From: a bacterium MS4
GTDB lineage: Bacteria > Bacillota > Clostridia > Oscillospirales > Acutalibacteraceae
NCBI GenBank assembly: GCA_000752215.1
Contig: CCFG01000008.1
Location: 389,091-453,090 of the forward strand
DNA: 64,000 bases
Reading direction: 5' to 3'
Of this stretch, positions 1 to 64,000 are shown piece by piece (positions within the stretch are counted from its first letter, which is position 1; each line of letters begins with the position of its first letter). Made by a program: the position numbers and the translations under genes. Below the pieces are notes generated by a model. It did not search any database. It was given only the letters and a program-made list of their open reading frames with translations, and had not been told where the DNA came from.

Positions 1-136
1 GACATTTTTTAAGGATACGATTTACCCGTTGGCGAGACATGAACATTTTCTTTGCAATTTCATCCTGCGTCAAACCGGTTTTATAATAATAATAGGCTAC
101 TTTAACATATTCGCTATTTTGCTCCAGATCCGCCAT
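1..136 (-). CDS. SorC/DeoR-type sugar-responsive regulator, N-terminal part only
   Basis: The reverse strand from 136 reads 45 codons before leaving the window. It begins with about 13 residues and then a helix-turn-helix of the SorC/CggR type (residues about 14-43, with AYYYYKTGLTQDEIAKKM and SRQRVNRIL). Such proteins bind a phosphorylated sugar in a C-terminal domain that is not visible here. The ATG at 136 has AGGAAG about 8 bases upstream; an in-frame ATG at 157 lacks a comparable site. The gene diverges from the broken ATPase that follows. It is not especially close to the two SorC regulators at 17.9 and 63.2 kb. The family call is good; the ligand cannot be judged. Confidence 0.75.
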   Translation of the reverse strand, partial: MADLEQNSEYVKVAYYYYKTGLTQDEIAKKMFMSRQRVNRILKKC

Positions 137-245
137 TCTGCCACTTCCTAATAACATTTTCTAAAGTTTTAGTATATCACAAACTGAGCAAACGTTAAAC
201 ATTATTCATAAATAAAATTAAGAAATACAGCGTATTCAATGCGTG

Positions 246-605
246 CATGACTTAGGGCCGAACGGCTCGGGGAAAAGCACAATGGTTGGATGTATTACGG
301 GCTCTATTCCGATCAGTACGGCAAAATAGTTTTTCAGGGCCAGCAGATTTCGGGTAATAAGCCCCACCAGATTGCAAAAGCGGGTATTGCCCGGAGCTAC
401 CAGATCGTGCGGCGGCAATATGACGACGCTTCAGAATGCTATGGTCGGCACGTTTTGCAAACATTCCGACTATAAAGATGCCGAACAAATTGCGATGTCA
501 GCTTTAAAAACGGTTGGATTGGAAAATAAAAAGGACAGTGTTGCAAAAATACTGAATTTAGAAGAAAGAAAAAAGCTGGAAATCGTGAAAGCGCAATCCC
601 TTTTT
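246..605 (+). pseudogene. Decayed LivG/LivF-type ABC transporter ATPase fragment
   Basis: Three reading frames together give a branched-chain amino acid type ABC ATPase. A Walker A (GPNGSGKST) in the frame from 252 hits a stop near 330. A second frame from about 290 carries VFQGQQISGNKPHQIAKAGI and ARSYQIVRR, typical of the LivG loop. A third frame from about 420 carries MTTLQNAMVG and later ERKKLEIVKA, the stretch around the ABC signature. The N-terminal about 30 residues, the Walker B and the rest of the protein are missing. At least two frameshifts plus truncation at both ends make function very unlikely. No partner permease is visible in the window. Confidence 0.75.
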
Positions 606-690
606 GTGTGCCCGGGGGGTCAAATGCGAAAGGGAGAAAGGCTCAGGCGCGCTCGTTGCGGGAAACGTCTGACGAATAGGAAACAGGGGG

Positions 691-2841
691 TCAATCCGGC
701 CTGCTTTTGTATAGAACGTACCGGATAGCCCCATAGCTTATCTTTTCAGGCAGAGCTTCCTTGATGGGCTTTAGCCTGTCGCGTCCGAAGCGTTTTACGG
801 CTTCCGTAATCAACAGTTCCTCTTCTTTGGTTACAAACAGACGCGCGTCAATCTGCAGCCCGTTCTGAAGACAGCTCAGCAGATGCTTTTCCACAGTATC
901 TGGGGTAAGCCCGCGTTGCTTTGCGATTTCGTCAATATCAAGGCCGTCTTTATAAAGCCGGTAGCTTTCTTCCTTTGTATCACTGACGGCTTCCGACACT
1001 TTCCGCTCTTGCTTTTTTGGGGTGTCCGCGGAAATATTCCGGGGAACTTGAATATGGTTTTCTTCGACATACGTCTGAATGGCTTCTGTAAAGCAGCTTC
1101 CGAATTTTTTCAGTTTCACGCTGCCCACACCGGAAATTCTAAGCAGGCTTTCCTGGTCGACAGGATAGGCCCCGCACATTTCACTTAAAGTGGCGTCCGA
1201 AAAAATGACAAAAGGCGGGATGCTCTCCTTCTGCGCAAGGCGTGCGCGTATCCCGCGAAGAATTTCGAAAAGCTTCTCGTCCGGATGAACTGCGCTTCTT
1301 TGGGCGGAATCCTGCTTCCGGATGGCACGTTTTATGGAAACGGCAGTTCTTCCGCACAGGACATCCCGGGCTGAGGGCGTTAACTTCAGTATCGGATATT
1401 GATCCCCGCAAAGCCCGATATATCTTTCCGAAACCAGAAACGACAGGAGTTCCTTTATCGTCTCCGGGGAATATTCCTTCATGATACCAAAGGTACTGAG
1501 CCGGTCAAAGCCCATTTCCTTTATTTTTCGCGTGTTGCTGCCACGCAGCACGCCGGTGACCATCCCGCTCCCGAACCGCTCGCCCATGCGGACAATGCAC
1601 GACATGATTTTCTGTGATTCGACCGTGATGTCCGTGCTCTCAACCTGGCTGTTGCAGTTTCCGCAATTTTCACATTTGTTTTCTGCGTCCAGCTCTCCAA
1701 AATACTTCAGTATGTAAGAACGCAGGCATTTATCAGTATTGCAGTAATCAACCATATCATTCAGCTTTTGAAAACGGATCGCCTTATCGCTGTCATTTGC
1801 GCCGTTTTCAATCAGAAATTTAACCGTGACAATGTCGGATACGGAATAATAGAGAATACATTCGGCTCTTTCGCCGTCGCGTCCCGCTCTTCCTGCTTCC
1901 TGATAATAGTTTTCCACGCTTTGCGGCATGTTGTAGTGGATAACAAAGGAAATATTCGATTTGTCAATTCCCATGCCGAACGCATTGGTTGCAACCATCA
2001 GATTTACGCGGTCGTAGATGAAATCGTCCTGATTTTCGGTTCGTTCCGCTTCCGGCATTCCGGCGTGATATTTCACGGCCGGATGCCCGCTGCTTTTGAG
2101 CCTTTGACACAGGGAATCCACCGTTTTTCTTGTGGAAGCATAGATGATCCCGGATTTATTTTTGTGTTTGTCAAGGAACTTAAGAAGCGCGGCGGTTTTG
2201 TTCCGGGGCTTTTCCACTTCTAAATAAAGGTTTGCCCGGTCAAATCCGGTCGTCAGCGTAAAGGGCTGCCGCAGCTGTAAAAATCGGACGATGTCCGCCC
2301 GGACCTGCGGAGTTGCCGTCGCGGTAAAGGCTGCAACAACTGGGCGGGACGGCAGCAAGGCAATCATTTCCGCTATTTTTGTATAACTTGGCCTGAAATC
2401 ATGTCCCCACTGCGAGACGCAGTGGGCTTCGTCGACGGCGATCATGGAAACGTTAAGCTTTTCAAGCAGTTCGCAAAAGTTCTCGGTTTCCAATCTTTCA
2501 GGAGCCACATAGACGATTTTGTATCTTCCGTTTTCTGCATTCTCAAACACCGCATACTGCTGGCCGGACGAAAGCGCGCTGTTGATGTATGCCGCGGGGA
2601 TTCCCGACTGCGACAAAGCGTCGACCTGATCCTTCATGAGAGAGATAAGCGGAGATATTACAATCGTAATGCCGCGAAAAAGCAGCGACGGAATCTGATA
2701 GCACACCGATTTCCCCGCGCCTGTCGGCATAACAGCCATTACGTCCTCTCCGTGCAGTATTTTGTTAATAATTTCCTGTTGCCCGGGGCGGAACGCATCA
2801 TAGCCGAAATAACGTTTCAGCAGCGTCTGCGGATTATCCAT
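691..2841 (-). CDS. recQ: ATP-dependent DNA helicase RecQ
   Basis: 3'-5' DNA helicase of recombination and repair. From the ATG at 2841 the protein is about 716 residues. The order is: helicase core with Walker A (PTGAGKS, about residue 40), DEAH box followed by CVSQWGHDFRPSY, motif VI QEAGRAGRDG; a zinc-binding RQC region with CENCGNC; an HRDC domain (about 510-590); and a C-terminal helix-turn-helix-like tail common in Firmicute RecQs. An upstream in-frame extension to 2925 is possible, but the residues before MDNPQ do not look like RecQ and an AGGAG lies about 13 bases before 2841. It is the one housekeeping-like gene in the window and marks the left edge of the catabolic block. Confidence 0.95.
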   Translation of the reverse strand: MDNPQTLLKRYFGYDAFRPGQQEIINKILHGEDVMAVMPTGAGKSVCYQIPSLLFRGITIVISPLISLMKDQVDALSQSGIPAAYINSALSSGQQYAVFENAENGRYKIVYVAPERLETENFCELLEKLNVSMIAVDEAHCVSQWGHDFRPSYTKIAEMIALLPSRPVVAAFTATATPQVRADIVRFLQLRQPFTLTTGFDRANLYLEVEKPRNKTAALLKFLDKHKNKSGIIYASTRKTVDSLCQRLKSSGHPAVKYHAGMPEAERTENQDDFIYDRVNLMVATNAFGMGIDKSNISFVIHYNMPQSVENYYQEAGRAGRDGERAECILYYSVSDIVTVKFLIENGANDSDKAIRFQKLNDMVDYCNTDKCLRSYILKYFGELDAENKCENCGNCNSQVESTDITVESQKIMSCIVRMGERFGSGMVTGVLRGSNTRKIKEMGFDRLSTFGIMKEYSPETIKELLSFLVSERYIGLCGDQYPILKLTPSARDVLCGRTAVSIKRAIRKQDSAQRSAVHPDEKLFEILRGIRARLAQKESIPPFVIFSDATLSEMCGAYPVDQESLLRISGVGSVKLKKFGSCFTEAIQTYVEENHIQVPRNISADTPKKQERKVSEAVSDTKEESYRLYKDGLDIDEIAKQRGLTPDTVEKHLLSCLQNGLQIDARLFVTKEEELLITEAVKRFGRDRLKPIKEALPEKISYGAIRYVLYKSRPD

Positions 2842-3162
2842 TAAAAACTGATCACTCCTGTTTTTTTGAGCTGCCGATTGCCTTGACGAATTTGTCACAG
2901 CTGTTCTCAATACTATTAATTCCATTGTAATCCGGGTTCAAAACATTTTCAAGCATGGGAAAAGATGAAAGCTCACATTTCTCACAAATTCCGTTTTGTC
3001 CGGGCTGCGCGGCGCGCCATGTCTTCCGTCATGAATCGGACGACATATTTACCGATCACTGTTCCGCCCTGAGAACGGCACTAAAACTGTACATAATAGA
3101 AAGCACTTAGCTTTCAGATCGAAAAAGCCTTCAAGAACTGTTACAAATTTAATCAATATTAC
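2842..3162. other. Intergenic region between recQ and the PrpR-like gene
   Basis: About 320 bases between the divergently read recQ and PrpR-like genes. I see no coding region with a ribosome site and no clear terminator. It should hold the recQ promoter, which I could not place with confidence. Confidence 0.5.
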
Positions 3163-3190
3163 TTGATAACGCATAAGCCTGTGTTATAAT
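3163..3190 (+). promoter_or_regulatory. Sigma-A promoter of the PrpR-like gene
   Basis: TTGATA at 3163-3168 and TATAAT at 3185-3190 are separated by 16 bases. The start codon of the downstream gene is about 60 bases further on. Confidence 0.7.
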
Positions 3191-3250
3191 GTAACTACAA
3201 AACGACGGCTTGCACAATTGGAATATAGCAATAGGAAAGGATGAAGGTGA

Positions 3251-5011
3251 ATGCCGAAAATAAAAGTATTTATTGTAGTTCCTTATGAAGGACTCGGTGA
3301 ATTGACTTTCAATATAGCCAGACAGTATCCGATGTTTGATATCAGGACGGAGGTCGGCAACCTTGATCAGGGCGTAGAGGCTGCTGCGCGTGCGCAGCAG
3401 GACGGATATCAAATGATTATCTCCAGAGGCGGTACGGCCGAAATGATACAGGAAGCGGTTTCCATTCCGGTTATCAGTATTGATATTTCGGGTTACGATT
3501 ATATGCGTGTAATAGCGCTTACACATAATTTTTCCGGCAAAGCGGCCATAGTGGGATACCACAGCATTACGGAAGGCGCTCAGGCGATCAAGACCCTTCT
3601 GAGAAGCGAAATCGATATCTTTACAATTGACAATTCCAGAGAACTGCCGGGATTGCTGTCCGAACTGCGGCGGAGAGATTATCTGGTTATTGTGGGCGAC
3701 ACCATTACGGTAGAAAAAGCCAAGGAAATGAGCTTTAACGCAATTTTATTGACATCCGGTGAGGAAAGCGTTAAAAAAGCTTTCAACGATGCTTTGAAGA
3801 TCTATGAGTATATCCAAAAATACAGCCTGAAAACAGAGCTCCTTATGGAAACGCTCCGCCAAATTCCCCAGTACTGCGCTGTCTTCGATTGTACGGGCAA
3901 TATAGTGTATCAGAAGCTGCCGGAAGAAGATACCGAAAAAGTGGCGGCTGAATTGGCTGAATACTCAAAAATCGTGCTGAGCTCCGGAGAACAGCAGGCG
4001 CTGCTGGATTTGGGCGGTCATTACTGGAATGAAACCGGGACGAGGATTTACGCCGGCGGCAATCATCCGTATGCTGTGTTTTACCTTTCGAAATGTATCG
4101 ATCAGAAATCGGTGTTGAAAGGGATCACTGCCGAAAGCGTCCAGAATACCGCGGATTTTTCCATCACGGTATTTGGCAGAAGCAGTACTTATCTCAGGGA
4201 AACCTATGAAGAAGTACAAAAATTCAGCAAGCTCTGCGTTCCGATCCTTATTACCGGAGAAATCGGAACGGGGAAAGATGCTCTTGCAAAAATGATTCAC
4301 TCCATGAGCGTTAACCGTCAGCACCCCTTTATTACCATCGACGGTGAAATTGCGGACAGCGACAGCCTGAAAAACAGCCGCGCCCTCATTGATTCGGATC
4401 CTTCCTCAACACTTTATCTGAAGCAGCTTCAGGCGCTGAGCCTTCAGAACCAGCGGATTTTACTGGAAATGCTGGCTGCTCCGGATTTTACCCGTACGCA
4501 TTTGCTTTTAACGTCTGTATGTGAATCCCCGGAGACGATGATGGCAGCCGGTACTTTGTTAGAAGAGCTTGGCAAGCGGGTCGGCGAATACCGGATCCAT
4601 CTTCCCAGCTTGCGGGAAAGAAGCGGGGATATGAGGGACCTGACGAGCAATTATATTAATCTTGCCAATTCCCAGTACGGAAAACAAATTGTTGCCGTTG
4701 ACGATGGGGGATTGAAGCTTCTGACGGATTTCCATTGGGTAACCAATCTTGACCAACTGCAGCGTATTGTTTTCAAGCTGGTCATGGAAGCCGAAGAGCC
4801 TTATATCAGTGCGGAAAGCGTCTCCGAAGTGTTGAAAGCGGAAACCGATCTGCAGCCCGTACACAAGAATGTATCGGATAAAACTTTAGATGAACAGATA
4901 CAGGATATCATCCGGAACGTGATGAATGAAGAGAATGGGAATTTAACACGCGTGTCCAACCGGCTTGGGGTCAGCCGCACTACGATCTGGAGACGTATGA
5001 AAAATGAATGA
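3251..5011 (+). CDS. PrpR-family regulator with degenerate AAA+ domain
   Basis: 586-residue regulator built like a sigma-54 activator. Residues 1-180 form a PrpR N-terminal sensory domain (ligand pocket type seen in propionate and sugar-acid regulators); about 195-285 is PAS-like; about 310-520 is an AAA+ module; 560-584 is a Fis-type helix-turn-helix (LTRVSNRLGVSRTTIWRR). Walker A is present (GEIGTGKD, 336-343). The sigma-54 contact loop GAFTGA is absent, and the Walker B stretch reads STLYLKQL instead of the usual hydrophobic-DE pattern. ATP hydrolysis and sigma-54 activation therefore look lost. No -24/-12 promoter is visible downstream, while a sigma-A promoter with an inverted repeat is. 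It probably acts as a ligand-responsive DNA-binding regulator of the sugar-acid operon that follows. Confidence 0.85.
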   Translation: MPKIKVFIVVPYEGLGELTFNIARQYPMFDIRTEVGNLDQGVEAAARAQQDGYQMIISRGGTAEMIQEAVSIPVISIDISGYDYMRVIALTHNFSGKAAIVGYHSITEGAQAIKTLLRSEIDIFTIDNSRELPGLLSELRRRDYLVIVGDTITVEKAKEMSFNAILLTSGEESVKKAFNDALKIYEYIQKYSLKTELLMETLRQIPQYCAVFDCTGNIVYQKLPEEDTEKVAAELAEYSKIVLSSGEQQALLDLGGHYWNETGTRIYAGGNHPYAVFYLSKCIDQKSVLKGITAESVQNTADFSITVFGRSSTYLRETYEEVQKFSKLCVPILITGEIGTGKDALAKMIHSMSVNRQHPFITIDGEIADSDSLKNSRALIDSDPSSTLYLKQLQALSLQNQRILLEMLAAPDFTRTHLLLTSVCESPETMMAAGTLLEELGKRVGEYRIHLPSLRERSGDMRDLTSNYINLANSQYGKQIVAVDDGGLKLLTDFHWVTNLDQLQRIVFKLVMEAEEPYISAESVSEVLKAETDLQPVHKNVSDKTLDEQIQDIIRNVMNEENGNLTRVSNRLGVSRTTIWRRMKNE

Positions 5012-5066
5012 AGCGAAGAGAATAGTAAAAATGAAACAAATTTAAGTTAGCGTTCCTACCTTTACA

Positions 5067-5107
5067 AAAAATCCAGATGCAATTTGAAACTTGCGTCTGG
5101 ATTTTTT
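5067..5107 (+). terminator. Rho-independent terminator after the PrpR-like gene
   Basis: A stem of about 14 bp (arms about 5068-5082 and 5091-5104, one G-U pair) closes on a short loop and runs into TTTTTT. The loop holds TTTGAAAC, which matches the half-site of the operator further downstream. Confidence 0.8.
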
Positions 5108-5128
5108 ATCATTATTTATAAAAAACTA

Positions 5129-5157
5129 TTGCAATTTAAAATATATCATACTATAAT
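5129..5157 (+). promoter_or_regulatory. Sigma-A promoter of the sugar-acid operon
   Basis: TTGCAA at 5129-5134 and TATAAT at 5152-5157 are 17 bases apart. The start codon at 5308 leaves a leader of about 145 bases with no recognised riboswitch. Confidence 0.7.
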
Positions 5158-5198
5158 TTGAAACAGAAAGTAAATGGTATAGAATAATTTGTTTCAAA
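5157..5198. promoter_or_regulatory. Inverted-repeat operator candidate for the PrpR-like regulator
   Basis: TTTGAAACA at 5157-5165 and its perfect reverse complement TGTTTCAAA at 5190-5198 flank 24 bases. The left arm starts on the last base of the -10 box, so binding should interfere with or reshape transcription start. Related half-sites lie at about 5033-5038 (TGAAAC) and 5083-5090 (TTTGAAAC). Assignment to the adjacent PrpR-like protein is inference from position. Confidence 0.55.
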
Positions 5199-5307
5199 AT
5201 GGAATGGTTGATGATGGGAGGAATATAGGGGTCAGCAACAAATTGAAATTCAATTTTTACGAAATTCAGAAGTCAATAGGGTACTGAAAGCAAAAAGGAT
5301 TGATGAA

Positions 5308-6582
5308 ATGATTATCATTATTGCGGATGATTTAACCGGCGCCAATGATACCGGTGTACAGTTTCAGAAAAACGGATTTTCCACAATGGTTCAAACGGAA
5401 TACAACGATGTGCAGAGCGAATATCTGCAATGCTGCGATTGCTATGACGCCCTTTCCATTAATGTAAACAGTCGGCAGCTGCCTCCGGAGGAAGCATACA
5501 GACGCGTTTACAATCTTACCAGACAGATCAGGGAAATCCCCACGGAATACGTCTATAAAAAAATCGATTCCCTGCTTCGGGGGAATCCCGCGGCGGAACT
5601 GGACGCAGTGATGGACGCGCTGGGGGCCGAAACGGCGCTTGTTGTGCCGAGCTTTCCTGAAAACGGCAGGCAGCTTGTCAATGGAATCATGGTAACGCAG
5701 GATGACCGGATCAATGTGGAAAAGATTTTCAGGGAAGGATCGAAACGTTCCACTTTTAAGCTTTCCTTGGAGGAAATCGGGAAGGGCCCGGAAAGTTTAA
5801 AACAGCTGATGAAACGGAAACAAAAGGAAGGTTTTCAGATTTTTATTGCGGACGCTACTTCCGATTTGGAATTGGAAACGATCAAAAACGCTGCCAAACC
5901 GATCGACAGAAAAATGATTTTTTGCGGAAGCGCCGGCTTCGCAAAACAGCTCAGCAACGAAAAAAGATTCCAGAAAGAGCTTGTTACGAGTGAAAAATCC
6001 GAAAATGCGGTTCTTGTAGTTGCCGGTTCCAGAAGGAAAGAGACCGCTGTTCAGCTTCAGCAGATTTCAGAAGCTTTTTTGACACCGATCGTCAAAATTG
6101 ATGTTTCCAAGGTTGAAAACGGAGGCCGGTCATACAGCGAGGAAATTACAAGATGTACCGATCAAATCCTGCAGACGGTGCAGGAAGGCCATAAGCTGAT
6201 TCTTCTGGCGGTAAGCAGCCTGTTTTCTGAAACACAGGAAAAACCAAAACCGGAAAACAAAGATCCTGAGGCGGTCAATATTGCCGCGGCGCTGGGGGAA
6301 ACGGTGGAAAAAATATACCGGAAGATCCGGCTTCGTGCGGTGGTGTCGACAGGGGGAGATACCTCCTTGCAGATATGCAGGGCGTTTCGTTCAAAAGGGA
6401 TCGAGCTGTGCGATGAGATTGCGGCGGGAATTCCGGTTGGACGGATGGTAGGAGGAGAAGCCGACGGAATGGTGATTATCACGAAATCCGGCGGGTTTGG
6501 AAACGGAGATGCCCTGATCCAGGTTGTTAATTACCTTGACGATAATCGGAATGAAAATGAAAGGAGACTTTACGGTGGTTAA
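5308..6582 (+). CDS. Four-carbon acid sugar kinase family protein (DUF1537; OtnK/DtnK-like)
   Basis: 424-residue kinase. It starts with the family hallmark ADDLTGANDTG (about residues 6-16) and ends with the nucleotide-binding features STGGDT and a GGFGNGDAL-like motif. Known members phosphorylate four-carbon sugar acids such as D-threonate, D-erythronate or 3-oxo-tetronate. The next genes include PdxA2, and DtnK plus PdxA2 is the established route from D-threonate or D-erythronate through the 4-phosphate to dihydroxyacetone phosphate. Start ATG has AAGGA 9 bases upstream. First gene of an eight-gene operon; its end overlaps the next start by 8 bases. The exact substrate is not shown by sequence. 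Confidence 0.85.
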   Translation: MIIIIADDLTGANDTGVQFQKNGFSTMVQTEYNDVQSEYLQCCDCYDALSINVNSRQLPPEEAYRRVYNLTRQIREIPTEYVYKKIDSLLRGNPAAELDAVMDALGAETALVVPSFPENGRQLVNGIMVTQDDRINVEKIFREGSKRSTFKLSLEEIGKGPESLKQLMKRKQKEGFQIFIADATSDLELETIKNAAKPIDRKMIFCGSAGFAKQLSNEKRFQKELVTSEKSENAVLVVAGSRRKETAVQLQQISEAFLTPIVKIDVSKVENGGRSYSEEITRCTDQILQTVQEGHKLILLAVSSLFSETQEKPKPENKDPEAVNIAAALGETVEKIYRKIRLRAVVSTGGDTSLQICRAFRSKGIELCDEIAAGIPVGRMVGGEADGMVIITKSGGFGNGDALIQVVNYLDDNRNENERRLYGG

Positions 6583-7729
6583 TTACAAAATGAAAATGCC
6601 GTCCTGCGTATATGGAGGAGTGGGCAGCGTACATAAGCTTTCGGAGATGGTCGCTGCGGAAAATGCGAAGGAGGTTCTGGTTTTTACTGACAAAGGAGTC
6701 CGAGATTCCGGAGTGACGGATTTTGCCCTGAAGGTTCTGGATCAGTGCGGAGTAAAATACCGGGTCATCGATGATCTGGTCCCGGAACCGAGCGTAGATG
6801 ACGTGCAGAAGGTGATTGATGAGACACAGGACATGCACTGCGATCTGATCATCGCGGTGGGCGGCGGAAGCACAATGGACGCGGCAAAGCTGGTGTCCAT
6901 ACTGAAAGGCTCTGAATACCGGGTCGGCGATCTGGTAAAGGACCCATCACTCGCAGTAAAAAAAATCCGGACGGTCATGGTGCCGACGACCTGCGGGACG
7001 GGTTCGGAAGCGACCTGCAATGCCATCGTAGCGCTACCCGAGGAAAAACTGAAGGTCGGCATTGTAAATGACGGGATGATTCCCGACTATGTAATTCTCG
7101 ATCCCGATCTGATTGCGAAGCTGCCCCGAAAAATCATTGCGTCCAGCGGCATCGATGCCTTGGCGCATTGTGTGGAATGCTACACCTCCAACAAGGCGAA
7201 CCGGTTCAGCGACGCGTTTGCTCTGGAAGGCGCGAGGCTGATTTTCGGCAGTATCCGCAGAGCCTATTCGGACCCGGACGACAGCGAAGCAAAAGCCAAT
7301 ATGCTGGTCGGGGCGTTCTATGGGGGAGTGGCGATCACCTCCTCCGGTACGACGGCGGTTCACGCGCTGTCCTATCCGCTGGGGGGAACGTATCATATCG
7401 CACACGGCGTGTCCAACGCCATCCTGCTTGCCCCGGTCATGAACTGTAACCTTCTGGACTGCGCAGACCGGCTGGCGGATATCTGTGAGGCCGTGGAGCC
7501 GGACTTTCCGGGAGAAACGGAAACCCGGAAGGCAAGGCATCTCATTGATCTGATCGAAGAGATCTGCAGGTTTACGGAAATCCCGAAGACACTCGGCAGC
7601 TTTGGGGTTCCGGTAGAGGACCTTGAGTTTTTGGTAGCAGCGGGCAGTCAGGTTACCCGCTTACTGAATAATAACCGGAAAAAACTCAGTCTTGACGATA
7701 TCAGAAACATCTATCGGCAGGTGCTGTAG
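6575..7729 (+). CDS. Iron-containing alcohol dehydrogenase (group III)
   Basis: About 384 residues from a GTG start at 6575, chosen because AAGGAG lies 8 bases upstream; longer in-frame starts inside the previous gene lack one. The NAD-binding GGGS motif (VGGGSTMDAAK), the TTCGTGSE loop and the metal ligands of the family are visible: the D-x3-H in SGIDALAHC, and two further histidines around AVHALSYPLGG and IAHGVSN. The likely role is oxidation or reduction of a sugar acid or an aldehyde intermediate in this operon. Overlap with the kinase gene suggests translational coupling. Confidence 0.88.
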   Translation: MVNYKMKMPSCVYGGVGSVHKLSEMVAAENAKEVLVFTDKGVRDSGVTDFALKVLDQCGVKYRVIDDLVPEPSVDDVQKVIDETQDMHCDLIIAVGGGSTMDAAKLVSILKGSEYRVGDLVKDPSLAVKKIRTVMVPTTCGTGSEATCNAIVALPEEKLKVGIVNDGMIPDYVILDPDLIAKLPRKIIASSGIDALAHCVECYTSNKANRFSDAFALEGARLIFGSIRRAYSDPDDSEAKANMLVGAFYGGVAITSSGTTAVHALSYPLGGTYHIAHGVSNAILLAPVMNCNLLDCADRLADICEAVEPDFPGETETRKARHLIDLIEEICRFTEIPKTLGSFGVPVEDLEFLVAAGSQVTRLLNNNRKKLSLDDIRNIYRQVL

Positions 7730-7748
7730 TGTGAAAGGACGGAGAAAA

Positions 7749-8789
7749 ATGAGCAGCCTTCCGATTTTGGGAATTACCATGGGCGACCTGTCCGGAATCG
7801 GGCCGGAAATAACGGTAAAAGCCCTTATGAATGAAAAACTGTATGGCATCTGCCGCCCCATCATCATCGGAGACGCCGAAGTGATGAAAAAAGCGGTCGG
7901 GATCGTCGGTACCGGACAAATCACGGTCCATCCTGTTTCGAGGGTGGAGGATTCCCGTTTCCAATTCGGTACGATGGACGTTTACGATTTACATAATGTG
8001 CAAACAGAAAAGCTGGAATACGGCAAGGTTTCCGCTATGTCGGGCGGGGCGGCGTTCGAGTGCGTCAAAAAGGCCATTGAGCTCGCCCTGTCCCATGAGG
8101 TGGACGCGACCGTTACCAACCCTCTGAACAAGGAAGCCATGAACCTTGCGGGCTTCCACTATTCCGGGCATACGGAAATTTACGCGGAGCTTACGGGTAC
8201 CCGGGATTACGCCATGATGCTGGCGGACGGCGATTTGCGCGTCGCACACGTGTCCACTCATGTGTCGCTGCGCACCGCCTGCGACCGGGTGAAAAAGGAC
8301 CGGGTTTACCATGTGATTCGGCTGGCTGACAGCGCCTGCCGGAAATTCGGGATCGAAAAGCCGCGGATCGCCGTAGCCGGTCTGAATCCCCACGCCGGGG
8401 AAAACGGGATGTTTGGCAGCGAGGAAACAGAAGAAATTCTGCCGGCGATCCGCCAGGCCGTTTCAGAAGGGATCAATGCCGACGGGCCCCTCCCGCCGGA
8501 CACGGTGTTTTCGAAGGCACGGGGCGGATGGTACGACATTGTGGTGGTGATGTACCATGACCAGGGGCATATCCCTCTGAAGGTTCTGGGCTTTGTTTAC
8601 GACCGCGACGCCGGGAAATGGAAATCCGTCAGAGGGGTGAATATCACCCTTGGACTGCCGATTATCCGGACCTCTGTCGACCACGGAACGGCTTTCGATC
8701 AGGCGGGCAAGGGGACCGCGAGCGAGTTGAGCCTGATCAACGCAATCGAATACGCCGTACGGCTGACCGGGAAAGGACCGGCCCTGTAA
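7749..8789 (+). CDS. PdxA-family 4-phosphate dehydrogenase (PdxA2-like)
   Basis: 346 residues from ATG 7749 (GGAG just upstream; a 7692 start would lie inside the previous gene). The family motifs are GITMGDLSGIGPE at the start, HYSGHTEIYAELTG with a metal-binding histidine, THVSLRTA, and MYHDQGHIPLK near the C-terminus. Biosynthetic PdxA acts on 4-hydroxythreonine 4-phosphate in vitamin B6 synthesis. Paralogues called PdxA2 sit next to DUF1537 kinases and oxidise and decarboxylate D-threonate or D-erythronate 4-phosphate to dihydroxyacetone phosphate. The neighbours here favour the catabolic role. Confidence 0.88.
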   Translation: MSSLPILGITMGDLSGIGPEITVKALMNEKLYGICRPIIIGDAEVMKKAVGIVGTGQITVHPVSRVEDSRFQFGTMDVYDLHNVQTEKLEYGKVSAMSGGAAFECVKKAIELALSHEVDATVTNPLNKEAMNLAGFHYSGHTEIYAELTGTRDYAMMLADGDLRVAHVSTHVSLRTACDRVKKDRVYHVIRLADSACRKFGIEKPRIAVAGLNPHAGENGMFGSEETEEILPAIRQAVSEGINADGPLPPDTVFSKARGGWYDIVVVMYHDQGHIPLKVLGFVYDRDAGKWKSVRGVNITLGLPIIRTSVDHGTAFDQAGKGTASELSLINAIEYAVRLTGKGPAL

Positions 8790-8835
8790 ACGGTTGTCAT
8801 AAAATAGAGATTCAAAACAATGGAGGAGTAAATCG

Positions 8836-9753
8836 ATGAATAAGAAGTATTACGGTGTCATTCCGCCGATCATTACGCCGGTGGACGAAAAGGAAAACGT
8901 TGATGAGGAAGGCTTCGGCAGACTGATTGACCACTGTATTGACGGCGGCCTGCATGGGCTGTTTGTGGCCGGAAGCAACGGGGAAACAATGGCCCTTACA
9001 CAGAGGGAAAGGGACCATGCCATCGATGTTGTGCTGAAACGGACGAACGGGAGAGTCCCGGTCATGGCGGGCGTGATGGATACCAGCACCCGTCGCGTGA
9101 TCGATAACATCAAGAGCCTTGAACAAATGGGCGGAACATGCGCGGTGGTCACTTCGATTTTTTATGCCCGCCATACTTCTCAGGATGAAACGGTGCGCCA
9201 TTTTGAAAAGATAGCGAAGGAAACGTCGATCGATTTGATGATCTATAACATTCCAATGTTTACGGGTTTAAAGCTGTCGGCTGACACCATTATCCGTATC
9301 TCACAGATCGACCATGTAGTAGGGCTGAAGGACAGTTCGGGCGATTTTAAGGAATTTATGAAATGTCTGGATTATTTTAAGGATAAAGATTTTGCCGTGC
9401 TTCAGGGTACGACTGCTTACGCGATGCCGAGTATGCTGCTGGGTGCGGACGGATTCGTCCCCTCCATCGCACCGCTGTTTACCGAACTGTTTGTAAAGGC
9501 ATACGAGGCGGGCCTTTCCAAAAATATCGATCTGACGATGAAATATGATGAATTGCTGTGCGAAACCTCTGAAATTCTCGGCATGACCAAAAATGCCACC
9601 TCCGCCAATAAATTCGCGCTGTCGCAGCTTGGATTTACCGATAAACGGGTAATCTTGCCGCAGGATTCCATCCTTCCGCAAGAGGAACAGAAAATTATCG
9701 ATAAGACAAAAGAAATCAATCGGAAATACGAAGAATTCAAGAAAAATCTGTAA
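8836..9753 (+). CDS. DapA/N-acetylneuraminate lyase family aldolase or dehydratase
   Basis: 305-residue class I TIM barrel. The Schiff-base lysine is K165 in VVGLKDSSGDF, the catalytic tyrosine Y137 in IYNIPMFTG, and the pyruvate-carboxylate loop is GSNGE near 46-50. Members include dihydrodipicolinate synthase, sialic acid lyase and several 2-keto-3-deoxy sugar acid aldolases and dehydratases. Inside an operon for sugar acids it is more likely catabolic than a lysine biosynthesis enzyme. Good site GGAGG upstream of ATG 8836. Confidence 0.85.
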   Translation: MNKKYYGVIPPIITPVDEKENVDEEGFGRLIDHCIDGGLHGLFVAGSNGETMALTQRERDHAIDVVLKRTNGRVPVMAGVMDTSTRRVIDNIKSLEQMGGTCAVVTSIFYARHTSQDETVRHFEKIAKETSIDLMIYNIPMFTGLKLSADTIIRISQIDHVVGLKDSSGDFKEFMKCLDYFKDKDFAVLQGTTAYAMPSMLLGADGFVPSIAPLFTELFVKAYEAGLSKNIDLTMKYDELLCETSEILGMTKNATSANKFALSQLGFTDKRVILPQDSILPQEEQKIIDKTKEINRKYEEFKKNL

Positions 9754-9779
9754 CCGTTCCGGAAAGGGGTGTTAAGGCT

Positions 9780-10757
9780 TTGGATACCATTGTATTGTCG
9801 CACGCGCTCTACCGGCCCGGCATGGATGCCCTTGCCGGAAAAGTAAACCTGATTGTTCCCGACAACGGAAACAGCGACGAAATCATTGAACAGCTGAAAC
9901 AGGCGGACGGTTATATTTTAAGGATCGGCAAGATCGATCGGAAAGCGATCGAAGCCTGCCCGAAGCTGAAGGTGATTACCCGCCCGGGAGTGGGGGTGGA
10001 TTCCGTGGATGTTGCCGCGGCCACCGAACGAGGGATTCCCGTTGTAATTTGCCCTGCCGCGAATTTCCATGCGGTAGCAGAGCACACTCTGGCTCTCATT
10101 TTTGCCCTCAGCAAAAATCTGCTTGAAAGCGTGGAAGAAACACGGAAAGGAAATTTCTCAATACGCAGTAAATACGCCGCAGTAGAGCTGGCTGGAAAGA
10201 CCATAACGGTTTTGGGATTCGGAAATATTGGCCGGGAAGCTGCCCGGCTGTGCAGCGCTGTAGGGATGAAGGTCTGCGTCTATGATCCGTACATCAAAAA
10301 GGAAGATGTGGCCGCGCTGAATTATTCTTACTCTGACGATATACTCGAGGCGGTCGGACAGGGTGATTTCGTATCCATCCATATGCCGTCCATGCCCGCC
10401 ACACGCGGAATGTTCGCTCAGAAACAGTTTGCAGCGATGAAAAAGACCGCGTTTTTCCTGAACTGTGCGCGGGGCGACATCGTCAACGAGCCGGATATGA
10501 TCGAAGCTTTGACAAATCATGAGATAGCCGGCGCCGGACTGGATGTGCTGGCGGACGAACCGATGAAGCCCGACCATCCGCTTATGAAGCTGCCCAACGT
10601 GATTCTTACGCCGCATATGGCGGCCCAGACGCAGGAAACGACGGAAAAAACGGTTTTGATGGCCGTGGAAGGAACGCTGGCTGTTCTGAGAGGGGAGAAG
10701 TGGCCAAACGTATGCAACCCTGAGGTCTACCGGCATCCGAAATGGCAAAATGCCTGA
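9780..10757 (+). CDS. D-2-hydroxyacid dehydrogenase, phosphoglycerate-dehydrogenase-like
   Basis: 325 residues from a TTG start at 9780, preceded by a GAAAGGGGTG ribosome site. The NAD-binding motif GFGNIGREA and the catalytic Arg-Glu-His set (CARGD, ADEP, LTPHMA) are present. It lacks the C-terminal ACT/regulatory domain of biosynthetic SerA. It probably interconverts a 2-hydroxy acid and a 2-keto acid in the sugar-acid pathway. Confidence 0.85.
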   Translation: MDTIVLSHALYRPGMDALAGKVNLIVPDNGNSDEIIEQLKQADGYILRIGKIDRKAIEACPKLKVITRPGVGVDSVDVAAATERGIPVVICPAANFHAVAEHTLALIFALSKNLLESVEETRKGNFSIRSKYAAVELAGKTITVLGFGNIGREAARLCSAVGMKVCVYDPYIKKEDVAALNYSYSDDILEAVGQGDFVSIHMPSMPATRGMFAQKQFAAMKKTAFFLNCARGDIVNEPDMIEALTNHEIAGAGLDVLADEPMKPDHPLMKLPNVILTPHMAAQTQETTEKTVLMAVEGTLAVLRGEKWPNVCNPEVYRHPKWQNA

Positions 10758-10793
10758 GAAAGAAATCCGAAGTTTTCTGTAAAAGAGGTGAAT

Positions 10794-11255
10794 ATGATGA
10801 CCCTGTCAAAACGCATATTCTTTGTTGTTTTTAACGTTTTCTGCATTGTTTATACGCTCCTGTGCACGCAGCTTGAGGTGGGCGATTTTTCCACTCCTGG
10901 CCCGGGCTTCGTCCCCGTTTTTCTGGGGGTGGTCGGTACGGTTCTGTCGTCCTGTCTGACCGTACAGGCCTTCCGGCAGAAGCTGGAAAAGAAGGAAGGG
11001 AACGACGAGGATAAGACCAGCCTGATCCGGCTGGGGCTCTATGTGCTTGTCTGCTTTGCGTTCCTGCCCATGTTCGATTTTCTCGGTTCACTGATTTCCG
11101 TTTTTATTTTGGTTCTGCTGTTGTCCAAAATATCAGGACTTAAAAAGTGGTGGAAATCCACTGTTTTGGGTCTGGCTACATCCGCTTTCTTTTACTGTCT
11201 GTTTGCAATGGTACTGCAGGTGCCGCTGCCGCAGGGGTTAATTAGTTTCATTTAA
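10794..11255 (+). CDS. tctB: Tripartite tricarboxylate transporter small membrane subunit TctB
   Basis: 153-residue membrane protein with about four hydrophobic segments (roughly 8-26, 38-55, 80-115 and 125-145) and the short TctB layout, including the early GPGFVP-type motif. It forms the membrane part of a solute-binding-protein-dependent secondary transporter with TctA. Start is ATG 10794 or the adjacent ATG 10797, after AGAGGTG. It sits directly before tctA and tctC. Confidence 0.85.
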   Translation: MMTLSKRIFFVVFNVFCIVYTLLCTQLEVGDFSTPGPGFVPVFLGVVGTVLSSCLTVQAFRQKLEKKEGNDEDKTSLIRLGLYVLVCFAFLPMFDFLGSLISVFILVLLLSKISGLKKWWKSTVLGLATSAFFYCLFAMVLQVPLPQGLISFI

Positions 11256-11295
11256 ATAATGGCTCAAGAGCTTTTATGGAGAAGAGTTGATAAAT

Positions 11296-12801
11296 ATGGA
11301 TATATTGAACCAATTAGGTACCGGATTTATGTCGGCGCTTACGATTCAGAATCTGATCGCATGTTTTGCCGGCGTGTTCGTGGGAACCGTCGTCGGGGTA
11401 TTGCCGGGAATCGGCCCTGTTGGAGCGACGGCGCTTTTACTGCCGTTTAGCTTCGGGCTGGATACCAGTACGAGCCTGATTCTGCTTTCGGGAATCTTTT
11501 ACGGCTCTATGTACGGCGGCTCCACCACTTCTATTCTGCTGAACGTACCGGGGGAATCCGCCTCAATGGTCACGGCAATTGACGGACACGAAATGGCAAA
11601 GAAAGGACGCGCGGGAGCCGCCCTTGCCGTTTCGGCCATCGGTTCGTTCATTGCAGGCACGGTGGGGGTTGTCCTGCTGATGATCTTTGCTCCGCCGCTT
11701 GGAAATTTTGCCCTTTCCTTCGGACCTCAGGAATATCTCTCGATTGCTGTACTCGGAATGCTCCTGCTCAGCAATTTGACCGGGGGGTCGTTTCTGGTTT
11801 CCCTCGGAATGTTTATTCTGGGCATGATTATCACGACGATCGGAATCGACCCGATATCCGGAATCAACCGTCTGTCCTTCGATATCCTGGACCTGTCCAA
11901 AGGAATTGAGATGCTTCCGGTCATTATGGGCCTTTTCGGTATGGCGGAAGTGTTCTCCGTCGCGGTAGAGCCCTACAAGGTCGGGGAACTCATCAAGGTG
12001 AAATTCAGGGATCTGTACCCCACAAAAAAAGAACTGAAACGGTCGGTCGCTCCCATTCTGCGCGGCACCGCGATCGGCTTCCCGATCGGCCTGATACCCG
12101 GCCCCGCCGCGGTTGTTTCTTCGCTGGTTTCTTATAAGATGGAGAAAAATTTCTCCAAGCACAAAGAAGAGTTCGGACACGGCGCGATCGAAGGCGTAGC
12201 AGGTCCCGAATCCGCCAACAACGCTGCCGCTTCCGGCACGATGATTCCCCTGCTGGCGCTCGGAATTCCGTTCGCGCCCGCTACGGCTGTTCTGCTCAGC
12301 GGCTTTATGCTGCAGGGTGTGGCGCCCGGACCTACGTTTATCAGCGGGCATGCCGACCTGTTCTGGCTGATTGTAGCCAGCATGTATATCGGCAATGTTA
12401 TGCTTCTGATTCTGAACCTTCCTCTGGTAGGAGTGTTCGCGTCTCTCACCAAGGTCAGGCCGGAGATTCTGATGCCGATTGTTGTCGCCGTCATGATGAT
12501 TGGTACATACAGCGTAAACAACAGTACCTTTGATCTCCTGATTCTGATGATTTTCGGTGTGATCGGCTACATTCTAAAGATTGTGAATATCTCACCGGCT
12601 CCCATTATTGTCGGATTTGTTCTTGGCAACGTATTTGAAAAGGGCCTGCGCCAGTCGCTGCTGGTTGCGGGCGGCGATTTTGCTTCTCTCTTTATGCGGC
12701 CGATCGCCGGCTCCATGTATCTGGTTTGCCTGGCTGTGCTTATTTGGGTCATAGTCGGACAGGTGAAGAAGAAATATAAGGTTTCTATTTCTGAGGACTG
12801 A
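11296..12801 (+). CDS. tctA: Tripartite tricarboxylate transporter large membrane subunit TctA
   Basis: 501 residues with about 11-12 membrane segments. Both copies of the family pattern are visible: [15 protein letters not shown] near 45 and [14 protein letters not shown] near 265, and the [18 protein letters not shown] loop. ATG 11296 is chosen because GGAGAAGAG lies about 9 bases upstream. It provides the ion-coupled uptake channel for a carboxylic acid delivered by TctC. The operon context points to a sugar acid. Confidence 0.93.
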
Positions 12802-12903
12802 TTCGGCCCGTCGTTTCATAAGGCGATGTATTCGGGCGTATGAGGGCGGAAAGGCCGCCTTACGGCCGGATTTCATAGTAGAAGATTAGGGAGGAATTGA
12901 AAA

Positions 12904-13959
12904 ATGTTATCTATTAAAAAGGCAGTCTGTGGTTTGCTTGCAGTTGCTCTGATGGCGACTCCGCTTTTAGGCGGCTGCCAGAGCCAGCCTAAATCCCAGT
13001 CCGGCGGCGGGGCGAACAGCACCGCGGCGGATTCCAAAACGACAGAAAACAGCGATTACCCGAAAAAGACGATTACCCTTATCAACCAGTTCGCGGCGGG
13101 CGGCTCGTCGGATGTTCTCGGCCGCGCGCTTGCCTCTGTGGTGAACAAGTATATCGGCGCGACCGTTATGGTGGAAAACAGACCGGGCGGAAGCGGCACG
13201 ATCGGGACGGATTATGTTCTGAAATCCAAGCCGGACGGATATACTTTGCTGATCACCTCTTCCGGAAACTTTACCACGACTCCCATCGTGCAGGGAGCCC
13301 CTTATGATCCGGTCAAGGATGTAAAACATATTATCGGCATTGAATCTCTTCCTATGGCAATAGTTGTGAATGCGGATTCTCAGTGGAAGACCCTTGAGGA
13401 CCTGGTGAATTACTGTAAGGAAAATCCAGGAAAGCTGAAAGCCGGGGCGGGCGTGCCCGGCGGAACCAATCATATGGCATGGCAGAGATTTACCAAAACG
13501 GCGGGAATCAAAACCAATGAAATCCCGTTCGGCGGCGGTACTTCCGAAGCGACCACTTCACTGCTTGGCAATCACATCGACGCCAGCGTGCTTCATCCCA
13601 CGGAAATCAGCGAGCAGCTCAAAGGCGGCAAGCTGCGCATGCTGGCAATTTTCAGCGATGAAAAGCTTGTTGATTACCCGGATGTCCCAACCGCCAAGGA
13701 ATGCGGCTACGATGTGGTCGTACAGGTCAACAAAGGGATCAGCGGACCGGCCGGTTTGCCGGACGACATTGTTCAGAAAATTCATGACGCTTTTAAACAG
13801 ACCATGGAAGACCCTGAATTTATTAAAATCGTACAGAAGACCGGCGATTACAATTATCTGAAGTATGAAACCGGCGATGAACTGAAAACCGATCTGGACA
13901 AAATGCGCGATGATTTCTCTCCTCTGCTGAAGGAACTCGGACTGGAAAAGAAAAAATAA
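12904..13959 (+). CDS. tctC: Tripartite tricarboxylate transporter substrate-binding lipoprotein TctC
   Basis: 351 residues beginning with a lipoprotein signal peptide that ends in the lipobox LLGGC (Cys about 25), then a Ser/Gly-rich linker and the TctC (Bug) fold starting near KKTITLINQFAAGGSSDVLGR. Bug-type proteins bind carboxylates, including sugar acids. RBS AGGGAGG precedes the ATG. Last gene of the operon; an inverted repeat follows about 85 bases downstream. Confidence 0.92.
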   Translation: MLSIKKAVCGLLAVALMATPLLGGCQSQPKSQSGGGANSTAADSKTTENSDYPKKTITLINQFAAGGSSDVLGRALASVVNKYIGATVMVENRPGGSGTIGTDYVLKSKPDGYTLLITSSGNFTTTPIVQGAPYDPVKDVKHIIGIESLPMAIVVNADSQWKTLEDLVNYCKENPGKLKAGAGVPGGTNHMAWQRFTKTAGIKTNEIPFGGGTSEATTSLLGNHIDASVLHPTEISEQLKGGKLRMLAIFSDEKLVDYPDVPTAKECGYDVVVQVNKGISGPAGLPDDIVQKIHDAFKQTMEDPEFIKIVQKTGDYNYLKYETGDELKTDLDKMRDDFSPLLKELGLEKKK

Positions 13960-14043
13960 AAATTCTGTGCGTAAACCCTTTCGAATGGCTCTGCTGTTGG
14001 TTTTCAAGGTCCGATCGCCGGCTGAAATATTGTTTTGAAAAAG

Positions 14044-14082
14044 AATTGCGGCCTTTCTGAAAATATCAGAAAGGCCGCAATT
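14044..14082. terminator. Strong hairpin between convergent operons
   Basis: 17-bp perfect stem (14044-14060 with 14066-14082) and 5-base loop between the TctC gene and the minus-strand cupin gene. It has no strong T-run on the plus side; on the minus side the exit reads CTTTTTC. It could end both convergent transcripts. Confidence 0.65.
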
Positions 14083-14241
14083 ACTTAGGGTATTTACCAA
14101 AGGCGTCTGCTATAAAGGGAAGGTGTTATTTTGGATACAGAAGTCCGAAATCTCACAATATATAAAGGACAGTTACGGGCACCAATTGAGAAAGAAAGGA
14201 ACCCATACTGTGTTGCAGCAAGGAATAGCTGGTCTCATTTT

Positions 14242-14574
14242 TTATATTGCGGCATGAAACCAAAAAACCTTGACGGGAATGGAATCAATATCTTTTTTAA
14301 TGGTATGAGGCATATTTGCAGGAACAATGAAAGATGTTTCAGGCTCAATTTTGAATTCTTGACTTCCAACCTTGGCCCAGCCGGTTCCTTCCAGCACTAG
14401 AAAGCCCTCCTGATCTGCGTGATTTCCAGGAGCCGGATATTCTGTTTTCGTATGAATACTAATTCCTGCAGAGCATCCCGCTACGCATCCGTTTTCCTCT
14501 TTCAGCATGTAATGTGTAATGTACGGCTCTGTTTTGCCGGCTGGAATATCTTTAAGGCGCTCATAATATTTCAT
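14242..14574 (-). CDS. Small cupin-domain protein
   Basis: 110-residue single-domain cupin. The family's metal-binding pattern is visible as GNHADQEGFLVLEGTGWAKV followed by a second conserved histidine in ANMPHTI. ATG 14574 is preceded by AGAGG about 10 bases away; an upstream extension to 14610 lacks one. Such proteins may be sugar or sugar-phosphate isomerases, oxygen-sensing or binding proteins. It is the last gene of an operon under the SorC-type promoter at 17.8 kb, so it should serve the RLP1 pathway, perhaps as an isomerase or mutarotase. That role is inference. Confidence 0.75.
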   Translation of the reverse strand: MKYYERLKDIPAGKTEPYITHYMLKEENGCVAGCSAGISIHTKTEYPAPGNHADQEGFLVLEGTGWAKVGSQEFKIEPETSFIVPANMPHTIKKDIDSIPVKVFWFHAAI

Positions 14575-14613
14575 AATCAAATTTCCTCTCTTATGGAATA
14601 GTAAAATCAAAAC

Positions 14614-14997
14614 TTATACGAGTTGTGCACATTTGACGCTGATGTTGTTTGTGGCTACCAAATCAACGCCGGTTCCTCCAATATTGGACTTGACAATCGT
14701 TCCCAATGCTACCGGGGCCTGCAATTCGATTTTACATATTTCTTTCATACAGTCGAATATTTTCCCTTTGCTGATCGCGTCTTTTGTTTTGACCGGTAAA
14801 AGTGGGGGATCACCATTTTTTATTTTTATTGTGGAGGTCAAAATCCGTTTTGGCGAAATCAATTCATTTTGAGCATATTCCAATCCTTTTTTACAGGTAT
14901 ATCCGCTGACATCTTGAATACTCCCGCCGTCATGGCTGATTTTGATGCTGCATCCCTTTGGACAACCGATGCAAATGATTGTTTTTTTCTCAATCAT
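14614..14997 (-). CDS. DUF1667 cysteine-rich electron-transfer partner
   Basis: 127 residues. The start contains CIGCPKGC and then YTCKKG, a cysteine pattern suited to an iron-sulfur site, followed by the DUF1667 core (LTSTIKIKNG, LPVKTKD). DUF1667 proteins occur together with GlpA-like and FAD/NAD oxidoreductases in Clostridia, forming what appears to be a three-part dehydrogenase. ATG 14997 is preferred over 15006 because AGGAG is 9 bases before it but touches 15006. Confidence 0.85.
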   Translation of the reverse strand: MIEKKTIICIGCPKGCSIKISHDGGSIQDVSGYTCKKGLEYAQNELISPKRILTSTIKIKNGDPPLLPVKTKDAISKGKIFDCMKEICKIELQAPVALGTIVKSNIGGTGVDLVATNNISVKCAQLV

Positions 14998-15009
14998 CTT
15001 TCTCATCTC

Positions 15010-16275
15010 CTATTTCATGATTGAAATATTAATATTATCCAGGTCACTTCGTAAAAGGTTTGCAGGGACAGGAAGCGCCAGCATCGAGCCCGGTGTTACA
15101 GCTTCTTTTGAAAAATTTGCAATAACCTTTCCGCCATTGTCCTTTACCACAATGCTTACGTCCCTGTCCGGATGTTTTACACGCATATAAAGCCTGACGG
15201 ATTTCTCTGCTGCGTCATCAAAATCTATGAACTGTGGAACAACATAGCCGATATTGTCTCCGTGAGTGACCGATATTCTTTTCTTTCTTGCATTGAGTTG
15301 GCTGTTTATGTACTCGGCAGCGGCTTTTCCTGCGATTTCACTTTCCACAGTCACATTGTCCACAATATCGTGCACATGCAGGACGTTCCCGCTGGCAAAG
15401 ATCCAGGGTACACTGGTCCGGCGCTTTTCATCGACAATCGGCCCCTTGGTAACCGGATCCAACTGAACATTGATCTTTTTAGACAGTTCATTTTCCGGTA
15501 TTAAACCGACGGATAATAATAATGTATCACATTTTATGCGTTTTTCCGATCCCGGAATTGCTTTTAGCTGTTTATCCACTTCGGCAATCGTGATTCCTTC
15601 AAGCCGCTCTCTGCCATGGATGTCGATAACCGTGTGATTTAAGTAAAGCGGGATGTTATAATCGTCCAGACATTGAACTTTGTTACGGACTAAGCCGGTA
15701 GAATAGGGCATGATCTCCAAGACACCTTTTACATTTGCTCCTTCCAAAGTCAGCCTTCTTGCCATGATCAACCCGATGTCACCCGACCCCAGAATAACAA
15801 TTTCTTTACCGGGCAGATATCCTTCCACGTTGACGTATCTCTGTGCGGTTCCGGCGGTCATCACACCTGATGGTCGTTCTCCGGGAATCGTCAATGCTTC
15901 GCGGGTTCGTTCGCGGCAGCCCATTGCTAAGATGACTGCTTTTGTATCGATCTCAAACAATCCGTCAAGGTGGTTAACGGCGATAATTTTTCTATTATCA
16001 AGAACGTCGATTACCATAGTGTTCAATTTAACGTCAATGTCGGTTGCTTTCACCTTTTTGATGAATCTGTCGGCATACTCGGGTCCGGTCAGCTCTTCTT
16101 TAAAGTACTGAAGGCCGAAACCGTTGTGAATGCACTGCTCTAAAATCCCACCTAGGCTGGATCCTCTTTCGCAGATAAGAATTTTTTCAACACCGTTTTT
16201 CTTTGCCTCCAGAGCTGCCGACAAGCCCGCCGGCCCTCCTCCGATAACAACGATATCATAATACAATCTTTTCAT
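15010..16275 (-). CDS. NAD(P)/FAD-dependent oxidoreductase of the GlpA-associated type
   Basis: 421 residues. FAD-binding GGGPAGLSAAL at the N-terminus, a second nucleotide-binding GSGDIGLIMARRL near 150, and an ATG-type motif IFASGNV near 300. The family is the pyridine nucleotide-disulfide oxidoreductase class II without the redox-active cysteine pair of thioredoxin reductase. It probably passes electrons between the GlpA-like dehydrogenase and NAD(H). ATG 16275 has GGAGAG upstream and overlaps the preceding gene by 20 bases, indicating tight coupling. Confidence 0.87.
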   Translation of the reverse strand: MKRLYYDIVVIGGGPAGLSAALEAKKNGVEKILICERGSSLGGILEQCIHNGFGLQYFKEELTGPEYADRFIKKVKATDIDVKLNTMVIDVLDNRKIIAVNHLDGLFEIDTKAVILAMGCRERTREALTIPGERPSGVMTAGTAQRYVNVEGYLPGKEIVILGSGDIGLIMARRLTLEGANVKGVLEIMPYSTGLVRNKVQCLDDYNIPLYLNHTVIDIHGRERLEGITIAEVDKQLKAIPGSEKRIKCDTLLLSVGLIPENELSKKINVQLDPVTKGPIVDEKRRTSVPWIFASGNVLHVHDIVDNVTVESEIAGKAAAEYINSQLNARKKRISVTHGDNIGYVVPQFIDFDDAAEKSVRLYMRVKHPDRDVSIVVKDNGGKVIANFSKEAVTPGSMLALPVPANLLRSDLDNINISIMK

Positions 16276-17758
16276 GATCTCTCCTCGCTTCCTGTAAAGA
16301 CAAATCTTTGTTATTAAATGCCAGCACATAGGAACCTTTTCCTTTTTTTGTGACTTCAAGAGGAGAAATGTTCATCTCATGTTTCAAAATATCCAATACT
16401 CTGGGTCCGCAGAATCCGCCTTGGCAACGTCCCATTCCGGCGCGTGTCCTGCGTTTGACAGCGTCGATATTTGTTGCGGGAATGGGGCGATGAATTGCAT
16501 CAATAATCTCACCCCTGCTCACGGTTTCGCACCTGCAAATGATGGTTCCGTAATCGGGATTCTTTTTGATCAACTCATCCCGCTCCTCGTAGGAAAGATC
16601 TCTAAGTACAATTGGTTTCGGACGGTCGATTCGATAATTTCCTTTTTCCGTAAAGTTTAGGTCATAATGAAGGTCTCTGACCAAATCTTCAACCATCATC
16701 GCAATTGCGGGGCAGGAGGACAATCCGGGCGACTGAATTCCTGCTACATTGATGAATCCCTTTACTGTCTTTGCGTATCCGATTATAAAATCTTCTCCTG
16801 TGGCGGCGGCTCTCAGTCCTGTAAATGTGGTAATGACGTCGCCCATGCGGGGAAGTTTCGGGAAAATACGGGAAATGATCTTTCCGTAGATTTCTTCCAG
16901 CCCTTCATATGTTGTGGAAACATCTTCCTTGTCATCCAGCAATTGGGCGTTGGAACCTGCCAGAATGTTCCCCTCTGTAGTGGGAACGATAATCATACCT
17001 TTTGAAATTTTTGTCGGTGAGGAGTAAATGGTATGCTTTACGTAATCGCCCCACTTTTTATCATACAGGAAATACTGGCCTTTTCTCGGCTTGATTTCAA
17101 AATCGATATTTTCCACCATTGCCGCAACCTTATCGGCGAAAAGCCCGGCCGCATTGATTACCACCTTAGCTCCAATAACTCCTTTATTGGTCCGTACCGC
17201 TTCGACCTTCTGATTTTTTACAAGGACTCCCTGAACCTCTGTGTTTAGCAACACTTTGACGCCGTTTAAGACCGCATTTTCTGCCAAAGCCCTCGTCAAT
17301 TCAAAGGGGTTTATGGTGCCGGTGTTTGGATTGTAAAGCCCGAACATTGCTTCCGGATTGATATTCGGCTCCATTTGATGGAGTTCTTCCTTTCCGACGA
17401 TTCGTAATCCCTTTACCCCGTTTTTTTGGCCATTGGCCATTTGTTCTTTCATGACTTTCATATCGTCATCTTCAAAGCCTATGACAATTGATCCGATGTT
17501 TTTGACATATGGAATATATAAATCTTTGCACAGTTTTTCAAAATATGGATTTGCTTTCAAAACCAGTTTACCCTTTAATTTCTGACTGTCCACATTGTAA
17601 CCGTCATGAACCATGGAGGAATTAGCCTTGCTTGACCCCATGCAAATATCACTTTCTTTCTCGACCAGCACGATATCCAGATTATATCGCGCCAGTTGAT
17701 GAGCGATTGCCGAGCCAATGACTCCGCCCCCAATAATGATAATATCCGTTTTCATCAT
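16256..17758 (-). CDS. GlpA-like FAD-dependent dehydrogenase with BFD [2Fe-2S] domain
   Basis: 500 residues. An N-terminal DAO-type FAD domain starts with IIIIGGGVIGSAIAHQLARY. The C-terminal about 90 residues form a BFD-like iron-sulfur domain with CRC near 410 and GRCQGGFCGPRV near 445. This is the layout of anaerobic glycerol-3-phosphate dehydrogenase subunit A and related 2-hydroxy acid oxidases. First gene of a four-gene operon with the FAD/NAD protein, DUF1667 and cupin genes, driven by a promoter that carries the SorC core motif. In this regulon the substrate is more likely a phosphorylated polyol or hydroxy acid of the RLP1 pathway than glycerol phosphate itself, but sequence alone cannot decide. 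Confidence 0.85.
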   Translation of the reverse strand: MMKTDIIIIGGGVIGSAIAHQLARYNLDIVLVEKESDICMGSSKANSSMVHDGYNVDSQKLKGKLVLKANPYFEKLCKDLYIPYVKNIGSIVIGFEDDDMKVMKEQMANGQKNGVKGLRIVGKEELHQMEPNINPEAMFGLYNPNTGTINPFELTRALAENAVLNGVKVLLNTEVQGVLVKNQKVEAVRTNKGVIGAKVVINAAGLFADKVAAMVENIDFEIKPRKGQYFLYDKKWGDYVKHTIYSSPTKISKGMIIVPTTEGNILAGSNAQLLDDKEDVSTTYEGLEEIYGKIISRIFPKLPRMGDVITTFTGLRAAATGEDFIIGYAKTVKGFINVAGIQSPGLSSCPAIAMMVEDLVRDLHYDLNFTEKGNYRIDRPKPIVLRDLSYEERDELIKKNPDYGTIICRCETVSRGEIIDAIHRPIPATNIDAVKRRTRAGMGRCQGGFCGPRVLDILKHEMNISPLEVTKKGKGSYVLAFNNKDLSLQEARRDHEKIVL

Positions 17759-17799
17759 TTACTCCTCTTTTCAATGTGATAAAGTAATATTCTGCCAGT

Positions 17800-17844
17800 A
17801 TTATATTGCCGCCTTGAAATTCTATCAACATGGAAAATATTTTC
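17800..17844 (-). promoter_or_regulatory. SorC-controlled promoter of the GlpA-like operon
   Basis: On the minus strand: palindromic core GAAAATATTTTC (17833-17844), 4 bases, -35 TTGATA (17823-17828), 17 bases, -10 TATAAT (17800-17805). The palindrome extends by one base on each side (GG...CC). The core is centred about 45 bases before the expected transcript start, an activator position. Confidence 0.75.
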
Positions 17845-17886
17845 CTTATGCAAAAAGCATTGATAAAGCCGCCCTTCGCAGATCGC

Positions 17887-18921
17887 TCAAACCGAAATTG
17901 CTTGACCTTGCTTTTGCGTGTGGGATGCCATTTTTCTGTTTAGCTTTAAAATGGAGTTTCCCAGCATGTAATCCGTAATCAATACATCAATGAGATGTCC
18001 CTTTAAAGCGGACCAAACTGAAAAAGCTTTCCCTTCCCCGGAAGAAATGGTGATTTTTGTTTTGATTTTTTTAAACTTTTCAAAATCAATGGAAATTGTC
18101 CTGTCAATCAGATCGGTGTTACATTCCTTTCCGTGCATGTCAAAAAAACGAAGGGCAACATCGCCCACAACATTTTTACTTTGCAGATCTTCTACCTCAA
18201 ACTGATTCAAATACTCTTTTTTGGCCAACACCGAACTCAAGGTCGGATAATAGGAACCAATCCCGTTAATTGAAATATCAATATTATCAAACATCTCAAA
18301 TACGGTTTGAATATTTTTTTCATTTTTGATTGAATTCGCAACGTTTTTATTGCTCATAAGACCTTCTGTCAACAAATAGTACTTTCTCCCTGAAAAAGCT
18401 TTTGCCATCCTTGAAACAAGCGTACGCACGTCAAGTTCGTTGTCGCAGCATGCAATACTTCCGTGAAGCGTAACAAACGATGCGTCAACCTTTTGACAGG
18501 GATTCAAATAGTTAATCAAATAATACATATGGCTTCCCCATGTAATCCCGAGGATGTCATTTTCTCTGATGATTCTCTGAAGATATCTGGCCCCTTCCAA
18601 AGCGACCAACTTTTTGACGTTATTGCAGCCGGAGATATTATTTTCAACTGAATTCGCCATTGGGGTGGGTGCGATGATGACATCTTTTAGCCCGAATGTT
18701 TTTTGCAGCTCCTCTTCCAGACGAATGCAGTCTATATAAGGATCACGAATCACAAATTCCACAATCTTCTCTTCTTTCGCCTTTTTAATAAGTCGCGAAA
18801 CAGTCGTGATGGATATATTCAGCATTTCGGCAATCTCATTTTGGGGAATGTCTTTTATGTAGTAGAGATAAGCGGCTTTGAGAATAATAAAAGTCGATTG
18901 ATTGTAAACTTCAGATTCCAT
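17887..18921 (-). CDS. SorC-family transcriptional regulator (RLP1 locus)
   Basis: 344 residues: a helix-turn-helix near 15-45 (QNEIAEMLNISITTVSRLIKKA) and a C-terminal sugar-binding domain of the DeoR/SorC type (VALEGARYLQRI, DDILGITWGSHMY-like signature). These domains bind phosphorylated sugars or sugar derivatives. It is clearly paralogous to the regulator at 63.2 kb: both start with SEVYNQS and share the LNPC and HGSIA stretches. GGAGGT precedes the ATG. Its own promoter carries the same core motif as the GlpA-like operon and RLP1, consistent with autoregulation. Confidence 0.88.
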   Translation of the reverse strand: MESEVYNQSTFIILKAAYLYYIKDIPQNEIAEMLNISITTVSRLIKKAKEEKIVEFVIRDPYIDCIRLEEELQKTFGLKDVIIAPTPMANSVENNISGCNNVKKLVALEGARYLQRIIRENDILGITWGSHMYYLINYLNPCQKVDASFVTLHGSIACCDNELDVRTLVSRMAKAFSGRKYYLLTEGLMSNKNVANSIKNEKNIQTVFEMFDNIDISINGIGSYYPTLSSVLAKKEYLNQFEVEDLQSKNVVGDVALRFFDMHGKECNTDLIDRTISIDFEKFKKIKTKITISSGEGKAFSVWSALKGHLIDVLITDYMLGNSILKLNRKMASHTQKQGQAISV

Positions 18922-19069
18922 ATTCTACCTCCGTCTTAATTCCAAGCGGCATATTGAAACAACAAATCTTCTTGATTTGAAAGCATCGAAAGCATACGAG
19001 TAACTATTTGTTATATAATAATTGCATATAATATTTATTTAATTTGTATTAATTTTGTATGTTATGTAA

Positions 19070-19114
19070 ATTATATTGCTACTTTCAATTATTAACAAGA
19101 GGGAAAATATTTTC
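19070..19114 (-). promoter_or_regulatory. Autoregulated promoter of the SorC gene
   Basis: Minus strand: core GAAAATATTTTC (19103-19114), 4 bases, TTGTTA (19093-19098), 17 bases, TATAAT (19070-19075). Geometry is identical to the GlpA-like and RLP1 promoters. The leader to the ATG at 18921 is about 140 bases and AT-rich, with no other recognised element. Confidence 0.75.
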
Positions 19115-19180
19115 ACACTGATATTTTCAAGGCTCCATACCCTTTACAAGAGCACTGGAGGTGCTTATGGGCCTCCATAA

Positions 19181-19221
19181 AGCAAACTGGCGTCGCTTTA
19201 AAACGACGCCAGTTTGCTTTT
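19181..19221. terminator. Hairpin downstream of RLP1
   Basis: 15-bp perfect stem (19181-19195 with 19204-19218) between the end of RLP1 and the SorC promoter. T-runs are weak on both sides, so termination strength is uncertain; it probably insulates the two minus-strand transcripts. A smaller hairpin with GGAGG/CCTCC arms lies at about 19157-19177. Confidence 0.6.
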
Positions 19222-19331
19222 GACGGAAGGAATTCTGTATCAGGACAGTTTTATTCGCTGTCCTCTTTGGGGACAGGTCCGCACCGTAAGAAAAGTGGAG
19301 TGATGGGGGCAACGGACCGGAAACGTATGTA

Positions 19332-20666
19332 TCAAAGAGCGTAATTGTCTTTCACGTTGGTTTCGCCGTAGATGCCCCATATTTTGATGGCACAAGCCAA
19401 CTCTTCGCAGGATTTCGCGGCTTCTCTGAGGTTGACGCCTTTCGTGGTTGCATCCATAGCGACTCTCATAGCTTTTGCACCGGCGGCTGGGCCCATCGGA
19501 TGGGCATGTATACCGGCGCCAACGCCAAGCAGAACATCGGGGCCGATGTCGTCTACAAGCTGTGGAACAAGTCCGGGAATGACTCCTCCGCCAACCATCG
19601 GCAGAGTGGGCTTCAAATCATAGAATTTTGCAGCCGAGGCGATACAGTTCTTGATATATTTTGCCTTGGTAATATCAAATTTGCCGTAAGGCGGCTCCAG
19701 CAGCATCGTATCTGCACCGCACATCCTTGTCAGCTTGGTCAGTACAAGTGAGCTGACGCCCTGATACTGCGAAACCGTCCAAGAGGCACCGAAGCAGCAA
19801 TGAGAAAGAATCGGAACCGTAATCTTAGGATCTTCGGCAAGATCCCTCAGAGCGGACAAACCGATACCAAAGGTATCTACCATAAGGCAGTTCGCACCAG
19901 CGTTGATGGCTTTGTATGCGTTGTCTTTAAGACGAGAGATTTCGTCCGTAATGTTGACGGCATACATGGTGACTTCCCCCTTGACCTTGTCGGCTCTGTG
20001 TGCGGCATCCATGTTCTTCTTTACGCGTTCTTCAAGAGAGTTGAATGACCTGTCGCCGCCGATCAATTCATCATCTTTGATGAGATCCACACCGCCGACC
20101 GCGGCTTCATAGAAAAGCTTTGCGCCGACATCCGGAGTATAACCGGTGCAGGGCTTGATCATGTTGTTCAGCAACGGCCTGCCGTATGCGCCGAGGATCT
20201 TCCTGATGCCGGCGATACCGAATTTGGGACCTTTAAACTTTGAAACATAACTTTTTGGAAAATCAATGTCAAGAATTCTCAGATAGGGCATAGCGGTGAC
20301 ATTACCCAGGATAGTGGCGAACAGCAGAGGGATGTTGTCTTCGATATTGACGGTCGGATACCCCATCCTGACGATATACCACCGTTTGCCGTCCTCGGCA
20401 ATGTCGTCGTTGACATTTGACTGATTTTCATAGTCAGGTACTTCGTAAATGGCAAGAATTTTGGCTGCGTAGTTGATCCTTACTTCCTCTGTCTCTTCGG
20501 GAACATCGACCCATGAGCCTGTGGTCTGTTCGATTCCGATTGCAGTCGCCTTAATGATAGGATCTTCATTCTTCCTACAGGCAATCAGATATGTTGCAAC
20601 ACATAACTCATCAAGATTGACTCCTTCGTACATCGGGTTGAGAACCGAACTGTAAAATCTGTTCAT
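19332..20666 (-). CDS. RuBisCO-like protein 1 (form IV RLP)
   Basis: 444 residues with the full RuBisCO large-chain layout. Conserved: EQTTGSW near 46-51; GN in ATILGN (N122); K171 in IKPC, matching the proton-shuttling K175 of plant RuBisCO; carbamylation lysine K197 with metal ligands D199 and E200 (GGVDLIKDDE); H289; loop-6-like PYGK with K329; HPMGPAAGA near 389-397. Changed: the second lysine of KPK is C173, the arginine after H289 is C290, the position of H327 is hydrophobic, and the serine of SGG is glycine. Carboxylase activity is therefore not expected. RLPs act as enolases, isomerases or lyases, for example in methionine salvage and apionate catabolism. GGAGGT precedes the ATG. It is monocistronic, under a SorC-type promoter. 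Confidence 0.93.
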   Translation of the reverse strand: MNRFYSSVLNPMYEGVNLDELCVATYLIACRKNEDPIIKATAIGIEQTTGSWVDVPEETEEVRINYAAKILAIYEVPDYENQSNVNDDIAEDGKRWYIVRMGYPTVNIEDNIPLLFATILGNVTAMPYLRILDIDFPKSYVSKFKGPKFGIAGIRKILGAYGRPLLNNMIKPCTGYTPDVGAKLFYEAAVGGVDLIKDDELIGGDRSFNSLEERVKKNMDAAHRADKVKGEVTMYAVNITDEISRLKDNAYKAINAGANCLMVDTFGIGLSALRDLAEDPKITVPILSHCCFGASWTVSQYQGVSSLVLTKLTRMCGADTMLLEPPYGKFDITKAKYIKNCIASAAKFYDLKPTLPMVGGGVIPGLVPQLVDDIGPDVLLGVGAGIHAHPMGPAAGAKAMRVAMDATTKGVNLREAAKSCEELACAIKIWGIYGETNVKDNYAL

Positions 20667-20708
20667 ACTAACAAACCTCCGTTTTTTTTATTTGGTGATT
20701 CTATGCGT

Positions 20709-20753
20709 ATTATATGGTAACCTTCACTTTTCAACAACATAGAAAATATTTTC
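20709..20753 (-). promoter_or_regulatory. SorC-controlled promoter of RLP1
   Basis: Minus strand: core GAAAATATTTTC (20742-20753), 4 bases, TTGTTG (20732-20737), 17 bases, TATAAT (20709-20714). The flank CAACAT next to the core also occurs at the GlpA-like promoter. Confidence 0.75.
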
Positions 20754-20862
20754 ACATGCCTCCGTCGCCTTATCCGTCAAACGCCAATGTGGACTTGCGC
20801 TTAATATTGAAATTATTTTCTATAATTGGTCCTTGCAATTTTTTTCAATGTGTCTATTTGAA

Positions 20863-20891
20863 TTGCAATAGGTTATTATGAATAATATAGT
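20863..20891 (+). promoter_or_regulatory. Promoter of the G1P-dehydrogenase-like gene
   Basis: TTGCAA at 20863-20868, 17 bases, TATAGT at 20886-20891. A half-copy of the SorC core (TATATTTTCAC, about 20927-20937) lies downstream, which may link this divergent unit weakly to the same regulator. Confidence 0.55.
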
Positions 20892-20988
20892 TCGGTTAAG
20901 AGATGGATAAAATGTACATTTAGTACTATATTTTCACAGTGTTTGGAATCCACCTTTAGAGCCGATAACATCTGAAAGAAGGGCCATT

Positions 20989-22485
20989 ATGTTAAACCGT
21001 CTGCCGCCACTCGTATACAAATACGATGTTGGCAACATGAAAGATTTAAACCAGCGCATTGCGCGTTGGTCCGATTATGAGCAGATTCCCAAAATTGAAA
21101 TGAAAGGCGTTATTGAGGGACAGGATGCAATATTCCAGCTTCCGCAGATACTGCAGTCTTTGGGAGTGCAGGCAGGGTGCCGCGTACTTGCCGTAATGGA
21201 TGAAACGGTCATGCTGCGCAAGGGCGAGAAACTGAAAGAACTGGTGCTCGGCCTGCTTGCAAACGCTGGTTATAAGATCGAGCGGCTTGTTCTAAAGGGT
21301 GATTCCTATGGAGTGGTCCATGCGGAATTCAGCCAGGTGGAAAGGGTTATGGCCCGCTTGGATGAGCGCTGTGCCGTGCTATCCATCGGTTCCGGCGTAG
21401 TTACCGACATAACCAAGCACTCCTGCTACTGTTACTGCGATGAAAAAGGGATCAAGCCGCTCCCGCTGGTTTCCTTAATGACTGCCAACAGTGTGCCTGC
21501 CTACACATCGCCTTCATCCATCATTATGAAGGATCATGTCAAACGCACATGGCCTTCCCGCGCTCCGGACATGATTGTTATGGACATTCAGACGCTGATG
21601 GACTGCCCGTTACATTATACCGTAGGCGGAGTGGGCGACCTCTTCCCGGTGTTTTGCGCATTTGCCGACTGGTATCTGGCCGACTGTATGGGCATGTCAA
21701 ATTTTGTCGACGGTTCCTGGCGGATTATGGACGATGTCAAGGAACTTCTGGTCCCTTATATGGAGGAGATCGCGAACCGTACATACGAGGGCATGGAAGT
21801 ATTGGGCAATTGCCTGCATCTGACCGGCCTAACCATGATGTTTGCCAGAGATTCCGTGCCAATGTCAGGTTATGAACATGTCATAAGCCACATGTTAGAT
21901 ATGAGCGCCGCCTATGACAAGCGTAAGACGGGGCTGCACGGCCAGCAGGTTGGTGAGGCAATGATACTGTCACTGATCAACATGGAAAAGCTTTTCAGCC
22001 GTCTGGACAGGGAACTCGCCTCCGGCGGGATCAACATCGACAGCTGTTATCCGGCTGCCGATAAAATGGAAAAAATCGTGCTTCGTGTTTTTGAGCCGCT
22101 GGACCCTTCCGGAAAGATGGGCCGCGAATGCTGGAGCGACTATGCGGTCAAGCTTAAAAATTGGACGGATGCCCGTCCGAAATTTGAGGCATTTCTGAAG
22201 AATTGGGACACATACCGTACCGTTTTCTCCGGTCTGTTACCCTATACTGCGCTGGAATGTGCCCGAGCGCTTAACCGGTCAAAGCATCCGCTGCTGTTCA
22301 GCGAGCTTGACGCCCCCATTACTGAGGAGCGGGTCCGCTGGGCTGTGCGCAATGCCAATCTTATGCGTAAGCGCTTTACTTCCGACGACCTGGTTTATTA
22401 TCTCGGCTGGTTTGATAAGCAATGGGAGGACGACATCTTCACAAGGTTCTATGATATTGTGAAAGCCGTACGTACAGAAGACTAG
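20989..22485 (+). CDS. Glycerol-1-phosphate dehydrogenase-like protein (AraM/EgsA family, Fe-ADH superfamily)
   Basis: 498 residues, about 100 longer than usual AraM proteins. The family is shown by the NAD region GSGVVTDITKHS near 130, the VGGVGDLFPVFCAFADW stretch, and the metal-binding histidines in SGYEHVISHMLDM and TGLHGQQVGEAM. Bacterial AraM makes sn-glycerol 1-phosphate from dihydroxyacetone phosphate; relatives may act on other short keto-phosphates. The extra residues are at the C-terminus and as insertions. It diverges from RLP1 and precedes a glycerol-kinase-like gene, so it probably oxidises or reduces a phosphorylated polyol in the RLP1 pathway. GAAGGG precedes the ATG. Confidence 0.82.
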   Translation: MLNRLPPLVYKYDVGNMKDLNQRIARWSDYEQIPKIEMKGVIEGQDAIFQLPQILQSLGVQAGCRVLAVMDETVMLRKGEKLKELVLGLLANAGYKIERLVLKGDSYGVVHAEFSQVERVMARLDERCAVLSIGSGVVTDITKHSCYCYCDEKGIKPLPLVSLMTANSVPAYTSPSSIIMKDHVKRTWPSRAPDMIVMDIQTLMDCPLHYTVGGVGDLFPVFCAFADWYLADCMGMSNFVDGSWRIMDDVKELLVPYMEEIANRTYEGMEVLGNCLHLTGLTMMFARDSVPMSGYEHVISHMLDMSAAYDKRKTGLHGQQVGEAMILSLINMEKLFSRLDRELASGGINIDSCYPAADKMEKIVLRVFEPLDPSGKMGRECWSDYAVKLKNWTDARPKFEAFLKNWDTYRTVFSGLLPYTALECARALNRSKHPLLFSELDAPITEERVRWAVRNANLMRKRFTSDDLVYYLGWFDKQWEDDIFTRFYDIVKAVRTED

Positions 22486-22667
22486 ACTTGAAAGCTTAAA
22501 ATACTGCGTGGTTCTGTAGGCTGGTAATTCGCAAACTACGTCTGTCCGGATTCGTATTTCTGATTGTAAGTGCTGTTCATGCAACAATCTGGAAGCCTTC
22601 TTAATTATTTAGTGAAAAAACGGAGCGGTCCGTTTATCAATATTATTTTTTATTAGGAGGAGTTCAA

Positions 22668-24161
22668 ATGAAAGATTATATTCTTTGCATCGATGAAGGT
22701 ACGACGAGCACCAGGGCAATTATTTTGAATCATGACGGCGACTGGATTGGCATCGCGCAAAAAGAACTGACCCAGATATACCCAAAACCCGGCTGGGTGG
22801 AGCACAATCCTGTTGAAATGTGGAAGTCAACGATTGAGGTTATTAAAGGTGCGATTGATGATGCGGGCGTTACGGAAGATCAGATCGAAGCGATCGGTCT
22901 TACAAACCAGCGGGAAACAGCCGTTGTATGGGATAAGAATACGGGAATACCGGTTTATAACGCGATTGTCTGGCAAGACAGAAGAACCGCCGAGTATTGT
23001 GACGAATTAAAGGAAAAGGGATACGGCTCCACCTTCCAGAAAAAAACCGGTTTGATTGTGGACCCTTATTTTTCCGGAACAAAAGTCCACTGGATACTTG
23101 AAAATGTGCCCGGAGCACGGCAAAAAGCTAAAAATGGAGAACTGTTTTTCGGCAACGTCGACAGTTGGATTATGTACAATCTGACCGAAGGCAAAGAGCA
23201 TATAGAAGACTACAGCAATGCAAGCCGGACCATGATGTTCAATATTCGCGAGCTGAAGTGGGATCAGGAGCTTCTTGATATTCTGGAAGTTCCGAGTAAC
23301 ATGCTGCCAGAGGTTAAAGAAAACAGCGGATTATTCTGCAAAGCTACCGCAATCTTTAAAGAACCGATTCCGATCACCGGTGTTGCCGGCGACCAGCAGG
23401 CCGGAACATTCGGCCAATGTGCTTTCAAAAAAGGCATGTCCAAATTTACCTACGGTACCGCCGGAGTTATTGATGTAAACTGTGGTGACACGATCCCTTC
23501 CTTCGACAACGGCATGACTACAACTTTAGGCTGGGTTCTGAATGGCCAGCCTACATACTTGGCAGAGGCTACTGTGTACTGCTCAGGTGCGGCCGTGCAA
23601 TGGCTACGTGACGACATGAAATTTATTGAGGCAACACCCGATTCCGAATTTTTTGCCAACAAGATTGCGGACAGCAAAGGGGTGTATGTGGTACCCGCTT
23701 TTACGGGTCTGGGCGCTCCCTACTGGGATCCTTATGCCCGTGGCACAATCGTCGGCCTTGCCAGAGGCTCCGACAAAAATCATATTATACGTGCTACACT
23801 TGCTTCCTTGTCCTATCAAACGAAAGATCTGTATGATTGTGCGCTGGCCGGTCTGGACCAGAAGATCTCAATACTGAAGGTGGACGGGGGAGCCTGCCGA
23901 AACAACCTGATGGCGCAGTTCACGGCCGACATCCTGAATTGTGATGTCGAACGTCCAAAGAACGTTGAGACCACCGCCACAGGCGCCGGATATCTTGCCG
24001 GACTTGCGGTGGGCTTCTGGAAAGATTTCGACGACGTCGCCTCTACCCGAAAGATCGACAGAGTGTTCAAGCCATCCATGAGCGAAGAAAGTCGCGATGC
24101 ATACTATAAAGGCTGGAAACGCGCCGTCACCGCAGCAATGGCATGGAGCAATGCAAGGTAA
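22668..24161 (+). CDS. Glycerol-kinase-like FGGY kinase
   Basis: 497 residues, close to GlpK along its whole length: TNQRET, RTMMFNI, GDQQAGTFGQ, PAFTGLGAPYWDPYARG, GGACRNNL. Some active-region positions differ from E. coli GlpK: DQGTTSSR is DEGTTSTR, the TYGTG loop reads TYGTAG, and the EGAVFMAG stretch reads EATVYCSG. These may change substrate or ligand preference, so erythritol, a ketose or another triol is possible besides glycerol. AGGAGGAG precedes the ATG. It follows the G1P-dehydrogenase-like gene and ends at a bidirectional terminator. Confidence 0.88.
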   Translation: MKDYILCIDEGTTSTRAIILNHDGDWIGIAQKELTQIYPKPGWVEHNPVEMWKSTIEVIKGAIDDAGVTEDQIEAIGLTNQRETAVVWDKNTGIPVYNAIVWQDRRTAEYCDELKEKGYGSTFQKKTGLIVDPYFSGTKVHWILENVPGARQKAKNGELFFGNVDSWIMYNLTEGKEHIEDYSNASRTMMFNIRELKWDQELLDILEVPSNMLPEVKENSGLFCKATAIFKEPIPITGVAGDQQAGTFGQCAFKKGMSKFTYGTAGVIDVNCGDTIPSFDNGMTTTLGWVLNGQPTYLAEATVYCSGAAVQWLRDDMKFIEATPDSEFFANKIADSKGVYVVPAFTGLGAPYWDPYARGTIVGLARGSDKNHIIRATLASLSYQTKDLYDCALAGLDQKISILKVDGGACRNNLMAQFTADILNCDVERPKNVETTATGAGYLAGLAVGFWKDFDDVASTRKIDRVFKPSMSEESRDAYYKGWKRAVTAAMAWSNAR

Positions 24162-24193
24162 ATACAATTTATCTTCCTTAAATTGCAGATAAA

Positions 24194-24226
24194 AATGCGG
24201 CCATCACAGAAAGTGATGGCCGCATT
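24194..24226. terminator. Bidirectional terminator
   Basis: 14-bp stem (24194-24207 with 24213-24226), 5-base loop, between the convergent glycerol-kinase-like and RpiB-like genes. The minus-strand exit has a T-run. Confidence 0.8.
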
Positions 24227-24264
24227 GCGTTAAAAGAATCCCGTGTGAATGGACTGCTGTATGC

Positions 24265-24906
24265 TTATTCGCCTACGACTGATTTTACAAATGCGGTAAG
24301 AGCCTCGTCCTTGCTGTTCGCGTAGAAAAGCTCTTTAAAGTGCGCGCCGCCGAGAGCGCCCTTCAGCAGTTCCTGGTCGATGCCCTTCAGGCAGGTAATG
24401 ATATCGTGGAAATTGTTTGCCCTTACGGCGTCAAGAATCTTCTTGTTGCTGCGCTCGACCTGCTGTTTTTCCTTCGGATAGCCGCCGCCGCTCTCGCAGC
24501 CGAACAGTTTTTCAAAGATATATTCCAGATTGCACTCCGCCCCCCAGCCAAAGCCCTTTGCAAAGGGAAGGGAAATCGAGTTGCCGTCGTTGATCTGTGC
24601 AAACATGAAAGCGTCGCTCGGGTCGACCACATGGCCGCAGATCACACCGGGGAAGCTGTTGAGCGCGAGCATGGCTCCTTCGCCGGTGCCGCAGCCGGTA
24701 ATGACATAATCGGCCGCGCCGCTGTTCAATAATACGGCGGCCAGAATGCCGTTCTGCACATAGGTCAGCCATTCCTTATCCGTTGCCGTATACATGCCGT
24801 AATTGTATACCGTATGACCCATTGGTTCGACTACCTTTTTCAGTACGCTGCAGATCAATTCATTTTTGGAAGCCTGACTGTTTTCGTTTATCAGTGCTAT
24901 TTTCAT
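24265..24906 (-). CDS. RpiB/LacAB-family sugar-phosphate isomerase with C-terminal extension
   Basis: 213 residues; RpiB is usually about 150. The active-site cysteine loop is visible in VITGCGTGEGAM, followed by a conserved PGVICGHVVDPSDA stretch. Family members isomerise ribose 5-phosphate, allose 6-phosphate, galactose 6-phosphate or tetrose phosphates. The extra about 60 C-terminal residues are helical in appearance and not recognised. Last gene of an eight-gene minus-strand operon that includes a split transketolase and a sugar ABC importer, so a pentose- or tetrose-phosphate substrate fits. AAGGAG precedes the ATG. Confidence 0.82.
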   Translation of the reverse strand: MKIALINENSQASKNELICSVLKKVVEPMGHTVYNYGMYTATDKEWLTYVQNGILAAVLLNSGAADYVITGCGTGEGAMLALNSFPGVICGHVVDPSDAFMFAQINDGNSISLPFAKGFGWGAECNLEYIFEKLFGCESGGGYPKEKQQVERSNKKILDAVRANNFHDIITCLKGIDQELLKGALGGAHFKELFYANSKDEALTAFVKSVVGE

Positions 24907-24958
24907 GGTATCTCTCCTTTATTTCCTCGGGCCACATGACGCCGTCCGGGGGATTTTT

Positions 24959-25885
24959 TTATAAAATGGATTTTGTTTGCTCCAGTACGGATTCCGTATC
25001 CAGACCGTATTCACGCAGAAGCTCCTCCGGTTTTCCGGATTGGCCGAAACGGTCCTGCACCCCGATCTTTTTGAACCGGAAATCGCCTTTGCCGATCAGC
25101 ACGGCGGATACCGCGTCGCCTAGACCGCCGATTACGCTGTGCTCTTCGATGGTGACTGCCTTTTTGCACCGGGAGGCATAACGCAGCACGCAGTCCTCGT
25201 CGATCGGCTTGATGGTATGGATGTTGACTACAGAAGCGGATACTCCGCTTTCCGACAGTCTCGCCGCACACTCCAGCGCGGTAGCCACCATGATGCCGCA
25301 GGCGAACAGGACTACGTCGCCGCCTTCGCGCAAAACATTGGCCTTTCCGATTTCAAACGGCATTTCCTGCTCGAATATCGGAGACGCGGGCCTTGCAAGA
25401 CGCAGATAGGAGGGGCCTTTTATAGCGGCCACCGCGTTGACGGCGCGCTTCGCTTCGTTTGCGTCGCACGGCACGATCACCGTCATGCCCGGAATCACGC
25501 GCATCAGAGCAAGGTCCTCAATGGCCTGATGGCTGCCGCCGTCCTCGCCAAGCGTGATTCCCGCGTGCGTCATGCCCAGCTTCACGTTGAAATTCGGGTA
25601 CGCAACGCTGTTGCGCACCTGTTCATACGCGCGTCCCGCGCCAAAGATGGCAAACGTGCTGCAGAATGGGATGAATCCCATCGTGGAAAGTCCCGCGGCC
25701 ATGGAGATCATGTTTGCTTCCGCGATTCCGCCGTTAAAGAAACGTTCCGGATATTTTTCGGCGAAGCCGTTGGTCATGGTCGCGTGCGCCAGATCGGCGT
25801 CCAGAACGACGACCTTGTCGTTTTTTGCGCCAAGGTCGACCAGCGCTTCCCCGTAGGCGGCTCGTATTGCTTTTAATTCACTCAT
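24959..25885 (-). CDS. Transketolase, C-terminal (pyrimidine-binding) subunit
   Basis: 308 residues covering the Pyr and C-terminal domains of a split transketolase. Visible features are the thiamine-pyrimidine region with DADLAHATM, GIAEANMI with the catalytic glutamate, and GEDGGSHQAIEDLALMR. The partner with the diphosphate-binding domain is the next gene upstream, 4 bases away. Split transketolases move two-carbon units in pentose phosphate metabolism; dedicated pairs also act in apulose 4-phosphate breakdown. The operon context suggests a dedicated catabolic pair. Confidence 0.9.
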   Translation of the reverse strand: MSELKAIRAAYGEALVDLGAKNDKVVVLDADLAHATMTNGFAEKYPERFFNGGIAEANMISMAAGLSTMGFIPFCSTFAIFGAGRAYEQVRNSVAYPNFNVKLGMTHAGITLGEDGGSHQAIEDLALMRVIPGMTVIVPCDANEAKRAVNAVAAIKGPSYLRLARPASPIFEQEMPFEIGKANVLREGGDVVLFACGIMVATALECAARLSESGVSASVVNIHTIKPIDEDCVLRYASRCKKAVTIEEHSVIGGLGDAVSAVLIGKGDFRFKKIGVQDRFGQSGKPEELLREYGLDTESVLEQTKSIL

Positions 25886-25889
25886 TCTA

Positions 25890-26711
25890 TCAGCCCTTCA
25901 TTTCTTCGAGCGCGGCATCCCGCTCGGCGGGAGAGGGTGCTTTCCCGTGCCAGCCCACTTGATTTTCCATAAAGGAAACACCTTTTCCTTTGACCGTATG
26001 TGCTAGAATGCATTTCGGTTTTCCCGGCCTTGCGGGAATTTCCAGCGCGTTGATCACCTGGCCGATCTCGTTGCCGTCGGCCAGCTCGATCACGTCGAAC
26101 CCAAACGCTTCGAAGCGGTCCCGCAGATTGCCCAAAGCCATGACCTGATCGTTGGTGCCGTCGATCTGCAGCCCGTTGTTATCGACCATCACCGTCAGAT
26201 TGTCCAGCTTGTAGTGGGCGGCCGCGGTGCATGCTTCCCAGACCTGTCCTTCCTGCAGTTCGCCGTCGCCGAGGATCGTATACACCTTCTGGGGGCCTTT
26301 CGCCGCTTTGGCTCCCAGCGCCATCCCTACGGCGATGGAAATTCCCTGGCCCAGCGAGCCGGTCGAAGCGTCCACGCCGGGGACTTTTTTCGCGTCCGGA
26401 TGGCCCTGAAGAATGCTGTGAAGCTGGCGGAAGTTTTTGAATTCCGCCTTGTCGAAAAACCCCATTTCGCCCAGAACCGCATAATAACACGGAGAAGCGT
26501 GCCCTTTGCTGAGCACAAACCGGTCCCGCGCCGGGTCGTCCGGATTTTTGGGGTCTACTCTCATCTGTGTGCAGTATGTCGCGGCGAGCAGCTCCACCAT
26601 GGAAAGGGAGCCGCCCGGATGTCCGCTGGCCGCGCCGGCGACCATTTCAATAATGTCGCGGCGCAGCTGCGTGCATAGGGAAACAAGTTGTTGATTGTCC
26701 AGTCTTTTCAT
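25890..26711 (-). CDS. Transketolase, N-terminal (thiamine diphosphate-binding) subunit
   Basis: 273 residues. The thiamine diphosphate motif starts with LGDGELQEGQVWEA near 147 and continues to a conserved NNGLQIDG. Upstream features GHPGGSLSMVELLA and SKGHASPCYYAV are typical. It needs the adjacent C-terminal subunit to form the active enzyme. Preceded by a modest AAGGT site. Confidence 0.9.
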   Translation of the reverse strand: MKRLDNQQLVSLCTQLRRDIIEMVAGAASGHPGGSLSMVELLAATYCTQMRVDPKNPDDPARDRFVLSKGHASPCYYAVLGEMGFFDKAEFKNFRQLHSILQGHPDAKKVPGVDASTGSLGQGISIAVGMALGAKAAKGPQKVYTILGDGELQEGQVWEACTAAAHYKLDNLTVMVDNNGLQIDGTNDQVMALGNLRDRFEAFGFDVIELADGNEIGQVINALEIPARPGKPKCILAHTVKGKGVSFMENQVGWHGKAPSPAERDAALEEMKG

Positions 26712-26732
26712 CTAAATACCTTGTTCCGTTTC

Positions 26733-27731
26733 TTATTTTTTCAGGGTACGGGCCTTTTTCAGGAAATCGATATAGACCGCTCCCAAAATGACACATCCTC
26801 TTACAACGAACTGCCAGTAGCTGTTGATGCGCAGAAGATTCATGCCGTTGTTTAACACGCCGATAATCAAAGCGCCGACAACCGTGCCGCCAAGAGTACC
26901 GATACCGCCGTTAAAGCTTGTGCCGCCCAGAACCGACGCGGCAATCGCATCGCGCTCAAAACCCTCGCCGACGGACGGCTGGCCGGAATAGAGACGGGCC
27001 GCAAGAACCACACCGGCAAGAGCAGCTAAAATACCGCTCATCATGAACACGCGCATCTGAACCGATTTGGTGTTGACGCCGGCGTATTTCGCGGCTTCCG
27101 CGTTTCCGCCCGTGGCGTAAACGTGGCGTCCGAAGCCTGTACGGTTCATAATAAAGAACAGGATGATGAAAACAAAAGCGACCACAAATACCGGGGTCGG
27201 AATTCCGAACAGATCGCCGGTGCCGATCAGGTTAAAGGTCTCGTTGGTGCATTGGGTGGGCTGGCCGCCGGTCACGACGTAGCCGACGCCGCGCACAATA
27301 ATCTGTGTGGAGAGAGTTACGATAAAGGCTGGGATCGTGGTATGTGAAATGACATATCCGTTGAAGAGTCCGAGCAGCGCACCGAAAGCGAGCGCGCTCA
27401 CAATACATACCGGCAGCGGCAGACCGGCGTTTGCCAGACGTACCGTGATAACGCCGGAAGCGGCGGCGCACGAACCGACGGACAAATCAATTCCGCCGCA
27501 GATCAGGACACAGGTAATTCCGAATGCGATTAAAACGTTTACACAGGACTGCCGCAGCAAGCTCAGCAGATTTGTAGAAACAAGGAAAGTATTTGTAGTG
27601 ATGGAAAGCGCGATGCACAGCCCCAGCACCGCAGCAATAGCAGCCAGGTTGCGTCTCAGCCAGTTTACTGCTACGTTTCCCGCCGCGCTGCCTTTCAATG
27701 CCGCGGATTCCGAATGGTTAGTATTACCCAT
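26733..27731 (-). CDS. Sugar ABC transporter permease (RbsC family)
   Basis: 332 residues, about eight to ten membrane segments, with the RbsC-family signatures GGIDLSVG near 80 and GGxAEAAKYAGV near 215. It forms the membrane channel for the RbsA- and RbsB-like proteins encoded just upstream. Start ATG 27731 follows GGAGG and lies one base beyond the stop of the ATPase gene. Confidence 0.92.
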   Translation of the reverse strand: MGNTNHSESAALKGSAAGNVAVNWLRRNLAAIAAVLGLCIALSITTNTFLVSTNLLSLLRQSCVNVLIAFGITCVLICGGIDLSVGSCAAASGVITVRLANAGLPLPVCIVSALAFGALLGLFNGYVISHTTIPAFIVTLSTQIIVRGVGYVVTGGQPTQCTNETFNLIGTGDLFGIPTPVFVVAFVFIILFFIMNRTGFGRHVYATGGNAEAAKYAGVNTKSVQMRVFMMSGILAALAGVVLAARLYSGQPSVGEGFERDAIAASVLGGTSFNGGIGTLGGTVVGALIIGVLNNGMNLLRINSYWQFVVRGCVILGAVYIDFLKKARTLKK

Positions 27732-27732
27732 T

Positions 27733-29235
27733 TTATTTGTTTCCTCCTTCCACTGCGTAGGACATGATAATCTCCTGAGAGATTTCGTCTACATCAGGGT
27801 CTAATATTTTAACAAGTCTGCCTTCGCTCATAACCGCAATACGACTGGAGTTATTAATGATCTCAGGCAATTCGGACGAGATCATGATAATAGATACCCC
27901 TTCTTTGCTCAGGTCGCTCATCAGCTTGTAGATTTCCGCCTTTGCGCCAACGTCGATGCCGCGGGTAGGTTCATCCAGGATCAGAACCTTTGGCTTAGAC
28001 GCCAGCCATTTTGAAATGACAACCTTCTGCTGGTTACCGCCGGACAGCTCGCCCACCAGCTGATTGACGGATGCCATGCGTATCGAAAGTTTATTCTGAT
28101 ATGTGGAGATCAAATTCGCTTCTTTTCTACGATTGATTCTGAGATTATGGATAAATTCTTTCAAAACCTGAAAAGTAAGGTTCACCGCGATGCTGTGGCC
28201 CAAAAAGAGTCCCTGTCCTTTACGGTCTTCGGGAACCAGCGCGATGCCCGCGCGAATTGCTTCCGTCGGATTGGAGATCGATACTTTTTTTCCTTCGATC
28301 CATACTTCGCCGGAGTGGATTTTATCGATTCCGAACAGTGCGAGAGCCGTTTCCGTCCGGCCCGCGCCCACGAGTCCGGCAAAGCCCAGGACCTCGCCTT
28401 TTTTCAGGTCGAAGCTGACATCCTTCACGGCCCTGCTGCACAGCCCTTTTACCTGCATCAGCGTCTCGCCGCCCACAGCGCGCTCCTGTCCGTAGATCTC
28501 GTCGAACTTACGGCCGACCATCATGCTGATCAGCTCTTTTTCGGTTGCTTCCGCCGTGTTTTTCGTACCGATAAATTTACCGTCACGCAGCACGGTGACC
28601 GTGTCGCAGACAAGGAAGGTTTCTTCCATACGGTGTGAAATGTATATGATGGCTACGTTCTTTTCCTTCAGCATTTTTACCTGCCGGAAAAGGTCCTCTA
28701 CCTCGGCGTTGGCCAGCGAAGCGGTAGGCTCGTCCATAATAATCACTTTTGCGTTTTCATTGATGGCGCGCGCGATTTCCAGCATCTGCTGCTTTGCGAT
28801 CGACAGGCCCGTGACCAGACGGTTTGTCGGCAGATCGATTCCCATCAGGTCCAGCGCGGCACGGGTTTCGCGGTGCATTCTGCGCTGGTCGATCAGCCCC
28901 GCTTTGGTCTTGGGTTCCTTGCCAAGGAAAAAGTTTTCAGCGATTGTCATACTGGGAACATTGCTGATTTCCTGATGGATAAAGCTGATGCCGTAACGGC
29001 GGGCGTCATCCACAGTATTGATCTGCACCGTTTCTCCGCCTATTTTGATATCGCCTTGATCGGCATGGTAAATACCGCCGAGAATCTTCATCAAAGTGGA
29101 TTTTCCGGCACCGTTTTCCCCCATCAAAGCACGTACTTCCCCCGGTTTAATGGAGATCGATACGTCATCCAGAACTTTGTTGGAGCCAAATGACTTAAAA
29201 ATGTTATTCATCTCAAGGGTATACTCACTTGGCAT
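27733..29235 (-). CDS. Sugar ABC transporter ATPase (RbsA family)
   Basis: 500 residues with two ABC modules. The first has Walker A GENGAGKST; the second has the usual degenerate GLVGAGRTE and a normal signature and Walker B (LSGGNQQKVV, LILDEPTRGIDVG). ATG 29235 is chosen because AAGGAAG lies just upstream; a longer frame to 29277 lacks a site. It powers import of the sugar bound by the lipoprotein at 29.4 kb. Confidence 0.93.
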   Translation of the reverse strand: MPSEYTLEMNNIFKSFGSNKVLDDVSISIKPGEVRALMGENGAGKSTLMKILGGIYHADQGDIKIGGETVQINTVDDARRYGISFIHQEISNVPSMTIAENFFLGKEPKTKAGLIDQRRMHRETRAALDLMGIDLPTNRLVTGLSIAKQQMLEIARAINENAKVIIMDEPTASLANAEVEDLFRQVKMLKEKNVAIIYISHRMEETFLVCDTVTVLRDGKFIGTKNTAEATEKELISMMVGRKFDEIYGQERAVGGETLMQVKGLCSRAVKDVSFDLKKGEVLGFAGLVGAGRTETALALFGIDKIHSGEVWIEGKKVSISNPTEAIRAGIALVPEDRKGQGLFLGHSIAVNLTFQVLKEFIHNLRINRRKEANLISTYQNKLSIRMASVNQLVGELSGGNQQKVVISKWLASKPKVLILDEPTRGIDVGAKAEIYKLMSDLSKEGVSIIMISSELPEIINNSSRIAVMSEGRLVKILDPDVDEISQEIIMSYAVEGGNK

Positions 29236-29383
29236 TGAATCACTTCCTTTTACTGCTTGCCGCCTGAAAGACGGCATTTACTTTGGAAACAGGCAAATGA
29301 ATTTCACAAATTAGTTGCGTAACCGGTCACCAATCCGCGAAAAGGTGACCGATCACACTCAGACTCTCATCGAAAATCGTTTT

Positions 29384-30388
29384 TTATTTGTCTACGTTGC
29401 TGGCGTCGATAATGGACATCGGCATAATGACGTTTGCTTCCACTTTCTGGCCGGCAATGAGTTTGTATGCGGTTCCCACTGTGGTGCTGCCGATACCGGT
29501 CGGGTCCTGAGCGGCGGAAGCGACCATTTCGCCCGCACGGATAAAGCCTTTTCCTTCATCGGAACCGTCGACGGACACAACCTTGACATCCTTGATTTTT
29601 CCCGCTTCCTTCAGTGCGGAGATAGCGCCGCGGGCGGTAGGATCGTTAATGGTGAAAACACCGTCGAGGTCCGGATAAGCATTGATAAAGTCGACCATGA
29701 TCGGCTGGGAATAGTCAGCGGTTGCTTTTTCCACGTCCTTGCTCTGAAGGATCTTGATGTCGGGGTAGTTTGCTTTGATTTCGTCTTCAAAACCCTTTTG
29801 ACGTGCGTGGCAGGTTGTTGTTGTGCTGAAAGTAATTTCAACGACATTGCCCTTGTTGTTCAGTGCCTTTGCCAGGGCCTGTGCGCACATATGTCCGGAT
29901 GCCTCGTTGTCGGAAACGATTGTGCTGGCGACCAGCTCGGGGTTTTTAACGCCTACGTTGAAAGCGATGACCGGAACGCCGGCCTTCTGGCAGGTTTCCA
30001 GGGTTGCGCGGACGCCGTCCGAATTGATGGGGGACAGGCCGATTACGTTACAGCCCTGGTTGATCAGATCGATTACGTCGTTCATCTGCTTGTTCTGGTC
30101 GCCCTGGGAGTCCATAACCACAAGGCTGTCGTCCGGGCTCTTGAGCGCCTTCTGCATACCTTCTTTGATCTGTACGAAAAATACGTTTGTGAGGTTCGGG
30201 ACGGAAATACCGAGTTTGAGCGGTTTGCCGGTAGCTGTGCCCGATGCCGCCGTACTTCCGGCCGCGCTGGCCGCCTCACTGGCCTGTGAAGAGGCCGTGC
30301 TGCTGTTTCCGCAGGCCGCCAAAGACAAAACCATAGCCATGACCAGAATAATTGCACCTAATTTTTTCATTTTGAAGCTCCTTTTCAT
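29384..30388 (-). CDS. Sugar-binding lipoprotein (RbsB family)
   Basis: 334 residues. A signal peptide ends in the lipobox LSLAACG, followed by a Ser/Ala/Thr-rich linker and a periplasmic-binding fold (LGISVPNLTNVFFVQI, then GCNVIGLSPINSDGV). ATG 30388 has AGGAGGAG 9 bases upstream. A second ATG at 30370 also has an internal AAAAGGAG and would give an equally good signal peptide. The sugar is not predictable. Confidence 0.92.
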   Translation of the reverse strand: MKRSFKMKKLGAIILVMAMVLSLAACGNSSTASSQASEAASAAGSTAASGTATGKPLKLGISVPNLTNVFFVQIKEGMQKALKSPDDSLVVMDSQGDQNKQMNDVIDLINQGCNVIGLSPINSDGVRATLETCQKAGVPVIAFNVGVKNPELVASTIVSDNEASGHMCAQALAKALNNKGNVVEITFSTTTTCHARQKGFEDEIKANYPDIKILQSKDVEKATADYSQPIMVDFINAYPDLDGVFTINDPTARGAISALKEAGKIKDVKVVSVDGSDEGKGFIRAGEMVASAAQDPTGIGSTTVGTAYKLIAGQKVEANVIMPMSIIDASNVDK

Positions 30389-30446
30389 TTTTAGTTTCTC
30401 CTCCTTGCAAATTATCATTATAACCGGTAGGACGGTCAATCATAAA

Positions 30447-31205
30447 TCAGCAGCCAAGGTAACCGCCGTCTACCGGAATAATTGCGCCACTAAGATAATC
30501 GGATGCATGAGAAGCCAGGAAGATCGTCACGCCCTTGACATCGTCCGGCGTGCCCCAGCGTCGTGCCGGTATACGGTTTGTGATTTCAGTGTTGCGGGTT
30601 TCATCCTCGATGATTTTTGTATTCATCTGTGTAGCCATATAACCCGGAGCAATCGCGTTTACATTAATTCCCTCGCGGGCCCATTCGTTGGAGAGCGCTT
30701 TGGTGATCTGGGCGACGCCGCCTTTGCTTGCAGCATAGGCCGGAACGGTGTAGCCGCCGAAGAAGCTGAGCATGGAAGCGATATTGATGATTTTTCCGCT
30801 TTTTTGTTTGAGCATTTCGCGTCCCGCAAGCTGGCAGAGCATGAAAACGGCGGACAGGTTGATGTTCAGGACCAAATCCCAGTCTTCTATCGAAAAATCT
30901 TCCGATTTGCTGCGGCGCTGAATGCCCGCAGCCGGAACAAGGATATCGATTTTCCCGCCAAGCTTTTCCAGCGCTTCATGGAACGCACGGTTCAGTTCGT
31001 CACGGTCGCCGAGGTTGGCACGGACGGCGTGCGCTTTGAATCCCCGCTCGCAGAATTCCTTCGCGGCCGCTTCCGTGCCGGCTGAAATGTCGATGATCGC
31101 CACTTCGGCGCCCGATTCCATCAAGCCTTCGGCTATTCCGTGGGCCAGACCCGAAGCGGCGCCCGTTACGATCGCTTTTTTTCCCATTAAATCGAATAAA
31201 TTCAT
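30447..31205 (-). CDS. Short-chain dehydrogenase/reductase, gluconate 5-dehydrogenase/KduD-like
   Basis: 252 residues. NAD(P)-binding TGAASGLAHG near 14, the NIASM serine region and the catalytic YAASKGG near 150 are present. Related enzymes interconvert sugar acids or deoxyketo acids (gluconate 5-dehydrogenase, 2-deoxygluconate 3-dehydrogenase). It lies between the hydroxyacid dehydrogenase and the binding-protein gene. AAGGAAGG precedes ATG 31205. Confidence 0.88.
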   Translation of the reverse strand: MNLFDLMGKKAIVTGAASGLAHGIAEGLMESGAEVAIIDISAGTEAAAKEFCERGFKAHAVRANLGDRDELNRAFHEALEKLGGKIDILVPAAGIQRRSKSEDFSIEDWDLVLNINLSAVFMLCQLAGREMLKQKSGKIINIASMLSFFGGYTVPAYAASKGGVAQITKALSNEWAREGINVNAIAPGYMATQMNTKIIEDETRNTEITNRIPARRWGTPDDVKGVTIFLASHASDYLSGAIIPVDGGYLGC

Positions 31206-31224
31206 ACTTTTTCCTTCCTTAAAA

Positions 31225-32196
31225 TTACTTTCCGGCTGCTGCGTTGACAACATTGACCAGGGGCTGATCCAGAGCGCCCCGGGCGGCTTCTTCCGCCACC
31301 TTGCGTTCCAGCTCGATTGCGGATTCTTCCGAGTACCAGGCGATATGCGGAGTGGCAAGGAAGTTCGGAAGGCTCAGAAGGGGATTGTCTTTCGCAATCG
31401 GTTCCGGACTGAAGACATCACATGCCGCGCCGGCGATTTCCCCGTTGGAAAGGGAATGGAACAGGTCCTGCTCGTTGATGATGCCGCCGCGGGACACGTT
31501 GATGAGATAGGCGCTTTCTTTCATTTTCTTTAACTGCGGGGCCGCAATCAGATCGCGGTTCCCGTCCAGCGGGCAATGTACGGAAATAATGTCGGAACGC
31601 TCCAGCAGCTCGTCCAGGCTGACCATTTCCATATAGTCCTTTGTGCGTCCGGCTTTTTGCGCGTATTCATCATAGGCGAGAACCTTCATTCCAAAGGCTT
31701 TGGCTCTTTCCGCGAAAGCGGTGCCGATCCGTCCTACGCCGATCACGCCGACCGTCTGGGTGGATAACCTGTAAATGGGGATCGCTTTCTGGTATTCCCA
31801 GACGCCGCTTTTTACATTGTCGTTATTCAGAACAATTTTTCTGGCAAGGGCCAAAGCAAGCGCCATTGCGTGATCCGCCACTTCGTACATCCCGTAGTCC
31901 GGCACATTGCAGACTTTAACGCCGTGCTTTGTGGCGGCCGTCAGATCAACATTATCCACTCCCACGCCGTAACGCACAATCACCTTGAGGTCGGGCAGAT
32001 TGTCAAACACCTTTTCTGTGAAAGGGGCATACTGGTTAATCACTGACTTGAATCCTACGCATTCACGAATCAGGTCGTCTTCCGTCTTACATTGGAGCCA
32101 GGGCGCTTCCAATCCGGCCGCTTTCAGCACTCCGGCTTCCACCGTAATACTGTCATGGTCGCAGTCTGTAATCGCCACAAGATTCCGATTGAGCAT
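31225..32196 (-). CDS. D-2-hydroxyacid dehydrogenase (CtBP-like)
   Basis: 323 residues with the NAD-binding GVGRIGTAFA near 150, the arginine in NVSRGG, the glutamate in FSPEP and the histidine in TPHIAWYS. First gene of the eight-gene catabolic operon, read from a TTGCGT/TATAAT promoter and preceded by AAGGAG. It should oxidise or reduce a 2-hydroxy or 2-keto acid derived from the imported sugar. Confidence 0.87.
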   Translation of the reverse strand: MLNRNLVAITDCDHDSITVEAGVLKAAGLEAPWLQCKTEDDLIRECVGFKSVINQYAPFTEKVFDNLPDLKVIVRYGVGVDNVDLTAATKHGVKVCNVPDYGMYEVADHAMALALALARKIVLNNDNVKSGVWEYQKAIPIYRLSTQTVGVIGVGRIGTAFAERAKAFGMKVLAYDEYAQKAGRTKDYMEMVSLDELLERSDIISVHCPLDGNRDLIAAPQLKKMKESAYLINVSRGGIINEQDLFHSLSNGEIAGAACDVFSPEPIAKDNPLLSLPNFLATPHIAWYSEESAIELERKVAEEAARGALDQPLVNVVNAAAGK

Positions 32197-32214
32197 TCGC
32201 TACACTCCTTTTTG

Positions 32215-32232
32215 AATTTTAAATCTAAAATT
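32215..32232. promoter_or_regulatory. Inverted-repeat operator candidate for the FadR-type GntR protein
   Basis: AATTTTA (32215-32221) and TAAAATT (32226-32232) flank 4 bases, in the start region of the minus-strand operon, just beyond its -10 box. Binding here would repress. The link to the divergent GntR gene is inference. Confidence 0.45.
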
Positions 32233-32246
32233 TGATTTCGACCTAT

Positions 32247-32275
32247 ATTATATAAGCGTGTCGATAATTACGCAA
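32247..32275 (-). promoter_or_regulatory. Promoter of the hydroxyacid dehydrogenase-ABC-transketolase operon
   Basis: Minus strand TTGCGT (32270-32275), 17 bases, TATAAT (32247-32252). The surrounding 32.2-32.6 kb is very AT-rich. Confidence 0.65.
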
Positions 32276-32547
32276 TAGTGAAAATTAATGAATAAATTTT
32301 ATATATAATAGGTAATTTAACTAAAAAATCGATTAATACACGCTTGAAATAGCTTTATAATTCGTTAATTTATATAATATAATCAAAAACTGCTTTTTTA
32401 TTTATATTAAACATTTTGCTGGAAATATAGCAAATAAATACTTGATTTTTATAGAAATTATTTATATAATAGATTTTGAAATTGAATATAATATTTTATA
32501 TTTGATGGATTACTTAACAACTATTTATAAAATGTCCATATTTTTTG

Positions 32548-32576
32548 ATGACATTCTGTTTTGTTTGTGATAAAAT
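32548..32576 (+). promoter_or_regulatory. Promoter of the GntR-KdgK-Eda unit
   Basis: ATGACA (32548-32553), 17 bases, TAAAAT (32571-32576), each one mismatch from consensus. Start codon of the GntR gene is at 32695. Confidence 0.55.
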
Positions 32577-32694
32577 AAACAAGTTGTTAATCATCGTTAT
32601 TGTTTTCAGACAGGCTGCCGACAGCCGTTTCAGTCTAAAAGGAATGCGAAAAAAATTGGATGGCTTCTGCGCTGTCGTCCATAGGAGGTCAAGT

Positions 32695-33384
32695 ATGGAA
32701 AAGCAACCCCTTTCTTTATTGGAATGGGCTTATGCCCACATCAGGGACCAAATTATGTCCGGCGAAATGGAGCCGGGCAAAAAAGTCGTCGTCAATCAAG
32801 TTGCCGAAAGTCTTTCGATCAGCCCCACCCCCGTCAAAGAAGCGATGAACCGTTTGGTGGCGGAGGGGCTGATGGACATGCTGCCCCGGCGGGGCTTTGT
32901 TGTAAAACAGTTAAGCATGGACGAAATCCGCAATATCATGGACTGCCGTATTATGATGGAAACCTTTGCGGCGATACCGGCGGCGGAAAATTTTCACGCG
33001 CACCCTGAAATTCAGGTAAAAATGCGCGAGGTATTAAGGAAAATGGCGGATGTTCAGGCAAACGACTATGTTACGGCCAACCAGTATGAACAGATTTATC
33101 ACGGAAGCATTATCCGCCTGACGGAAAACCGGAAGCTGACGGAGCTCTATAATATGCTGATGGGCGTAAGTTTCTCTTTCCTTGTCTATGCTTCCTCCAG
33201 GCATCCTATGGAACGGCACGAGGCCGCCCATCAGGAGCACAAGCTGATGTATGAATGTCTGGAAGAGGGAGAGGGCAAAAAGCTGGAGCTCCTGATCCGC
33301 ACTCATCTGGAAAACACGATGAAGCTTTATGAGACGTTTTTACCGGCTTATACAAAAGAAGATACCAATGTATCCACATTTTGA
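32695..33384 (+). CDS. GntR-family regulator, FadR subfamily
   Basis: 229 residues: a winged helix (about 8-72, with MEPGKKVVVNQVAESL and SPTPVKEAMNRL) and an all-helical FCD-type ligand domain with several histidines suited to metal binding. Such proteins respond to sugar acids or carboxylates. It is divergent from the 24-32 kb operon and starts the KDG kinase/aldolase unit, so it probably controls both. AGGAGG precedes ATG 32695; the longer open frame to 32545 has none. Confidence 0.87.
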   Translation: MEKQPLSLLEWAYAHIRDQIMSGEMEPGKKVVVNQVAESLSISPTPVKEAMNRLVAEGLMDMLPRRGFVVKQLSMDEIRNIMDCRIMMETFAAIPAAENFHAHPEIQVKMREVLRKMADVQANDYVTANQYEQIYHGSIIRLTENRKLTELYNMLMGVSFSFLVYASSRHPMERHEAAHQEHKLMYECLEEGEGKKLELLIRTHLENTMKLYETFLPAYTKEDTNVSTF

Positions 33385-33465
33385 TTTTGCATGTCCTGCC
33401 GGCAGCGGTTTGGGCAAATCACGTTCAATATTTTCATTGAATTTCAGAAAGGACTTTATTTTAAG

Positions 33466-34407
33466 ATGTCAAAAGGTATTATGCTGATTGGGGAACCAAT
33501 GGGGCTGTTTATCGCGCAGTCCGAGGGCCGGCTGGAGGATATTCCCGGCTTTTCCTGCGCCGTTGCGGGGGCCGAGTTTAATGTTGCGGTGGGAATGACC
33601 AGGCTGGAGCTTTCCGCAAGCTATCTTACAAAACTGGGACGGGACCCTTTCGGAAAACAGATCGTAAAGGCAATGGAACGCAACGGGATCAATACCGATC
33701 TGGTTTCCTGGAGCGAGGAACACAGCACCGGTTTCATGATGAAATCCATGGTTTCCTCCGGTGATCCTGATATCTTTTACTTCCGTAAAAATTCCGCGGC
33801 GTCTACTTTAAGCGCCGAAGATATTGCTCAGGTGGACTTTTCAGCCTATCAGTGGGTGCATGTTACCGGAATCCTGCCGGCGCTTTCCCAGTCCACCAGA
33901 GAAGCGACGATGTTTTTGCTGGAAAAGGCCCGCGAAAACGGGCTGACCGTTTCCTTCGATCCGAATCTGCGGCCTCAGCTTTGGGCCAGTCAGCAGGAAA
34001 TGGTACGGGTCCTGAATGAAATAGCGGCAAAAAGCGACATTGTTCTTCCCGGTGATTCGGAGGGCCTGATCCTTACCGGAAGCAGAGACCCGGAAGCCAT
34101 CGCCGAATTTTACCTGAAGCGGGGAGCAAAAACCGTGGTGGTCAAGCAGGGGCCGAAGGGCGCCTATGCCGCGCGTGCACAGGAACGCTTCTTTGTCCCG
34201 GGATTTTCTGTGGAGAAGGTGGTCGACACGGTCGGCGCGGGCGACGGGTTTGCCGTGGGAATCATCAGCGCGTTGATGGAAAACCTGCCGTTGAGGGAGG
34301 CGGTGCGCCGCGGAAACGCGATCGGCGCCATTCAGGTCATGTCCCGCGGCGACAATGAAGGACTGCCGACCAGGGAGCAGCTGCAGCGTTTTATGCAGGC
34401 AAAATAA
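33466..34407 (+). CDS. kdgK: PfkB-family sugar kinase, probable 2-keto-3-deoxygluconate kinase
   Basis: 313 residues from ATG 33466. PfkB features: GAEFNVAVGMTRL near 40, FDPNLRPQLW near 165, and the catalytic DTVGAGDGFAVG near 250. The next gene is a KDPG aldolase, so the expected reaction is phosphorylation of 2-keto-3-deoxygluconate. The ribosome site AAAGGA is 12 bases away, a little long. Confidence 0.85.
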   Translation: MSKGIMLIGEPMGLFIAQSEGRLEDIPGFSCAVAGAEFNVAVGMTRLELSASYLTKLGRDPFGKQIVKAMERNGINTDLVSWSEEHSTGFMMKSMVSSGDPDIFYFRKNSAASTLSAEDIAQVDFSAYQWVHVTGILPALSQSTREATMFLLEKARENGLTVSFDPNLRPQLWASQQEMVRVLNEIAAKSDIVLPGDSEGLILTGSRDPEAIAEFYLKRGAKTVVVKQGPKGAYAARAQERFFVPGFSVEKVVDTVGAGDGFAVGIISALMENLPLREAVRRGNAIGAIQVMSRGDNEGLPTREQLQRFMQAK

Positions 34408-34436
34408 AATATTTACAATAAAGAGAGGGACCGATC

Positions 34437-35399
34437 ATGAAGAACCTGATGGATATTATCACGGGCGCCGCCCTGGTGCCGGTGGTTGTTATTGACGACC
34501 ATACCAAATCCGCAGATTTAGGAAAGGCGCTGTGCGCGGGGGGAATTCCCGTGGCCGAGATTACCTTCCGCACCGATTCCGCACGGCAGGCAGTGCGGGA
34601 AATGGCTGAAAAGGTGCCGGAAATCACCGTCGGAGCCGGTACCATCCATACGGTAGAGCAGGCGAGGAGCGCCGTGGACGCCGGGGCAAAATTTATCGTG
34701 ACGCCGGGTTTTATCCCCGCCGTTGTGGAATGGTGCCTGGAAAACGATATCCCGGTTATCCCCGGCTGCTCCAGTGCGACCGATCTGGAAGCGGCTCTCC
34801 GCTTTGGACTGGATACCGTTAAGTTTTTTCCGGCAGAGGCCAGCGGCGGGATCAAGGCGCTGAAATCGTTCGCGGGTCCTTACAAAGGGCTCCGGTTTAT
34901 CCCCACAGGCGGAATCAATGAAAACAATGTGCAGGAATATCTTTCCCTTTCCAACGTAGCCGCATGCGGCGGTTCCTGGATGGTGCCGAAAGATTTGGTA
35001 GAAGCGGGAGATTTCAGCCGGATCGTCAGCCTGTGCAAGGAAGCCGTGCGCAGGGCCTTCGGGTTTGAACTGCTGCATGTCGGCGTCAATACCAAGGATG
35101 CTCAGGACGCGTCCAACGTGGCGAACAGCTTTGCCGGCCTTCTTTCCATTCCGGTCATGGAGTTTCCGGGCGCTTATTTTGCCGGGAGCATGTTTGAAAT
35201 TGTGAAGGGTCCGTTCCTGGGCGAAAACGGGCATATTGCCATTCAGACCAACGATATCGAGCGCGCGGTCCATCATTTTGAGTGCATGGGAGCAGAGCTG
35301 GACAAAGGTTCGGCGGTGCGCGACGAAAACGGCGGGCTGATCGCGATTTACTTTAAACAGACGATCGGCGGCTTTGCCATCCATTTGAGAAGGAAGTAA
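34437..35399 (+). CDS. eda: KDPG/KHG aldolase fused to a C-terminal VOC-like domain
   Basis: 320 residues; Eda is usually about 210. Residues 1-212 are a normal class I aldolase with the glutamate in AEITFRT, GAGT, the Schiff-base lysine in VKFFPAEA and GGSWMVP. Residues about 213-320 form an extra domain. Its parts FELLHVGVNTKD and GHIAIQTNDIERAVHHFECMG resemble a glyoxalase/VOC half-fold with possible metal-binding histidines and glutamates. The aldolase would cleave KDPG to pyruvate and glyceraldehyde 3-phosphate; the added domain may bind or isomerise the substrate. The fusion is read directly from one uninterrupted frame. Confidence 0.88.
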   Translation: MKNLMDIITGAALVPVVVIDDHTKSADLGKALCAGGIPVAEITFRTDSARQAVREMAEKVPEITVGAGTIHTVEQARSAVDAGAKFIVTPGFIPAVVEWCLENDIPVIPGCSSATDLEAALRFGLDTVKFFPAEASGGIKALKSFAGPYKGLRFIPTGGINENNVQEYLSLSNVAACGGSWMVPKDLVEAGDFSRIVSLCKEAVRRAFGFELLHVGVNTKDAQDASNVANSFAGLLSIPVMEFPGAYFAGSMFEIVKGPFLGENGHIAIQTNDIERAVHHFECMGAELDKGSAVRDENGGLIAIYFKQTIGGFAIHLRRK

Positions 35400-35463
35400 G
35401 CTGTTCCCGGCCGGACAGGGATTCCGGTACAGCCGGGATCATCCATTCCCTGAATCATTGATA

Positions 35464-35506
35464 AAAGGACCTCCTGACGCAGGATGAATGCGGCAGGAGG
35501 TCCTTT
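35464..35506 (+). terminator. Hairpin after the aldolase gene
   Basis: 13-bp perfect stem (35464-35476 with 35494-35506) ending in TTT. It separates the aldolase unit from the HPr unit. Confidence 0.7.
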
Positions 35507-35552
35507 GTGCGGGAAAGGAAATCGCTCGCCGGCCAGAGCGGGTCCGGTCGAC

Positions 35553-35610
35553 TTGTGCAAAAGGTGTGCAGAGAAATGGTTGTTGCAAAGGCTCCGATTT
35601 ATGCTATGAT
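35553..35610 (+). promoter_or_regulatory. Direct-repeat activator site and promoter of the HPr-like gene
   Basis: TTGTGCAAAAGGTGTGCA at 35553-35570 contains TGTGCA twice, 11 bases apart. TTGCAA (35583-35588), 16 bases and TATGAT (35605-35610) follow. The same repeat stands before the PRD regulator gene at almost the same distance from the -35 box. Confidence 0.65.
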
Positions 35611-35659
35611 AAAAAAACGGAAGAATAAAGAGATCGCCGTCATAGACAGGAGGATATCA

Positions 35660-35917
35660 ATGAAAAAATTCAGCTACACAATAAAGGACCCGGAGGGAAT
35701 CCACGCGCGGCCTGCGGGGCTGTTGGTTAAACAGGCCGCGCAGTACACTTCTTCGGTGAAAATCGGCAAGGGAAACAATCTGGCGGATGCCGGGAGGATT
35801 TTCTCGGTTATGGGTTTAGCCGCCAAGCAGGGAGAGACCGTTACCGTTGTGGTAGAGGGTCCGGACGAGGAGCAGGCCGCGGAACAGATCAGGAAATTTT
35901 TTGAGCAGAACCTTTAG
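35660..35917 (+). CDS. HPr-like phosphocarrier lacking Ser46
   Basis: 85 residues, full HPr length. The phosphorylated histidine is H15 in GIHARPAG. The regulatory serine 46 of Gram-positive HPr, target of HPr kinase, is arginine here (R46 in AGRIF). The protein should therefore accept phosphate from enzyme I but escape the CcpA signalling step. It is not next to a ptsI gene; it lies in front of a PRD regulator and an EIIB/EIIC pair and shares their upstream repeat, so it may be a dedicated phosphocarrier. AGGAGG precedes the ATG; the longer open frame to 35507 is not used. Confidence 0.9.
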   Translation: MKKFSYTIKDPEGIHARPAGLLVKQAAQYTSSVKIGKGNNLADAGRIFSVMGLAAKQGETVTVVVEGPDEEQAAEQIRKFFEQNL

Positions 35918-35920
35918 TGG

Positions 35921-35945
35921 AAACCGCCGTAAAGGCGGTTTTTGT
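35921..35945 (+). terminator. Terminator after the HPr-like gene
   Basis: AAACCGCC and GGCGGTTT pair across GTAAA and run into a T-rich stretch. Confidence 0.85.
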
Positions 35946-36100
35946 TTTATCACGGGAGTGAGATGAGGCGCCTCGGCCAAGGGTACTCTGCGCAAATCCG
36001 CCGATTTCTTCAGGCGGTTTATAAACGGTATGAAGGCTGGCGGCTGTTTCATAAAATGATACGGGAAACAGAACATTTGCTTTGCCTGTTCATACAGCGT

Positions 36101-36157
36101 TTGTGCAAAAGATGTGCAATAGTTTGGTATTGTAGTTTGTTGTCAGTAAATTATAAT
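36101..36157 (+). promoter_or_regulatory. Direct-repeat activator site and promoter of the PRD regulator gene
   Basis: TTGTGCAAAAGATGTGCA at 36101-36118, then TTGTAG (36130-36135), 16 bases, TATAAT (36152-36157). It differs from the HPr site by one base over 18, and TGGT lies at the same offset after both. Confidence 0.65.
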
Positions 36158-36204
36158 GAAAAAAAGGGTACACAATTGCAACTTGTGTTATGGAAAGAAA
36201 AATT

Positions 36205-38130
36205 ATGAAAAACAGAGAGAACAGCATTCTGAGCTTTATTTTTTACAATGGCGGAGCGGGCCTGCAGGAGCTTCTGGACCGGTTCGGGATTTCCAAACGC
36301 ACGCTGTACTATGATATTGAAAATATCAATGAACAGATCAAAAGCTGGGGGAAAATACGGAGAATCGGACAGAAATTCAACTGTATCGGCAACTACAACA
36401 TGCTGCGCAGGTTCATCAGTGGGGCCGGTTCTCTGGACCCCTACGCGGTCTACAGCAGAAGAAACTATATTCTGGGAAGAATTCTGGACGACCAGCCCTT
36501 TACCCTTGAAAAGCTGGCTGAAGAAATGGGAATCAGCAAAAACACCTGTATCAGCGATATGGAGGCCGTAAAGCTGCTGCTGAAGGAAAAGGGACTTTTG
36601 TTTCATACAAAGCCGCGCTTTGCGATTTTGGGTAATGAAATAAAGATACGGGAGCTTTACCTGTCGCTCATGCAGGAAAATGTAGACCTGATTCACCAAA
36701 TTTCACAGCCGGTTGTGAACTTTGACCGGGAGCAAAACCTGCAGCTGACGGATTATTCCTTGGGCAACCTTTCCGCGTTCCTCGCATTTGTGAAACAGAG
36801 GATCGCTCAGGGACGGTTTGTGCAGACGGGGGACGATTTCTCCGAAGCGGAGCAATTTCCTTACTGCGAGGCTCTTTCCGGACTGCTCGGGACCGACGAT
36901 CCGCAGGAGCGGCAGTATCTTGCGGCCTATGTTGCTTCTCTTCCCAGCAGGAATCATCAGGTGGACGACAGCAGGATCGAACGATATGTCGACCGGCTGA
37001 TTGAAAAATTTGAATCCAAAACCGCGATTACGCTGGAATCCAAGGAGGAGTTTAAAAGCAATATCAAGCGCCATCTGCTTTCGTCTTATTATCGTATCCG
37101 TTTTCATTTTCCAGTCAACAATCCCTGCCTTGAGGAAATCAGCCTGCGGCACGGTGCGCTTTATAAGATCATTCGCTCCGTTGTAGCGGAGGGCGGGGAA
37201 GAATTTCCGGAACTGAGCAGCATGAGTGATGAGGAAATCGGATTTCTCACGGCCTATTTTGGCGGATATCTTTCCGGAAGCCGGAGCAGCGGGGTGCGCA
37301 GAAACAGGGTGCTGCTGGTTTGCCCCAACGGCCTGATGGTGTCAAAGACGCTGAAAATACAGCTTTATAAGTATATTCCCGCAGTGGAGGTGGTCGATAC
37401 CATCGCCATGAGTAGCTTGCCCGGCTATACCGGCGATTACGATTACATTATTTCCACCATTGAACTTCCGGACTATTCAAACGTGATGGTCGTCAATCCG
37501 ATTCTTACCAAAATGGATATCCAGCTTATTATGAACAAATTGCTGGATTTTTCAGGCTTTGCCTATACGTTTGACATTGAGCTGCTCATTCATGTGATTC
37601 GCAAAAGCGCGGATATTTTCGAGGAAGACCAGCTCCGCCGCGATCTGGGCACGCTGATGTACCAGAAGACACAAGAAAACAAGGAGGAAAAAAATCCTGT
37701 GCTGAAAGACCTCATCTATGGAAACAGAATTCATATTGTACAACATGTAAAGAATTGGCAGGAAGCGATTACACTGGCGGCCCAGCCGTTGGTGGAGGAC
37801 CATTCCATTGAACCGTCCTATGTGGAAGCCATGATCGAAAGCGTAAACCGGTTTGGACCGTACATTGTACTGGACGAATACTTTGCACTTCCCCATGCGA
37901 AATTGAAAGGCGGCGTAAACCGTCTTTCCATGTCCCTGCTTGTTGTCAGGGACGAGGTGGATGTGCTCGGTCAGCCGGTGAATGTGTTTTTGGTGCTGGC
38001 GACGGTGGATTCTTCGTCCCACCTGGACGCGCTGGCGAATCTGTCCGATATCCTCAGCGAACGAAAAAATCTGCAGGTGTTTCGTTTGGGAGATAAAGAG
38101 GAGATTCTGGATCTTCTCCGGAGATATTAA
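36205..38130 (+). CDS. PRD-containing transcriptional activator (MtlR/LicR type) with EIIA domain
   Basis: 641 residues. Order: N-terminal helix-turn-helix (about 15-45, LQELLDRFGISKRTLYYDI) and a second one near 100; PTS regulation domains about 180-390; an EIIB-like domain (VLLVCPNGLMVSKTL, about 370-455) that keeps a cysteine; and a C-terminal EIIA-2 (mannitol/fructose type) domain about 500-640 with the histidine in ALPHAKL. Such activators are switched by phosphorylation from HPr and EIIB. It lies directly before EIIB and EIIC, so it probably controls them and itself. ATG 36205 has GGAAAG upstream; the ATG at 36190 has no site. Confidence 0.88.
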   Translation: MKNRENSILSFIFYNGGAGLQELLDRFGISKRTLYYDIENINEQIKSWGKIRRIGQKFNCIGNYNMLRRFISGAGSLDPYAVYSRRNYILGRILDDQPFTLEKLAEEMGISKNTCISDMEAVKLLLKEKGLLFHTKPRFAILGNEIKIRELYLSLMQENVDLIHQISQPVVNFDREQNLQLTDYSLGNLSAFLAFVKQRIAQGRFVQTGDDFSEAEQFPYCEALSGLLGTDDPQERQYLAAYVASLPSRNHQVDDSRIERYVDRLIEKFESKTAITLESKEEFKSNIKRHLLSSYYRIRFHFPVNNPCLEEISLRHGALYKIIRSVVAEGGEEFPELSSMSDEEIGFLTAYFGGYLSGSRSSGVRRNRVLLVCPNGLMVSKTLKIQLYKYIPAVEVVDTIAMSSLPGYTGDYDYIISTIELPDYSNVMVVNPILTKMDIQLIMNKLLDFSGFAYTFDIELLIHVIRKSADIFEEDQLRRDLGTLMYQKTQENKEEKNPVLKDLIYGNRIHIVQHVKNWQEAITLAAQPLVEDHSIEPSYVEAMIESVNRFGPYIVLDEYFALPHAKLKGGVNRLSMSLLVVRDEVDVLGQPVNVFLVLATVDSSSHLDALANLSDILSERKNLQVFRLGDKEEILDLLRRY

Positions 38131-38210
38131 AAATCCTGCGGGCATTTTTTATTGTTTGTACCCGTTCAATCGACGGTTATACAGGGAGTCCAAAGTGAGG
38201 AGGTGATAAT

Positions 38211-38498
38211 ATGAAGATTTTAGCGGTTTGCGGATTTGGCTGCGGATCATCCATGATATTGAAAATGAGCCTGGATAAAGTGTGTAAACAGTTGGGGATT
38301 GCCTGCGAAGTGGAAACAGCCGATATCAATTCGGCCCGCGGCGCCCAATGTGATGCGATTTTTACCAGTGCGGAGCTGGCGGGAGAACTGAAAAGCTCCT
38401 GCACCGTGCCCATATACAGTGTGAAAAAGTATATGGATTTAACGGAAGTCAAAGAAGTGCTTGAGAAGTTTTTGAGTGATACTAAGGGGGTATTATGA
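38211..38498 (+). CDS. PTS EIIB, ascorbate (UlaB/SgaB) type
   Basis: 95 residues. The N-terminus ILAVCGFGCGSSMILKM matches UlaB, with C7 as the likely phosphorylated cysteine (a second Cys at 11 is unusual for UlaB). It passes phosphate from an EIIA to the substrate carried by EIIC. GAGGAGG precedes the ATG. Its stop overlaps the EIIC start by 4 bases. Confidence 0.88.
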   Translation: MKILAVCGFGCGSSMILKMSLDKVCKQLGIACEVETADINSARGAQCDAIFTSAELAGELKSSCTVPIYSVKKYMDLTEVKEVLEKFLSDTKGVL

Positions 38499-39751
38499 TG
38501 ATGGATTTTATTACAACAAACATTCTGCGCAACCCTCCCGTCCTGCTTGGGCTGATCGCCATGCTGGGACTGATCCTTCAGAAAAAGGAATTCACGGAGG
38601 TGGTAAAGGGGACCCTGCTTGCGGCGTTCGGCATGCTGATTCTGAACGCGGGTGTTTCCATGCTGGTCAGTTCCATTTCACCGATCAATGCGGCGTTTCA
38701 GTCGCTTTCCGGTTCCGGCGCGGCGGAAGGGCTCAATGACGTTACTTTCACCGGTACCTATGGCGGAGATGTCGGCTTGTCCATGTTCGTCGGCCTGATC
38801 CTGCATCTGCTGATTGCAAGGTTCACGCCGATCAAGACCATCTTCCTTACCGGTCACATGCTGTGGTGGTTCCCGTTCATCTTTGTAGCGGCGGGTGTGG
38901 AAGCAGGCCTGAAAGGCCCCATGCTGATTGCCGTCAGCGCGGTTTTTTCCGCTCTCTACTGGTCCGTAATGCCGTGGCTGCTTCGCAAATATGTCTTTGC
39001 CGTCACCGGCGACGAATCCTTTACGCTTGGCCATCCGACCGGCGTTTTGAGTTTGATTTCCGGTTTTGTCGCGAGCAAGGTGGGAAACAAGGACAAGTCC
39101 ACGGAAAGTCTTACCCTTCCCAAAGGACTTTCTTTCTTCCGTGAAATTTCCATTACCGGTGCAGTCGTCATCTTCATTATGTTCATTGCCGTCGGGATTG
39201 CAGTACCCTCCTCGGTTGCGAAAGACCAGAACCTGTTTATGGTTTCCGTCAATCAGGGGCTGAACTTCGGTGCGGGGCTCATCATCATGCTGCAGGGTGT
39301 ACGTATGCTGATCAACCAGATCGTTCCGGCGTTCAAGGGCATTTCTGAAAAGCTGGTTCCAAATGCGCTGCCGGCCTTTGACTGCCCGATCATTTTCAAT
39401 TATAAGCCGAACGCCGTGCTGATTGGTTTTGTAACCGCAATGGTTACTTCTACGATTATAGTGCTGATCTGCAATTCGGCGAATGCCTTCCATTTGATGC
39501 TGATCCCGCTGGTCATTACCTCCTTCTTTGAGTGCGGTGCGGCGGCTGTCATCGGCGAGGGGCAGGGCGGCCTGCGCGGCTGCGTGATTGGAACTGCGGT
39601 GGCGGCGGTCGTCATGGTTGTTCTGGTAGGCGTTTCTGCAGTCATGTATTCCGGAACCATCCAGAATTGGATGCTGATATTCGGCGGTAACGATCTTTCA
39701 CTCTTCGGGATTATCGCGAATCTGATCGATAAGCTTCTGGCGGTGGTCTGA
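38495..39751 (+). CDS. PTS EIIC, ascorbate (UlaA/SgaT) type
   Basis: 418 residues with about 10-11 membrane segments. Family features are the N-terminal hydrophobic block with LLGLIAMLGLILQKK, the TGHMLWWFPF region and the conserved central PAFDCPIIFNYKPNAV loop. It transports and phosphorylates its sugar together with EIIB. No free EIIA gene is in the cluster. The SIS protein that follows suggests a substrate other than ascorbate, perhaps an amino sugar or other aldose. Confidence 0.9.
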   Translation: MMMDFITTNILRNPPVLLGLIAMLGLILQKKEFTEVVKGTLLAAFGMLILNAGVSMLVSSISPINAAFQSLSGSGAAEGLNDVTFTGTYGGDVGLSMFVGLILHLLIARFTPIKTIFLTGHMLWWFPFIFVAAGVEAGLKGPMLIAVSAVFSALYWSVMPWLLRKYVFAVTGDESFTLGHPTGVLSLISGFVASKVGNKDKSTESLTLPKGLSFFREISITGAVVIFIMFIAVGIAVPSSVAKDQNLFMVSVNQGLNFGAGLIIMLQGVRMLINQIVPAFKGISEKLVPNALPAFDCPIIFNYKPNAVLIGFVTAMVTSTIIVLICNSANAFHLMLIPLVITSFFECGAAAVIGEGQGGLRGCVIGTAVAAVVMVVLVGVSAVMYSGTIQNWMLIFGGNDLSLFGIIANLIDKLLAVV

Positions 39752-39753
39752 GC

Positions 39754-40494
39754 ATGGAGTTTCTATATTTTTCAGAAATCCGCAGGCTGCTTGATCAGGT
39801 TGAAAAAACGGAGTCGGAATCCATGGAAGCCGCTGTCGGTGCGTTGGTAAAAGCCATTCTGGACAAACACGCGATCTATGTGTTCGGGGCGAGCCATGCG
39901 GGGATTCTGACACAGGAAATGTTCTACCGGGCCGGCGGACTGGTGGTCATCAACCCGATCTTCGGCAGAGAAGTAATGCTGGATACTTCTCCTGTTACTC
40001 ACACCAGTAAAATGGAGCGGCTGCCGGGATACGGTACGCTTCTTGCTCAAAAGACATGTATCGGGAACGGAGATGTGCTGATCGTTCATTCCGTTTCCGG
40101 CAGGAACCCCGTCACCATCGAGGTGGCCATGGAAGCGAAGAAAAGGGGTGCCTGTGTGATCTGCATCACGAATCTCAGCTATTCCCAATCCGTCACGTCG
40201 CGGCATCCTTCCGGAAAAAAGCTGTATGAGGTCAGCGATATTGTAATTGACAACCATGGGGAAAAGGGAGACGCGTGCGTAAAAATTAAAGGAATAGAGC
40301 AGAAGGTAAGCCCAACGTCCACGGTGATCGGAGCGTCTGTCCTCAATGCCGTTGTTGCGGCTGCCGCGCAGGCGCTGGCGGATACAGGGCTGGAGATCCT
40401 GCCGATTTTTTACAGCGCCAATGTGGACGGCGGCGATGAACGGAACCGCAGGGTCTATGAGGAGTATAAGGACAACATTCATTACAGCTTCTGA
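39754..40494 (+). CDS. SIS-domain phosphosugar-binding protein (UPF0309-like)
   Basis: 246 residues with one SIS domain: AIYVFGASHAGILTQEMFYRAGG near 40 and the sugar-phosphate serine stretch HSVSGRNPVTIEVA near 112, then VIGASVLNAV. The length and order match the UPF0309 group, which lies beside PTS and amino-sugar genes. It may isomerise or bind the sugar phosphate made by this PTS. It starts 2 bases after the EIIC stop and ends the operon. Confidence 0.85.
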   Translation: MEFLYFSEIRRLLDQVEKTESESMEAAVGALVKAILDKHAIYVFGASHAGILTQEMFYRAGGLVVINPIFGREVMLDTSPVTHTSKMERLPGYGTLLAQKTCIGNGDVLIVHSVSGRNPVTIEVAMEAKKRGACVICITNLSYSQSVTSRHPSGKKLYEVSDIVIDNHGEKGDACVKIKGIEQKVSPTSTVIGASVLNAVVAAAAQALADTGLEILPIFYSANVDGGDERNRRVYEEYKDNIHYSF

Positions 40495-40504
40495 GTACAT
40501 ACAG

Positions 40505-40601
40505 CATTTCCAGTTGATTCTGCAACAAGGTTGTGTTCTTCCCCCGCCGAAGGCGGGGGAAGAACATGTTTTGTCTCGCAAGCTGAAATGGAATTGCTAT
40601 C
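40505..40601. repeat. 97-base hairpin repeat, copy 1
   Basis: This stretch matches 49104-49200 at 87 of 97 positions without gaps; all 10 differences are transitions. Its middle forms a perfect 14-bp hairpin with a GAA loop (40536-40549 with 40553-40566), and the outer parts are weakly complementary. It directly follows the SIS gene. It may be a short non-autonomous palindromic mobile element or a structured RNA. Confidence 0.8.
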
Positions 40602-40711
40602 GTTACGGCTGACTGAAAGGTTCAGCTCTGGCGCCGCTCATTCCTATCGTTCCAGTGACAAAGAGAAGGCGTTTCAGAATTATTTCAACAGAATCTACAG
40701 CCAGGCAGAAT

Positions 40712-40760
40712 CATCAACAATATGGGCGGCCGGAATTTCCGGCCGCCCATATTGTTGATG
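40712..40760. terminator. Long perfect palindrome, bidirectional terminator
   Basis: 24-bp arms (40712-40735 and 40737-40760) around one central base, between the convergent SIS and phosphohexomutase genes. TCTTTTTG follows on the plus strand. Confidence 0.85.
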
Positions 40761-40777
40761 TCTTTTTGAAGGCTGAT

Positions 40778-42190
40778 TTACAGTCCCAGAAAATCACGGA
40801 ATACCCGGCTGATGCGCGCGGCCTCAGCCGCATTTTCCATTTCGCTGAAAATGCGGAGCACCGGTTCCGTTCCTGAAAAACGGCAGATAATCCATCCTCC
40901 GTTCTTAAAATATACCTTGCACCCGTCCATGTAGGAGATCTTTTCGATTTCCAGGTCGAACCGCGGCGTCTTTTTCTCCTCAAAAAGGAGATGCTGCAAT
41001 TCTTCCTTGCGTTCGCCGGTCATACGGCAGTCGAACTCGTCCATGACGAAATTGCCGAACTTTCGGTGGATTTCGTCGAGAATGTCCCGCAAAGATTTGC
41101 CGATCACGCTGATCATTTCTACCAGCAGGGAACCGGCATAAACGCCGTCCTTGCCGTGAATATGGCCGCGCACAGTCAGCCCGCCGGAGGACTCGCCGCC
41201 GATCAGGGCGTCGGTTTCCTCCATTTTGGAGGAAATATACTTGAAGCCGACCGGAACCTCATAGCAGGCTTCCCCAAAGCTTTCCGCCATCCGGTCCAGA
41301 CAGTGGGTCGTGGCGATATTGCGCACCACAGCGCCCTTCCAGCCTTTATATTCATGCAGGTAATAGTAAAGCAGCACAAGAATATCGTTTGGGTGGATAA
41401 AGCTTCCGCTGGAATCGATCAGGCCGATGCGGTCGGCGTCGCCGTCCGTGGCAATGCCCAGATCGTAGCCGTTCTGAACGACCATCTGGGCCAGATGGGA
41501 CAGCGTCGAGCTGTTCGGGGCGGGAAGCCTTCCGCCGAACAGGGTGTCGTGCCGGTCGTGGATGACCTCCACGCTGCAGCGGCAGGTGAGCAGAATCGTC
41601 TGCAGGGTCGTTTTGCTGACTCCAAACATGGGGTCAAGAAGGATTTTCAGATTTTTTCTCTTAATGGCTTCGGTATCAATTACATTCAGAATACTGTCGA
41701 TATAATGGTTCTGTGGGTCGATCTCCAGAATCAGCCCGCCCGCGGCAGCGTCCTCATATTCCATCGTGCGGATTTCCGCTGGACTCATCAGGGCGATTCC
41801 TTTTTCCAGACGGTCGGTTACTTCTTCCGTCGCGTCCCTTCCGCCGGACGTAAAAAGCTTGACCCCGTTGTATTCAGCCGGGTTATGGCTCGCCGTGACC
41901 GCCATCCCGTAAGCGGCGGCTTCCTTCAGCACCTGAAACATGATCAGGGGCGTCGGCGCGTCGTGATTGATGAGGTGTACCCTGACGCCCTCGGCAGCAA
42001 GGGTGCACGCAATCCACTTTGCCCCGAAGTCGGACAAAAACCGGCGGTCGTATCCAATGACGACCGGAAGGTGTTCGGCATGGTCCTCTTTTATCATTTT
42101 CGCCAATGCGGCGGAGAGCAGCTCCAGATTGCCCCGCGTAAAATCCTCTCCGATAATTGCGCGGAATCCGCCGGTACCAAATTTGATCAT
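40778..42190 (-). CDS. Phosphoglucomutase/phosphomannomutase family protein
   Basis: 470 residues of the alpha-D-phosphohexomutase family: catalytic serine in TASHNPAEYNG (about 100), metal-binding DGDADR (about 237), sugar-binding GGESSGG (about 325) and the C-terminal phosphate loop RFSGTEP. It interconverts hexose 1- and 6-phosphates. It is divergent from a sugar-phosphate-type ABC importer, which fits processing of imported or internally made hexose phosphates. GGGAGG precedes the ATG. Confidence 0.9.
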   Translation of the reverse strand: MIKFGTGGFRAIIGEDFTRGNLELLSAALAKMIKEDHAEHLPVVIGYDRRFLSDFGAKWIACTLAAEGVRVHLINHDAPTPLIMFQVLKEAAAYGMAVTASHNPAEYNGVKLFTSGGRDATEEVTDRLEKGIALMSPAEIRTMEYEDAAAGGLILEIDPQNHYIDSILNVIDTEAIKRKNLKILLDPMFGVSKTTLQTILLTCRCSVEVIHDRHDTLFGGRLPAPNSSTLSHLAQMVVQNGYDLGIATDGDADRIGLIDSSGSFIHPNDILVLLYYYLHEYKGWKGAVVRNIATTHCLDRMAESFGEACYEVPVGFKYISSKMEETDALIGGESSGGLTVRGHIHGKDGVYAGSLLVEMISVIGKSLRDILDEIHRKFGNFVMDEFDCRMTGERKEELQHLLFEEKKTPRFDLEIEKISYMDGCKVYFKNGGWIICRFSGTEPVLRIFSEMENAAEAARISRVFRDFLGL

Positions 42191-42437
42191 ATGTAATCCC
42201 TCCCGTAGAATCTGGGGCTATTCTAGCATTCCGGATTTGCATTTTCAAGCTTGGATGACTGCGAATTGCACAGTTTTGACGTAAAAATATGCCGAATTTC
42301 GTGAATATGTTAGAATCCTCTACAAAAGTACAGGATCGTCACATTGTATTTACACGGCCAAGATGCAATAATGAGATCACGACAACGCGGGGCAAGGTCC
42401 CCGGAATTCAAATTTTAACGAACTGAGGGGAAGAGTT

Positions 42438-43493
42438 ATGAAAAAGTTTGTCAGCGCACTTTTGGCGGTCACCATGCTCGCCGGCGTGTTAGCCGGATGC
42501 GGAAGCACGCAGAGCACATCGTCACAGGCCAATACGGACGCCAGCCAGGCCGCGGAGCAGACTCCGAATTCCAAACATGTCACGGTTTATTCGCCGCACC
42601 CGGCGGACCCGCTAAACGCGGGAATCAAGGAATTCCAGGAGAAGACCGGAATCACGGTGGACCTTGTCGCCGCGGGAACCGGTGAATTGCTCAAGCGTAT
42701 CGAGGCCGAAAGCGACAGCCCGCAATGCGATGTGTTCTGGGGCGGCGGAGCGGATTCCCTCGCGGCCTACAGCAAATATTTCGACAAGTTTACGCCTGCC
42801 GATATCGACAGCATCGATAAGGAGTATGTCAGCAAGGACGGTCTCTGGACCGGAGAATCCCCGCTGCCGATGGTCATTATGTACAATAAAAAGCTGGTCG
42901 GGGAAAGCGACGTCCCGAAGGGCTGGGGCGATCTGATCGACGCGAAGTTCAAGGGGAAAATTGCGTACGCGGACCCGGCGAAATCCGGTTCCTCTTACAC
43001 CATCCTGTGCACCATGCTGACCGCGTTCGGTAAAGACGACGGCAAGGGCTGGGATTTCATTCAGAAGTTTGTCGCCAATCTGGACGGGAAAATTCTCGGT
43101 TCCTCCGGCGACGTCTATAAAAAGGTATCCGACGGCGAATATAGCATCGGCTTGACGCTCGAAAAAGAGGCTATTAAATATGTTCAGGCCGGTGCGGACG
43201 TCGGCATCATTTATCCGTCGGAAGGCACCTCTGCGGTTCCGGACGGCATTGCGCTGGTCAAGGGCTGCAAAAACAAGGAAAATGCCGAAACCTTTATGAA
43301 CTTTGTTCTGAGCAAGGAATGCCAGACCATGATGGCGACCGATTTTGCCAGAAGAGGCGTCAGACTGGACACCCAGGTCCCGAAGGACCTTCCGGAAATG
43401 AAGGACGTAAAGCTGGTAAACTACGACTTTGATTGGGCGTCTTCCCAGAAAACACAGGTCATGGAAAAGTGGAAAGAGGTCATTGTCGGTTAA
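42438..43493 (+). CDS. ABC transporter substrate-binding lipoprotein (AfuA/iron-type family)
   Basis: 351 residues with a lipoprotein signal (LAGVLAGCGS) and an AfuA/FbpA-type binding fold (HVTVYSPHPADPLNAGI, then CDVFWGGGADSL). Homologues bind ferric iron, 2-aminoethylphosphonate or, for AfuA of Actinobacillus, hexose phosphates. The conserved two-tyrosine iron site of FbpA is not evident, and the neighbours are a phosphohexomutase and a YesM/YesN pair, so a sugar phosphate is the better guess. GGGGAAGAG precedes the ATG. Confidence 0.85.
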   Translation: MKKFVSALLAVTMLAGVLAGCGSTQSTSSQANTDASQAAEQTPNSKHVTVYSPHPADPLNAGIKEFQEKTGITVDLVAAGTGELLKRIEAESDSPQCDVFWGGGADSLAAYSKYFDKFTPADIDSIDKEYVSKDGLWTGESPLPMVIMYNKKLVGESDVPKGWGDLIDAKFKGKIAYADPAKSGSSYTILCTMLTAFGKDDGKGWDFIQKFVANLDGKILGSSGDVYKKVSDGEYSIGLTLEKEAIKYVQAGADVGIIYPSEGTSAVPDGIALVKGCKNKENAETFMNFVLSKECQTMMATDFARRGVRLDTQVPKDLPEMKDVKLVNYDFDWASSQKTQVMEKWKEVIVG

Positions 43494-43545
43494 CCGCAGG
43501 GCGTCAAAGCGGTTCTGACAGATTCCACGCAAATCAGGAGTCTTT

Positions 43546-43587
43546 GCGTGCAGGCGTTAAAAGCAGATGAGCGCCTGCACGCTTTTT
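43546..43587 (+). terminator. Intra-operon terminator/attenuator after the binding-protein gene
   Basis: 11-bp GC-rich stem (43546-43556 with 43572-43582) followed by TTTTT, between the binding-protein gene and the ATPase gene. Partial read-through would give more binding protein than membrane components. Confidence 0.75.
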
Positions 43588-43667
43588 ATCATAAGGCGGT
43601 TGACGGGCGCCTGTTCCTGCTTTTGGAACGCGCAAGCAACAGTGTGAGTTTAAAGGGGTTGAACAGA

Positions 43668-44753
43668 TTGAGCCATGGAGTAAAAATTTGTAATGTGGTG
43701 AAGCGGTATGACGATTTTACCGCGGTAAACGATATTTCATGCGATATCCAACAAGGGGAGTTTTTTACGCTGCTGGGGCCTTCCGGTTGCGGAAAGACCA
43801 CATTGCTTCGGATGATCGCGGGGTTTAATACGATTGACGGTGGAAAAATTTATTTTGACGACAAAGTAATTAACGATATAGAAGCTTATCAGCGCGATAT
43901 CGGCATGGTGTTTCAGAATTATGCCATTTTTCCTCATATGACGGTTTTTGACAACGTCGCTTACGGGCTGAAGGCGCGCAAGCTGCCGAAAAACGAGATT
44001 GAGCCGAGGGTTATGGAGGCGCTTGAGCTCGTACAGATCAAGAACCTGAAAGACAGAAAGCCCTCCGAACTGTCCGGCGGCCAGCAGCAGCGCGTCGCCC
44101 TCGCCCGGGCGATCGTAATCAAACCGGGCGTTCTTCTGATGGACGAACCGCTTTCCAACCTGGACGCAAAGCTGAGGGTTCAGATGCGCACCATTATCCG
44201 CAAGCTGCAAAAGGATCTGAACATCACCACGATTTATGTCACGCACGATCAGGAAGAGGCGCTTGCCATTTCGGACCGGATCGCCATTATCAACGCGGGC
44301 CGGATCATGCAGATCGACACGCCGTCCACCATTTATAAACAGCCGCAGAATTCTTTTGTCGCGGGATTTATCGGGACCTCCAACTTTATGGAGGGGCAGA
44401 TCGAGCAGCTTGACCCCGACAAAATCGCGCGCGTGAGGCTGGACGCCGGTTTCGAATTTTCCGTAAAGCTGAAGAAGGGCCTTGAGGGAAGGATCAGGGC
44501 TTCGGTCCGCCCGGAGCAGTTCCTTATGGACGACGGGAATGAAGCCGGAATTTCAGGCGAAATCCAGATGTACACCTTCCTCGGCGACTTCGCCAGCTAC
44601 GAGGTCAAGCTGGAAAACGGTCAGGTCGTACAGGCGAACGAATACACAAAGGATATTGATTTCGTCCGGGATATCGGGCATAAGGTGCGCCTGAGCTTCC
44701 GTCCGGAGAAAATCAGCGTGTTCAGCGAAGACGGAACAGAGGTGTTTTCATGA
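43668..44753 (+). CDS. ABC transporter ATPase (AfuC/PotA-type)
   Basis: 361 residues from a TTG start at 43668, with AAAGGGG about 9 bases upstream; the longer frame to 43548 runs into the attenuator hairpin. Walker A GPSGCGKTT, signature LSGGQQQRVALARA, Walker B LLMDEPLSNLDAK, and a C-terminal TOBE-like domain (about 280-361). It shares the ATGA overlap with the permease gene. Confidence 0.9.
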   Translation: MSHGVKICNVVKRYDDFTAVNDISCDIQQGEFFTLLGPSGCGKTTLLRMIAGFNTIDGGKIYFDDKVINDIEAYQRDIGMVFQNYAIFPHMTVFDNVAYGLKARKLPKNEIEPRVMEALELVQIKNLKDRKPSELSGGQQQRVALARAIVIKPGVLLMDEPLSNLDAKLRVQMRTIIRKLQKDLNITTIYVTHDQEEALAISDRIAIINAGRIMQIDTPSTIYKQPQNSFVAGFIGTSNFMEGQIEQLDPDKIARVRLDAGFEFSVKLKKGLEGRIRASVRPEQFLMDDGNEAGISGEIQMYTFLGDFASYEVKLENGQVVQANEYTKDIDFVRDIGHKVRLSFRPEKISVFSEDGTEVFS

Positions 44754-46420
44754 ACGCTGAAAGGACTTCCCACAGAAATTTTGCGAAATACTTCAATTTC
44801 TGGAATTTGGTAAAGTACGGCTCCATGCTGCTGCTGCTGGTGTTTCTGGTCTATCCGTTTTTCTCCGTTATCTTCCACAGCTTTCTCAGCAGCGACGGAA
44901 AATTCACTTTCGAATTTTATAAGATTTTCTTTACCAAGCAGTATTATTACCGCACCCTGTGGAACAGCCTCGCGACTTCCGGAATCTCCACCGTTTTTGC
45001 GATTATCATCGGCGTTCCGCTCGCTTACATAACCAGCCGCTTCAACGTGTACTGGAAAAAATGCATCAATATGCTGATCATTATGTCCCTGATGTCGCCT
45101 CCGTTTATCGGTGCGTATTCCTGGATTATGCTGCTCGGCAGAAACGGCCTGTTTACGAACGCGCTTGCGAAAATCGGCATTATCACTCCGCCGATTTACG
45201 GCTTTGGCGGAATCGTTCTGGTGTTTACCCTGAAATTTTTTCCCTATGTTTATTTATACGTTTCAGGTGCCATGTCGAGCATCGACCGCTCTCTGGAGGA
45301 GGCGGCCGAAAACCTCGGTTCCAGCAAGCTGAGAAGAGTGATGACGATTACCATGCCGGTGATCATGCCGACGCTTGCGGCAGGCGCGATTATGGCGTTT
45401 ATGTCGTCACTGGCGGACTTCGGCACGCCCATGCTGATCGGCGAAGGCTACAAGGTTCTTCCCGTCCTCGTATATGAGGAGTACATGAGCGAAATGGGCG
45501 GCAACGCCAACATGGCCGGAGCGCTCAGCGTCGTGATCATCTGCTGTTCCACCGCGGTGCTCCTGATTCAGAAATATGTGGTGGCGCGCAAGAATTACGT
45601 CATGACCGCGCTCCGCCCCCCGATCGTGGAAGAGCTTTCCCGGGGGAAAAGAATCCTTCTGACCGCGCTTTGCATGTTCGTCGCGTCCGTCGCGTTTTTA
45701 CCGCAGATCGTTGTGATCTTTACGTCCTTTATCAAGACGAACGGGCCGATCTTTGTGCAGGGCTTCAGTCTGGAAAGCTATGAAAAAATCTTCTACAAGC
45801 TGTCCAAGAATATCACGAATACGTTTATGTTCTCCTTTATCGCCATCATCATCATTATTATCTTCGGTATGCTTCTTTCCTACCTTGTCGTGAAAAAGAA
45901 GAGCAAAATCAGCAGCACGCTGGATTTGCTGTTGATGTTCCCCTATGTGATCCCCGGCGCCGTGCTCGGCATCAGCATGCTCGTTGCGTTCAATAAGCCC
46001 CCGCTCATGCTGTCCGGCACCGCCGTCATTATGATTATCGCCTATGTCATCCGGAAAATGCCTTATACCATCCGTTCCAGCAGCGCGCTGCTGTACCAGA
46101 TCGACCCCAGCATTGAGGAGGCCTCCATCAACCTCGGCGTATCCCCAATGCGCACCTTCTTTAAAATAACGGCGAGAATGATGGCGCCCGGCGTTTTGTC
46201 CGGCGCGATCCTGAGCTGGATTACCACCATCAACGAACTGAGCTCCAGCATTATGCTGTACAGCGGGAAAACCGCGACGATCTCGGTAGCGATCTATACC
46301 GAGGTGGTCCGTTCCAGCTTTGGAACCGCCGCGGCGCTGGCGTCCATTCTGACGGTTGCCACCATTTTGTCCCTGCTGCTGTTCAACTGGGTCAGCAAGG
46401 GCAGGGTTTCCGTGGTCTGA
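44750..46420 (+). CDS. ABC transporter permease, two fused membrane domains (AfuB/FbpB-type)
   Basis: 556 residues with about 12 membrane segments and two EAA loops: SLEEAAENLGSSKLRRV near 180 and SIEEASINLGVSPMRTF near 450. The fused two-domain layout is usual for iron, phosphonate and hexose-phosphate importers of this family. It completes the binding protein-ATPase-permease set. Confidence 0.92.
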   Translation: MNAERTSHRNFAKYFNFWNLVKYGSMLLLLVFLVYPFFSVIFHSFLSSDGKFTFEFYKIFFTKQYYYRTLWNSLATSGISTVFAIIIGVPLAYITSRFNVYWKKCINMLIIMSLMSPPFIGAYSWIMLLGRNGLFTNALAKIGIITPPIYGFGGIVLVFTLKFFPYVYLYVSGAMSSIDRSLEEAAENLGSSKLRRVMTITMPVIMPTLAAGAIMAFMSSLADFGTPMLIGEGYKVLPVLVYEEYMSEMGGNANMAGALSVVIICCSTAVLLIQKYVVARKNYVMTALRPPIVEELSRGKRILLTALCMFVASVAFLPQIVVIFTSFIKTNGPIFVQGFSLESYEKIFYKLSKNITNTFMFSFIAIIIIIIFGMLLSYLVVKKKSKISSTLDLLLMFPYVIPGAVLGISMLVAFNKPPLMLSGTAVIMIIAYVIRKMPYTIRSSSALLYQIDPSIEEASINLGVSPMRTFFKITARMMAPGVLSGAILSWITTINELSSSIMLYSGKTATISVAIYTEVVRSSFGTAAALASILTVATILSLLLFNWVSKGRVSVV

Positions 46421-46431
46421 TGAAACGAAAA

Positions 46432-46465
46432 GGGAGCGGACAGAAACTGTCGGCTCCCCTGTTTT
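46432..46465 (+). terminator. Terminator after the permease gene
   Basis: 12-bp stem with one mismatch (46432-46443 with 46447-46458) and a T-rich exit. Confidence 0.75.
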
Positions 46466-46525
46466 CGTAACGGGCTTTTCGGATCCCGGCAACCATTGTA
46501 TAATGGAATAGTGGATGGTGATCAT

Positions 46526-48313
46526 ATGAGTTCTGAAAAAAAGGGAAAGATCAGTTTTTTTGCACGGCTGTTTATTTGCTTTGCCGTTATCAGCATTGTT
46601 CCCGTTGCGATTCTGGGAACGCTTACCTACACCATCTCTTCCAATATTTCTATGGGAAATGTAGAGTACCAGTCCTCCAAAACGGTGAACAACGCGGCGG
46701 TGAGCCTGGAACAGACCATCGGCGAGTACCGGTCCGCCCTGTCCTATTTCTGCGAGGACGACGACACGGTCCAGAAAATCGGCGCTCCCGCGATTACCCA
46801 GTCGGACAGCACAAGCCTCTACCAGAAGATGTATATTTTACTGGCGGGGAAATCGACCAACGTAGCCATGCACCTAATTAAGGCGGACGGGTCGTTCGGA
46901 ATTTCCACCTCTGTGATCCCGGAAGCCTACCATGTCCGAAACCACGGCGACTGGGGGATTTTCCGCGAAATGAATGCATCCTACGGCACCGTCCTGTACT
47001 CCAATCACTATGTTTCGCAGGAAGGGAAAAACTACTGTATCGCGGTGGGCGACAGTATCCGGAAGGACGGACAGATCATTGCCTATGCGGTGATCGATAT
47101 TCCGTCGGACGTCTTTCAGACGGCGCTCGACTCGGTCAACGTATCGCTTCCGGTCCGGTACGCCGTTGTGGATAAAAACAACTATATCCTGTATGATGAA
47201 ATCTTCAGCGGACAGAACCGGATTTTTATGGATACGGACTTCCGCAATCAGATGCTTCAGGCCGGAGAGAGCAAAAGGTTCTATCTGGAAAAGCCGAAAC
47301 GCATCATTACGTGGGAAACGACCCCGGGCGGATATCCCCTTCGGGTGATTTCCTCGGTTCCGGTCGAGCTGGTCGTCATCAACAGCAACTATATCATGGA
47401 TACCGCCATCGCGGTCGCGCTGGGTTCCATTTTCCTGTGCGTGCTGATTTCACCCATGCTGGTGCGCAGCCTGACCAAGCCGCTGAACGCCATTGTCCGC
47501 ACCATGAACAAGGTCCAGAACGGCGACACCAGCGCGCGTGTCGACGTACGCAACGACGATGAATTCGGTTATATCGGGCGGAGCCTGAACTCCATGCTGG
47601 ACCGTTTGAACGAACTGTTTGCCACCAATCTGGAAAAGCAGAACCGGCTGCGCCTGGCGGAGCTGAAATCGCTGTATTCGCAGATCAATCCCCATTTTCT
47701 GTACAACACTCTGGATTCCATCAAATGGCTCGCCAAGCTGAACGGGGTGGACGATATCGTGCTGATTGTCTCCCAGCTTGGAAAGCTTCTGAAAAACAGT
47801 ATCCGCAACGAAAAGGAGTCCGTTCAGATTTCAGAGGAAATCGGGCTGGTCGGGAGCTATCTGTCCATCCAGAAAATACGGTATGAGGACAAGTTCGACG
47901 CCGCCGTACAGGTGGACGACGACATTATGGACTGCTACGTGCCGAAATTTATCATCCAGCCGATCGTCGAAAATGCGATTATACATGGAATCGAGGATAA
48001 AATCGGGAAAGCGCATTTAGTCATCCGCGGCTGGCGCCAGAATGACAAAATCATTTTTGAGGTGGAAGACGACGGCGTGGGAATCAGTGAAGAAAAGCTG
48101 AGCAGCATCCGGCGGTCCGCCCCCGCGAAAGCGCTCGACAGCGACAGCATTGGAATTGCAAATGTGGATAAACGGATTAAACTGTACTACGGCGAAGATT
48201 ATGGGCTGGAAATTCAAAGCGAAGAGAATATCGGTACGATCACACGGATCACGATGCCTTTTTCAACTTTACCGCTTGGAAACGAGAATGTGGGGGGTTC
48301 CGGTAATGATTAA
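46526..48313 (+). CDS. Sensor histidine kinase (YesM/LytS type)
   Basis: 595 residues: a membrane segment near 12-35, an extracellular sensing region about 40-290, a second membrane segment near 295-315, a HAMP linker (about 320-370), a His_kinase domain with the phosphorylated histidine in QINPHFLYNTLDSI, and an ATPase domain with EDDGVGI. Extracellular sensing of a sugar or of the binding protein is usual. An extended -10 (TATAAT near 46499-46504) precedes it. ATG 46526 follows GGTGAT. It overlaps the response regulator gene by 8 bases. Confidence 0.9.
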   Translation: MSSEKKGKISFFARLFICFAVISIVPVAILGTLTYTISSNISMGNVEYQSSKTVNNAAVSLEQTIGEYRSALSYFCEDDDTVQKIGAPAITQSDSTSLYQKMYILLAGKSTNVAMHLIKADGSFGISTSVIPEAYHVRNHGDWGIFREMNASYGTVLYSNHYVSQEGKNYCIAVGDSIRKDGQIIAYAVIDIPSDVFQTALDSVNVSLPVRYAVVDKNNYILYDEIFSGQNRIFMDTDFRNQMLQAGESKRFYLEKPKRIITWETTPGGYPLRVISSVPVELVVINSNYIMDTAIAVALGSIFLCVLISPMLVRSLTKPLNAIVRTMNKVQNGDTSARVDVRNDDEFGYIGRSLNSMLDRLNELFATNLEKQNRLRLAELKSLYSQINPHFLYNTLDSIKWLAKLNGVDDIVLIVSQLGKLLKNSIRNEKESVQISEEIGLVGSYLSIQKIRYEDKFDAAVQVDDDIMDCYVPKFIIQPIVENAIIHGIEDKIGKAHLVIRGWRQNDKIIFEVEDDGVGISEEKLSSIRRSAPAKALDSDSIGIANVDKRIKLYYGEDYGLEIQSEENIGTITRITMPFSTLPLGNENVGGSGND

Positions 48314-49094
48314 AGTAGTCGTTGTTGAAGATGAAGTCCTGGTCAAGAAGGGCCTGATCCTGACCACGAACTGGCAGAAGTACGGCTGTGAAGTCGTGGG
48401 GGAGGCCTCCAACGGGATGGAGGGAATCCGTGAGATCACCCGTATCCGGCCCGATATCGTGATCACGGATGTCCGGATGCCCGGTCTTGACGGAATCAGC
48501 ATGATTGAACAGATCAAGGCAGGCGGCATCAAGCCGGAGTTTGTTATCATTTCCGGCTACAGCGAATTCGAGTATGCCCGGCAGGCGGTAAAGCTTGGCG
48601 TCCGGGATTTTCTGATCAAGCCGATTGACGACGACGATCTGGACGCCGCGCTGAAAAGCACCTGTGAAGCGGTGCACGATAAGCAGCGCATCCACAAAAT
48701 ACAGGATAAAATGAACGATATTTCGGACAGCCGCGTCATGCTGTTTAAGGAATATCTGCTGGATGAAAAAAAGGATAACGACTATGTTGCTCTGGCCGTC
48801 AAGCATATCAGTGCCAACTATCAGAAGGACATCAGCGTGAAGAGCGTCGCGGACGGCCTTTTTATCAGCGAAAGCTACCTGAGCCGCCTTTTTAAAAATA
48901 CGGTGGGGCAGACCTTCGGGGATTATCTGACCTATTACCGCATCAAAAAAGCCTGTGAGCTGCTGAAAAAACCGAACGGGAAAATCTATGAGGTCGCCAA
49001 TCTGATCGGCTACAAGGATCAGCGTTATTTCAGCATGATCTTTAAAAAACTGGTGGGAGTTACTCCAAAAGAATTTCGTGAAAGACTGGAATAA
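48306..49094 (+). CDS. Response regulator, AraC-type (YesN family)
   Basis: 262 residues. Receiver domain with the acidic pair in VVEDE, phosphorylated aspartate in VITDVRMPGLDG, and KPID lysine; then an AraC helix-turn-helix pair (about 160-258, SVKSVADGLFISESYLSRLF and YEVANLIGYKDQRYFSMIFKK). ATG 48306 overlaps the kinase stop. It should activate the adjacent ABC operon. Confidence 0.92.
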   Translation: MIKVVVVEDEVLVKKGLILTTNWQKYGCEVVGEASNGMEGIREITRIRPDIVITDVRMPGLDGISMIEQIKAGGIKPEFVIISGYSEFEYARQAVKLGVRDFLIKPIDDDDLDAALKSTCEAVHDKQRIHKIQDKMNDISDSRVMLFKEYLLDEKKDNDYVALAVKHISANYQKDISVKSVADGLFISESYLSRLFKNTVGQTFGDYLTYYRIKKACELLKKPNGKIYEVANLIGYKDQRYFSMIFKKLVGVTPKEFRERLE

Positions 49095-49103
49095 GCCCTA
49101 CGA

Positions 49104-49200
49104 CATTTCCAATTGATTCTGCAGCAAGGTTGCGTTTCTCTCCCGCCGAGGGCGGGGGAGGAACGTGTTTTGTCTCGCAAACTGAAATGGAATTGCTATC
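49104..49200. repeat. 97-base hairpin repeat, copy 2
   Basis: Copy of 40505-40601. Changes in the central stem convert Watson-Crick pairs to G-U pairs and leave the stem closed. It directly follows the response regulator gene, again in a 3' intergenic position. Confidence 0.8.
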
Positions 49201-49225
49201 AATCGTTAGAAAGGCATGATAACCG

Positions 49226-49825
49226 ATGATAAAGAACATTGTATTTGATATGGGAAACGTTCTGCTGGCATATACTCCGGAGGAATACATCAAGACGATC
49301 ACACAGGATGATGCCGCGGCGGCCGCCGTGCTGAAAGAGCTGTTTCAATCCGAGGAATGGCGGCAGCTGGATGCCGGCGCCATTACGGAGGAGGCTGCGG
49401 TCGCCCAGGTCTGCGCAAGAATTCACCAATATGCCGCGGAAGTGAAAAAAGCAATGGACAACTGGCACTCCGACTTGACGCCCATGCCGGGTATGCCGGA
49501 AATAGTGATCCGACTCAAGGAAAGAGGCTATAAAATTTATCTTCTCTCCAATACGAGCCTGCGTTTCTTTCAATATCGGGATAAGGTGGAAATGTTCCGC
49601 AGCTTTGACGGCTTTATCGTCTCCGCAAAAGAAAAGCTGGTAAAACCGGATGTCGCCATCTTTGAATGCCTCTGCGGGCGGTACGGCCTTCTCAGCGGCG
49701 AATGCCTTTTTATCGACGACCTGCAGCAGAACATTGCCGGAGCCGAAAAAGCGGGACTTCACGGGCACCTTTTCCGTGGGGCGGAGGAGCTTTTCCGATA
49801 TCTTGAAGCAAATCACCTCCTATAA
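49226..49825 (+). CDS. HAD-superfamily phosphatase (YihX-like)
   Basis: 199 residues of HAD subfamily IA. Motif I is FDMGNVL (nucleophile D8), motif II LLSNTS, motif III lysine in VKPDVAIF and motif IV FIDDLQQN. E. coli YihX of this group removes phosphate from alpha-glucose 1-phosphate. A helical cap domain of about 70 residues follows motif I. The neighbouring hexose-phosphate genes make a sugar phosphatase plausible. Confidence 0.85.
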   Translation: MIKNIVFDMGNVLLAYTPEEYIKTITQDDAAAAAVLKELFQSEEWRQLDAGAITEEAAVAQVCARIHQYAAEVKKAMDNWHSDLTPMPGMPEIVIRLKERGYKIYLLSNTSLRFFQYRDKVEMFRSFDGFIVSAKEKLVKPDVAIFECLCGRYGLLSGECLFIDDLQQNIAGAEKAGLHGHLFRGAEELFRYLEANHLL

Positions 49826-49870
49826 AAATATCCCTTCGGAAAGCGCTCAGCTTTCCGAAGGGATATTTTT
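49825..49870. terminator. Bidirectional terminator
   Basis: About 19-bp stem (AAAAATATCCC...) with a short loop, T-run on both strands, between the convergent HAD and NUDIX genes. Confidence 0.88.
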
Positions 49871-49911
49871 CGTCTGCGGACTTTCTGCTTTGTTTTGCGA
49901 TCTCAATCTTT

Positions 49912-50538
49912 TTATGGCTCTTCTTGATATTCATAATAGATTTCAATCTTATCCGGGGAAGAAATTGCTTTTTGGGGGCTCAATCGCCCGACTTCCCGCG
50001 CGGCAAAGGTTTGACAGAACAGATTGTAAGGAGCCTGGTCTTTCTTAAGAGTTTCTTTTAAAAAGATACAGCCGTTTTTCATAAAAATAAAAACCACCTG
50101 AAAACGGTCGTCATGGTAAAGCTTCTGCTGCTTTGGGACATGGGATATGCTGATTTGCGGCAGGCGGTTCCCGATCGTGTCTTTGTATCCGACCGGCATG
50201 TTCAAGTTCTCTATGTCCGCTTCCTCTATCCAATCCAACTGGCCTCCGTCTTCATCAAACAGGACTTCGGGGATATCATCCGCCCTGCAGACATAGGGGA
50301 CGATGAGCGTCTGCTCCGTGCCGATTTTGTAGAGCCATGGATGCCGCAACTCCTGTACCGTTATCCCGATACCGGACTCTTCCTTGTATTCCTGTATCAG
50401 CCTTTCAACGGTTGACCGGTCGGTTCGTTCCAGCTTTCCGCCTAACAGCTCATATTCCTCTCTTCTGTTTTTTCTTAGAAGATATTTGCCGTTTCTATTT
50501 AATACACCTTTTACGGATACGGAAATTTCCAAATTCAT
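49912..50538 (-). CDS. NUDIX hydrolase
   Basis: 208 residues. A Nudix box starts at GGKLERTD and continues to QEYKEESGI; the usual RE pair reads QE, a mild departure. NUDIX enzymes hydrolyse nucleoside diphosphates linked to another group. The C-terminal about 70 residues are not recognised. Isolated gene; AAAGGA precedes the ATG. Confidence 0.8.
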   Translation of the reverse strand: MNLEISVSVKGVLNRNGKYLLRKNRREEYELLGGKLERTDRSTVERLIQEYKEESGIGITVQELRHPWLYKIGTEQTLIVPYVCRADDIPEVLFDEDGGQLDWIEEADIENLNMPVGYKDTIGNRLPQISISHVPKQQKLYHDDRFQVVFIFMKNGCIFLKETLKKDQAPYNLFCQTFAAREVGRLSPQKAISSPDKIEIYYEYQEEP

Positions 50539-50836
50539 CCATTCCTTTCCGAGATGCAGATTTTCTGTATTTCAATTGTATATAGGAAAAATGTAAAAGT
50601 CAATAAAGGAAAAAAAGTCCGGCGAAGGCCGGGCTTTTCTGCTGTTCAGGAAAAGCAGAGAAGAAAATAGGATTGGTATCCCGGAAGCTATTGAAGAAAA
50701 AGGAGAAACATTTTCATCTGTTTTCCGCATTTATGTGGAAGAATAAGTTTGAAGGACCATCCTTTCGGTTGGTAAAAGCATGTTTTTAAAGACAGTTATA
50801 CAGAATTTCTTGGCCAAGTTTGGAACAAGTATACAA
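50539..50836. other. Intergenic region upstream of the second sugar operon
   Basis: Contains the expected NUDIX promoter region and a GC-rich hairpin at about 50611-50639 (arms AAGTCCGGC and GCCGGGCTT) with T-runs on both strands, which looks like a stand-alone terminator. No gene is supported. Confidence 0.5.
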
Positions 50837-50877
50837 TTGACTTTCCAAAATTCAGATGATAATATTATAATAAAGTA
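50837..50877 (+). promoter_or_regulatory. Promoter and GntR operator of the second Rbs-type operon
   Basis: TTGACT (50837-50842), 17 bases, TAATAT (50860-50865). The 19-base ATAATATTATAATAAAGTA (50859-50877) covers the -10 box and is identical to a sequence in front of the GntR gene at 57.8 kb. A further AAGTAAT/ATTACTT repeat follows at about 50874-50898. Confidence 0.75.
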
Positions 50878-50927
50878 ATGTTATAACAATATTACTTAAT
50901 CAGTAAAAAACGAAAAGGGGAACAAAA

Positions 50928-51959
50928 ATGAAAAGGATACTGGCATTACTCTTATGTGTAACAATGGCTTTTGGTATGACGGCCTGCGGAGCATCCAATT
51001 CGGATGCATCCTCCGGCTCTGACGCTTCCGCCGCTCCGACGGCTTCCGGCACTGGCTCCGGCAGCAAGAAGATCGCGTACGCGATTCCGGGACTGACCGG
51101 TCCGATCTGGAACGCCGCGGGCGAAGGCTTCAAGAAGCAGGCTGAAGAATTCGGCTGGGAAGCAACCATTATCGACCCGAATGATAATCTGGAAAATCAG
51201 ATTTCCATGGTGCAGAACGCAATGTCCACCGGTATCGACGGCCTTGTCATTACGCCGATCGACGGTCAGGCGGTCGCTCCGCTGATGTCCGAACTGGAAT
51301 CTTCAAAAATCCCGGTTGTTGCCATCGACCGTCAGGTGCAGGGAACGTCGCTTGCAACGGTTGAAGCCGATAACTCCAAGATCGGTAAAGAAATGGGCGA
51401 AATGTTCATCAAGAGCCTCGGAAACGAAAAGGGGAAAGTCCTGATTGTCGGCGGCCCGCTGTCCAGCTCCGCGACGGTCAACAGAACCGAAGGCTTTAAG
51501 CTTGCCATCAAGGGCCACGACAATATTGAAATCGTCGGCGAGTCCGCTACTGAGTTTGACAATGAAGTCGCTTTGGCCGCCATTTCCAATTACCTGCAGG
51601 CCAATCCGGACATCAACTGCATCTTCTCCTGCACCGACTCCCTGCTGCCCTCCATCATGACCGCTCTGGAAGAAAGCCACAAGCTTGCTCCCGTCGGGGA
51701 AAAGGGACATGTCTTTGTTTATTCCGTGGACGGCGACGGCTACGGACTGACTCAGGTTGTCAACGGCAGCATCGACGCTACATACGGTCTTGATCCCTAT
51801 GAGTGGGCCGCTTCCGCCGTCAAGGCGCTGAAAGATTCTTTTGACGGAAAAACCGTTGAAAAATCCATCCTGATTTCCGGCCGCATCGTTACAAAGGATA
51901 ATTTTGAGAAGCTGAAGGCTGACGGAGTCCTTTGGGGCGCGGATTCCATGAAGAAATAA
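50928..51959 (+). CDS. Sugar-binding lipoprotein (RbsB family), second operon
   Basis: 343 residues with a lipoprotein signal ending GMTACG and a periplasmic-binding fold (KKIAYAIPGLTGPIWNAAGEGF, then GIDGLVITPIDGQAVAPL). First gene of a six-gene catabolic operon. A terminator-like hairpin follows, so it is probably made in excess. GGGGAAC precedes the ATG. Confidence 0.92.
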   Translation: MKRILALLLCVTMAFGMTACGASNSDASSGSDASAAPTASGTGSGSKKIAYAIPGLTGPIWNAAGEGFKKQAEEFGWEATIIDPNDNLENQISMVQNAMSTGIDGLVITPIDGQAVAPLMSELESSKIPVVAIDRQVQGTSLATVEADNSKIGKEMGEMFIKSLGNEKGKVLIVGGPLSSSATVNRTEGFKLAIKGHDNIEIVGESATEFDNEVALAAISNYLQANPDINCIFSCTDSLLPSIMTALEESHKLAPVGEKGHVFVYSVDGDGYGLTQVVNGSIDATYGLDPYEWAASAVKALKDSFDGKTVEKSILISGRIVTKDNFEKLKADGVLWGADSMKK

Positions 51960-51973
51960 TCAACTTTCATTTG

Positions 51974-52014
51974 AGAGGGCTTTCCGTTTGAAGTCTGAAG
52001 AAAGCCCTCTTTTT
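51974..52014 (+). terminator. Intra-operon attenuator after the binding-protein gene
   Basis: 10-bp stem (AGAGGGCTTT 51974-51983 with 52001-52010) and TTTT, between the binding-protein and ATPase genes. Confidence 0.8.
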
Positions 52015-52043
52015 AATGTAATAAGAATGGTGGTGCTAACGAA

Positions 52044-53537
52044 TTGGATCAAAACATCATTGTCAATATGAAAGACATTACCATGTCCTTTTCGGGAAAC
52101 AAAGTGCTGAAATCCGTTAACTTTCAGCTGCGCCGGGGCGAGGTCCACTCGCTGATGGGTGCAAACGGCGCGGGAAAAAGCACGCTGGTCAAAATTCTAA
52201 ACGGGATTTACCACCCGGTATCCGGTACGATCGAAATCGACGGAACGCCTGTGAACATCAAAAGCCCCGGGGATACCGAACAGTACGGCCTGGCGTTTGT
52301 GCATCAGGAACTGAACGTCTGCATCGACATGACGGTCGCGGAAAATATGTATCTCGGCAACTGGATCACGGACAAGCGCGGCCTGTACGACAGAAAGGCG
52401 ACCTCCGCGAAAGCGAAAGAACTGCTTGACATGATGGGGGTCAGTATCGACCCGGACGCCAAGGTGCGGTCGCTGCGCACAGCGGAAAAACAGGTAATCG
52501 AAATTCTGAAAACCCTTACCAAAGATGCAAAAGTGGTGGTGTTGGACGAACCCACTTCCTCCTTAAATGAAAAAGAGAAAGAAAACTTCTTCCTGATCGT
52601 CGACAAAATGAAGCAGCGGGGAGTCAGCATTATCTTTATCTCCCATTTTCTTGAGGACGTCATACAGATTTCCGACAGGGTAACCGTTTTGAAGGACGGC
52701 GTAAACAACGGAGCGTTTACCGCCGGCAGCTTTACCAAAGATGATTTGATAACCGCAATGATGGGGCGCAAGCTGGAAAACAGCGACTATGAGGTGATTC
52801 AGGTCAAAGAGGATGCCCCGGTAGTACTTGAGCTTAAAGATTTCACCAGCGCAAAAAAATTCCAGAATATCAATCTGCAGATTCAGGAAGGCGATATCGT
52901 TGGGGTGTGCGGACTGCTGGGAGCGGGAAAAACGGAAATCGCACGGGCGGTTTTCGGTCTGGACTCCTACGATTCGGGGGACATTCTGCTTTTCGGCAAG
53001 AGAATGGCAAAACCGCGGCCTGATAAAATGATCGAAAACAAAGTGGCTTTGCTCACCGAGGAAAGAAAGCTCGAAGGCTTCGTGCCTTTGCTTTCCATCC
53101 GGGAGAACATAACACTATCCATTATAGAAAGAATGCGCGGAAAGGGCCGGGCGATAGACCGGAAAAAACAGCAGGAGCATTCCCAGCGGTTTGCCGAACA
53201 GATGAAGGTGAAAATGTCTGGCATTGAGCAGTCCGTCGTGTCGCTCAGCGGAGGAAATCAGCAGAAGGTCGTTATTGCGAAGTGCCTTTCCAGTGAACCC
53301 CGGCTCTTTTTGCTGGACGAACCTACCCGCGGTGTGGACGTTTACGCGAAATCGGAAATTTATAAGATTTTAAGAAATGCGGCGGAAGCCGGGACCGCGA
53401 TTCTTATTTTTTCCTCAGAGCTGGAGGAGCTTCTGGAAAACTGCAGTAAAATCATTATTTTGAAAAAGGGCAGCGTTTCCGGCATTGTCAATGCGGCAGA
53501 AATGACAAAAAATGATTTAATGGGCCTGATCGGCTAA
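52044..53537 (+). CDS. Sugar ABC transporter ATPase (RbsA family), second operon
   Basis: 497 residues from a TTG start with GGTGGTG about 8 bases upstream. Two ABC modules: Walker A GANGAGKST in the first; GLLGAGKTE in the second, which keeps the lysine that many second modules lose; signature LSGGNQQKVVIAK and Walker B LFLLDEPTRGVDV. It works with the neighbouring binding protein and permease. Confidence 0.92.
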   Translation: MDQNIIVNMKDITMSFSGNKVLKSVNFQLRRGEVHSLMGANGAGKSTLVKILNGIYHPVSGTIEIDGTPVNIKSPGDTEQYGLAFVHQELNVCIDMTVAENMYLGNWITDKRGLYDRKATSAKAKELLDMMGVSIDPDAKVRSLRTAEKQVIEILKTLTKDAKVVVLDEPTSSLNEKEKENFFLIVDKMKQRGVSIIFISHFLEDVIQISDRVTVLKDGVNNGAFTAGSFTKDDLITAMMGRKLENSDYEVIQVKEDAPVVLELKDFTSAKKFQNINLQIQEGDIVGVCGLLGAGKTEIARAVFGLDSYDSGDILLFGKRMAKPRPDKMIENKVALLTEERKLEGFVPLLSIRENITLSIIERMRGKGRAIDRKKQQEHSQRFAEQMKVKMSGIEQSVVSLSGGNQQKVVIAKCLSSEPRLFLLDEPTRGVDVYAKSEIYKILRNAAEAGTAILIFSSELEELLENCSKIIILKKGSVSGIVNAAEMTKNDLMGLIG

Positions 53538-53551
53538 GGGAGGTCAACACG

Positions 53552-54526
53552 ATGCAAAACGAATTGAAAAAAATACGGAAGTATTTTTCTGAGGACGCTG
53601 TGCGTCTGGGCATCATCGCGGTGTTTTTGATTGTAATGCCTTTTGTGTCCCCGTATTTTCTGAAAACTAAGAACATCATGAATATCCTGCAGAACATTTC
53701 TCTGCAGGGTATAACGGCCATCGGAATGACGATGGTAATTATCACGGGCAGCGGCGGCATCGACATTTCGGTCGGCGGTGTGCTGGCGCTTTCCGTCTGG
53801 GTTGCGGCCCTGATGATGAAAAGCGGCGTTTCATGGGTGCTGGCGGTTGCCGTGGCTATTCTGATCGCTGCGTTCTGCGGCATGGTGAACGCGTTCTCTG
53901 TGGGAATCATGAAAATTCCTCCCATGATCGCGACTCTGGCCATGATGTATATGACCCGCGGGCTGCAGACCGTTATTTCCCACGGCTCCACCCTGAACGG
54001 CCTGCCCGAGCAGTTCCAGTATATCGGGCAGGGAATGGTCTTCGGCGCGATTCCCATTCCCGCGATCCTGATTGTGCTTCTGTACATAGTCGCCGCGTGG
54101 TTCATGAACAAAACGGTCACCGGCCGGAATATCTACGCGATCGGCGGAAATCCGGAGGCCGCGCGTGTAGCCGGTATTAAAAACAATCATGTGATTTTCT
54201 TCTGCTATATCGCCTGTTCCGTTCTGGCGGCAATCGCCGGACTGATCTTCATTGCAAGAATGGACTCCGCGCCCGCGACGGTCGCGAACAATCTGGAAAT
54301 GAAAGCCATCATGGGCGCCGTAATCGGCGGAACCAGCGTCACCTTCGGCGGAAAGGGAAAAATGATGGGAACCTTCCTCGGTGTTGTCATTGTCGGCCTG
54401 ATCAGCAACGCGCTGGACCTGATGGGGGTTTCCGCCTATTATCAGCAGTTCATTCAGGGCGCGCTGGTTCTGGTCGTCGTATTTTTGGAAGCCGTACGGA
54501 CCAGAAGGGAAGCCAGGAGAAGCTGA
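53552..54526 (+). CDS. Sugar ABC transporter permease (RbsC family), second operon
   Basis: 324 residues, about eight to ten membrane segments, with GGIDISVGG near 70 and GGNPEAARVAGI near 195. GGGAGG precedes the ATG, 14 bases after the ATPase gene. Confidence 0.92.
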   Translation: MQNELKKIRKYFSEDAVRLGIIAVFLIVMPFVSPYFLKTKNIMNILQNISLQGITAIGMTMVIITGSGGIDISVGGVLALSVWVAALMMKSGVSWVLAVAVAILIAAFCGMVNAFSVGIMKIPPMIATLAMMYMTRGLQTVISHGSTLNGLPEQFQYIGQGMVFGAIPIPAILIVLLYIVAAWFMNKTVTGRNIYAIGGNPEAARVAGIKNNHVIFFCYIACSVLAAIAGLIFIARMDSAPATVANNLEMKAIMGAVIGGTSVTFGGKGKMMGTFLGVVIVGLISNALDLMGVSAYYQQFIQGALVLVVVFLEAVRTRREARRS

Positions 54527-54608
54527 TCCGTCCCCGCGGCAAAAGCCGGAACCGGTTGTCCGGCGATTACGATTCAAAGCAATACTACGTCTGGAGGGCA
54601 ATTATTAA

Positions 54609-55793
54609 ATGAGAAATGCGCTATATATCCAATCGGGAGGGCCTACCACGGTGATCAACACCTCGGCGTATGGGGTGATTACCGCGTGCAGGGAAAATTC
54701 AGATAAAATCGGCAGGCTGTACTGCGCCGAATACGGCATGGTCGGACTGCTCAACAACCGGTTAATTGATGTCTACTCGGAAGACAGCACCCAGCTGGAA
54801 CTGTTACAGCAGACGCCCTCCTCCATTTTCGGTTCCTGCCGGTACCATGTGACGGATGAAAGCGATTACCGCAAAATTCTGACTACTTTACAGCAGCATG
54901 ATATCGGTTATCTTTTTTACAACGGTGGAAACGGCACGCTGCGCGCCTGCAGGGACCTGATCCGCTATCTTGACAGCCGGAACTATGACTGTAATGTCGT
55001 CGTAGTGCCCAAAACGGTGGATAACGACATCGGCGGCATCGACCATTCCCCGGGCTTCCCCTCCGCGGCGCGCCATGTGGCCATTACCGTTTCGGAGCTT
55101 GCCCACGACATCCGGGTCTATGACACGGGGCTGATAACGGTCGTAGAGGTGATGGGGCGCAACACCGGGTGGCTTGCCGCCGCAACCCTGCTGAGCAGCA
55201 GGGGCGGAAACGGGCCAGACCTGATCTATACGCCGGAGATGCCCTTTGAAACGGAACGCTTTCTCAAAGATATCCGCGGGGTATATGAGCAAAAAGGGAA
55301 ATGCCTTGCCGTTGTCGCGGAGGGCGTGAGAGATTCCGGCGGGAAATATCTGTTTGAGTACGGCAAGGAAAATGCGGTGGAAAATCCCGAAATCAGCATG
55401 GGCGGCGTAACGCCCTACCTGACCATGCTGCTCCGCGGCGAGTTTCCCTGTAAGGTCCGCGGGATCGACCTGGGGCTGATGCAGCGCTGCAGTATGCACA
55501 CTGCGGCGCCAGTGGATCTGCGTGAAGCGGCGCAGCTGGGCGGCGCGGCGGTCACTGCCGCGCTCAACGGTGTCAGCGGGAAAATGGTCACGCTGCAGCG
55601 GGTCAGCTCAAGCCCGTATCTTGTAAAAGAATCTTTGGCGGATGTGGAAGAAATCTGTGATCTGAACGCTTCCATGCCGCTGGAATACATAACAGATGAA
55701 AAGAATTATATCAGGGAATCCTTTTTGGATTACATTGAACCGCTGGTCGGCGAACTGCCGAAATATGCCAACCTGAAAATGAATCTGGCGTAA
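54609..55793 (+). CDS. 6-phosphofructokinase-family kinase of the PPi-PFK clade
   Basis: 394 residues. The backbone resembles clostridial PPi-dependent PFK (QSGGPTTVINTS, TPSSIFGSCRY, VEVMGRNTGW). The phosphoryl-donor site is mixed: GGNG at 106-109 has glycine where PPi enzymes of this clade have aspartate (GGND), which is the ATP-type state, while PKTVDND (134-140) keeps the PPi-type lysine. The donor is therefore uncertain. With the aldolase and ROK kinase that follow, the expected step is 1-phosphorylation of a ketohexose 6-phosphate. Confidence 0.85.
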   Translation: MRNALYIQSGGPTTVINTSAYGVITACRENSDKIGRLYCAEYGMVGLLNNRLIDVYSEDSTQLELLQQTPSSIFGSCRYHVTDESDYRKILTTLQQHDIGYLFYNGGNGTLRACRDLIRYLDSRNYDCNVVVVPKTVDNDIGGIDHSPGFPSAARHVAITVSELAHDIRVYDTGLITVVEVMGRNTGWLAAATLLSSRGGNGPDLIYTPEMPFETERFLKDIRGVYEQKGKCLAVVAEGVRDSGGKYLFEYGKENAVENPEISMGGVTPYLTMLLRGEFPCKVRGIDLGLMQRCSMHTAAPVDLREAAQLGGAAVTAALNGVSGKMVTLQRVSSSPYLVKESLADVEEICDLNASMPLEYITDEKNYIRESFLDYIEPLVGELPKYANLKMNLA

Positions 55794-55826
55794 CGTCCGG
55801 CCGGTATTTTTGAAAAGAGGTATATC

Positions 55827-56801
55827 ATGTATCAATACAGTGAACTGGGATTTGTCAATACTAAAGAAATGTTCCGCAAAGCCTATGACGGCGGGTACGC
55901 GGTGCCGGCTTTTAATTTTATTTCCATTGAGCAGCTCAACGCGATTATGGACGCCTGCGGGAAAAAACAGTCGCCGGTCATCTTCATCGTTTCCCCAAAC
56001 CTGCGCAATCAGCTCGGCTACGAAATGATTGCGCGTGTCGCTCAGGCGGGTGTGGACCGTCTGAAAAACGAGGAACGCGGTGTTCCTGTGGCGCTGCACC
56101 TTGACCACGGAATGACCTATGAGCAGTGTGTCAGCGCGATCGAAGGCGGATTTTCCTCGGTCATGATCGACGGAAGCGCCCTGCCGTTTGAAGAGAATAT
56201 CGCGCTTACCAAAAAGGTTGTGGAGTACGCCCACCGGTTTGACGTTACGGTGGAAGGGGAACTCGGGGTGCTCTCCGGTCAGGAGGAAGAGGGCGACGAA
56301 AAGAAAATCGCCGGATATTACACCGATCCCGCCATGGTGGAAGAATTCGTCAGGCGTTCCGGCGTAGACAGTCTTGCCGTTTCCGTCGGCACCTGCCACG
56401 GCCTTGTCAAGCTGAAGCCCAACCCGGACGGAAGCCTGCCGGAACTCCGCTACGATCTGCTGGAGGACATTCAGCGCCGCTTGCCCGGATTCCCCATTGT
56501 TCTGCACGGCGCATCCACCATCCTTCCGAAATATGTTACAATGATCAATACCTACGGCGGAAAGCTGGAACAGGCGGTCGGCATTCCGGAGGATCAGATT
56601 TCCAAGGCTGCTAAAATGGCGGTCTGCAAGGTGAATATCGCCTCCGACGGCTGGATCGCCGCGCTGGCCTTGACCAGAAAGATTCTGGCGGAGTCGCCCG
56701 CCGCTATCGACAGCCGTGTTTTCACGCTGAAGGTGCGGCCGGAGCTGGCCGCTCTTTACGAACACAAAATAGATGTGATGGGCAGCGAAAATAAGGCGTA
56801 A
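55827..56801 (+). CDS. Class II ketose-bisphosphate aldolase
   Basis: 324 residues. The zinc and catalytic groups are in HLDHGM near 92, GTCHGL near 190 and LHGAST near 228, with VEGELGVLSG between. The family covers fructose and tagatose bisphosphate aldolases. It would split the bisphosphate made by the PFK-like protein into dihydroxyacetone phosphate and glyceraldehyde 3-phosphate. AAGAGGT precedes the ATG. Confidence 0.9.
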   Translation: MYQYSELGFVNTKEMFRKAYDGGYAVPAFNFISIEQLNAIMDACGKKQSPVIFIVSPNLRNQLGYEMIARVAQAGVDRLKNEERGVPVALHLDHGMTYEQCVSAIEGGFSSVMIDGSALPFEENIALTKKVVEYAHRFDVTVEGELGVLSGQEEEGDEKKIAGYYTDPAMVEEFVRRSGVDSLAVSVGTCHGLVKLKPNPDGSLPELRYDLLEDIQRRLPGFPIVLHGASTILPKYVTMINTYGGKLEQAVGIPEDQISKAAKMAVCKVNIASDGWIAALALTRKILAESPAAIDSRVFTLKVRPELAALYEHKIDVMGSENKA

Positions 56802-56837
56802 GAAATTTGACTGTTCGGTCTGAAAGGAAGAAGTCCT

Positions 56838-57734
56838 TTGAAAGAATACTACGTTTGTCTGGAAATAGGCGGTACCAATCTGCGGTACGGGATTGTCGGC
56901 AAAGACGGGAAGGTGCTCGCCTTCCATAAAATCCCCACCCGTACCTTATCGGACGCTCCCGACAAAATAGAGTACCTCTGTACTCTCCTGGGCGAAATGA
57001 TTCAGCAGGCGGGGAAGGAAAATGTCCGGGCCATTACGATGGCTCTGGCATCCCTGATGGACAGGGACCGCACGGTGCTCTACTCCGCCCCGATGATCAA
57101 AGATTTTGACAACATCCCCATTGTGGAAAAGCTGCAGAGCCGTTTTTCCATCCCGGTCATTATCGAAAAGGATGTCAATATCCTTCTGCTCTATGAAATC
57201 AACAAGGCAAAAATGGATCCGGGCGGAATTACGCTGGGCGTTTTTATCGGAACCGGGCTGGGCAGCGCCATGTGCATTGACGGACGGGTATACAAAGGAA
57301 GCAGCGGGACCGCCTGTGAGCTGGGCCATATTCCCGTACCCGGGCTGGAAGAGGAGTGCGGCTGCGGGAAAAGGGGCTGCATCGAGCTGCTCGCCTGCGG
57401 GAATGTGCTGTACCGCCTTGCGGTGGAAAAATACAAATGCGACATTTCACGGATTTTTCTCGAGCACGGCGACGAACCCGACGTGCAATCCGTTGTATAT
57501 TACTGCGCGGCTGCCATTGCGACGGCTGTTACCATTTTGGACCCGGCGCGCCTGATTCTCGGCGGCGGCGTTACGGAAATGAAGGGATTTCCCTTTGCGT
57601 ATCTGGAACAGAGTATCCGGCAGAATCTGCGCATTCCGAACCCGAGGGAATCGCTGCGGATCACGGTTGCCTCCGGTGATCCCGAGGCCGGCGTGATCGG
57701 CGCGGCCATCCATGCTCAGCAGCTGCTGGGATAA
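56838..57734 (+). CDS. ROK-family sugar kinase
   Basis: 298 residues from a TTG start with GAAAGGAAG upstream. ATP motif EIGGTNLRYGIV at the N-terminus, and the zinc-binding ROK signature with GH in ELGHIPVPG and CGCGKRGCIE. ROK kinases include fructokinase, allose kinase and glucokinase. The neighbours favour 6-phosphorylation of a ketohexose. It lacks the DNA-binding domain of ROK repressors. Confidence 0.9.
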   Translation: MKEYYVCLEIGGTNLRYGIVGKDGKVLAFHKIPTRTLSDAPDKIEYLCTLLGEMIQQAGKENVRAITMALASLMDRDRTVLYSAPMIKDFDNIPIVEKLQSRFSIPVIIEKDVNILLLYEINKAKMDPGGITLGVFIGTGLGSAMCIDGRVYKGSSGTACELGHIPVPGLEEECGCGKRGCIELLACGNVLYRLAVEKYKCDISRIFLEHGDEPDVQSVVYYCAAAIATAVTILDPARLILGGGVTEMKGFPFAYLEQSIRQNLRIPNPRESLRITVASGDPEAGVIGAAIHAQQLLG

Positions 57735-57764
57735 GGTTTTATGGCTGCCGAAGCGAGGATTTTG

Positions 57765-57822
57765 TTGACAAAAGTCCCTATGTGAAATATAATAATCTTT
57801 ATAATAATATTATAATAAAGTA
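57765..57822 (+). promoter_or_regulatory. Consensus promoter and operator of the HutC-type GntR gene
   Basis: TTGACA (57765-57770), 17 bases, TATAAT (57788-57793) is a perfect sigma-A promoter. The 19-base operator (57804-57822) begins near the transcript start and lies in a longer near-palindrome, CTTTATAATAATATTATAAT onward, about 57797-57820. The arrangement fits autorepression. Confidence 0.8.
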
Positions 57823-57831
57823 GGTGTGTTC

Positions 57832-58587
57832 ATGAGTGCACAGCTGGATTTTAGCGGACGGACACAGTTGTACTTTCAGTTGTACGATATATTGTATAAA
57901 AACATTATTGACGGCGTTTATAAGCCCGGTGAATTATTGCCCACTGAAAATGAACTGATCGATCAGTATCATATCAGCAGGGTGACTGTGCGCAAAGCGA
58001 TGGACCTGCTGATGAATGACGGCCTGATTGCCAAGCGGCGCGGCTACGGGACCTTTGTGCAGAAGCATAAGGTGGAACAGACTTTGAACAAGGTGCTCCA
58101 TTTTTCCAATGAAATGGAAAAGCGCGGGTACAAGTCCTCCACCTCCGTTTTGGCGAACGAAGTCGTCTGCGCAAGCAAGACGATTGCGGATGAGCTGCAC
58201 GTTTCGGAGGGCGACCAATTAATCCGCGTCATCCGTCTTCGTTTTGCGGATGGGGTGCCGATGTGTATGGAGTCGGCCTATCTTATTCACGACAAATGCC
58301 CCAAAGTACTGGAGCAGGATTTTGCGAAAAACTCTCTGCGCGAATTTTTGGCAAGTCAGTACGGAATCGTGTGGATACGGGCCCACCAGAAGATTTTTTC
58401 CATCAATGCAAACGCGAAGCTGGCGGGCAATCTGGATATCCTGAACGGAGACCCTCTCATTTATATTGAGCGCGTTTCCTACGACCAGAACGATGAACCG
58501 GGAGAATATCTGCAGGCGTATTACCGCGGCGATACCTATTATCTGACCGCCGAACTGAACGCCCAATCCATAGCGAACGAACCGTAA
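57832..58587 (+). CDS. GntR-family repressor, HutC subfamily (UTRA domain)
   Basis: 251 residues: a winged helix (about 10-78, PGELLPTENELIDQYHISRVTVRKAMDLL) and a UTRA ligand domain (about 95-240). Ligands are usually sugar phosphates. It closes the 50.9-58.6 kb cassette but has its own promoter, and shares an operator with the cassette promoter. ATG 57832 follows AGGTG; a GTG 6 bases upstream is less likely. Confidence 0.9.
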   Translation: MSAQLDFSGRTQLYFQLYDILYKNIIDGVYKPGELLPTENELIDQYHISRVTVRKAMDLLMNDGLIAKRRGYGTFVQKHKVEQTLNKVLHFSNEMEKRGYKSSTSVLANEVVCASKTIADELHVSEGDQLIRVIRLRFADGVPMCMESAYLIHDKCPKVLEQDFAKNSLREFLASQYGIVWIRAHQKIFSINANAKLAGNLDILNGDPLIYIERVSYDQNDEPGEYLQAYYRGDTYYLTAELNAQSIANEP

Positions 58588-58602
58588 ACATAATATTTTG
58601 AA

Positions 58603-58650
58603 AAAGGAACCGTTCTCTTTCCCTGCTGGGAAGAGAACGGTTCCTTTGTT
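58603..58650 (+). terminator. Strong terminator after the GntR gene
   Basis: About 17-bp stem (58603-58619 with 58631-58647) with a T-rich exit. Confidence 0.9.
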
Positions 58651-58706
58651 TTTTCCCTGTCGCTTTGCAGGAGCTGTCCGTGAAAGATAGCCCTTTATTT
58701 TTAGTT

Positions 58707-58757
58707 AATATTGAAATATTTTTCAATATTTTCTTATGATTTTTAGGCAGTTATAAT
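58707..58757 (+). promoter_or_regulatory. SorC-type promoter of RLP2
   Basis: A 10-bp perfect inverted repeat (AATATTGAAA 58707-58716, TTTCAATATT 58721-58730) contains GAAATATTTTTC (58713-58724). This is 4 bases before a poor -35 (TTTTCT, 58729-58734), 17 bases, then TATAAT (58752-58757). The spacing equals that of the three RLP1-locus promoters, and the weak -35 suggests activator dependence. Confidence 0.7.
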
Positions 58758-58808
58758 AGGGACATAGGAAATAACTTAGACAAAGAAAACAAAGAAGGAG
58801 TGGACATC

Positions 58809-60128
58809 GTGTATATCGATCCTATTATCATTCAATACCCGGAAGGGCTGGAGAAAGACCGTTTTGTCATCGCAACCTATTACTGCGGAACGAAACGGAA
58901 CACGAATATGATGAAGTTCGCCGCCGCTCTGGCGTGCGAGCAGACCTGCGGAACCTGGATTCAGGTACCCCAGGAAACCGCTGAGGTGCGTGAAAAATGC
59001 ATTGGCAGAGTCGTCGGCGTTTATGAAGCGCCTTCCTACCAGATCGAGCTTCCGAAGGAAGTTGAGGAAAGAAACTTCATCGTCCGTATCGCTTATCCGT
59101 GGGCCAACTTCGGCGAAGCGCAGTTCGCGATGATGCTGAGTGCCGTGATCGGCAATATCTCCAGCTCCGGCAAGGTCAAGCTGATCGATTTGGAGTTCCC
59201 GGATTCCTTCCTGAACCAGTTCCAGGGACCGAAATTCGGCGTCAAGGGCATTCGCGACCTCCTCGGCGTTTACGACCGTCCGCTGCTGAACAACATGATC
59301 AAGCCCTGCACGGGCCTTTCGCCGGAAGCGACGGCCGCGCTGGCTTTTGAGTCCGCCGTCGGCGGCGTGGACGTCATCAAGGACGACGAGCTGATCTCCA
59401 ACCCGGTCCACTGTCCGCTGGTGAAAAGAGTCAAGGCGGTCATGGCCGCTCTGAAACGCGCGGATGAGGAGAAGGGCGAAAAGACGCTTTACGCCTTCAA
59501 TATCACGGACAGAACGGAAAACCTGAAGGACAACGCTTACAAAGCGCTGGAAGCAGGGGCCAACTGCCTGATGGTGAACTACAACACGATCGGTCTGGAC
59601 GCGACGAGAATGCTCGCGGAGGACAAGAATATCAACGTCCCGATTCTGGGGCACTCCGACTATACGGGCGCGCTGTACGAGTCTCCGTGGTCGGGCGTGA
59701 GTGCCGCCCTGATCGGCGCGAAGCTGCCGAGACTGGCCGGTGTGGATATGATCATCGCCCTGACGCCTTACGGCAAGTTCCCGATGATGATGGATACATT
59801 TGTGGACGGCGGATACCGGATGCTGTCTCCTCTGGGCAACATCAAGCCGGTGTTCCCGATGCCGGGCGGCGGTACGACGCAGGGCCACGTGGAAGACGTG
59901 GTCAGGAAGTTCGGCAACGACGTGATGATCGCGAGCGGCGCGGGCATCCACGGCCATCCGATGGGGCCGAGGGCCGGAGCGGTTGCTTTCCGCCAGGCCA
60001 TCGACGCCGCTGTTTCCGGGCAGAACATGCTGGAAGCGGCAAAACAGCACAAGGAACTGCAGGCGGCGTTTGACGCCTGGGGCTACTACCAGGAAGGCAA
60101 GACCGGTATCTTTGATCTGAAGGGCTGA
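58809..60128 (+). CDS. RuBisCO-like protein 2 (form IV RLP)
   Basis: 439 residues from GTG 58809, chosen because AAGGAG ends 8 bases before it; the GTG at 58800 overlaps that site. Conserved: CGTW near 47-50, GN (N116), K165 in IKPC, carbamylation K191 with D193 and E194 (GGVDVIKDDE), H282, PYGK with K323, HPMGPRAGA. Changed as in RLP1: KPK is KPC, the arginine after the histidine is serine, H327 position hydrophobic, SGG is GGG. The two RLPs agree strongly around the active site but differ in the N-terminal quarter, suggesting related but not identical chemistry. First gene of a cassette with an FGGY kinase and a membrane protein. Confidence 0.93.
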   Translation: MYIDPIIIQYPEGLEKDRFVIATYYCGTKRNTNMMKFAAALACEQTCGTWIQVPQETAEVREKCIGRVVGVYEAPSYQIELPKEVEERNFIVRIAYPWANFGEAQFAMMLSAVIGNISSSGKVKLIDLEFPDSFLNQFQGPKFGVKGIRDLLGVYDRPLLNNMIKPCTGLSPEATAALAFESAVGGVDVIKDDELISNPVHCPLVKRVKAVMAALKRADEEKGEKTLYAFNITDRTENLKDNAYKALEAGANCLMVNYNTIGLDATRMLAEDKNINVPILGHSDYTGALYESPWSGVSAALIGAKLPRLAGVDMIIALTPYGKFPMMMDTFVDGGYRMLSPLGNIKPVFPMPGGGTTQGHVEDVVRKFGNDVMIASGAGIHGHPMGPRAGAVAFRQAIDAAVSGQNMLEAAKQHKELQAAFDAWGYYQEGKTGIFDLKG

Positions 60129-60167
60129 TTGTTTTTCAGGGATTTTAAAAGAATTGAGATGTTGAAA

Positions 60168-60201
60168 GCAGTTGAATGTACGCCTGCGTACATTCAACTG
60201 C
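60168..60201. other. Perfect 16-bp hairpin in the RLP2-kinase gap
   Basis: GCAGTTGAATGTACGC (60168-60183) pairs with 60186-60201 across 2 bases. There is no T-run, so it is more likely an mRNA stability or processing element, or an operator, than a terminator. Confidence 0.6.
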
Positions 60202-60523
60202 TCCATTTAAGAACTTTATTTTCCAATACAAACTAATAAAATATTCAGAATCTTGAGTTAAAAAAACAGGTTTCTTCCCGTATTGCGTAAAAGGACGCCA
60301 ATAGGGGGAGTGCCTTTTCCTTATATTTGTTTATGAAACTGTCCGATCTTTTTTCCAGTATGATTGTCTGGTTCCGAAACCGCCCGCAGCCGATTGGGGG
60401 GCCGCAGGCGGATGAATAGATTCGGAGGAAAGTTTTTTGAAAGGGTTGGAGTTGGCTGAGAAAATCTTCCTGGCCGGGTCAGAACCAGGGAGTGCAGTAA
60501 AACAAATTACGGGAGGAATTGTA
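60202..60523. other. Non-coding gap before the FGGY kinase gene
   Basis: About 320 bases with no supported gene. An open frame joins the kinase frame from 60437 but lacks a ribosome site. A GC-rich stem may form at about 60381-60412. A separate promoter is possible, but no convincing -35/-10 pair was found. Confidence 0.45.
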
Positions 60524-62089
60524 TTGAAACAGAAAAAGTATGTGGTTGGAGTGGACTGTGGAACAACGAGCAGCAAGTCGTTTGTCTTTGACCTGGAAGG
60601 GAATTGCCTCGGTTCGGGACAGATCATGAATCCGCTGACGTATCCGGCAGTCGGACGGGTGGAGTGCGACGGGGAGGAACTGATTAAGCTCCTGCATGAG
60701 ACGACCCGCCTGGCAATTAAGAACAGCGGGGTGGACCCGGAGGAGATTGCCGGGGTAAGCTTCGACATGTTCCGCTGCACCATGGTTACGCGCGATCGGG
60801 ACGGTGGCTTTACCACTCCGATTATTATCTGGCAGGATCTGCGCAGCGCCGAAATGCTCCCGCAAATGAGGGCGCAGCTTGCGGCGGCGGGAATGACGCC
60901 GGACGACCTGTACGACACGTGCGGAATGCCGCTGGGCGGCGTCAATCCGTCCGGAAAATTGCAATGGGTAAAGGAAAAGAAGCCTGAGGCATATCAGAAT
61001 GCCGTCAGAATCCACACCATGATGGGACTTTTGACGAAAGCCTATGGTGCCGACGACTACTACGACGATATCAACGACACGCCGTGGCTTCAGCTGAACG
61101 GGCCGGATTTCAAGTACAGCGAAAAGCTGTGCAAGGTGTTCGGGGTGGATATCGACAAGCTGGCTCCTCTGAAAACGACGGGAACGATCATCGGAAAGGT
61201 ATCTCCCGAAATCGCGGAAAAGACCGGACTTGCGGTCGGGACTCCGCTGGTCATGGGCACGGGCGACCAGCAGGCGGGATGCCTCGGCTGCGGCTGCGTC
61301 AGGGAAGGCACAGGCTATGCCTGCGGCGGTACGGCGGGCATTACGGCCGGAAAATCCACCAGGCTGCTGAGGGACCCGGCAAAGAAATGCTATATACTGG
61401 GAACGCCCGACGGGGCGTGGGTCATGGAGGGGCAGGCGAATGCCGCGGGCAGCGCTTTTAAGTGGTTCAAGGGCGAATTCTGTGATGTGGAAAGCATGAC
61501 CGCGAAGTACCTGGGGCTGGAGGCATACGACTTTCTGACGAAAGCGGCCCAGAAGTCCGGCCCGGGTGCGAACGGATGCTTCTTCCTTCCTTACCTGCAG
61601 GGGGCGAACACGCCCAATTACAACGCGGATGCGCGCGGCACTTACATAGGAATGACCTTCGCCCATACAAGGAACGATCTTGTCCGTGCAACGATGGAGG
61701 GGATCTGCTTCGATATCCGCGATATGCTGGAAGCCATGGTCAAAGGAAATGTTCCCAATTTTGATGTTGTCCGGCTGACCGGGGGAGTCGCCCGGTCCGG
61801 TTTCTGGTGCCAGATGCAGGCCGATATTTACAACAGACCCTGTGAGACCGTGGCGGTGGAAGAGGCTACGGGACTTGGGTGCGCCATGGTCGCGGCTGTC
61901 GGTGTCGGAATTTATCAGGATTTTGAGGAAGCCGCCGAGCACATGGTCAAGGTCACAAAACGTTACGAACCGAATCCAAAAAATGTTCCAATTTATGAAG
62001 ATGCTTACCAGACCTGGAAAAAAGTGTATCAGGCGCTCAACGGGGAAGCCTATTCCGCCGTTACGGCGTTCCAGGAAAAATACCGCTGA
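60524..62089 (+). CDS. FGGY-family carbohydrate kinase (XylB-like)
   Basis: 521 residues from TTG 60524, with GGGAGG 7 bases upstream. ATP region GVDCGTTSSK at the start; GTGDQQAGCLGCG near 250 carrying the catalytic aspartate; GGTAGIT; and LTGGVARSGFWCQMQADI near 435. The group contains xylulose, ribulose and related kinases. Beside RLP2 it should make the phosphorylated substrate or precursor of the RLP reaction. Confidence 0.9.
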   Translation: MKQKKYVVGVDCGTTSSKSFVFDLEGNCLGSGQIMNPLTYPAVGRVECDGEELIKLLHETTRLAIKNSGVDPEEIAGVSFDMFRCTMVTRDRDGGFTTPIIIWQDLRSAEMLPQMRAQLAAAGMTPDDLYDTCGMPLGGVNPSGKLQWVKEKKPEAYQNAVRIHTMMGLLTKAYGADDYYDDINDTPWLQLNGPDFKYSEKLCKVFGVDIDKLAPLKTTGTIIGKVSPEIAEKTGLAVGTPLVMGTGDQQAGCLGCGCVREGTGYACGGTAGITAGKSTRLLRDPAKKCYILGTPDGAWVMEGQANAAGSAFKWFKGEFCDVESMTAKYLGLEAYDFLTKAAQKSGPGANGCFFLPYLQGANTPNYNADARGTYIGMTFAHTRNDLVRATMEGICFDIRDMLEAMVKGNVPNFDVVRLTGGVARSGFWCQMQADIYNRPCETVAVEEATGLGCAMVAAVGVGIYQDFEEAAEHMVKVTKRYEPNPKNVPIYEDAYQTWKKVYQALNGEAYSAVTAFQEKYR

Positions 62090-62190
62090 GCGATCCGTAA
62101 GAACCGACGGGAGTTTCCCGCAGTTTGTAAGGATCGGGCGGAAGCTTCCTTATACGGATTTTATCAATCTATATTACAGGAGGAATGAAA

Positions 62191-63027
62191 ATGGTAAACG
62201 CTGTTAGTGTGATAGGAGCATTTGCAGGAGGATGTATCGGAGCGCTGGTCGGAGGAAATCCGGCTTTTGTCATCGCGGGTATTGTCGGGGTCACTTTTCT
62301 TTCCATGGGAAACGTGCCGGCGGCAGCGGTTCTGCAGCAGACTGTGGAATACACGCTGTTCACCCCATGTATCTGTTTTGCGGGCGGCGTGGCGGCGCTG
62401 GCCTTTGCCGCCAACAAAAGGAAATACGATATTAACGGCTTGAACCTCAATAAAGCGCTGGGTTTTACAAAGGACCCGATGACGGTTTTGGTCGGGGGGA
62501 TTTTCGGCCTGTTCGGTTTTCTGTGCCTGAACCTAGCCGTCTATTTCAAGCTGCCGCTGGACGCGGGTGCTTTGACGGTGATGCTTTCCGGATTTATCGT
62601 CAGGCTGCTGTTCGGCAACCGTACGATTGTAAATCCCAAATTAAGTGAAAACCTCCTTTTTCATAAGGATGGCATCCCGCACTGGGCCTTTAAAATACTG
62701 GTCGGTCTGGTGGTTGCGACGGTAGCGGCCTACGCCGTTCATCTGACGGGCATTGCGACGACCGGGTTTTACATCAGTGCCCTTTCTCTTATCTTTTTCC
62801 TCAGGGACGGCGATTTTCCCGTTACCCACCATGTTACCCTGATCGCGGGCTACGCGACCCTTCGCTCCGGCAGCGTGCTGACAGGAGTCTTGTTTGGGGT
62901 GCTTGCCTGCATTGTGTTTGAACTGTATCAGAATATCATCAACTCCAATGTGGACTCCCATATTGACGCTCCCGCGTCCACCATCGCCACTTTAAGTCTC
63001 GTTATATTCACTGTCTTCCCCGCCTGA
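62191..63027 (+). CDS. Integral membrane protein, unrecognised family, candidate transporter
   Basis: 278 residues, mostly hydrophobic, with about seven or eight membrane segments and several glycine-rich stretches (FAGGCIGALVGGNPAFVIAG at the start). A polar middle portion holds HKDGIPHWAF and, later, RDGDFPVTHHVTLIAGYATL. I do not recognise the family. It sits between the FGGY kinase and the SorC regulator in the RLP2 cassette, which has no other transporter, so uptake of the pathway substrate is the natural guess. AGGAGG is 7 bases before ATG 62191. Confidence 0.7.
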   Translation: MVNAVSVIGAFAGGCIGALVGGNPAFVIAGIVGVTFLSMGNVPAAAVLQQTVEYTLFTPCICFAGGVAALAFAANKRKYDINGLNLNKALGFTKDPMTVLVGGIFGLFGFLCLNLAVYFKLPLDAGALTVMLSGFIVRLLFGNRTIVNPKLSENLLFHKDGIPHWAFKILVGLVVATVAAYAVHLTGIATTGFYISALSLIFFLRDGDFPVTHHVTLIAGYATLRSGSVLTGVLFGVLACIVFELYQNIINSNVDSHIDAPASTIATLSLVIFTVFPA

Positions 63028-63248
63028 GCGGAAATGTAAGCCGATCAGCTTTTCTTACCGCCTCTCCGGCCGTTGCCGGCGGGGCGGCAGGATAAAATAG
63101 AGTGTGATTCAGGAAATAAGATTTTTCCCAAAATTCAGACATGGTTGTCATTATACAATGATTGATAGATATAATGAAAGTGGACGCTGTTCAATACATA
63201 ATGGTGGATTTTTTATGTGCCGGACATCACTATGGGAGGAAAGAGTAA

Positions 63249-64000
63249 TGAAAAGCGAAGTGTACAATCAGTCTGTTTGCATTATGGATTCCGTTGCGTA
63301 TCTGTACTACATTGAAAAAAGGACTCTTGCAGAAATTTCGCAGGATTTGGGCATCTCCAAGCCTACCGTCTCGCGGCTTCTGAAGAGAGCGGTAGACGAG
63401 GGTGTCGTTGAATTCAAAATTTCCAAGCCGTTTGCGGACTGCATTGATCTGGAAAAGAAGATCATGAGCCGCTACGGTCTGAAATCGGTGATCGTCGTCC
63501 CGGTATTGGAACCGGAAAAGCTTCTGAATCCAGAAGAGACAAAGAAAAGGGTCGCTCTGGAAGGGGCCCGCTATGTACAGCGGATCGTTACGGACGACGA
63601 TATTCTCGGCATGAGCTGGGGCGGTACGATGTATCATCTGATCCAGTACCTGAACCCCTGCCGGAAGGTGAACGCCAAAGTTATCACGATGCACGGCAGC
63701 ATTGCCGACTGCGACGAAAAGCTGGCGGTCAACAACCTTGTACGGCGTGCCGCCATGGCTTTCGGCGGAAAAAATGTATCGATCTGCGCGAACGGCCTTG
63801 CCGACAGCAGAGATCATTGCCGCCAGATTCAGGATGACGCAAAATTCCAGAAAATATTTTCCCTGCTGAAATACATCAATATTTCTGTAAGCGGGGTCGG
63901 GGTGTTTTATCCCAGCGTGGATTCCCTGCTGGCTTCCTCCGGCTATCTGAAGCCCCATGAAATGAAGGAACTGATTGAGCAGAAGGTTTGCTGCGACTTT
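63249..64000 (+). CDS. SorC-family regulator (RLP2 locus), cut by the window end
   Basis: At least 250 residues are visible. It begins MKSEVYNQSVC, has a helix-turn-helix (LAEISQDLGISKPTVSRLLKRA) and then the sugar-binding domain (VALEGARYVQRI, DDILGMSWGG, LNPCRKVNAK, HGSIADCDEKL). It is a clear paralogue of the regulator at 17.9 kb. GGGAGG precedes ATG 63249. A TATAAT at 63170-63175 is the probable -10, with TTGTCA 19 bases before it. Unlike its paralogue, it has no core motif at the expected spacing. Confidence 0.88.

Follow-up and report, generated by a model that had tools for sequence, protein, structure and literature searches.

EryD, the regulator of erythritol catabolism and a member of the SorC family, represses from the eryO site, which lies between the −35 and −10 boxes. 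The erythritol pathway comprises EryA, EryB, the racemase EryC, TpiA2 and RpiB (PMC5992420). DeoR of Bacillus subtilis is a repressor as well; its operator reaches from −60 to −21, the palindrome being on the upstream side and a repeat following downstream of −35 (PMC11229326). For RuBisCO-like proteins (RLPs), the functions that we met with are in methionine salvage, in the MTA-isoprenoid shunt (PMC5893883) and in the breakdown of D-apiose, where the RLP is OiaX, 3-oxo-isoapionate-4-phosphate decarboxylase (PMC6302742).

The locus described here brings such elements together. In the window, that is, the whole stretch of 64,000 nucleotides that was analysed, a SorC-type regulator, SorC1, very probably governs a regulon that joins an RLP, the SorC gene itself and a GlpA/GlpB/DUF1667 set, to which a GlpK-like kinase is added in relatives. 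The first-pass annotation had already tied the RuBisCO-like protein to the GlpA-like set, and the comparison with other genomes extends this link. The features of the cluster are:

14242..14574, minus strand: small cupin, which closes the run
14614..15006, minus strand: DUF1667 protein, the third component of the GlpA/GlpB set
15010..16275, minus strand: GlpB-like flavoprotein
16256..17758, minus strand: GlpA-like FAD oxidoreductase with a BFD-type [2Fe-2S] domain
17844-17800, minus strand: GlpA-operon composite, GAAAATATTTTC CATG TTGATA N17 TATAAT, with a putative SorC half-operator GAAAATATTTTC at 17833..17844 (in a composite found at only three places in the genome) and the promoter at 17800..17828 (−35 TTGATA, 17828-17823; 17-base spacer; −10 TATAAT, 17805-17800); GlpA-like start at 17758
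17887..18921, minus strand: SorC1, SorC/DeoR-type regulator, best PDB match DeoR 8r7y
19114-19070, minus strand: SorC composite, GAAAATATTTTC CCTC TTGTTA N17 TATAAT, with a putative half-operator at 19103..19114, through which SorC would regulate its own gene, and the promoter TTGTTA-N17-TATAAT at 19070..19098; SorC start at 18921
19332..20666, minus strand: RLP1, RuBisCO-like protein, below the curated MtnW and OiaX cut-offs
20753-20709, minus strand: RLP1 composite, GAAAATATTTTC TATG TTGTTG N17 TATAAT, with a putative SorC half-operator at 20742..20753 and the promoter TTGTTG-N17-TATAAT (weak −35) at 20709..20737; RLP1 start at 20666
20809..20820, strand not assigned: near-core GAAATTATTTTC, one mismatch, in the stretch that separates RLP1 from the divergent dehydrogenase gene
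20989..22485, plus strand: glycerol-1-phosphate-dehydrogenase-like Fe-ADH_2 protein (99.7 bits, cut-off 413)
22668..24161, plus strand: GlpK-like polyol kinase (TIGR01311, 638.4 bits)

All three minus-strand promoters read GAAAATATTTTC-N4-(−35)-N17-TATAAT. Both direct reading and a pattern search bear out the earlier observation that they share the palindrome, the 4-base gap and the 17-base spacer; in each of them the −10 box is perfect and the −35 box begins with TTG. With a transcription start assumed 7 nt beyond the −10 box, the palindrome is centred at about −45. By a consensus scan the GlpA-operon promoter is the best promoter-like site between 14000 and 25000 (11/12) and the SorC promoter is strong (10/12); the RLP1 promoter is absent from the scan list, its −35 box TTGTTG matching the consensus at three of six positions. 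By eye, no TATAAT-like box could be made out 27 nt from the near-core at 20809, whichever strand is read, and for this reason SorC1 control of the divergent dehydrogenase-GlpK genes is not established. A near-core at 5719, within a DUF1537 gene, and the window's fourth exact core (63850-63861), within the SorC2 coding sequence, were rejected as sites.

The exact composite occurs at three places in the 3,737,722-base genome, all of them in this cluster, while the reversed-pattern control gave none, which agrees with the argument that identical spacing at three sites is unlikely to arise by chance. Allowing up to three mismatches adds four places, each with two or three mismatches, three of them inside called ORFs and one (L016) outside. 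Among 391 genomes of the same class, our own included, only our own has the exact composite. With one mismatch it turns up at five further places in five genomes (control, one place); we regard these as chance matches, as no RLP, SorC or GlpA was recognised within about 3 kb, judged by ORF starts. The genome-wide search for the core with its spacing that the first-pass annotation had proposed thus revealed no crowd of unrelated sites and leaves the regulon unrefuted.

For a comparison with relatives, 42 loci (L023-L064) were fetched by RLP similarity, without use of the motif, and analysed in full; a further 38 (L065-L102) were compared for the composite and SorC only. Counting intergenic cores with at most one mismatch ("intergenic" as defined by a mechanical ORF caller), we found the core in 21 of the 22 RLP loci whose SorC gene is clustered and in 3 of the 20 others; the corresponding Fisher p of 9e-8 overstates the association, because the loci, among them four from Acetobacterium and three from Sporomusa, are not independent. 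When SorC is counted by tblastn, the figures are 21/23 and 3/19, the difference being L063, which has a partial, more distant match (42% identity) at its contig start, cut by the contig end and not in the SorC cluster, that was scored as lacking SorC in the first count; no core was found there, nor in L043, which does have SorC. Of the three core-bearing loci without a clustered SorC, L036 and L049 are short contigs that break off near the cluster, and L032 comes from a record in which the SorC-bearing cluster L048 is also found. In the further 38 loci the composite was present in both loci with SorC, directly upstream of the RLP, and in none of the 36 without. The distance from core to TATAAT is exactly 27 nt in 27 matches from the 42 loci, the next most frequent distance having 10.

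The composite is kept in 14 of 18 RLP genes with a promoter of their own. These 18 come from L032, L036 and the 22 clustered-SorC loci, after removal of six genes that lie no more than 40 nt behind DUF1667 (L024, L025, L037, L042, L046, L064); L049 was excluded because its RLP also follows DUF1667. L038 has its core at 26 nt rather than 27, and no site was found ahead of the RLP of L026. L027 has the same kinase-GlpA-GlpB-DUF1667-RLP run, with no SorC match and no core. The composite is a phylogenetic footprint, and the switch recurs with its spacing in distantly related anaerobic bacteria.

The first-pass annotation did not include a second SorC/RLP cluster, which lies partly in the window and partly beyond it and which also contains a paralogue of the Fe-ADH_2 dehydrogenase:

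58713..58757, plus strand: RLP2 promoter, SorC2-type palindrome GAAATATTTTTC-27 nt-TATAAT, same geometry as the SorC1 sites
58800..60128, plus strand: RLP2, with a near-identical RLP3 past the window end
63248..64000, plus strand: SorC2, paralogous SorC regulator, running off the window

This SorC2/RLP2-RLP3 cluster combines a variant palindrome with an identical operator-promoter geometry.

SorC1 has the Sugar-bind domain PF04198 (187.3 bits) and HTH matches, as is characteristic of the SorC/DeoR subfamily, and its PDB matches are DeoR 8r7y (E 2.9e-39) and 2w48 (E 2.4e-36). Against the Bacillus DeoR equivalog NF053881 it scores 213.3 bits, below the cut-off of 420; judged by these scores, it is a member of DeoR's family, yet not DeoR itself. 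The recognition helix TTVSR is found in 25 of 25 readable SorC rows, an alignment from which SorC2 was left out. GAAAATATTTTC and GAACAAAATTTC of the published DeoR operator (PMC11229326) are both GAA-N6-TTC. A degenerate second half-site over the −35 box and spacer can be made out in 9 of 29 compared promoters, namely 26 of 37 core rows plus the three window sites; because the 11 other rows (three near-duplicates, namely L034 1478 and the two L053 sites, as well as eight whose boxes were poor or ambiguous) were dropped by eye, both the conservation of the −35 box and the G in the second half-site are inflated. At +18, 6 of the 29 have at most two mismatches and 9 at most three, as compared to means per offset of 0.11 and 0.19. 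This signal exceeds the row-selection bias but shares a G with the −35 box. The window's three promoters have no recognisable second half-site, and a two-half-site model therefore rests on the relatives.

How these sites should be read depends on which protein binds them and in which direction it acts. That they are chance occurrences, or targets of a global regulator unrelated to SorC, could be suspected from the core itself, a short AT-rich palindrome with nine exact copies in the genome. However, the three window sites are the only intergenic ones, the other six lying inside ORFs, and only these three have the exact geometry; moreover, the motif follows the presence of SorC across loci, and permuted palindromes are rare, with 0-3 intergenic matches for each of 29 permutations as against 53 for the core in the SorC loci. 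We consider this explanation most improbable, and SorC1 would presumably bind the three sites. The first-pass annotation placed the palindrome where class II activators bind; sitting beside the −35 box, such an activator would contact sigma or the alpha C-terminal domain and turn weak promoters on. The fixed-spacing position beside −35, with 27 nt from core to −10, holds, whereas activation is not established, because such a position does not settle the direction and the relative DeoR represses. Activation would account for the strict 27-nt spacing across lineages and for the poor −35 boxes of some targets, such as that of RLP1, the replacement of TTG by TAG in 5/29 and by TGG in 2/29 compared promoters, and TTTTCT in the SorC2-type RLP2/RLP3 promoters. 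On the other hand, two of the three window promoters look strong by themselves, DeoR, the best characterised relative, represses from a similar position, EryD does so from between −35 and −10, and a second half-site over −35 in some relatives fits occlusion. We would put activation somewhat short of an even chance and slightly favour repression that is relieved by an effector.

With respect to function, the partner genes are informative. The kinase, which was missing from the earlier description and is a regular partner in relatives, passes the TIGR01311 cut-off of 590.35 bits, and the set of kinase, GlpA/GlpB/DUF1667 and RLP is conserved among related loci; our own genome yielded no composite site for the kinase gene. 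At the position of Phe270 in E. coli glycerol kinase the window's kinase has Val; this Phe is replaced in 25 of 25 sequences (by V, T or C), the other pocket residues being kept, except for Y135E in four. In four Acetobacterium loci the cupin immediately precedes the RLP. In five Lachnospiraceae-type loci, GlpK/GlpA give way to a KdgT-like transporter, a DUF1537 kinase and PdxA as companions of the SorC/RLP pair, so a single polyol pathway does not account for all members.

We tentatively propose, with clearly less than even confidence, that RLP1-type proteins act in anaerobic polyol catabolism as ketose-1-phosphate epimerases/isomerases, which replace an EryC-type racemase in an erythritol-like route and stand under dedicated SorC regulators, and that the two paralogous SorC/RLP systems have kept the 27-nt geometry while their palindromes diverged. 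A more specific version, in which RLP1 acts on a 4-carbon ketose phosphate as EryC's stand-in in an erythritol-type pathway (kinase, GlpD/GlpA-like dehydrogenase, racemase, TIM-like and RpiB-like isomerases), is likewise less likely than not. It is suggested by L107, where a split transketolase (N and C), RpiB, TIM, RLP, GlpA, GlpB and DUF1667 are contiguous on one strand, by TIM and RpiB beside SorC/RLP in L041 (this RpiB scores 112.9 bits as D-erythrulose-4-phosphate isomerase, below the cut-off of 240), by a TIM upstream of SorC in L024 and by a MIP-like channel, below the MIP cut-off, in three Sporomusa clusters. However, pentitols or branched polyols would fit as well, TIM and RpiB adjoin few clusters, the single TIM match of our own genome is on another contig, and RLP1 and the L107 RLP share only about 40% identity. 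The window's RpiB gene at 24265, which has no tblastn match in L107, may belong to neighbouring sugar genes. Methionine salvage, with RLP1 as MtnW (DK-MTP-1-P enolase) or as the isomerase of the MTA-isoprenoid shunt and the cupin as methylsulfurylase, has in its favour that the best HMM and PDB matches of RLP1 are MtnW and that a cupin is present, as it is in the shunt (PMC5893883). Yet RLP1 remains below both MtnW NCBIfam cut-offs (319.6 against 409 and 281.6 against 513.6 bits), its neighbours are polyol-type enzymes, and MtnA (TIGR00512) has no match in our own genome, while the same search was positive in 9 of 14 control genomes. In addition, Lys98, the general base of MtnW, is Asn in RLP1 and in 41 of 41 aligned RLPs. 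On the MtnW scores, this substitution and the absence of MtnA, we reject methionine salvage for RLP1, any residual likelihood being very slight.

These considerations lead us to a working scheme for which we infer the oligomeric state of SorC1, the substrate class and the RLP reaction. SorC1 would be a local, self-regulating SorC/DeoR-type regulator that binds, as a dimer of dimers, to GAA-N6-TTC palindromes exactly 27 nt upstream of the −10 box of its targets, and in some relatives probably also touches a second, weaker half-site that covers −35 and spacer. The genes under its control would form one catabolic module: the GlpK-like kinase would phosphorylate a polyol, the GlpA/GlpB/DUF1667 flavoenzyme set would oxidise the polyol phosphate to a 1-phospho-2-ketose, and the RLP would enolise this ketose phosphate and, by epimerisation or a shift of the carbonyl, make it available to central metabolism. 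The likely effector of SorC1 would be one of the pathway's sugar phosphates.

Few RLP functions are known, and the regulon would tie one RLP group to polyol kinases and glycerol-phosphate-type dehydrogenases. Since it appears to span acetogens, gut Lachnospiraceae and other anaerobes, a new RLP function becomes directly testable, and an operator with fixed geometry offers a test case for SorC action beside −35. If our proposal is true, the RuBisCO superfamily would gain a new role in metabolism through ketose-phosphate epimerase/isomerase RLPs. Among the literature matches listed, titles and the beginnings of abstracts announced neither an RLP in polyol catabolism nor a SorC-RLP regulon. RuBisCO-like and erythrulose co-occur in the text of one paper (PMC10176493).

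Compared to the known systems, OiaX is likewise an RLP of sugar catabolism, but RLP1 scores 179.8 bits against OiaX NF042437, below the cut-off of 700, and with a polyol origin no carboxylate substrate is expected. The shunt RLPs (DeepYkr, Rhodospirillum rubrum) share with RLP1 a presumed common chemistry, ketose-1-phosphate isomerisation, and a cupin nearby; our genome differs in having no MtnA match, and the partners of RLP1 are a polyol kinase and a dehydrogenase. B. subtilis DeoR, which acts on the dra-nupC-pdp operator, has the same domain order as SorC1, of which it is the best structural-database match, and its GAA-N6-TTC half-operator is also on the upstream side of the promoter. The SorC1 system differs in its genes, its self-regulation, the 27 nt to −10 and the step to the second half-site (18 bp in relatives, as against 22 counted on the published DeoR operator), and repression has been demonstrated for DeoR only. 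The Brucella/Ochrobactrum ery cluster (EryA, EryB, EryC, EryH, EryI, EryD) has a polyol kinase and a GlpD-type dehydrogenase, and some RLP relatives share its TIM- and RpiB-type isomerases; the homotetramer EryD resembles SorC1 in its HTH and C-terminal effector domain. The SorC1 operator precedes −35, whereas eryO lies downstream of it, the GlpA/GlpB/DUF1667 set takes the place of EryB, and the RLP would stand where the ery cluster has EryC.

By sequence reading and genome pattern search, the composite GAAAATATTTTC-N4-hexamer-N17-TATAAT, in which the palindromic 12-mer GAAAATATTTTC forms the core, occurs in three copies:

17844-17800, minus strand: composite before the GlpA-like gene, -35 box TTGATA
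19114-19070, minus strand: composite before the gene for the SorC/DeoR-type regulator SorC1, -35 box TTGTTA
20753-20709, minus strand: composite before the gene for the RuBisCO-like protein (RLP) RLP1, -35 box TTGTTG

The identical spacing that the first-pass annotation had reported for these promoters was borne out, and the genome-wide search for core plus spacing, named beforehand as a check, returned only these three exact composites: the 3,737,722-base genome has none elsewhere, and reversing the pattern as a control gave 0. With up to three mismatches, four extra places appear (two or three mismatches each), three of them inside called ORFs. The exact core is present nine times, and since the six other copies lie within open reading frames, the three in the window are the only intergenic ones in the genome. 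Among 391 class genomes sampled (own included), the exact composite is confined to the own genome; allowing one mismatch brings in five further places, against one for the control. RLP1 is itself rare in the family, with a match at E 1e-60 or better in 3 of 200 family genomes, own included.

RLP1 relatives from other genomes were gathered by protein similarity without using the motif (201 relatives, 80 loci kept). A clustered SorC1 homologue is found in 22 of the 42 closest RLP loci, and 21 of these 22 carry an intergenic core (up to one mismatch), as opposed to 3 of the 20 others. If L063, which has a partial SorC match by tblastn (42% identity) and no core, is counted as a 23rd SorC-bearing locus, the figures become 21 of 23 versus 3 of 19. 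The core-bearing loci without SorC comprise two short contigs (L036 and L049) that begin within the GlpA gene or about 0.9 kb before it, and L032, whose record also holds the SorC-bearing cluster L048. In the SorC loci, the true core gave 53 matches versus 0-3 for each of 29 same-letter permuted palindromes. The distance from core to a TATAAT-like hexamer peaks at exactly 27 nt (27 matches, compared with 10 matches at the next commonest distance). The composite (up to one core mismatch and two in the -10) is retained by 14 of the 18 RLP genes of these loci that have their own promoter; in L028 it is present with two core mismatches, L038 shows the core but a -10 at 26 nt (by eye), and before the RLP genes of L026 and L043 it is absent. 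The remaining 38, more distant loci served as an out-of-sample test set. Two of them (L086, L091) have a SorC1 homologue. The composite is present in precisely this pair, about 130 nt upstream of the RLP match, and in 0 of the other 36. A natural control is L027, where the same kinase-GlpA-GlpB-DUF1667-RLP cluster has neither a SorC homologue by tblastn nor a core within one mismatch; an adjoining 262-residue gene starts, by eye, like a DeoR/GlpR-type HTH protein.

Sequence and comparative evidence together give the predicted SorC regulon good support, and the proposed tie of the RLP to the GlpA-like set is supported as well.

Upstream of RLP, loci L035, L036 and L023 carry GAAAATATTTTC-like copies in tandem, 20 bp apart. 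This step is roughly two turns of the helix, a spacing that might suit a predicted SorC tetramer. A tandem pair of SorC genes precedes the kinase-GlpA-RLP operon in L042, L046 and L064.

The genome harbors a second such system, listed here with three further regions of the window:

58800-60128 and 63248-64000, on into locus L103 beyond the window: second cluster, with near-identical RLP2/RLP3, the SorC1 paralogue SorC2, GlpA/GlpB, FGGY kinases and HAD-like proteins
24265-32196, adjoining the RLP cluster: RpiB-like protein, split transketolase, ribose-type ABC transporter, SDR, 2-hydroxyacid dehydrogenase
3251-13959: PrpR-like sigma-54 regulator, DUF1537 kinase, Fe-ADH, PdxA, DHDPS-like protein, 2-hydroxyacid dehydrogenase, tripartite tricarboxylate transporter
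22668-24161, plus strand: GlpK-like kinase

The RLP2/RLP3 cluster, which has its own SorC2, GlpA/GlpB and FGGY kinases, also contains a glycerol-1-phosphate-dehydrogenase-like paralogue. The promoters of RLP2 and RLP3 have in common GAAATATTTTTC, 27 nt and TATAAT, a composite that, with up to one mismatch allowed, the genome contains just twice. As these promoters also use 27 nt, the geometry is common to two SorC/RLP systems with different palindromes. In the same-genus genome G025, GAAATAAATTTC replaces GAAATATTTTTC at unchanged distance. The 3251-13959 genes after the PrpR-like regulator, named from reading of their translations, would form an acid-sugar catabolic cluster.

Across relatives, the commonest order is SorC-GlpK-GlpA-GlpB-DUF1667-(cupin)-RLP (Acetobacterium, Clostridium drakei, Pseudoramibacter, Eubacteriaceae, Lachnospiraceae). 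In Sporomusa and Desulfosporosinus, RLP is grouped with GlpA, GlpB, GlpC and GlpK; Sporomusa adds a MIP-like channel, and these loci contain neither SorC nor the motif. RLP is accompanied in Propionispira and Fusibacter by PTS genes (named by sequence reading) and an alcohol dehydrogenase or SDR, and in five Lachnospiraceae-type loci (L029, L038, L040, L041, L044) the SorC/RLP pair is found with a KdgT-like transporter, DUF1537 kinase and PdxA. A phosphorylated sugar alcohol or acid, a step that oxidises it, and an RLP run through these arrangements as a common thread. A PHP-domain protein repeatedly lies beside the SorC/RLP pair (L045, L043, L041). The window kinase scores above the glycerol kinase cut-off; the equivalent of E. 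coli Phe270, which lines the glycerol pocket, is V, T or C in all 25 kinase sequences. The window kinase gene is divergent, together with a glycerol-1-phosphate-dehydrogenase-like gene, and a search for the composite there found none.

RLP1 scores under the cut-offs of MtnW and of OiaX, an RLP of D-apiose catabolism (PMC6302742), and has Asn where MtnW has K98; a search of the own genome for MtnA gave no match. All 41 aligned RLP sequences keep the K-D-D-E motif and the lysine of IKP. Oxidation of a polyol phosphate by a GlpA-type enzyme would yield a 1-phospho-2-ketose, the compound type enolised by RuBisCO-fold enzymes. In locus L107, one strand holds the following genes consecutively: the N and C halves of a transketolase (50 and 51% identity to the window halves), RpiB, TIM, RLP, GlpA, GlpB and DUF1667. 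TIM and RpiB also occur in L041, and TIM in L024. Given the position of its homologues in L107, the split transketolase of the window may have a role in the RLP pathway; alternatively, the genes at 24265-32196 may form a D-apiose transketolase-type pathway. Known RLP chemistry includes ketose-1-phosphate isomerisation (PMC5893883). We tentatively suggest that RLP1 could act on the 1-phospho-2-ketose of the GlpA-type step in an erythritol-type pathway (compare PMC5992420), a reading we hold to be somewhat less probable than its negation and, since RLP1 and the RLP of L107 share about 40% identity, an argument by analogy. In the literature searched at the level of titles and abstract openings, neither an RLP in polyol catabolism nor a SorC regulon with an RLP is announced.

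From the site position, the first-pass annotation had made SorC1 a class II activator, which is possible: the core-promoter spacing is indeed strict, the -35 of the RLP1 promoter is weak, SorC2-type promoters have TTTTCT, and TAG or TGG lies within the -35 in 7 of 29 compared promoters. However, two of the three window promoters appear strong without help, and in 9 of the 29 promoters a second, degenerate half-site lies over the -35 and spacer, 18 bp downstream of the first (up to three mismatches, compared with a mean of 0.19 per offset); the three window promoters show no recognisable copy of it. Characterised relatives, moreover, repress from similar or overlapping positions, as PMC11229326 and PMC10190533 describe. 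We lean slightly towards repression as the predicted mode of control by SorC1, with activation a somewhat less likely alternative.

SorC1 combines the sugar-binding domain and the HTH of the SorC family. Among proteins of solved structure, it matches best the deoxyribonucleoside regulator DeoR (8r7y) and a sorbitol-operon regulator (2w48). The recognition helix TTVSR is found in 25 of 25 SorC rows covering that stretch; the SorC2 helix reads KPTVSR. B. subtilis DeoR, according to PMC11229326, is a repressor with an operator from -60 to -21 that includes TTGAACAAAATTTCAA; its inner 12-mer, GAACAAAATTTC, shares with GAAAATATTTTC the layout GAA-N6-TTC.
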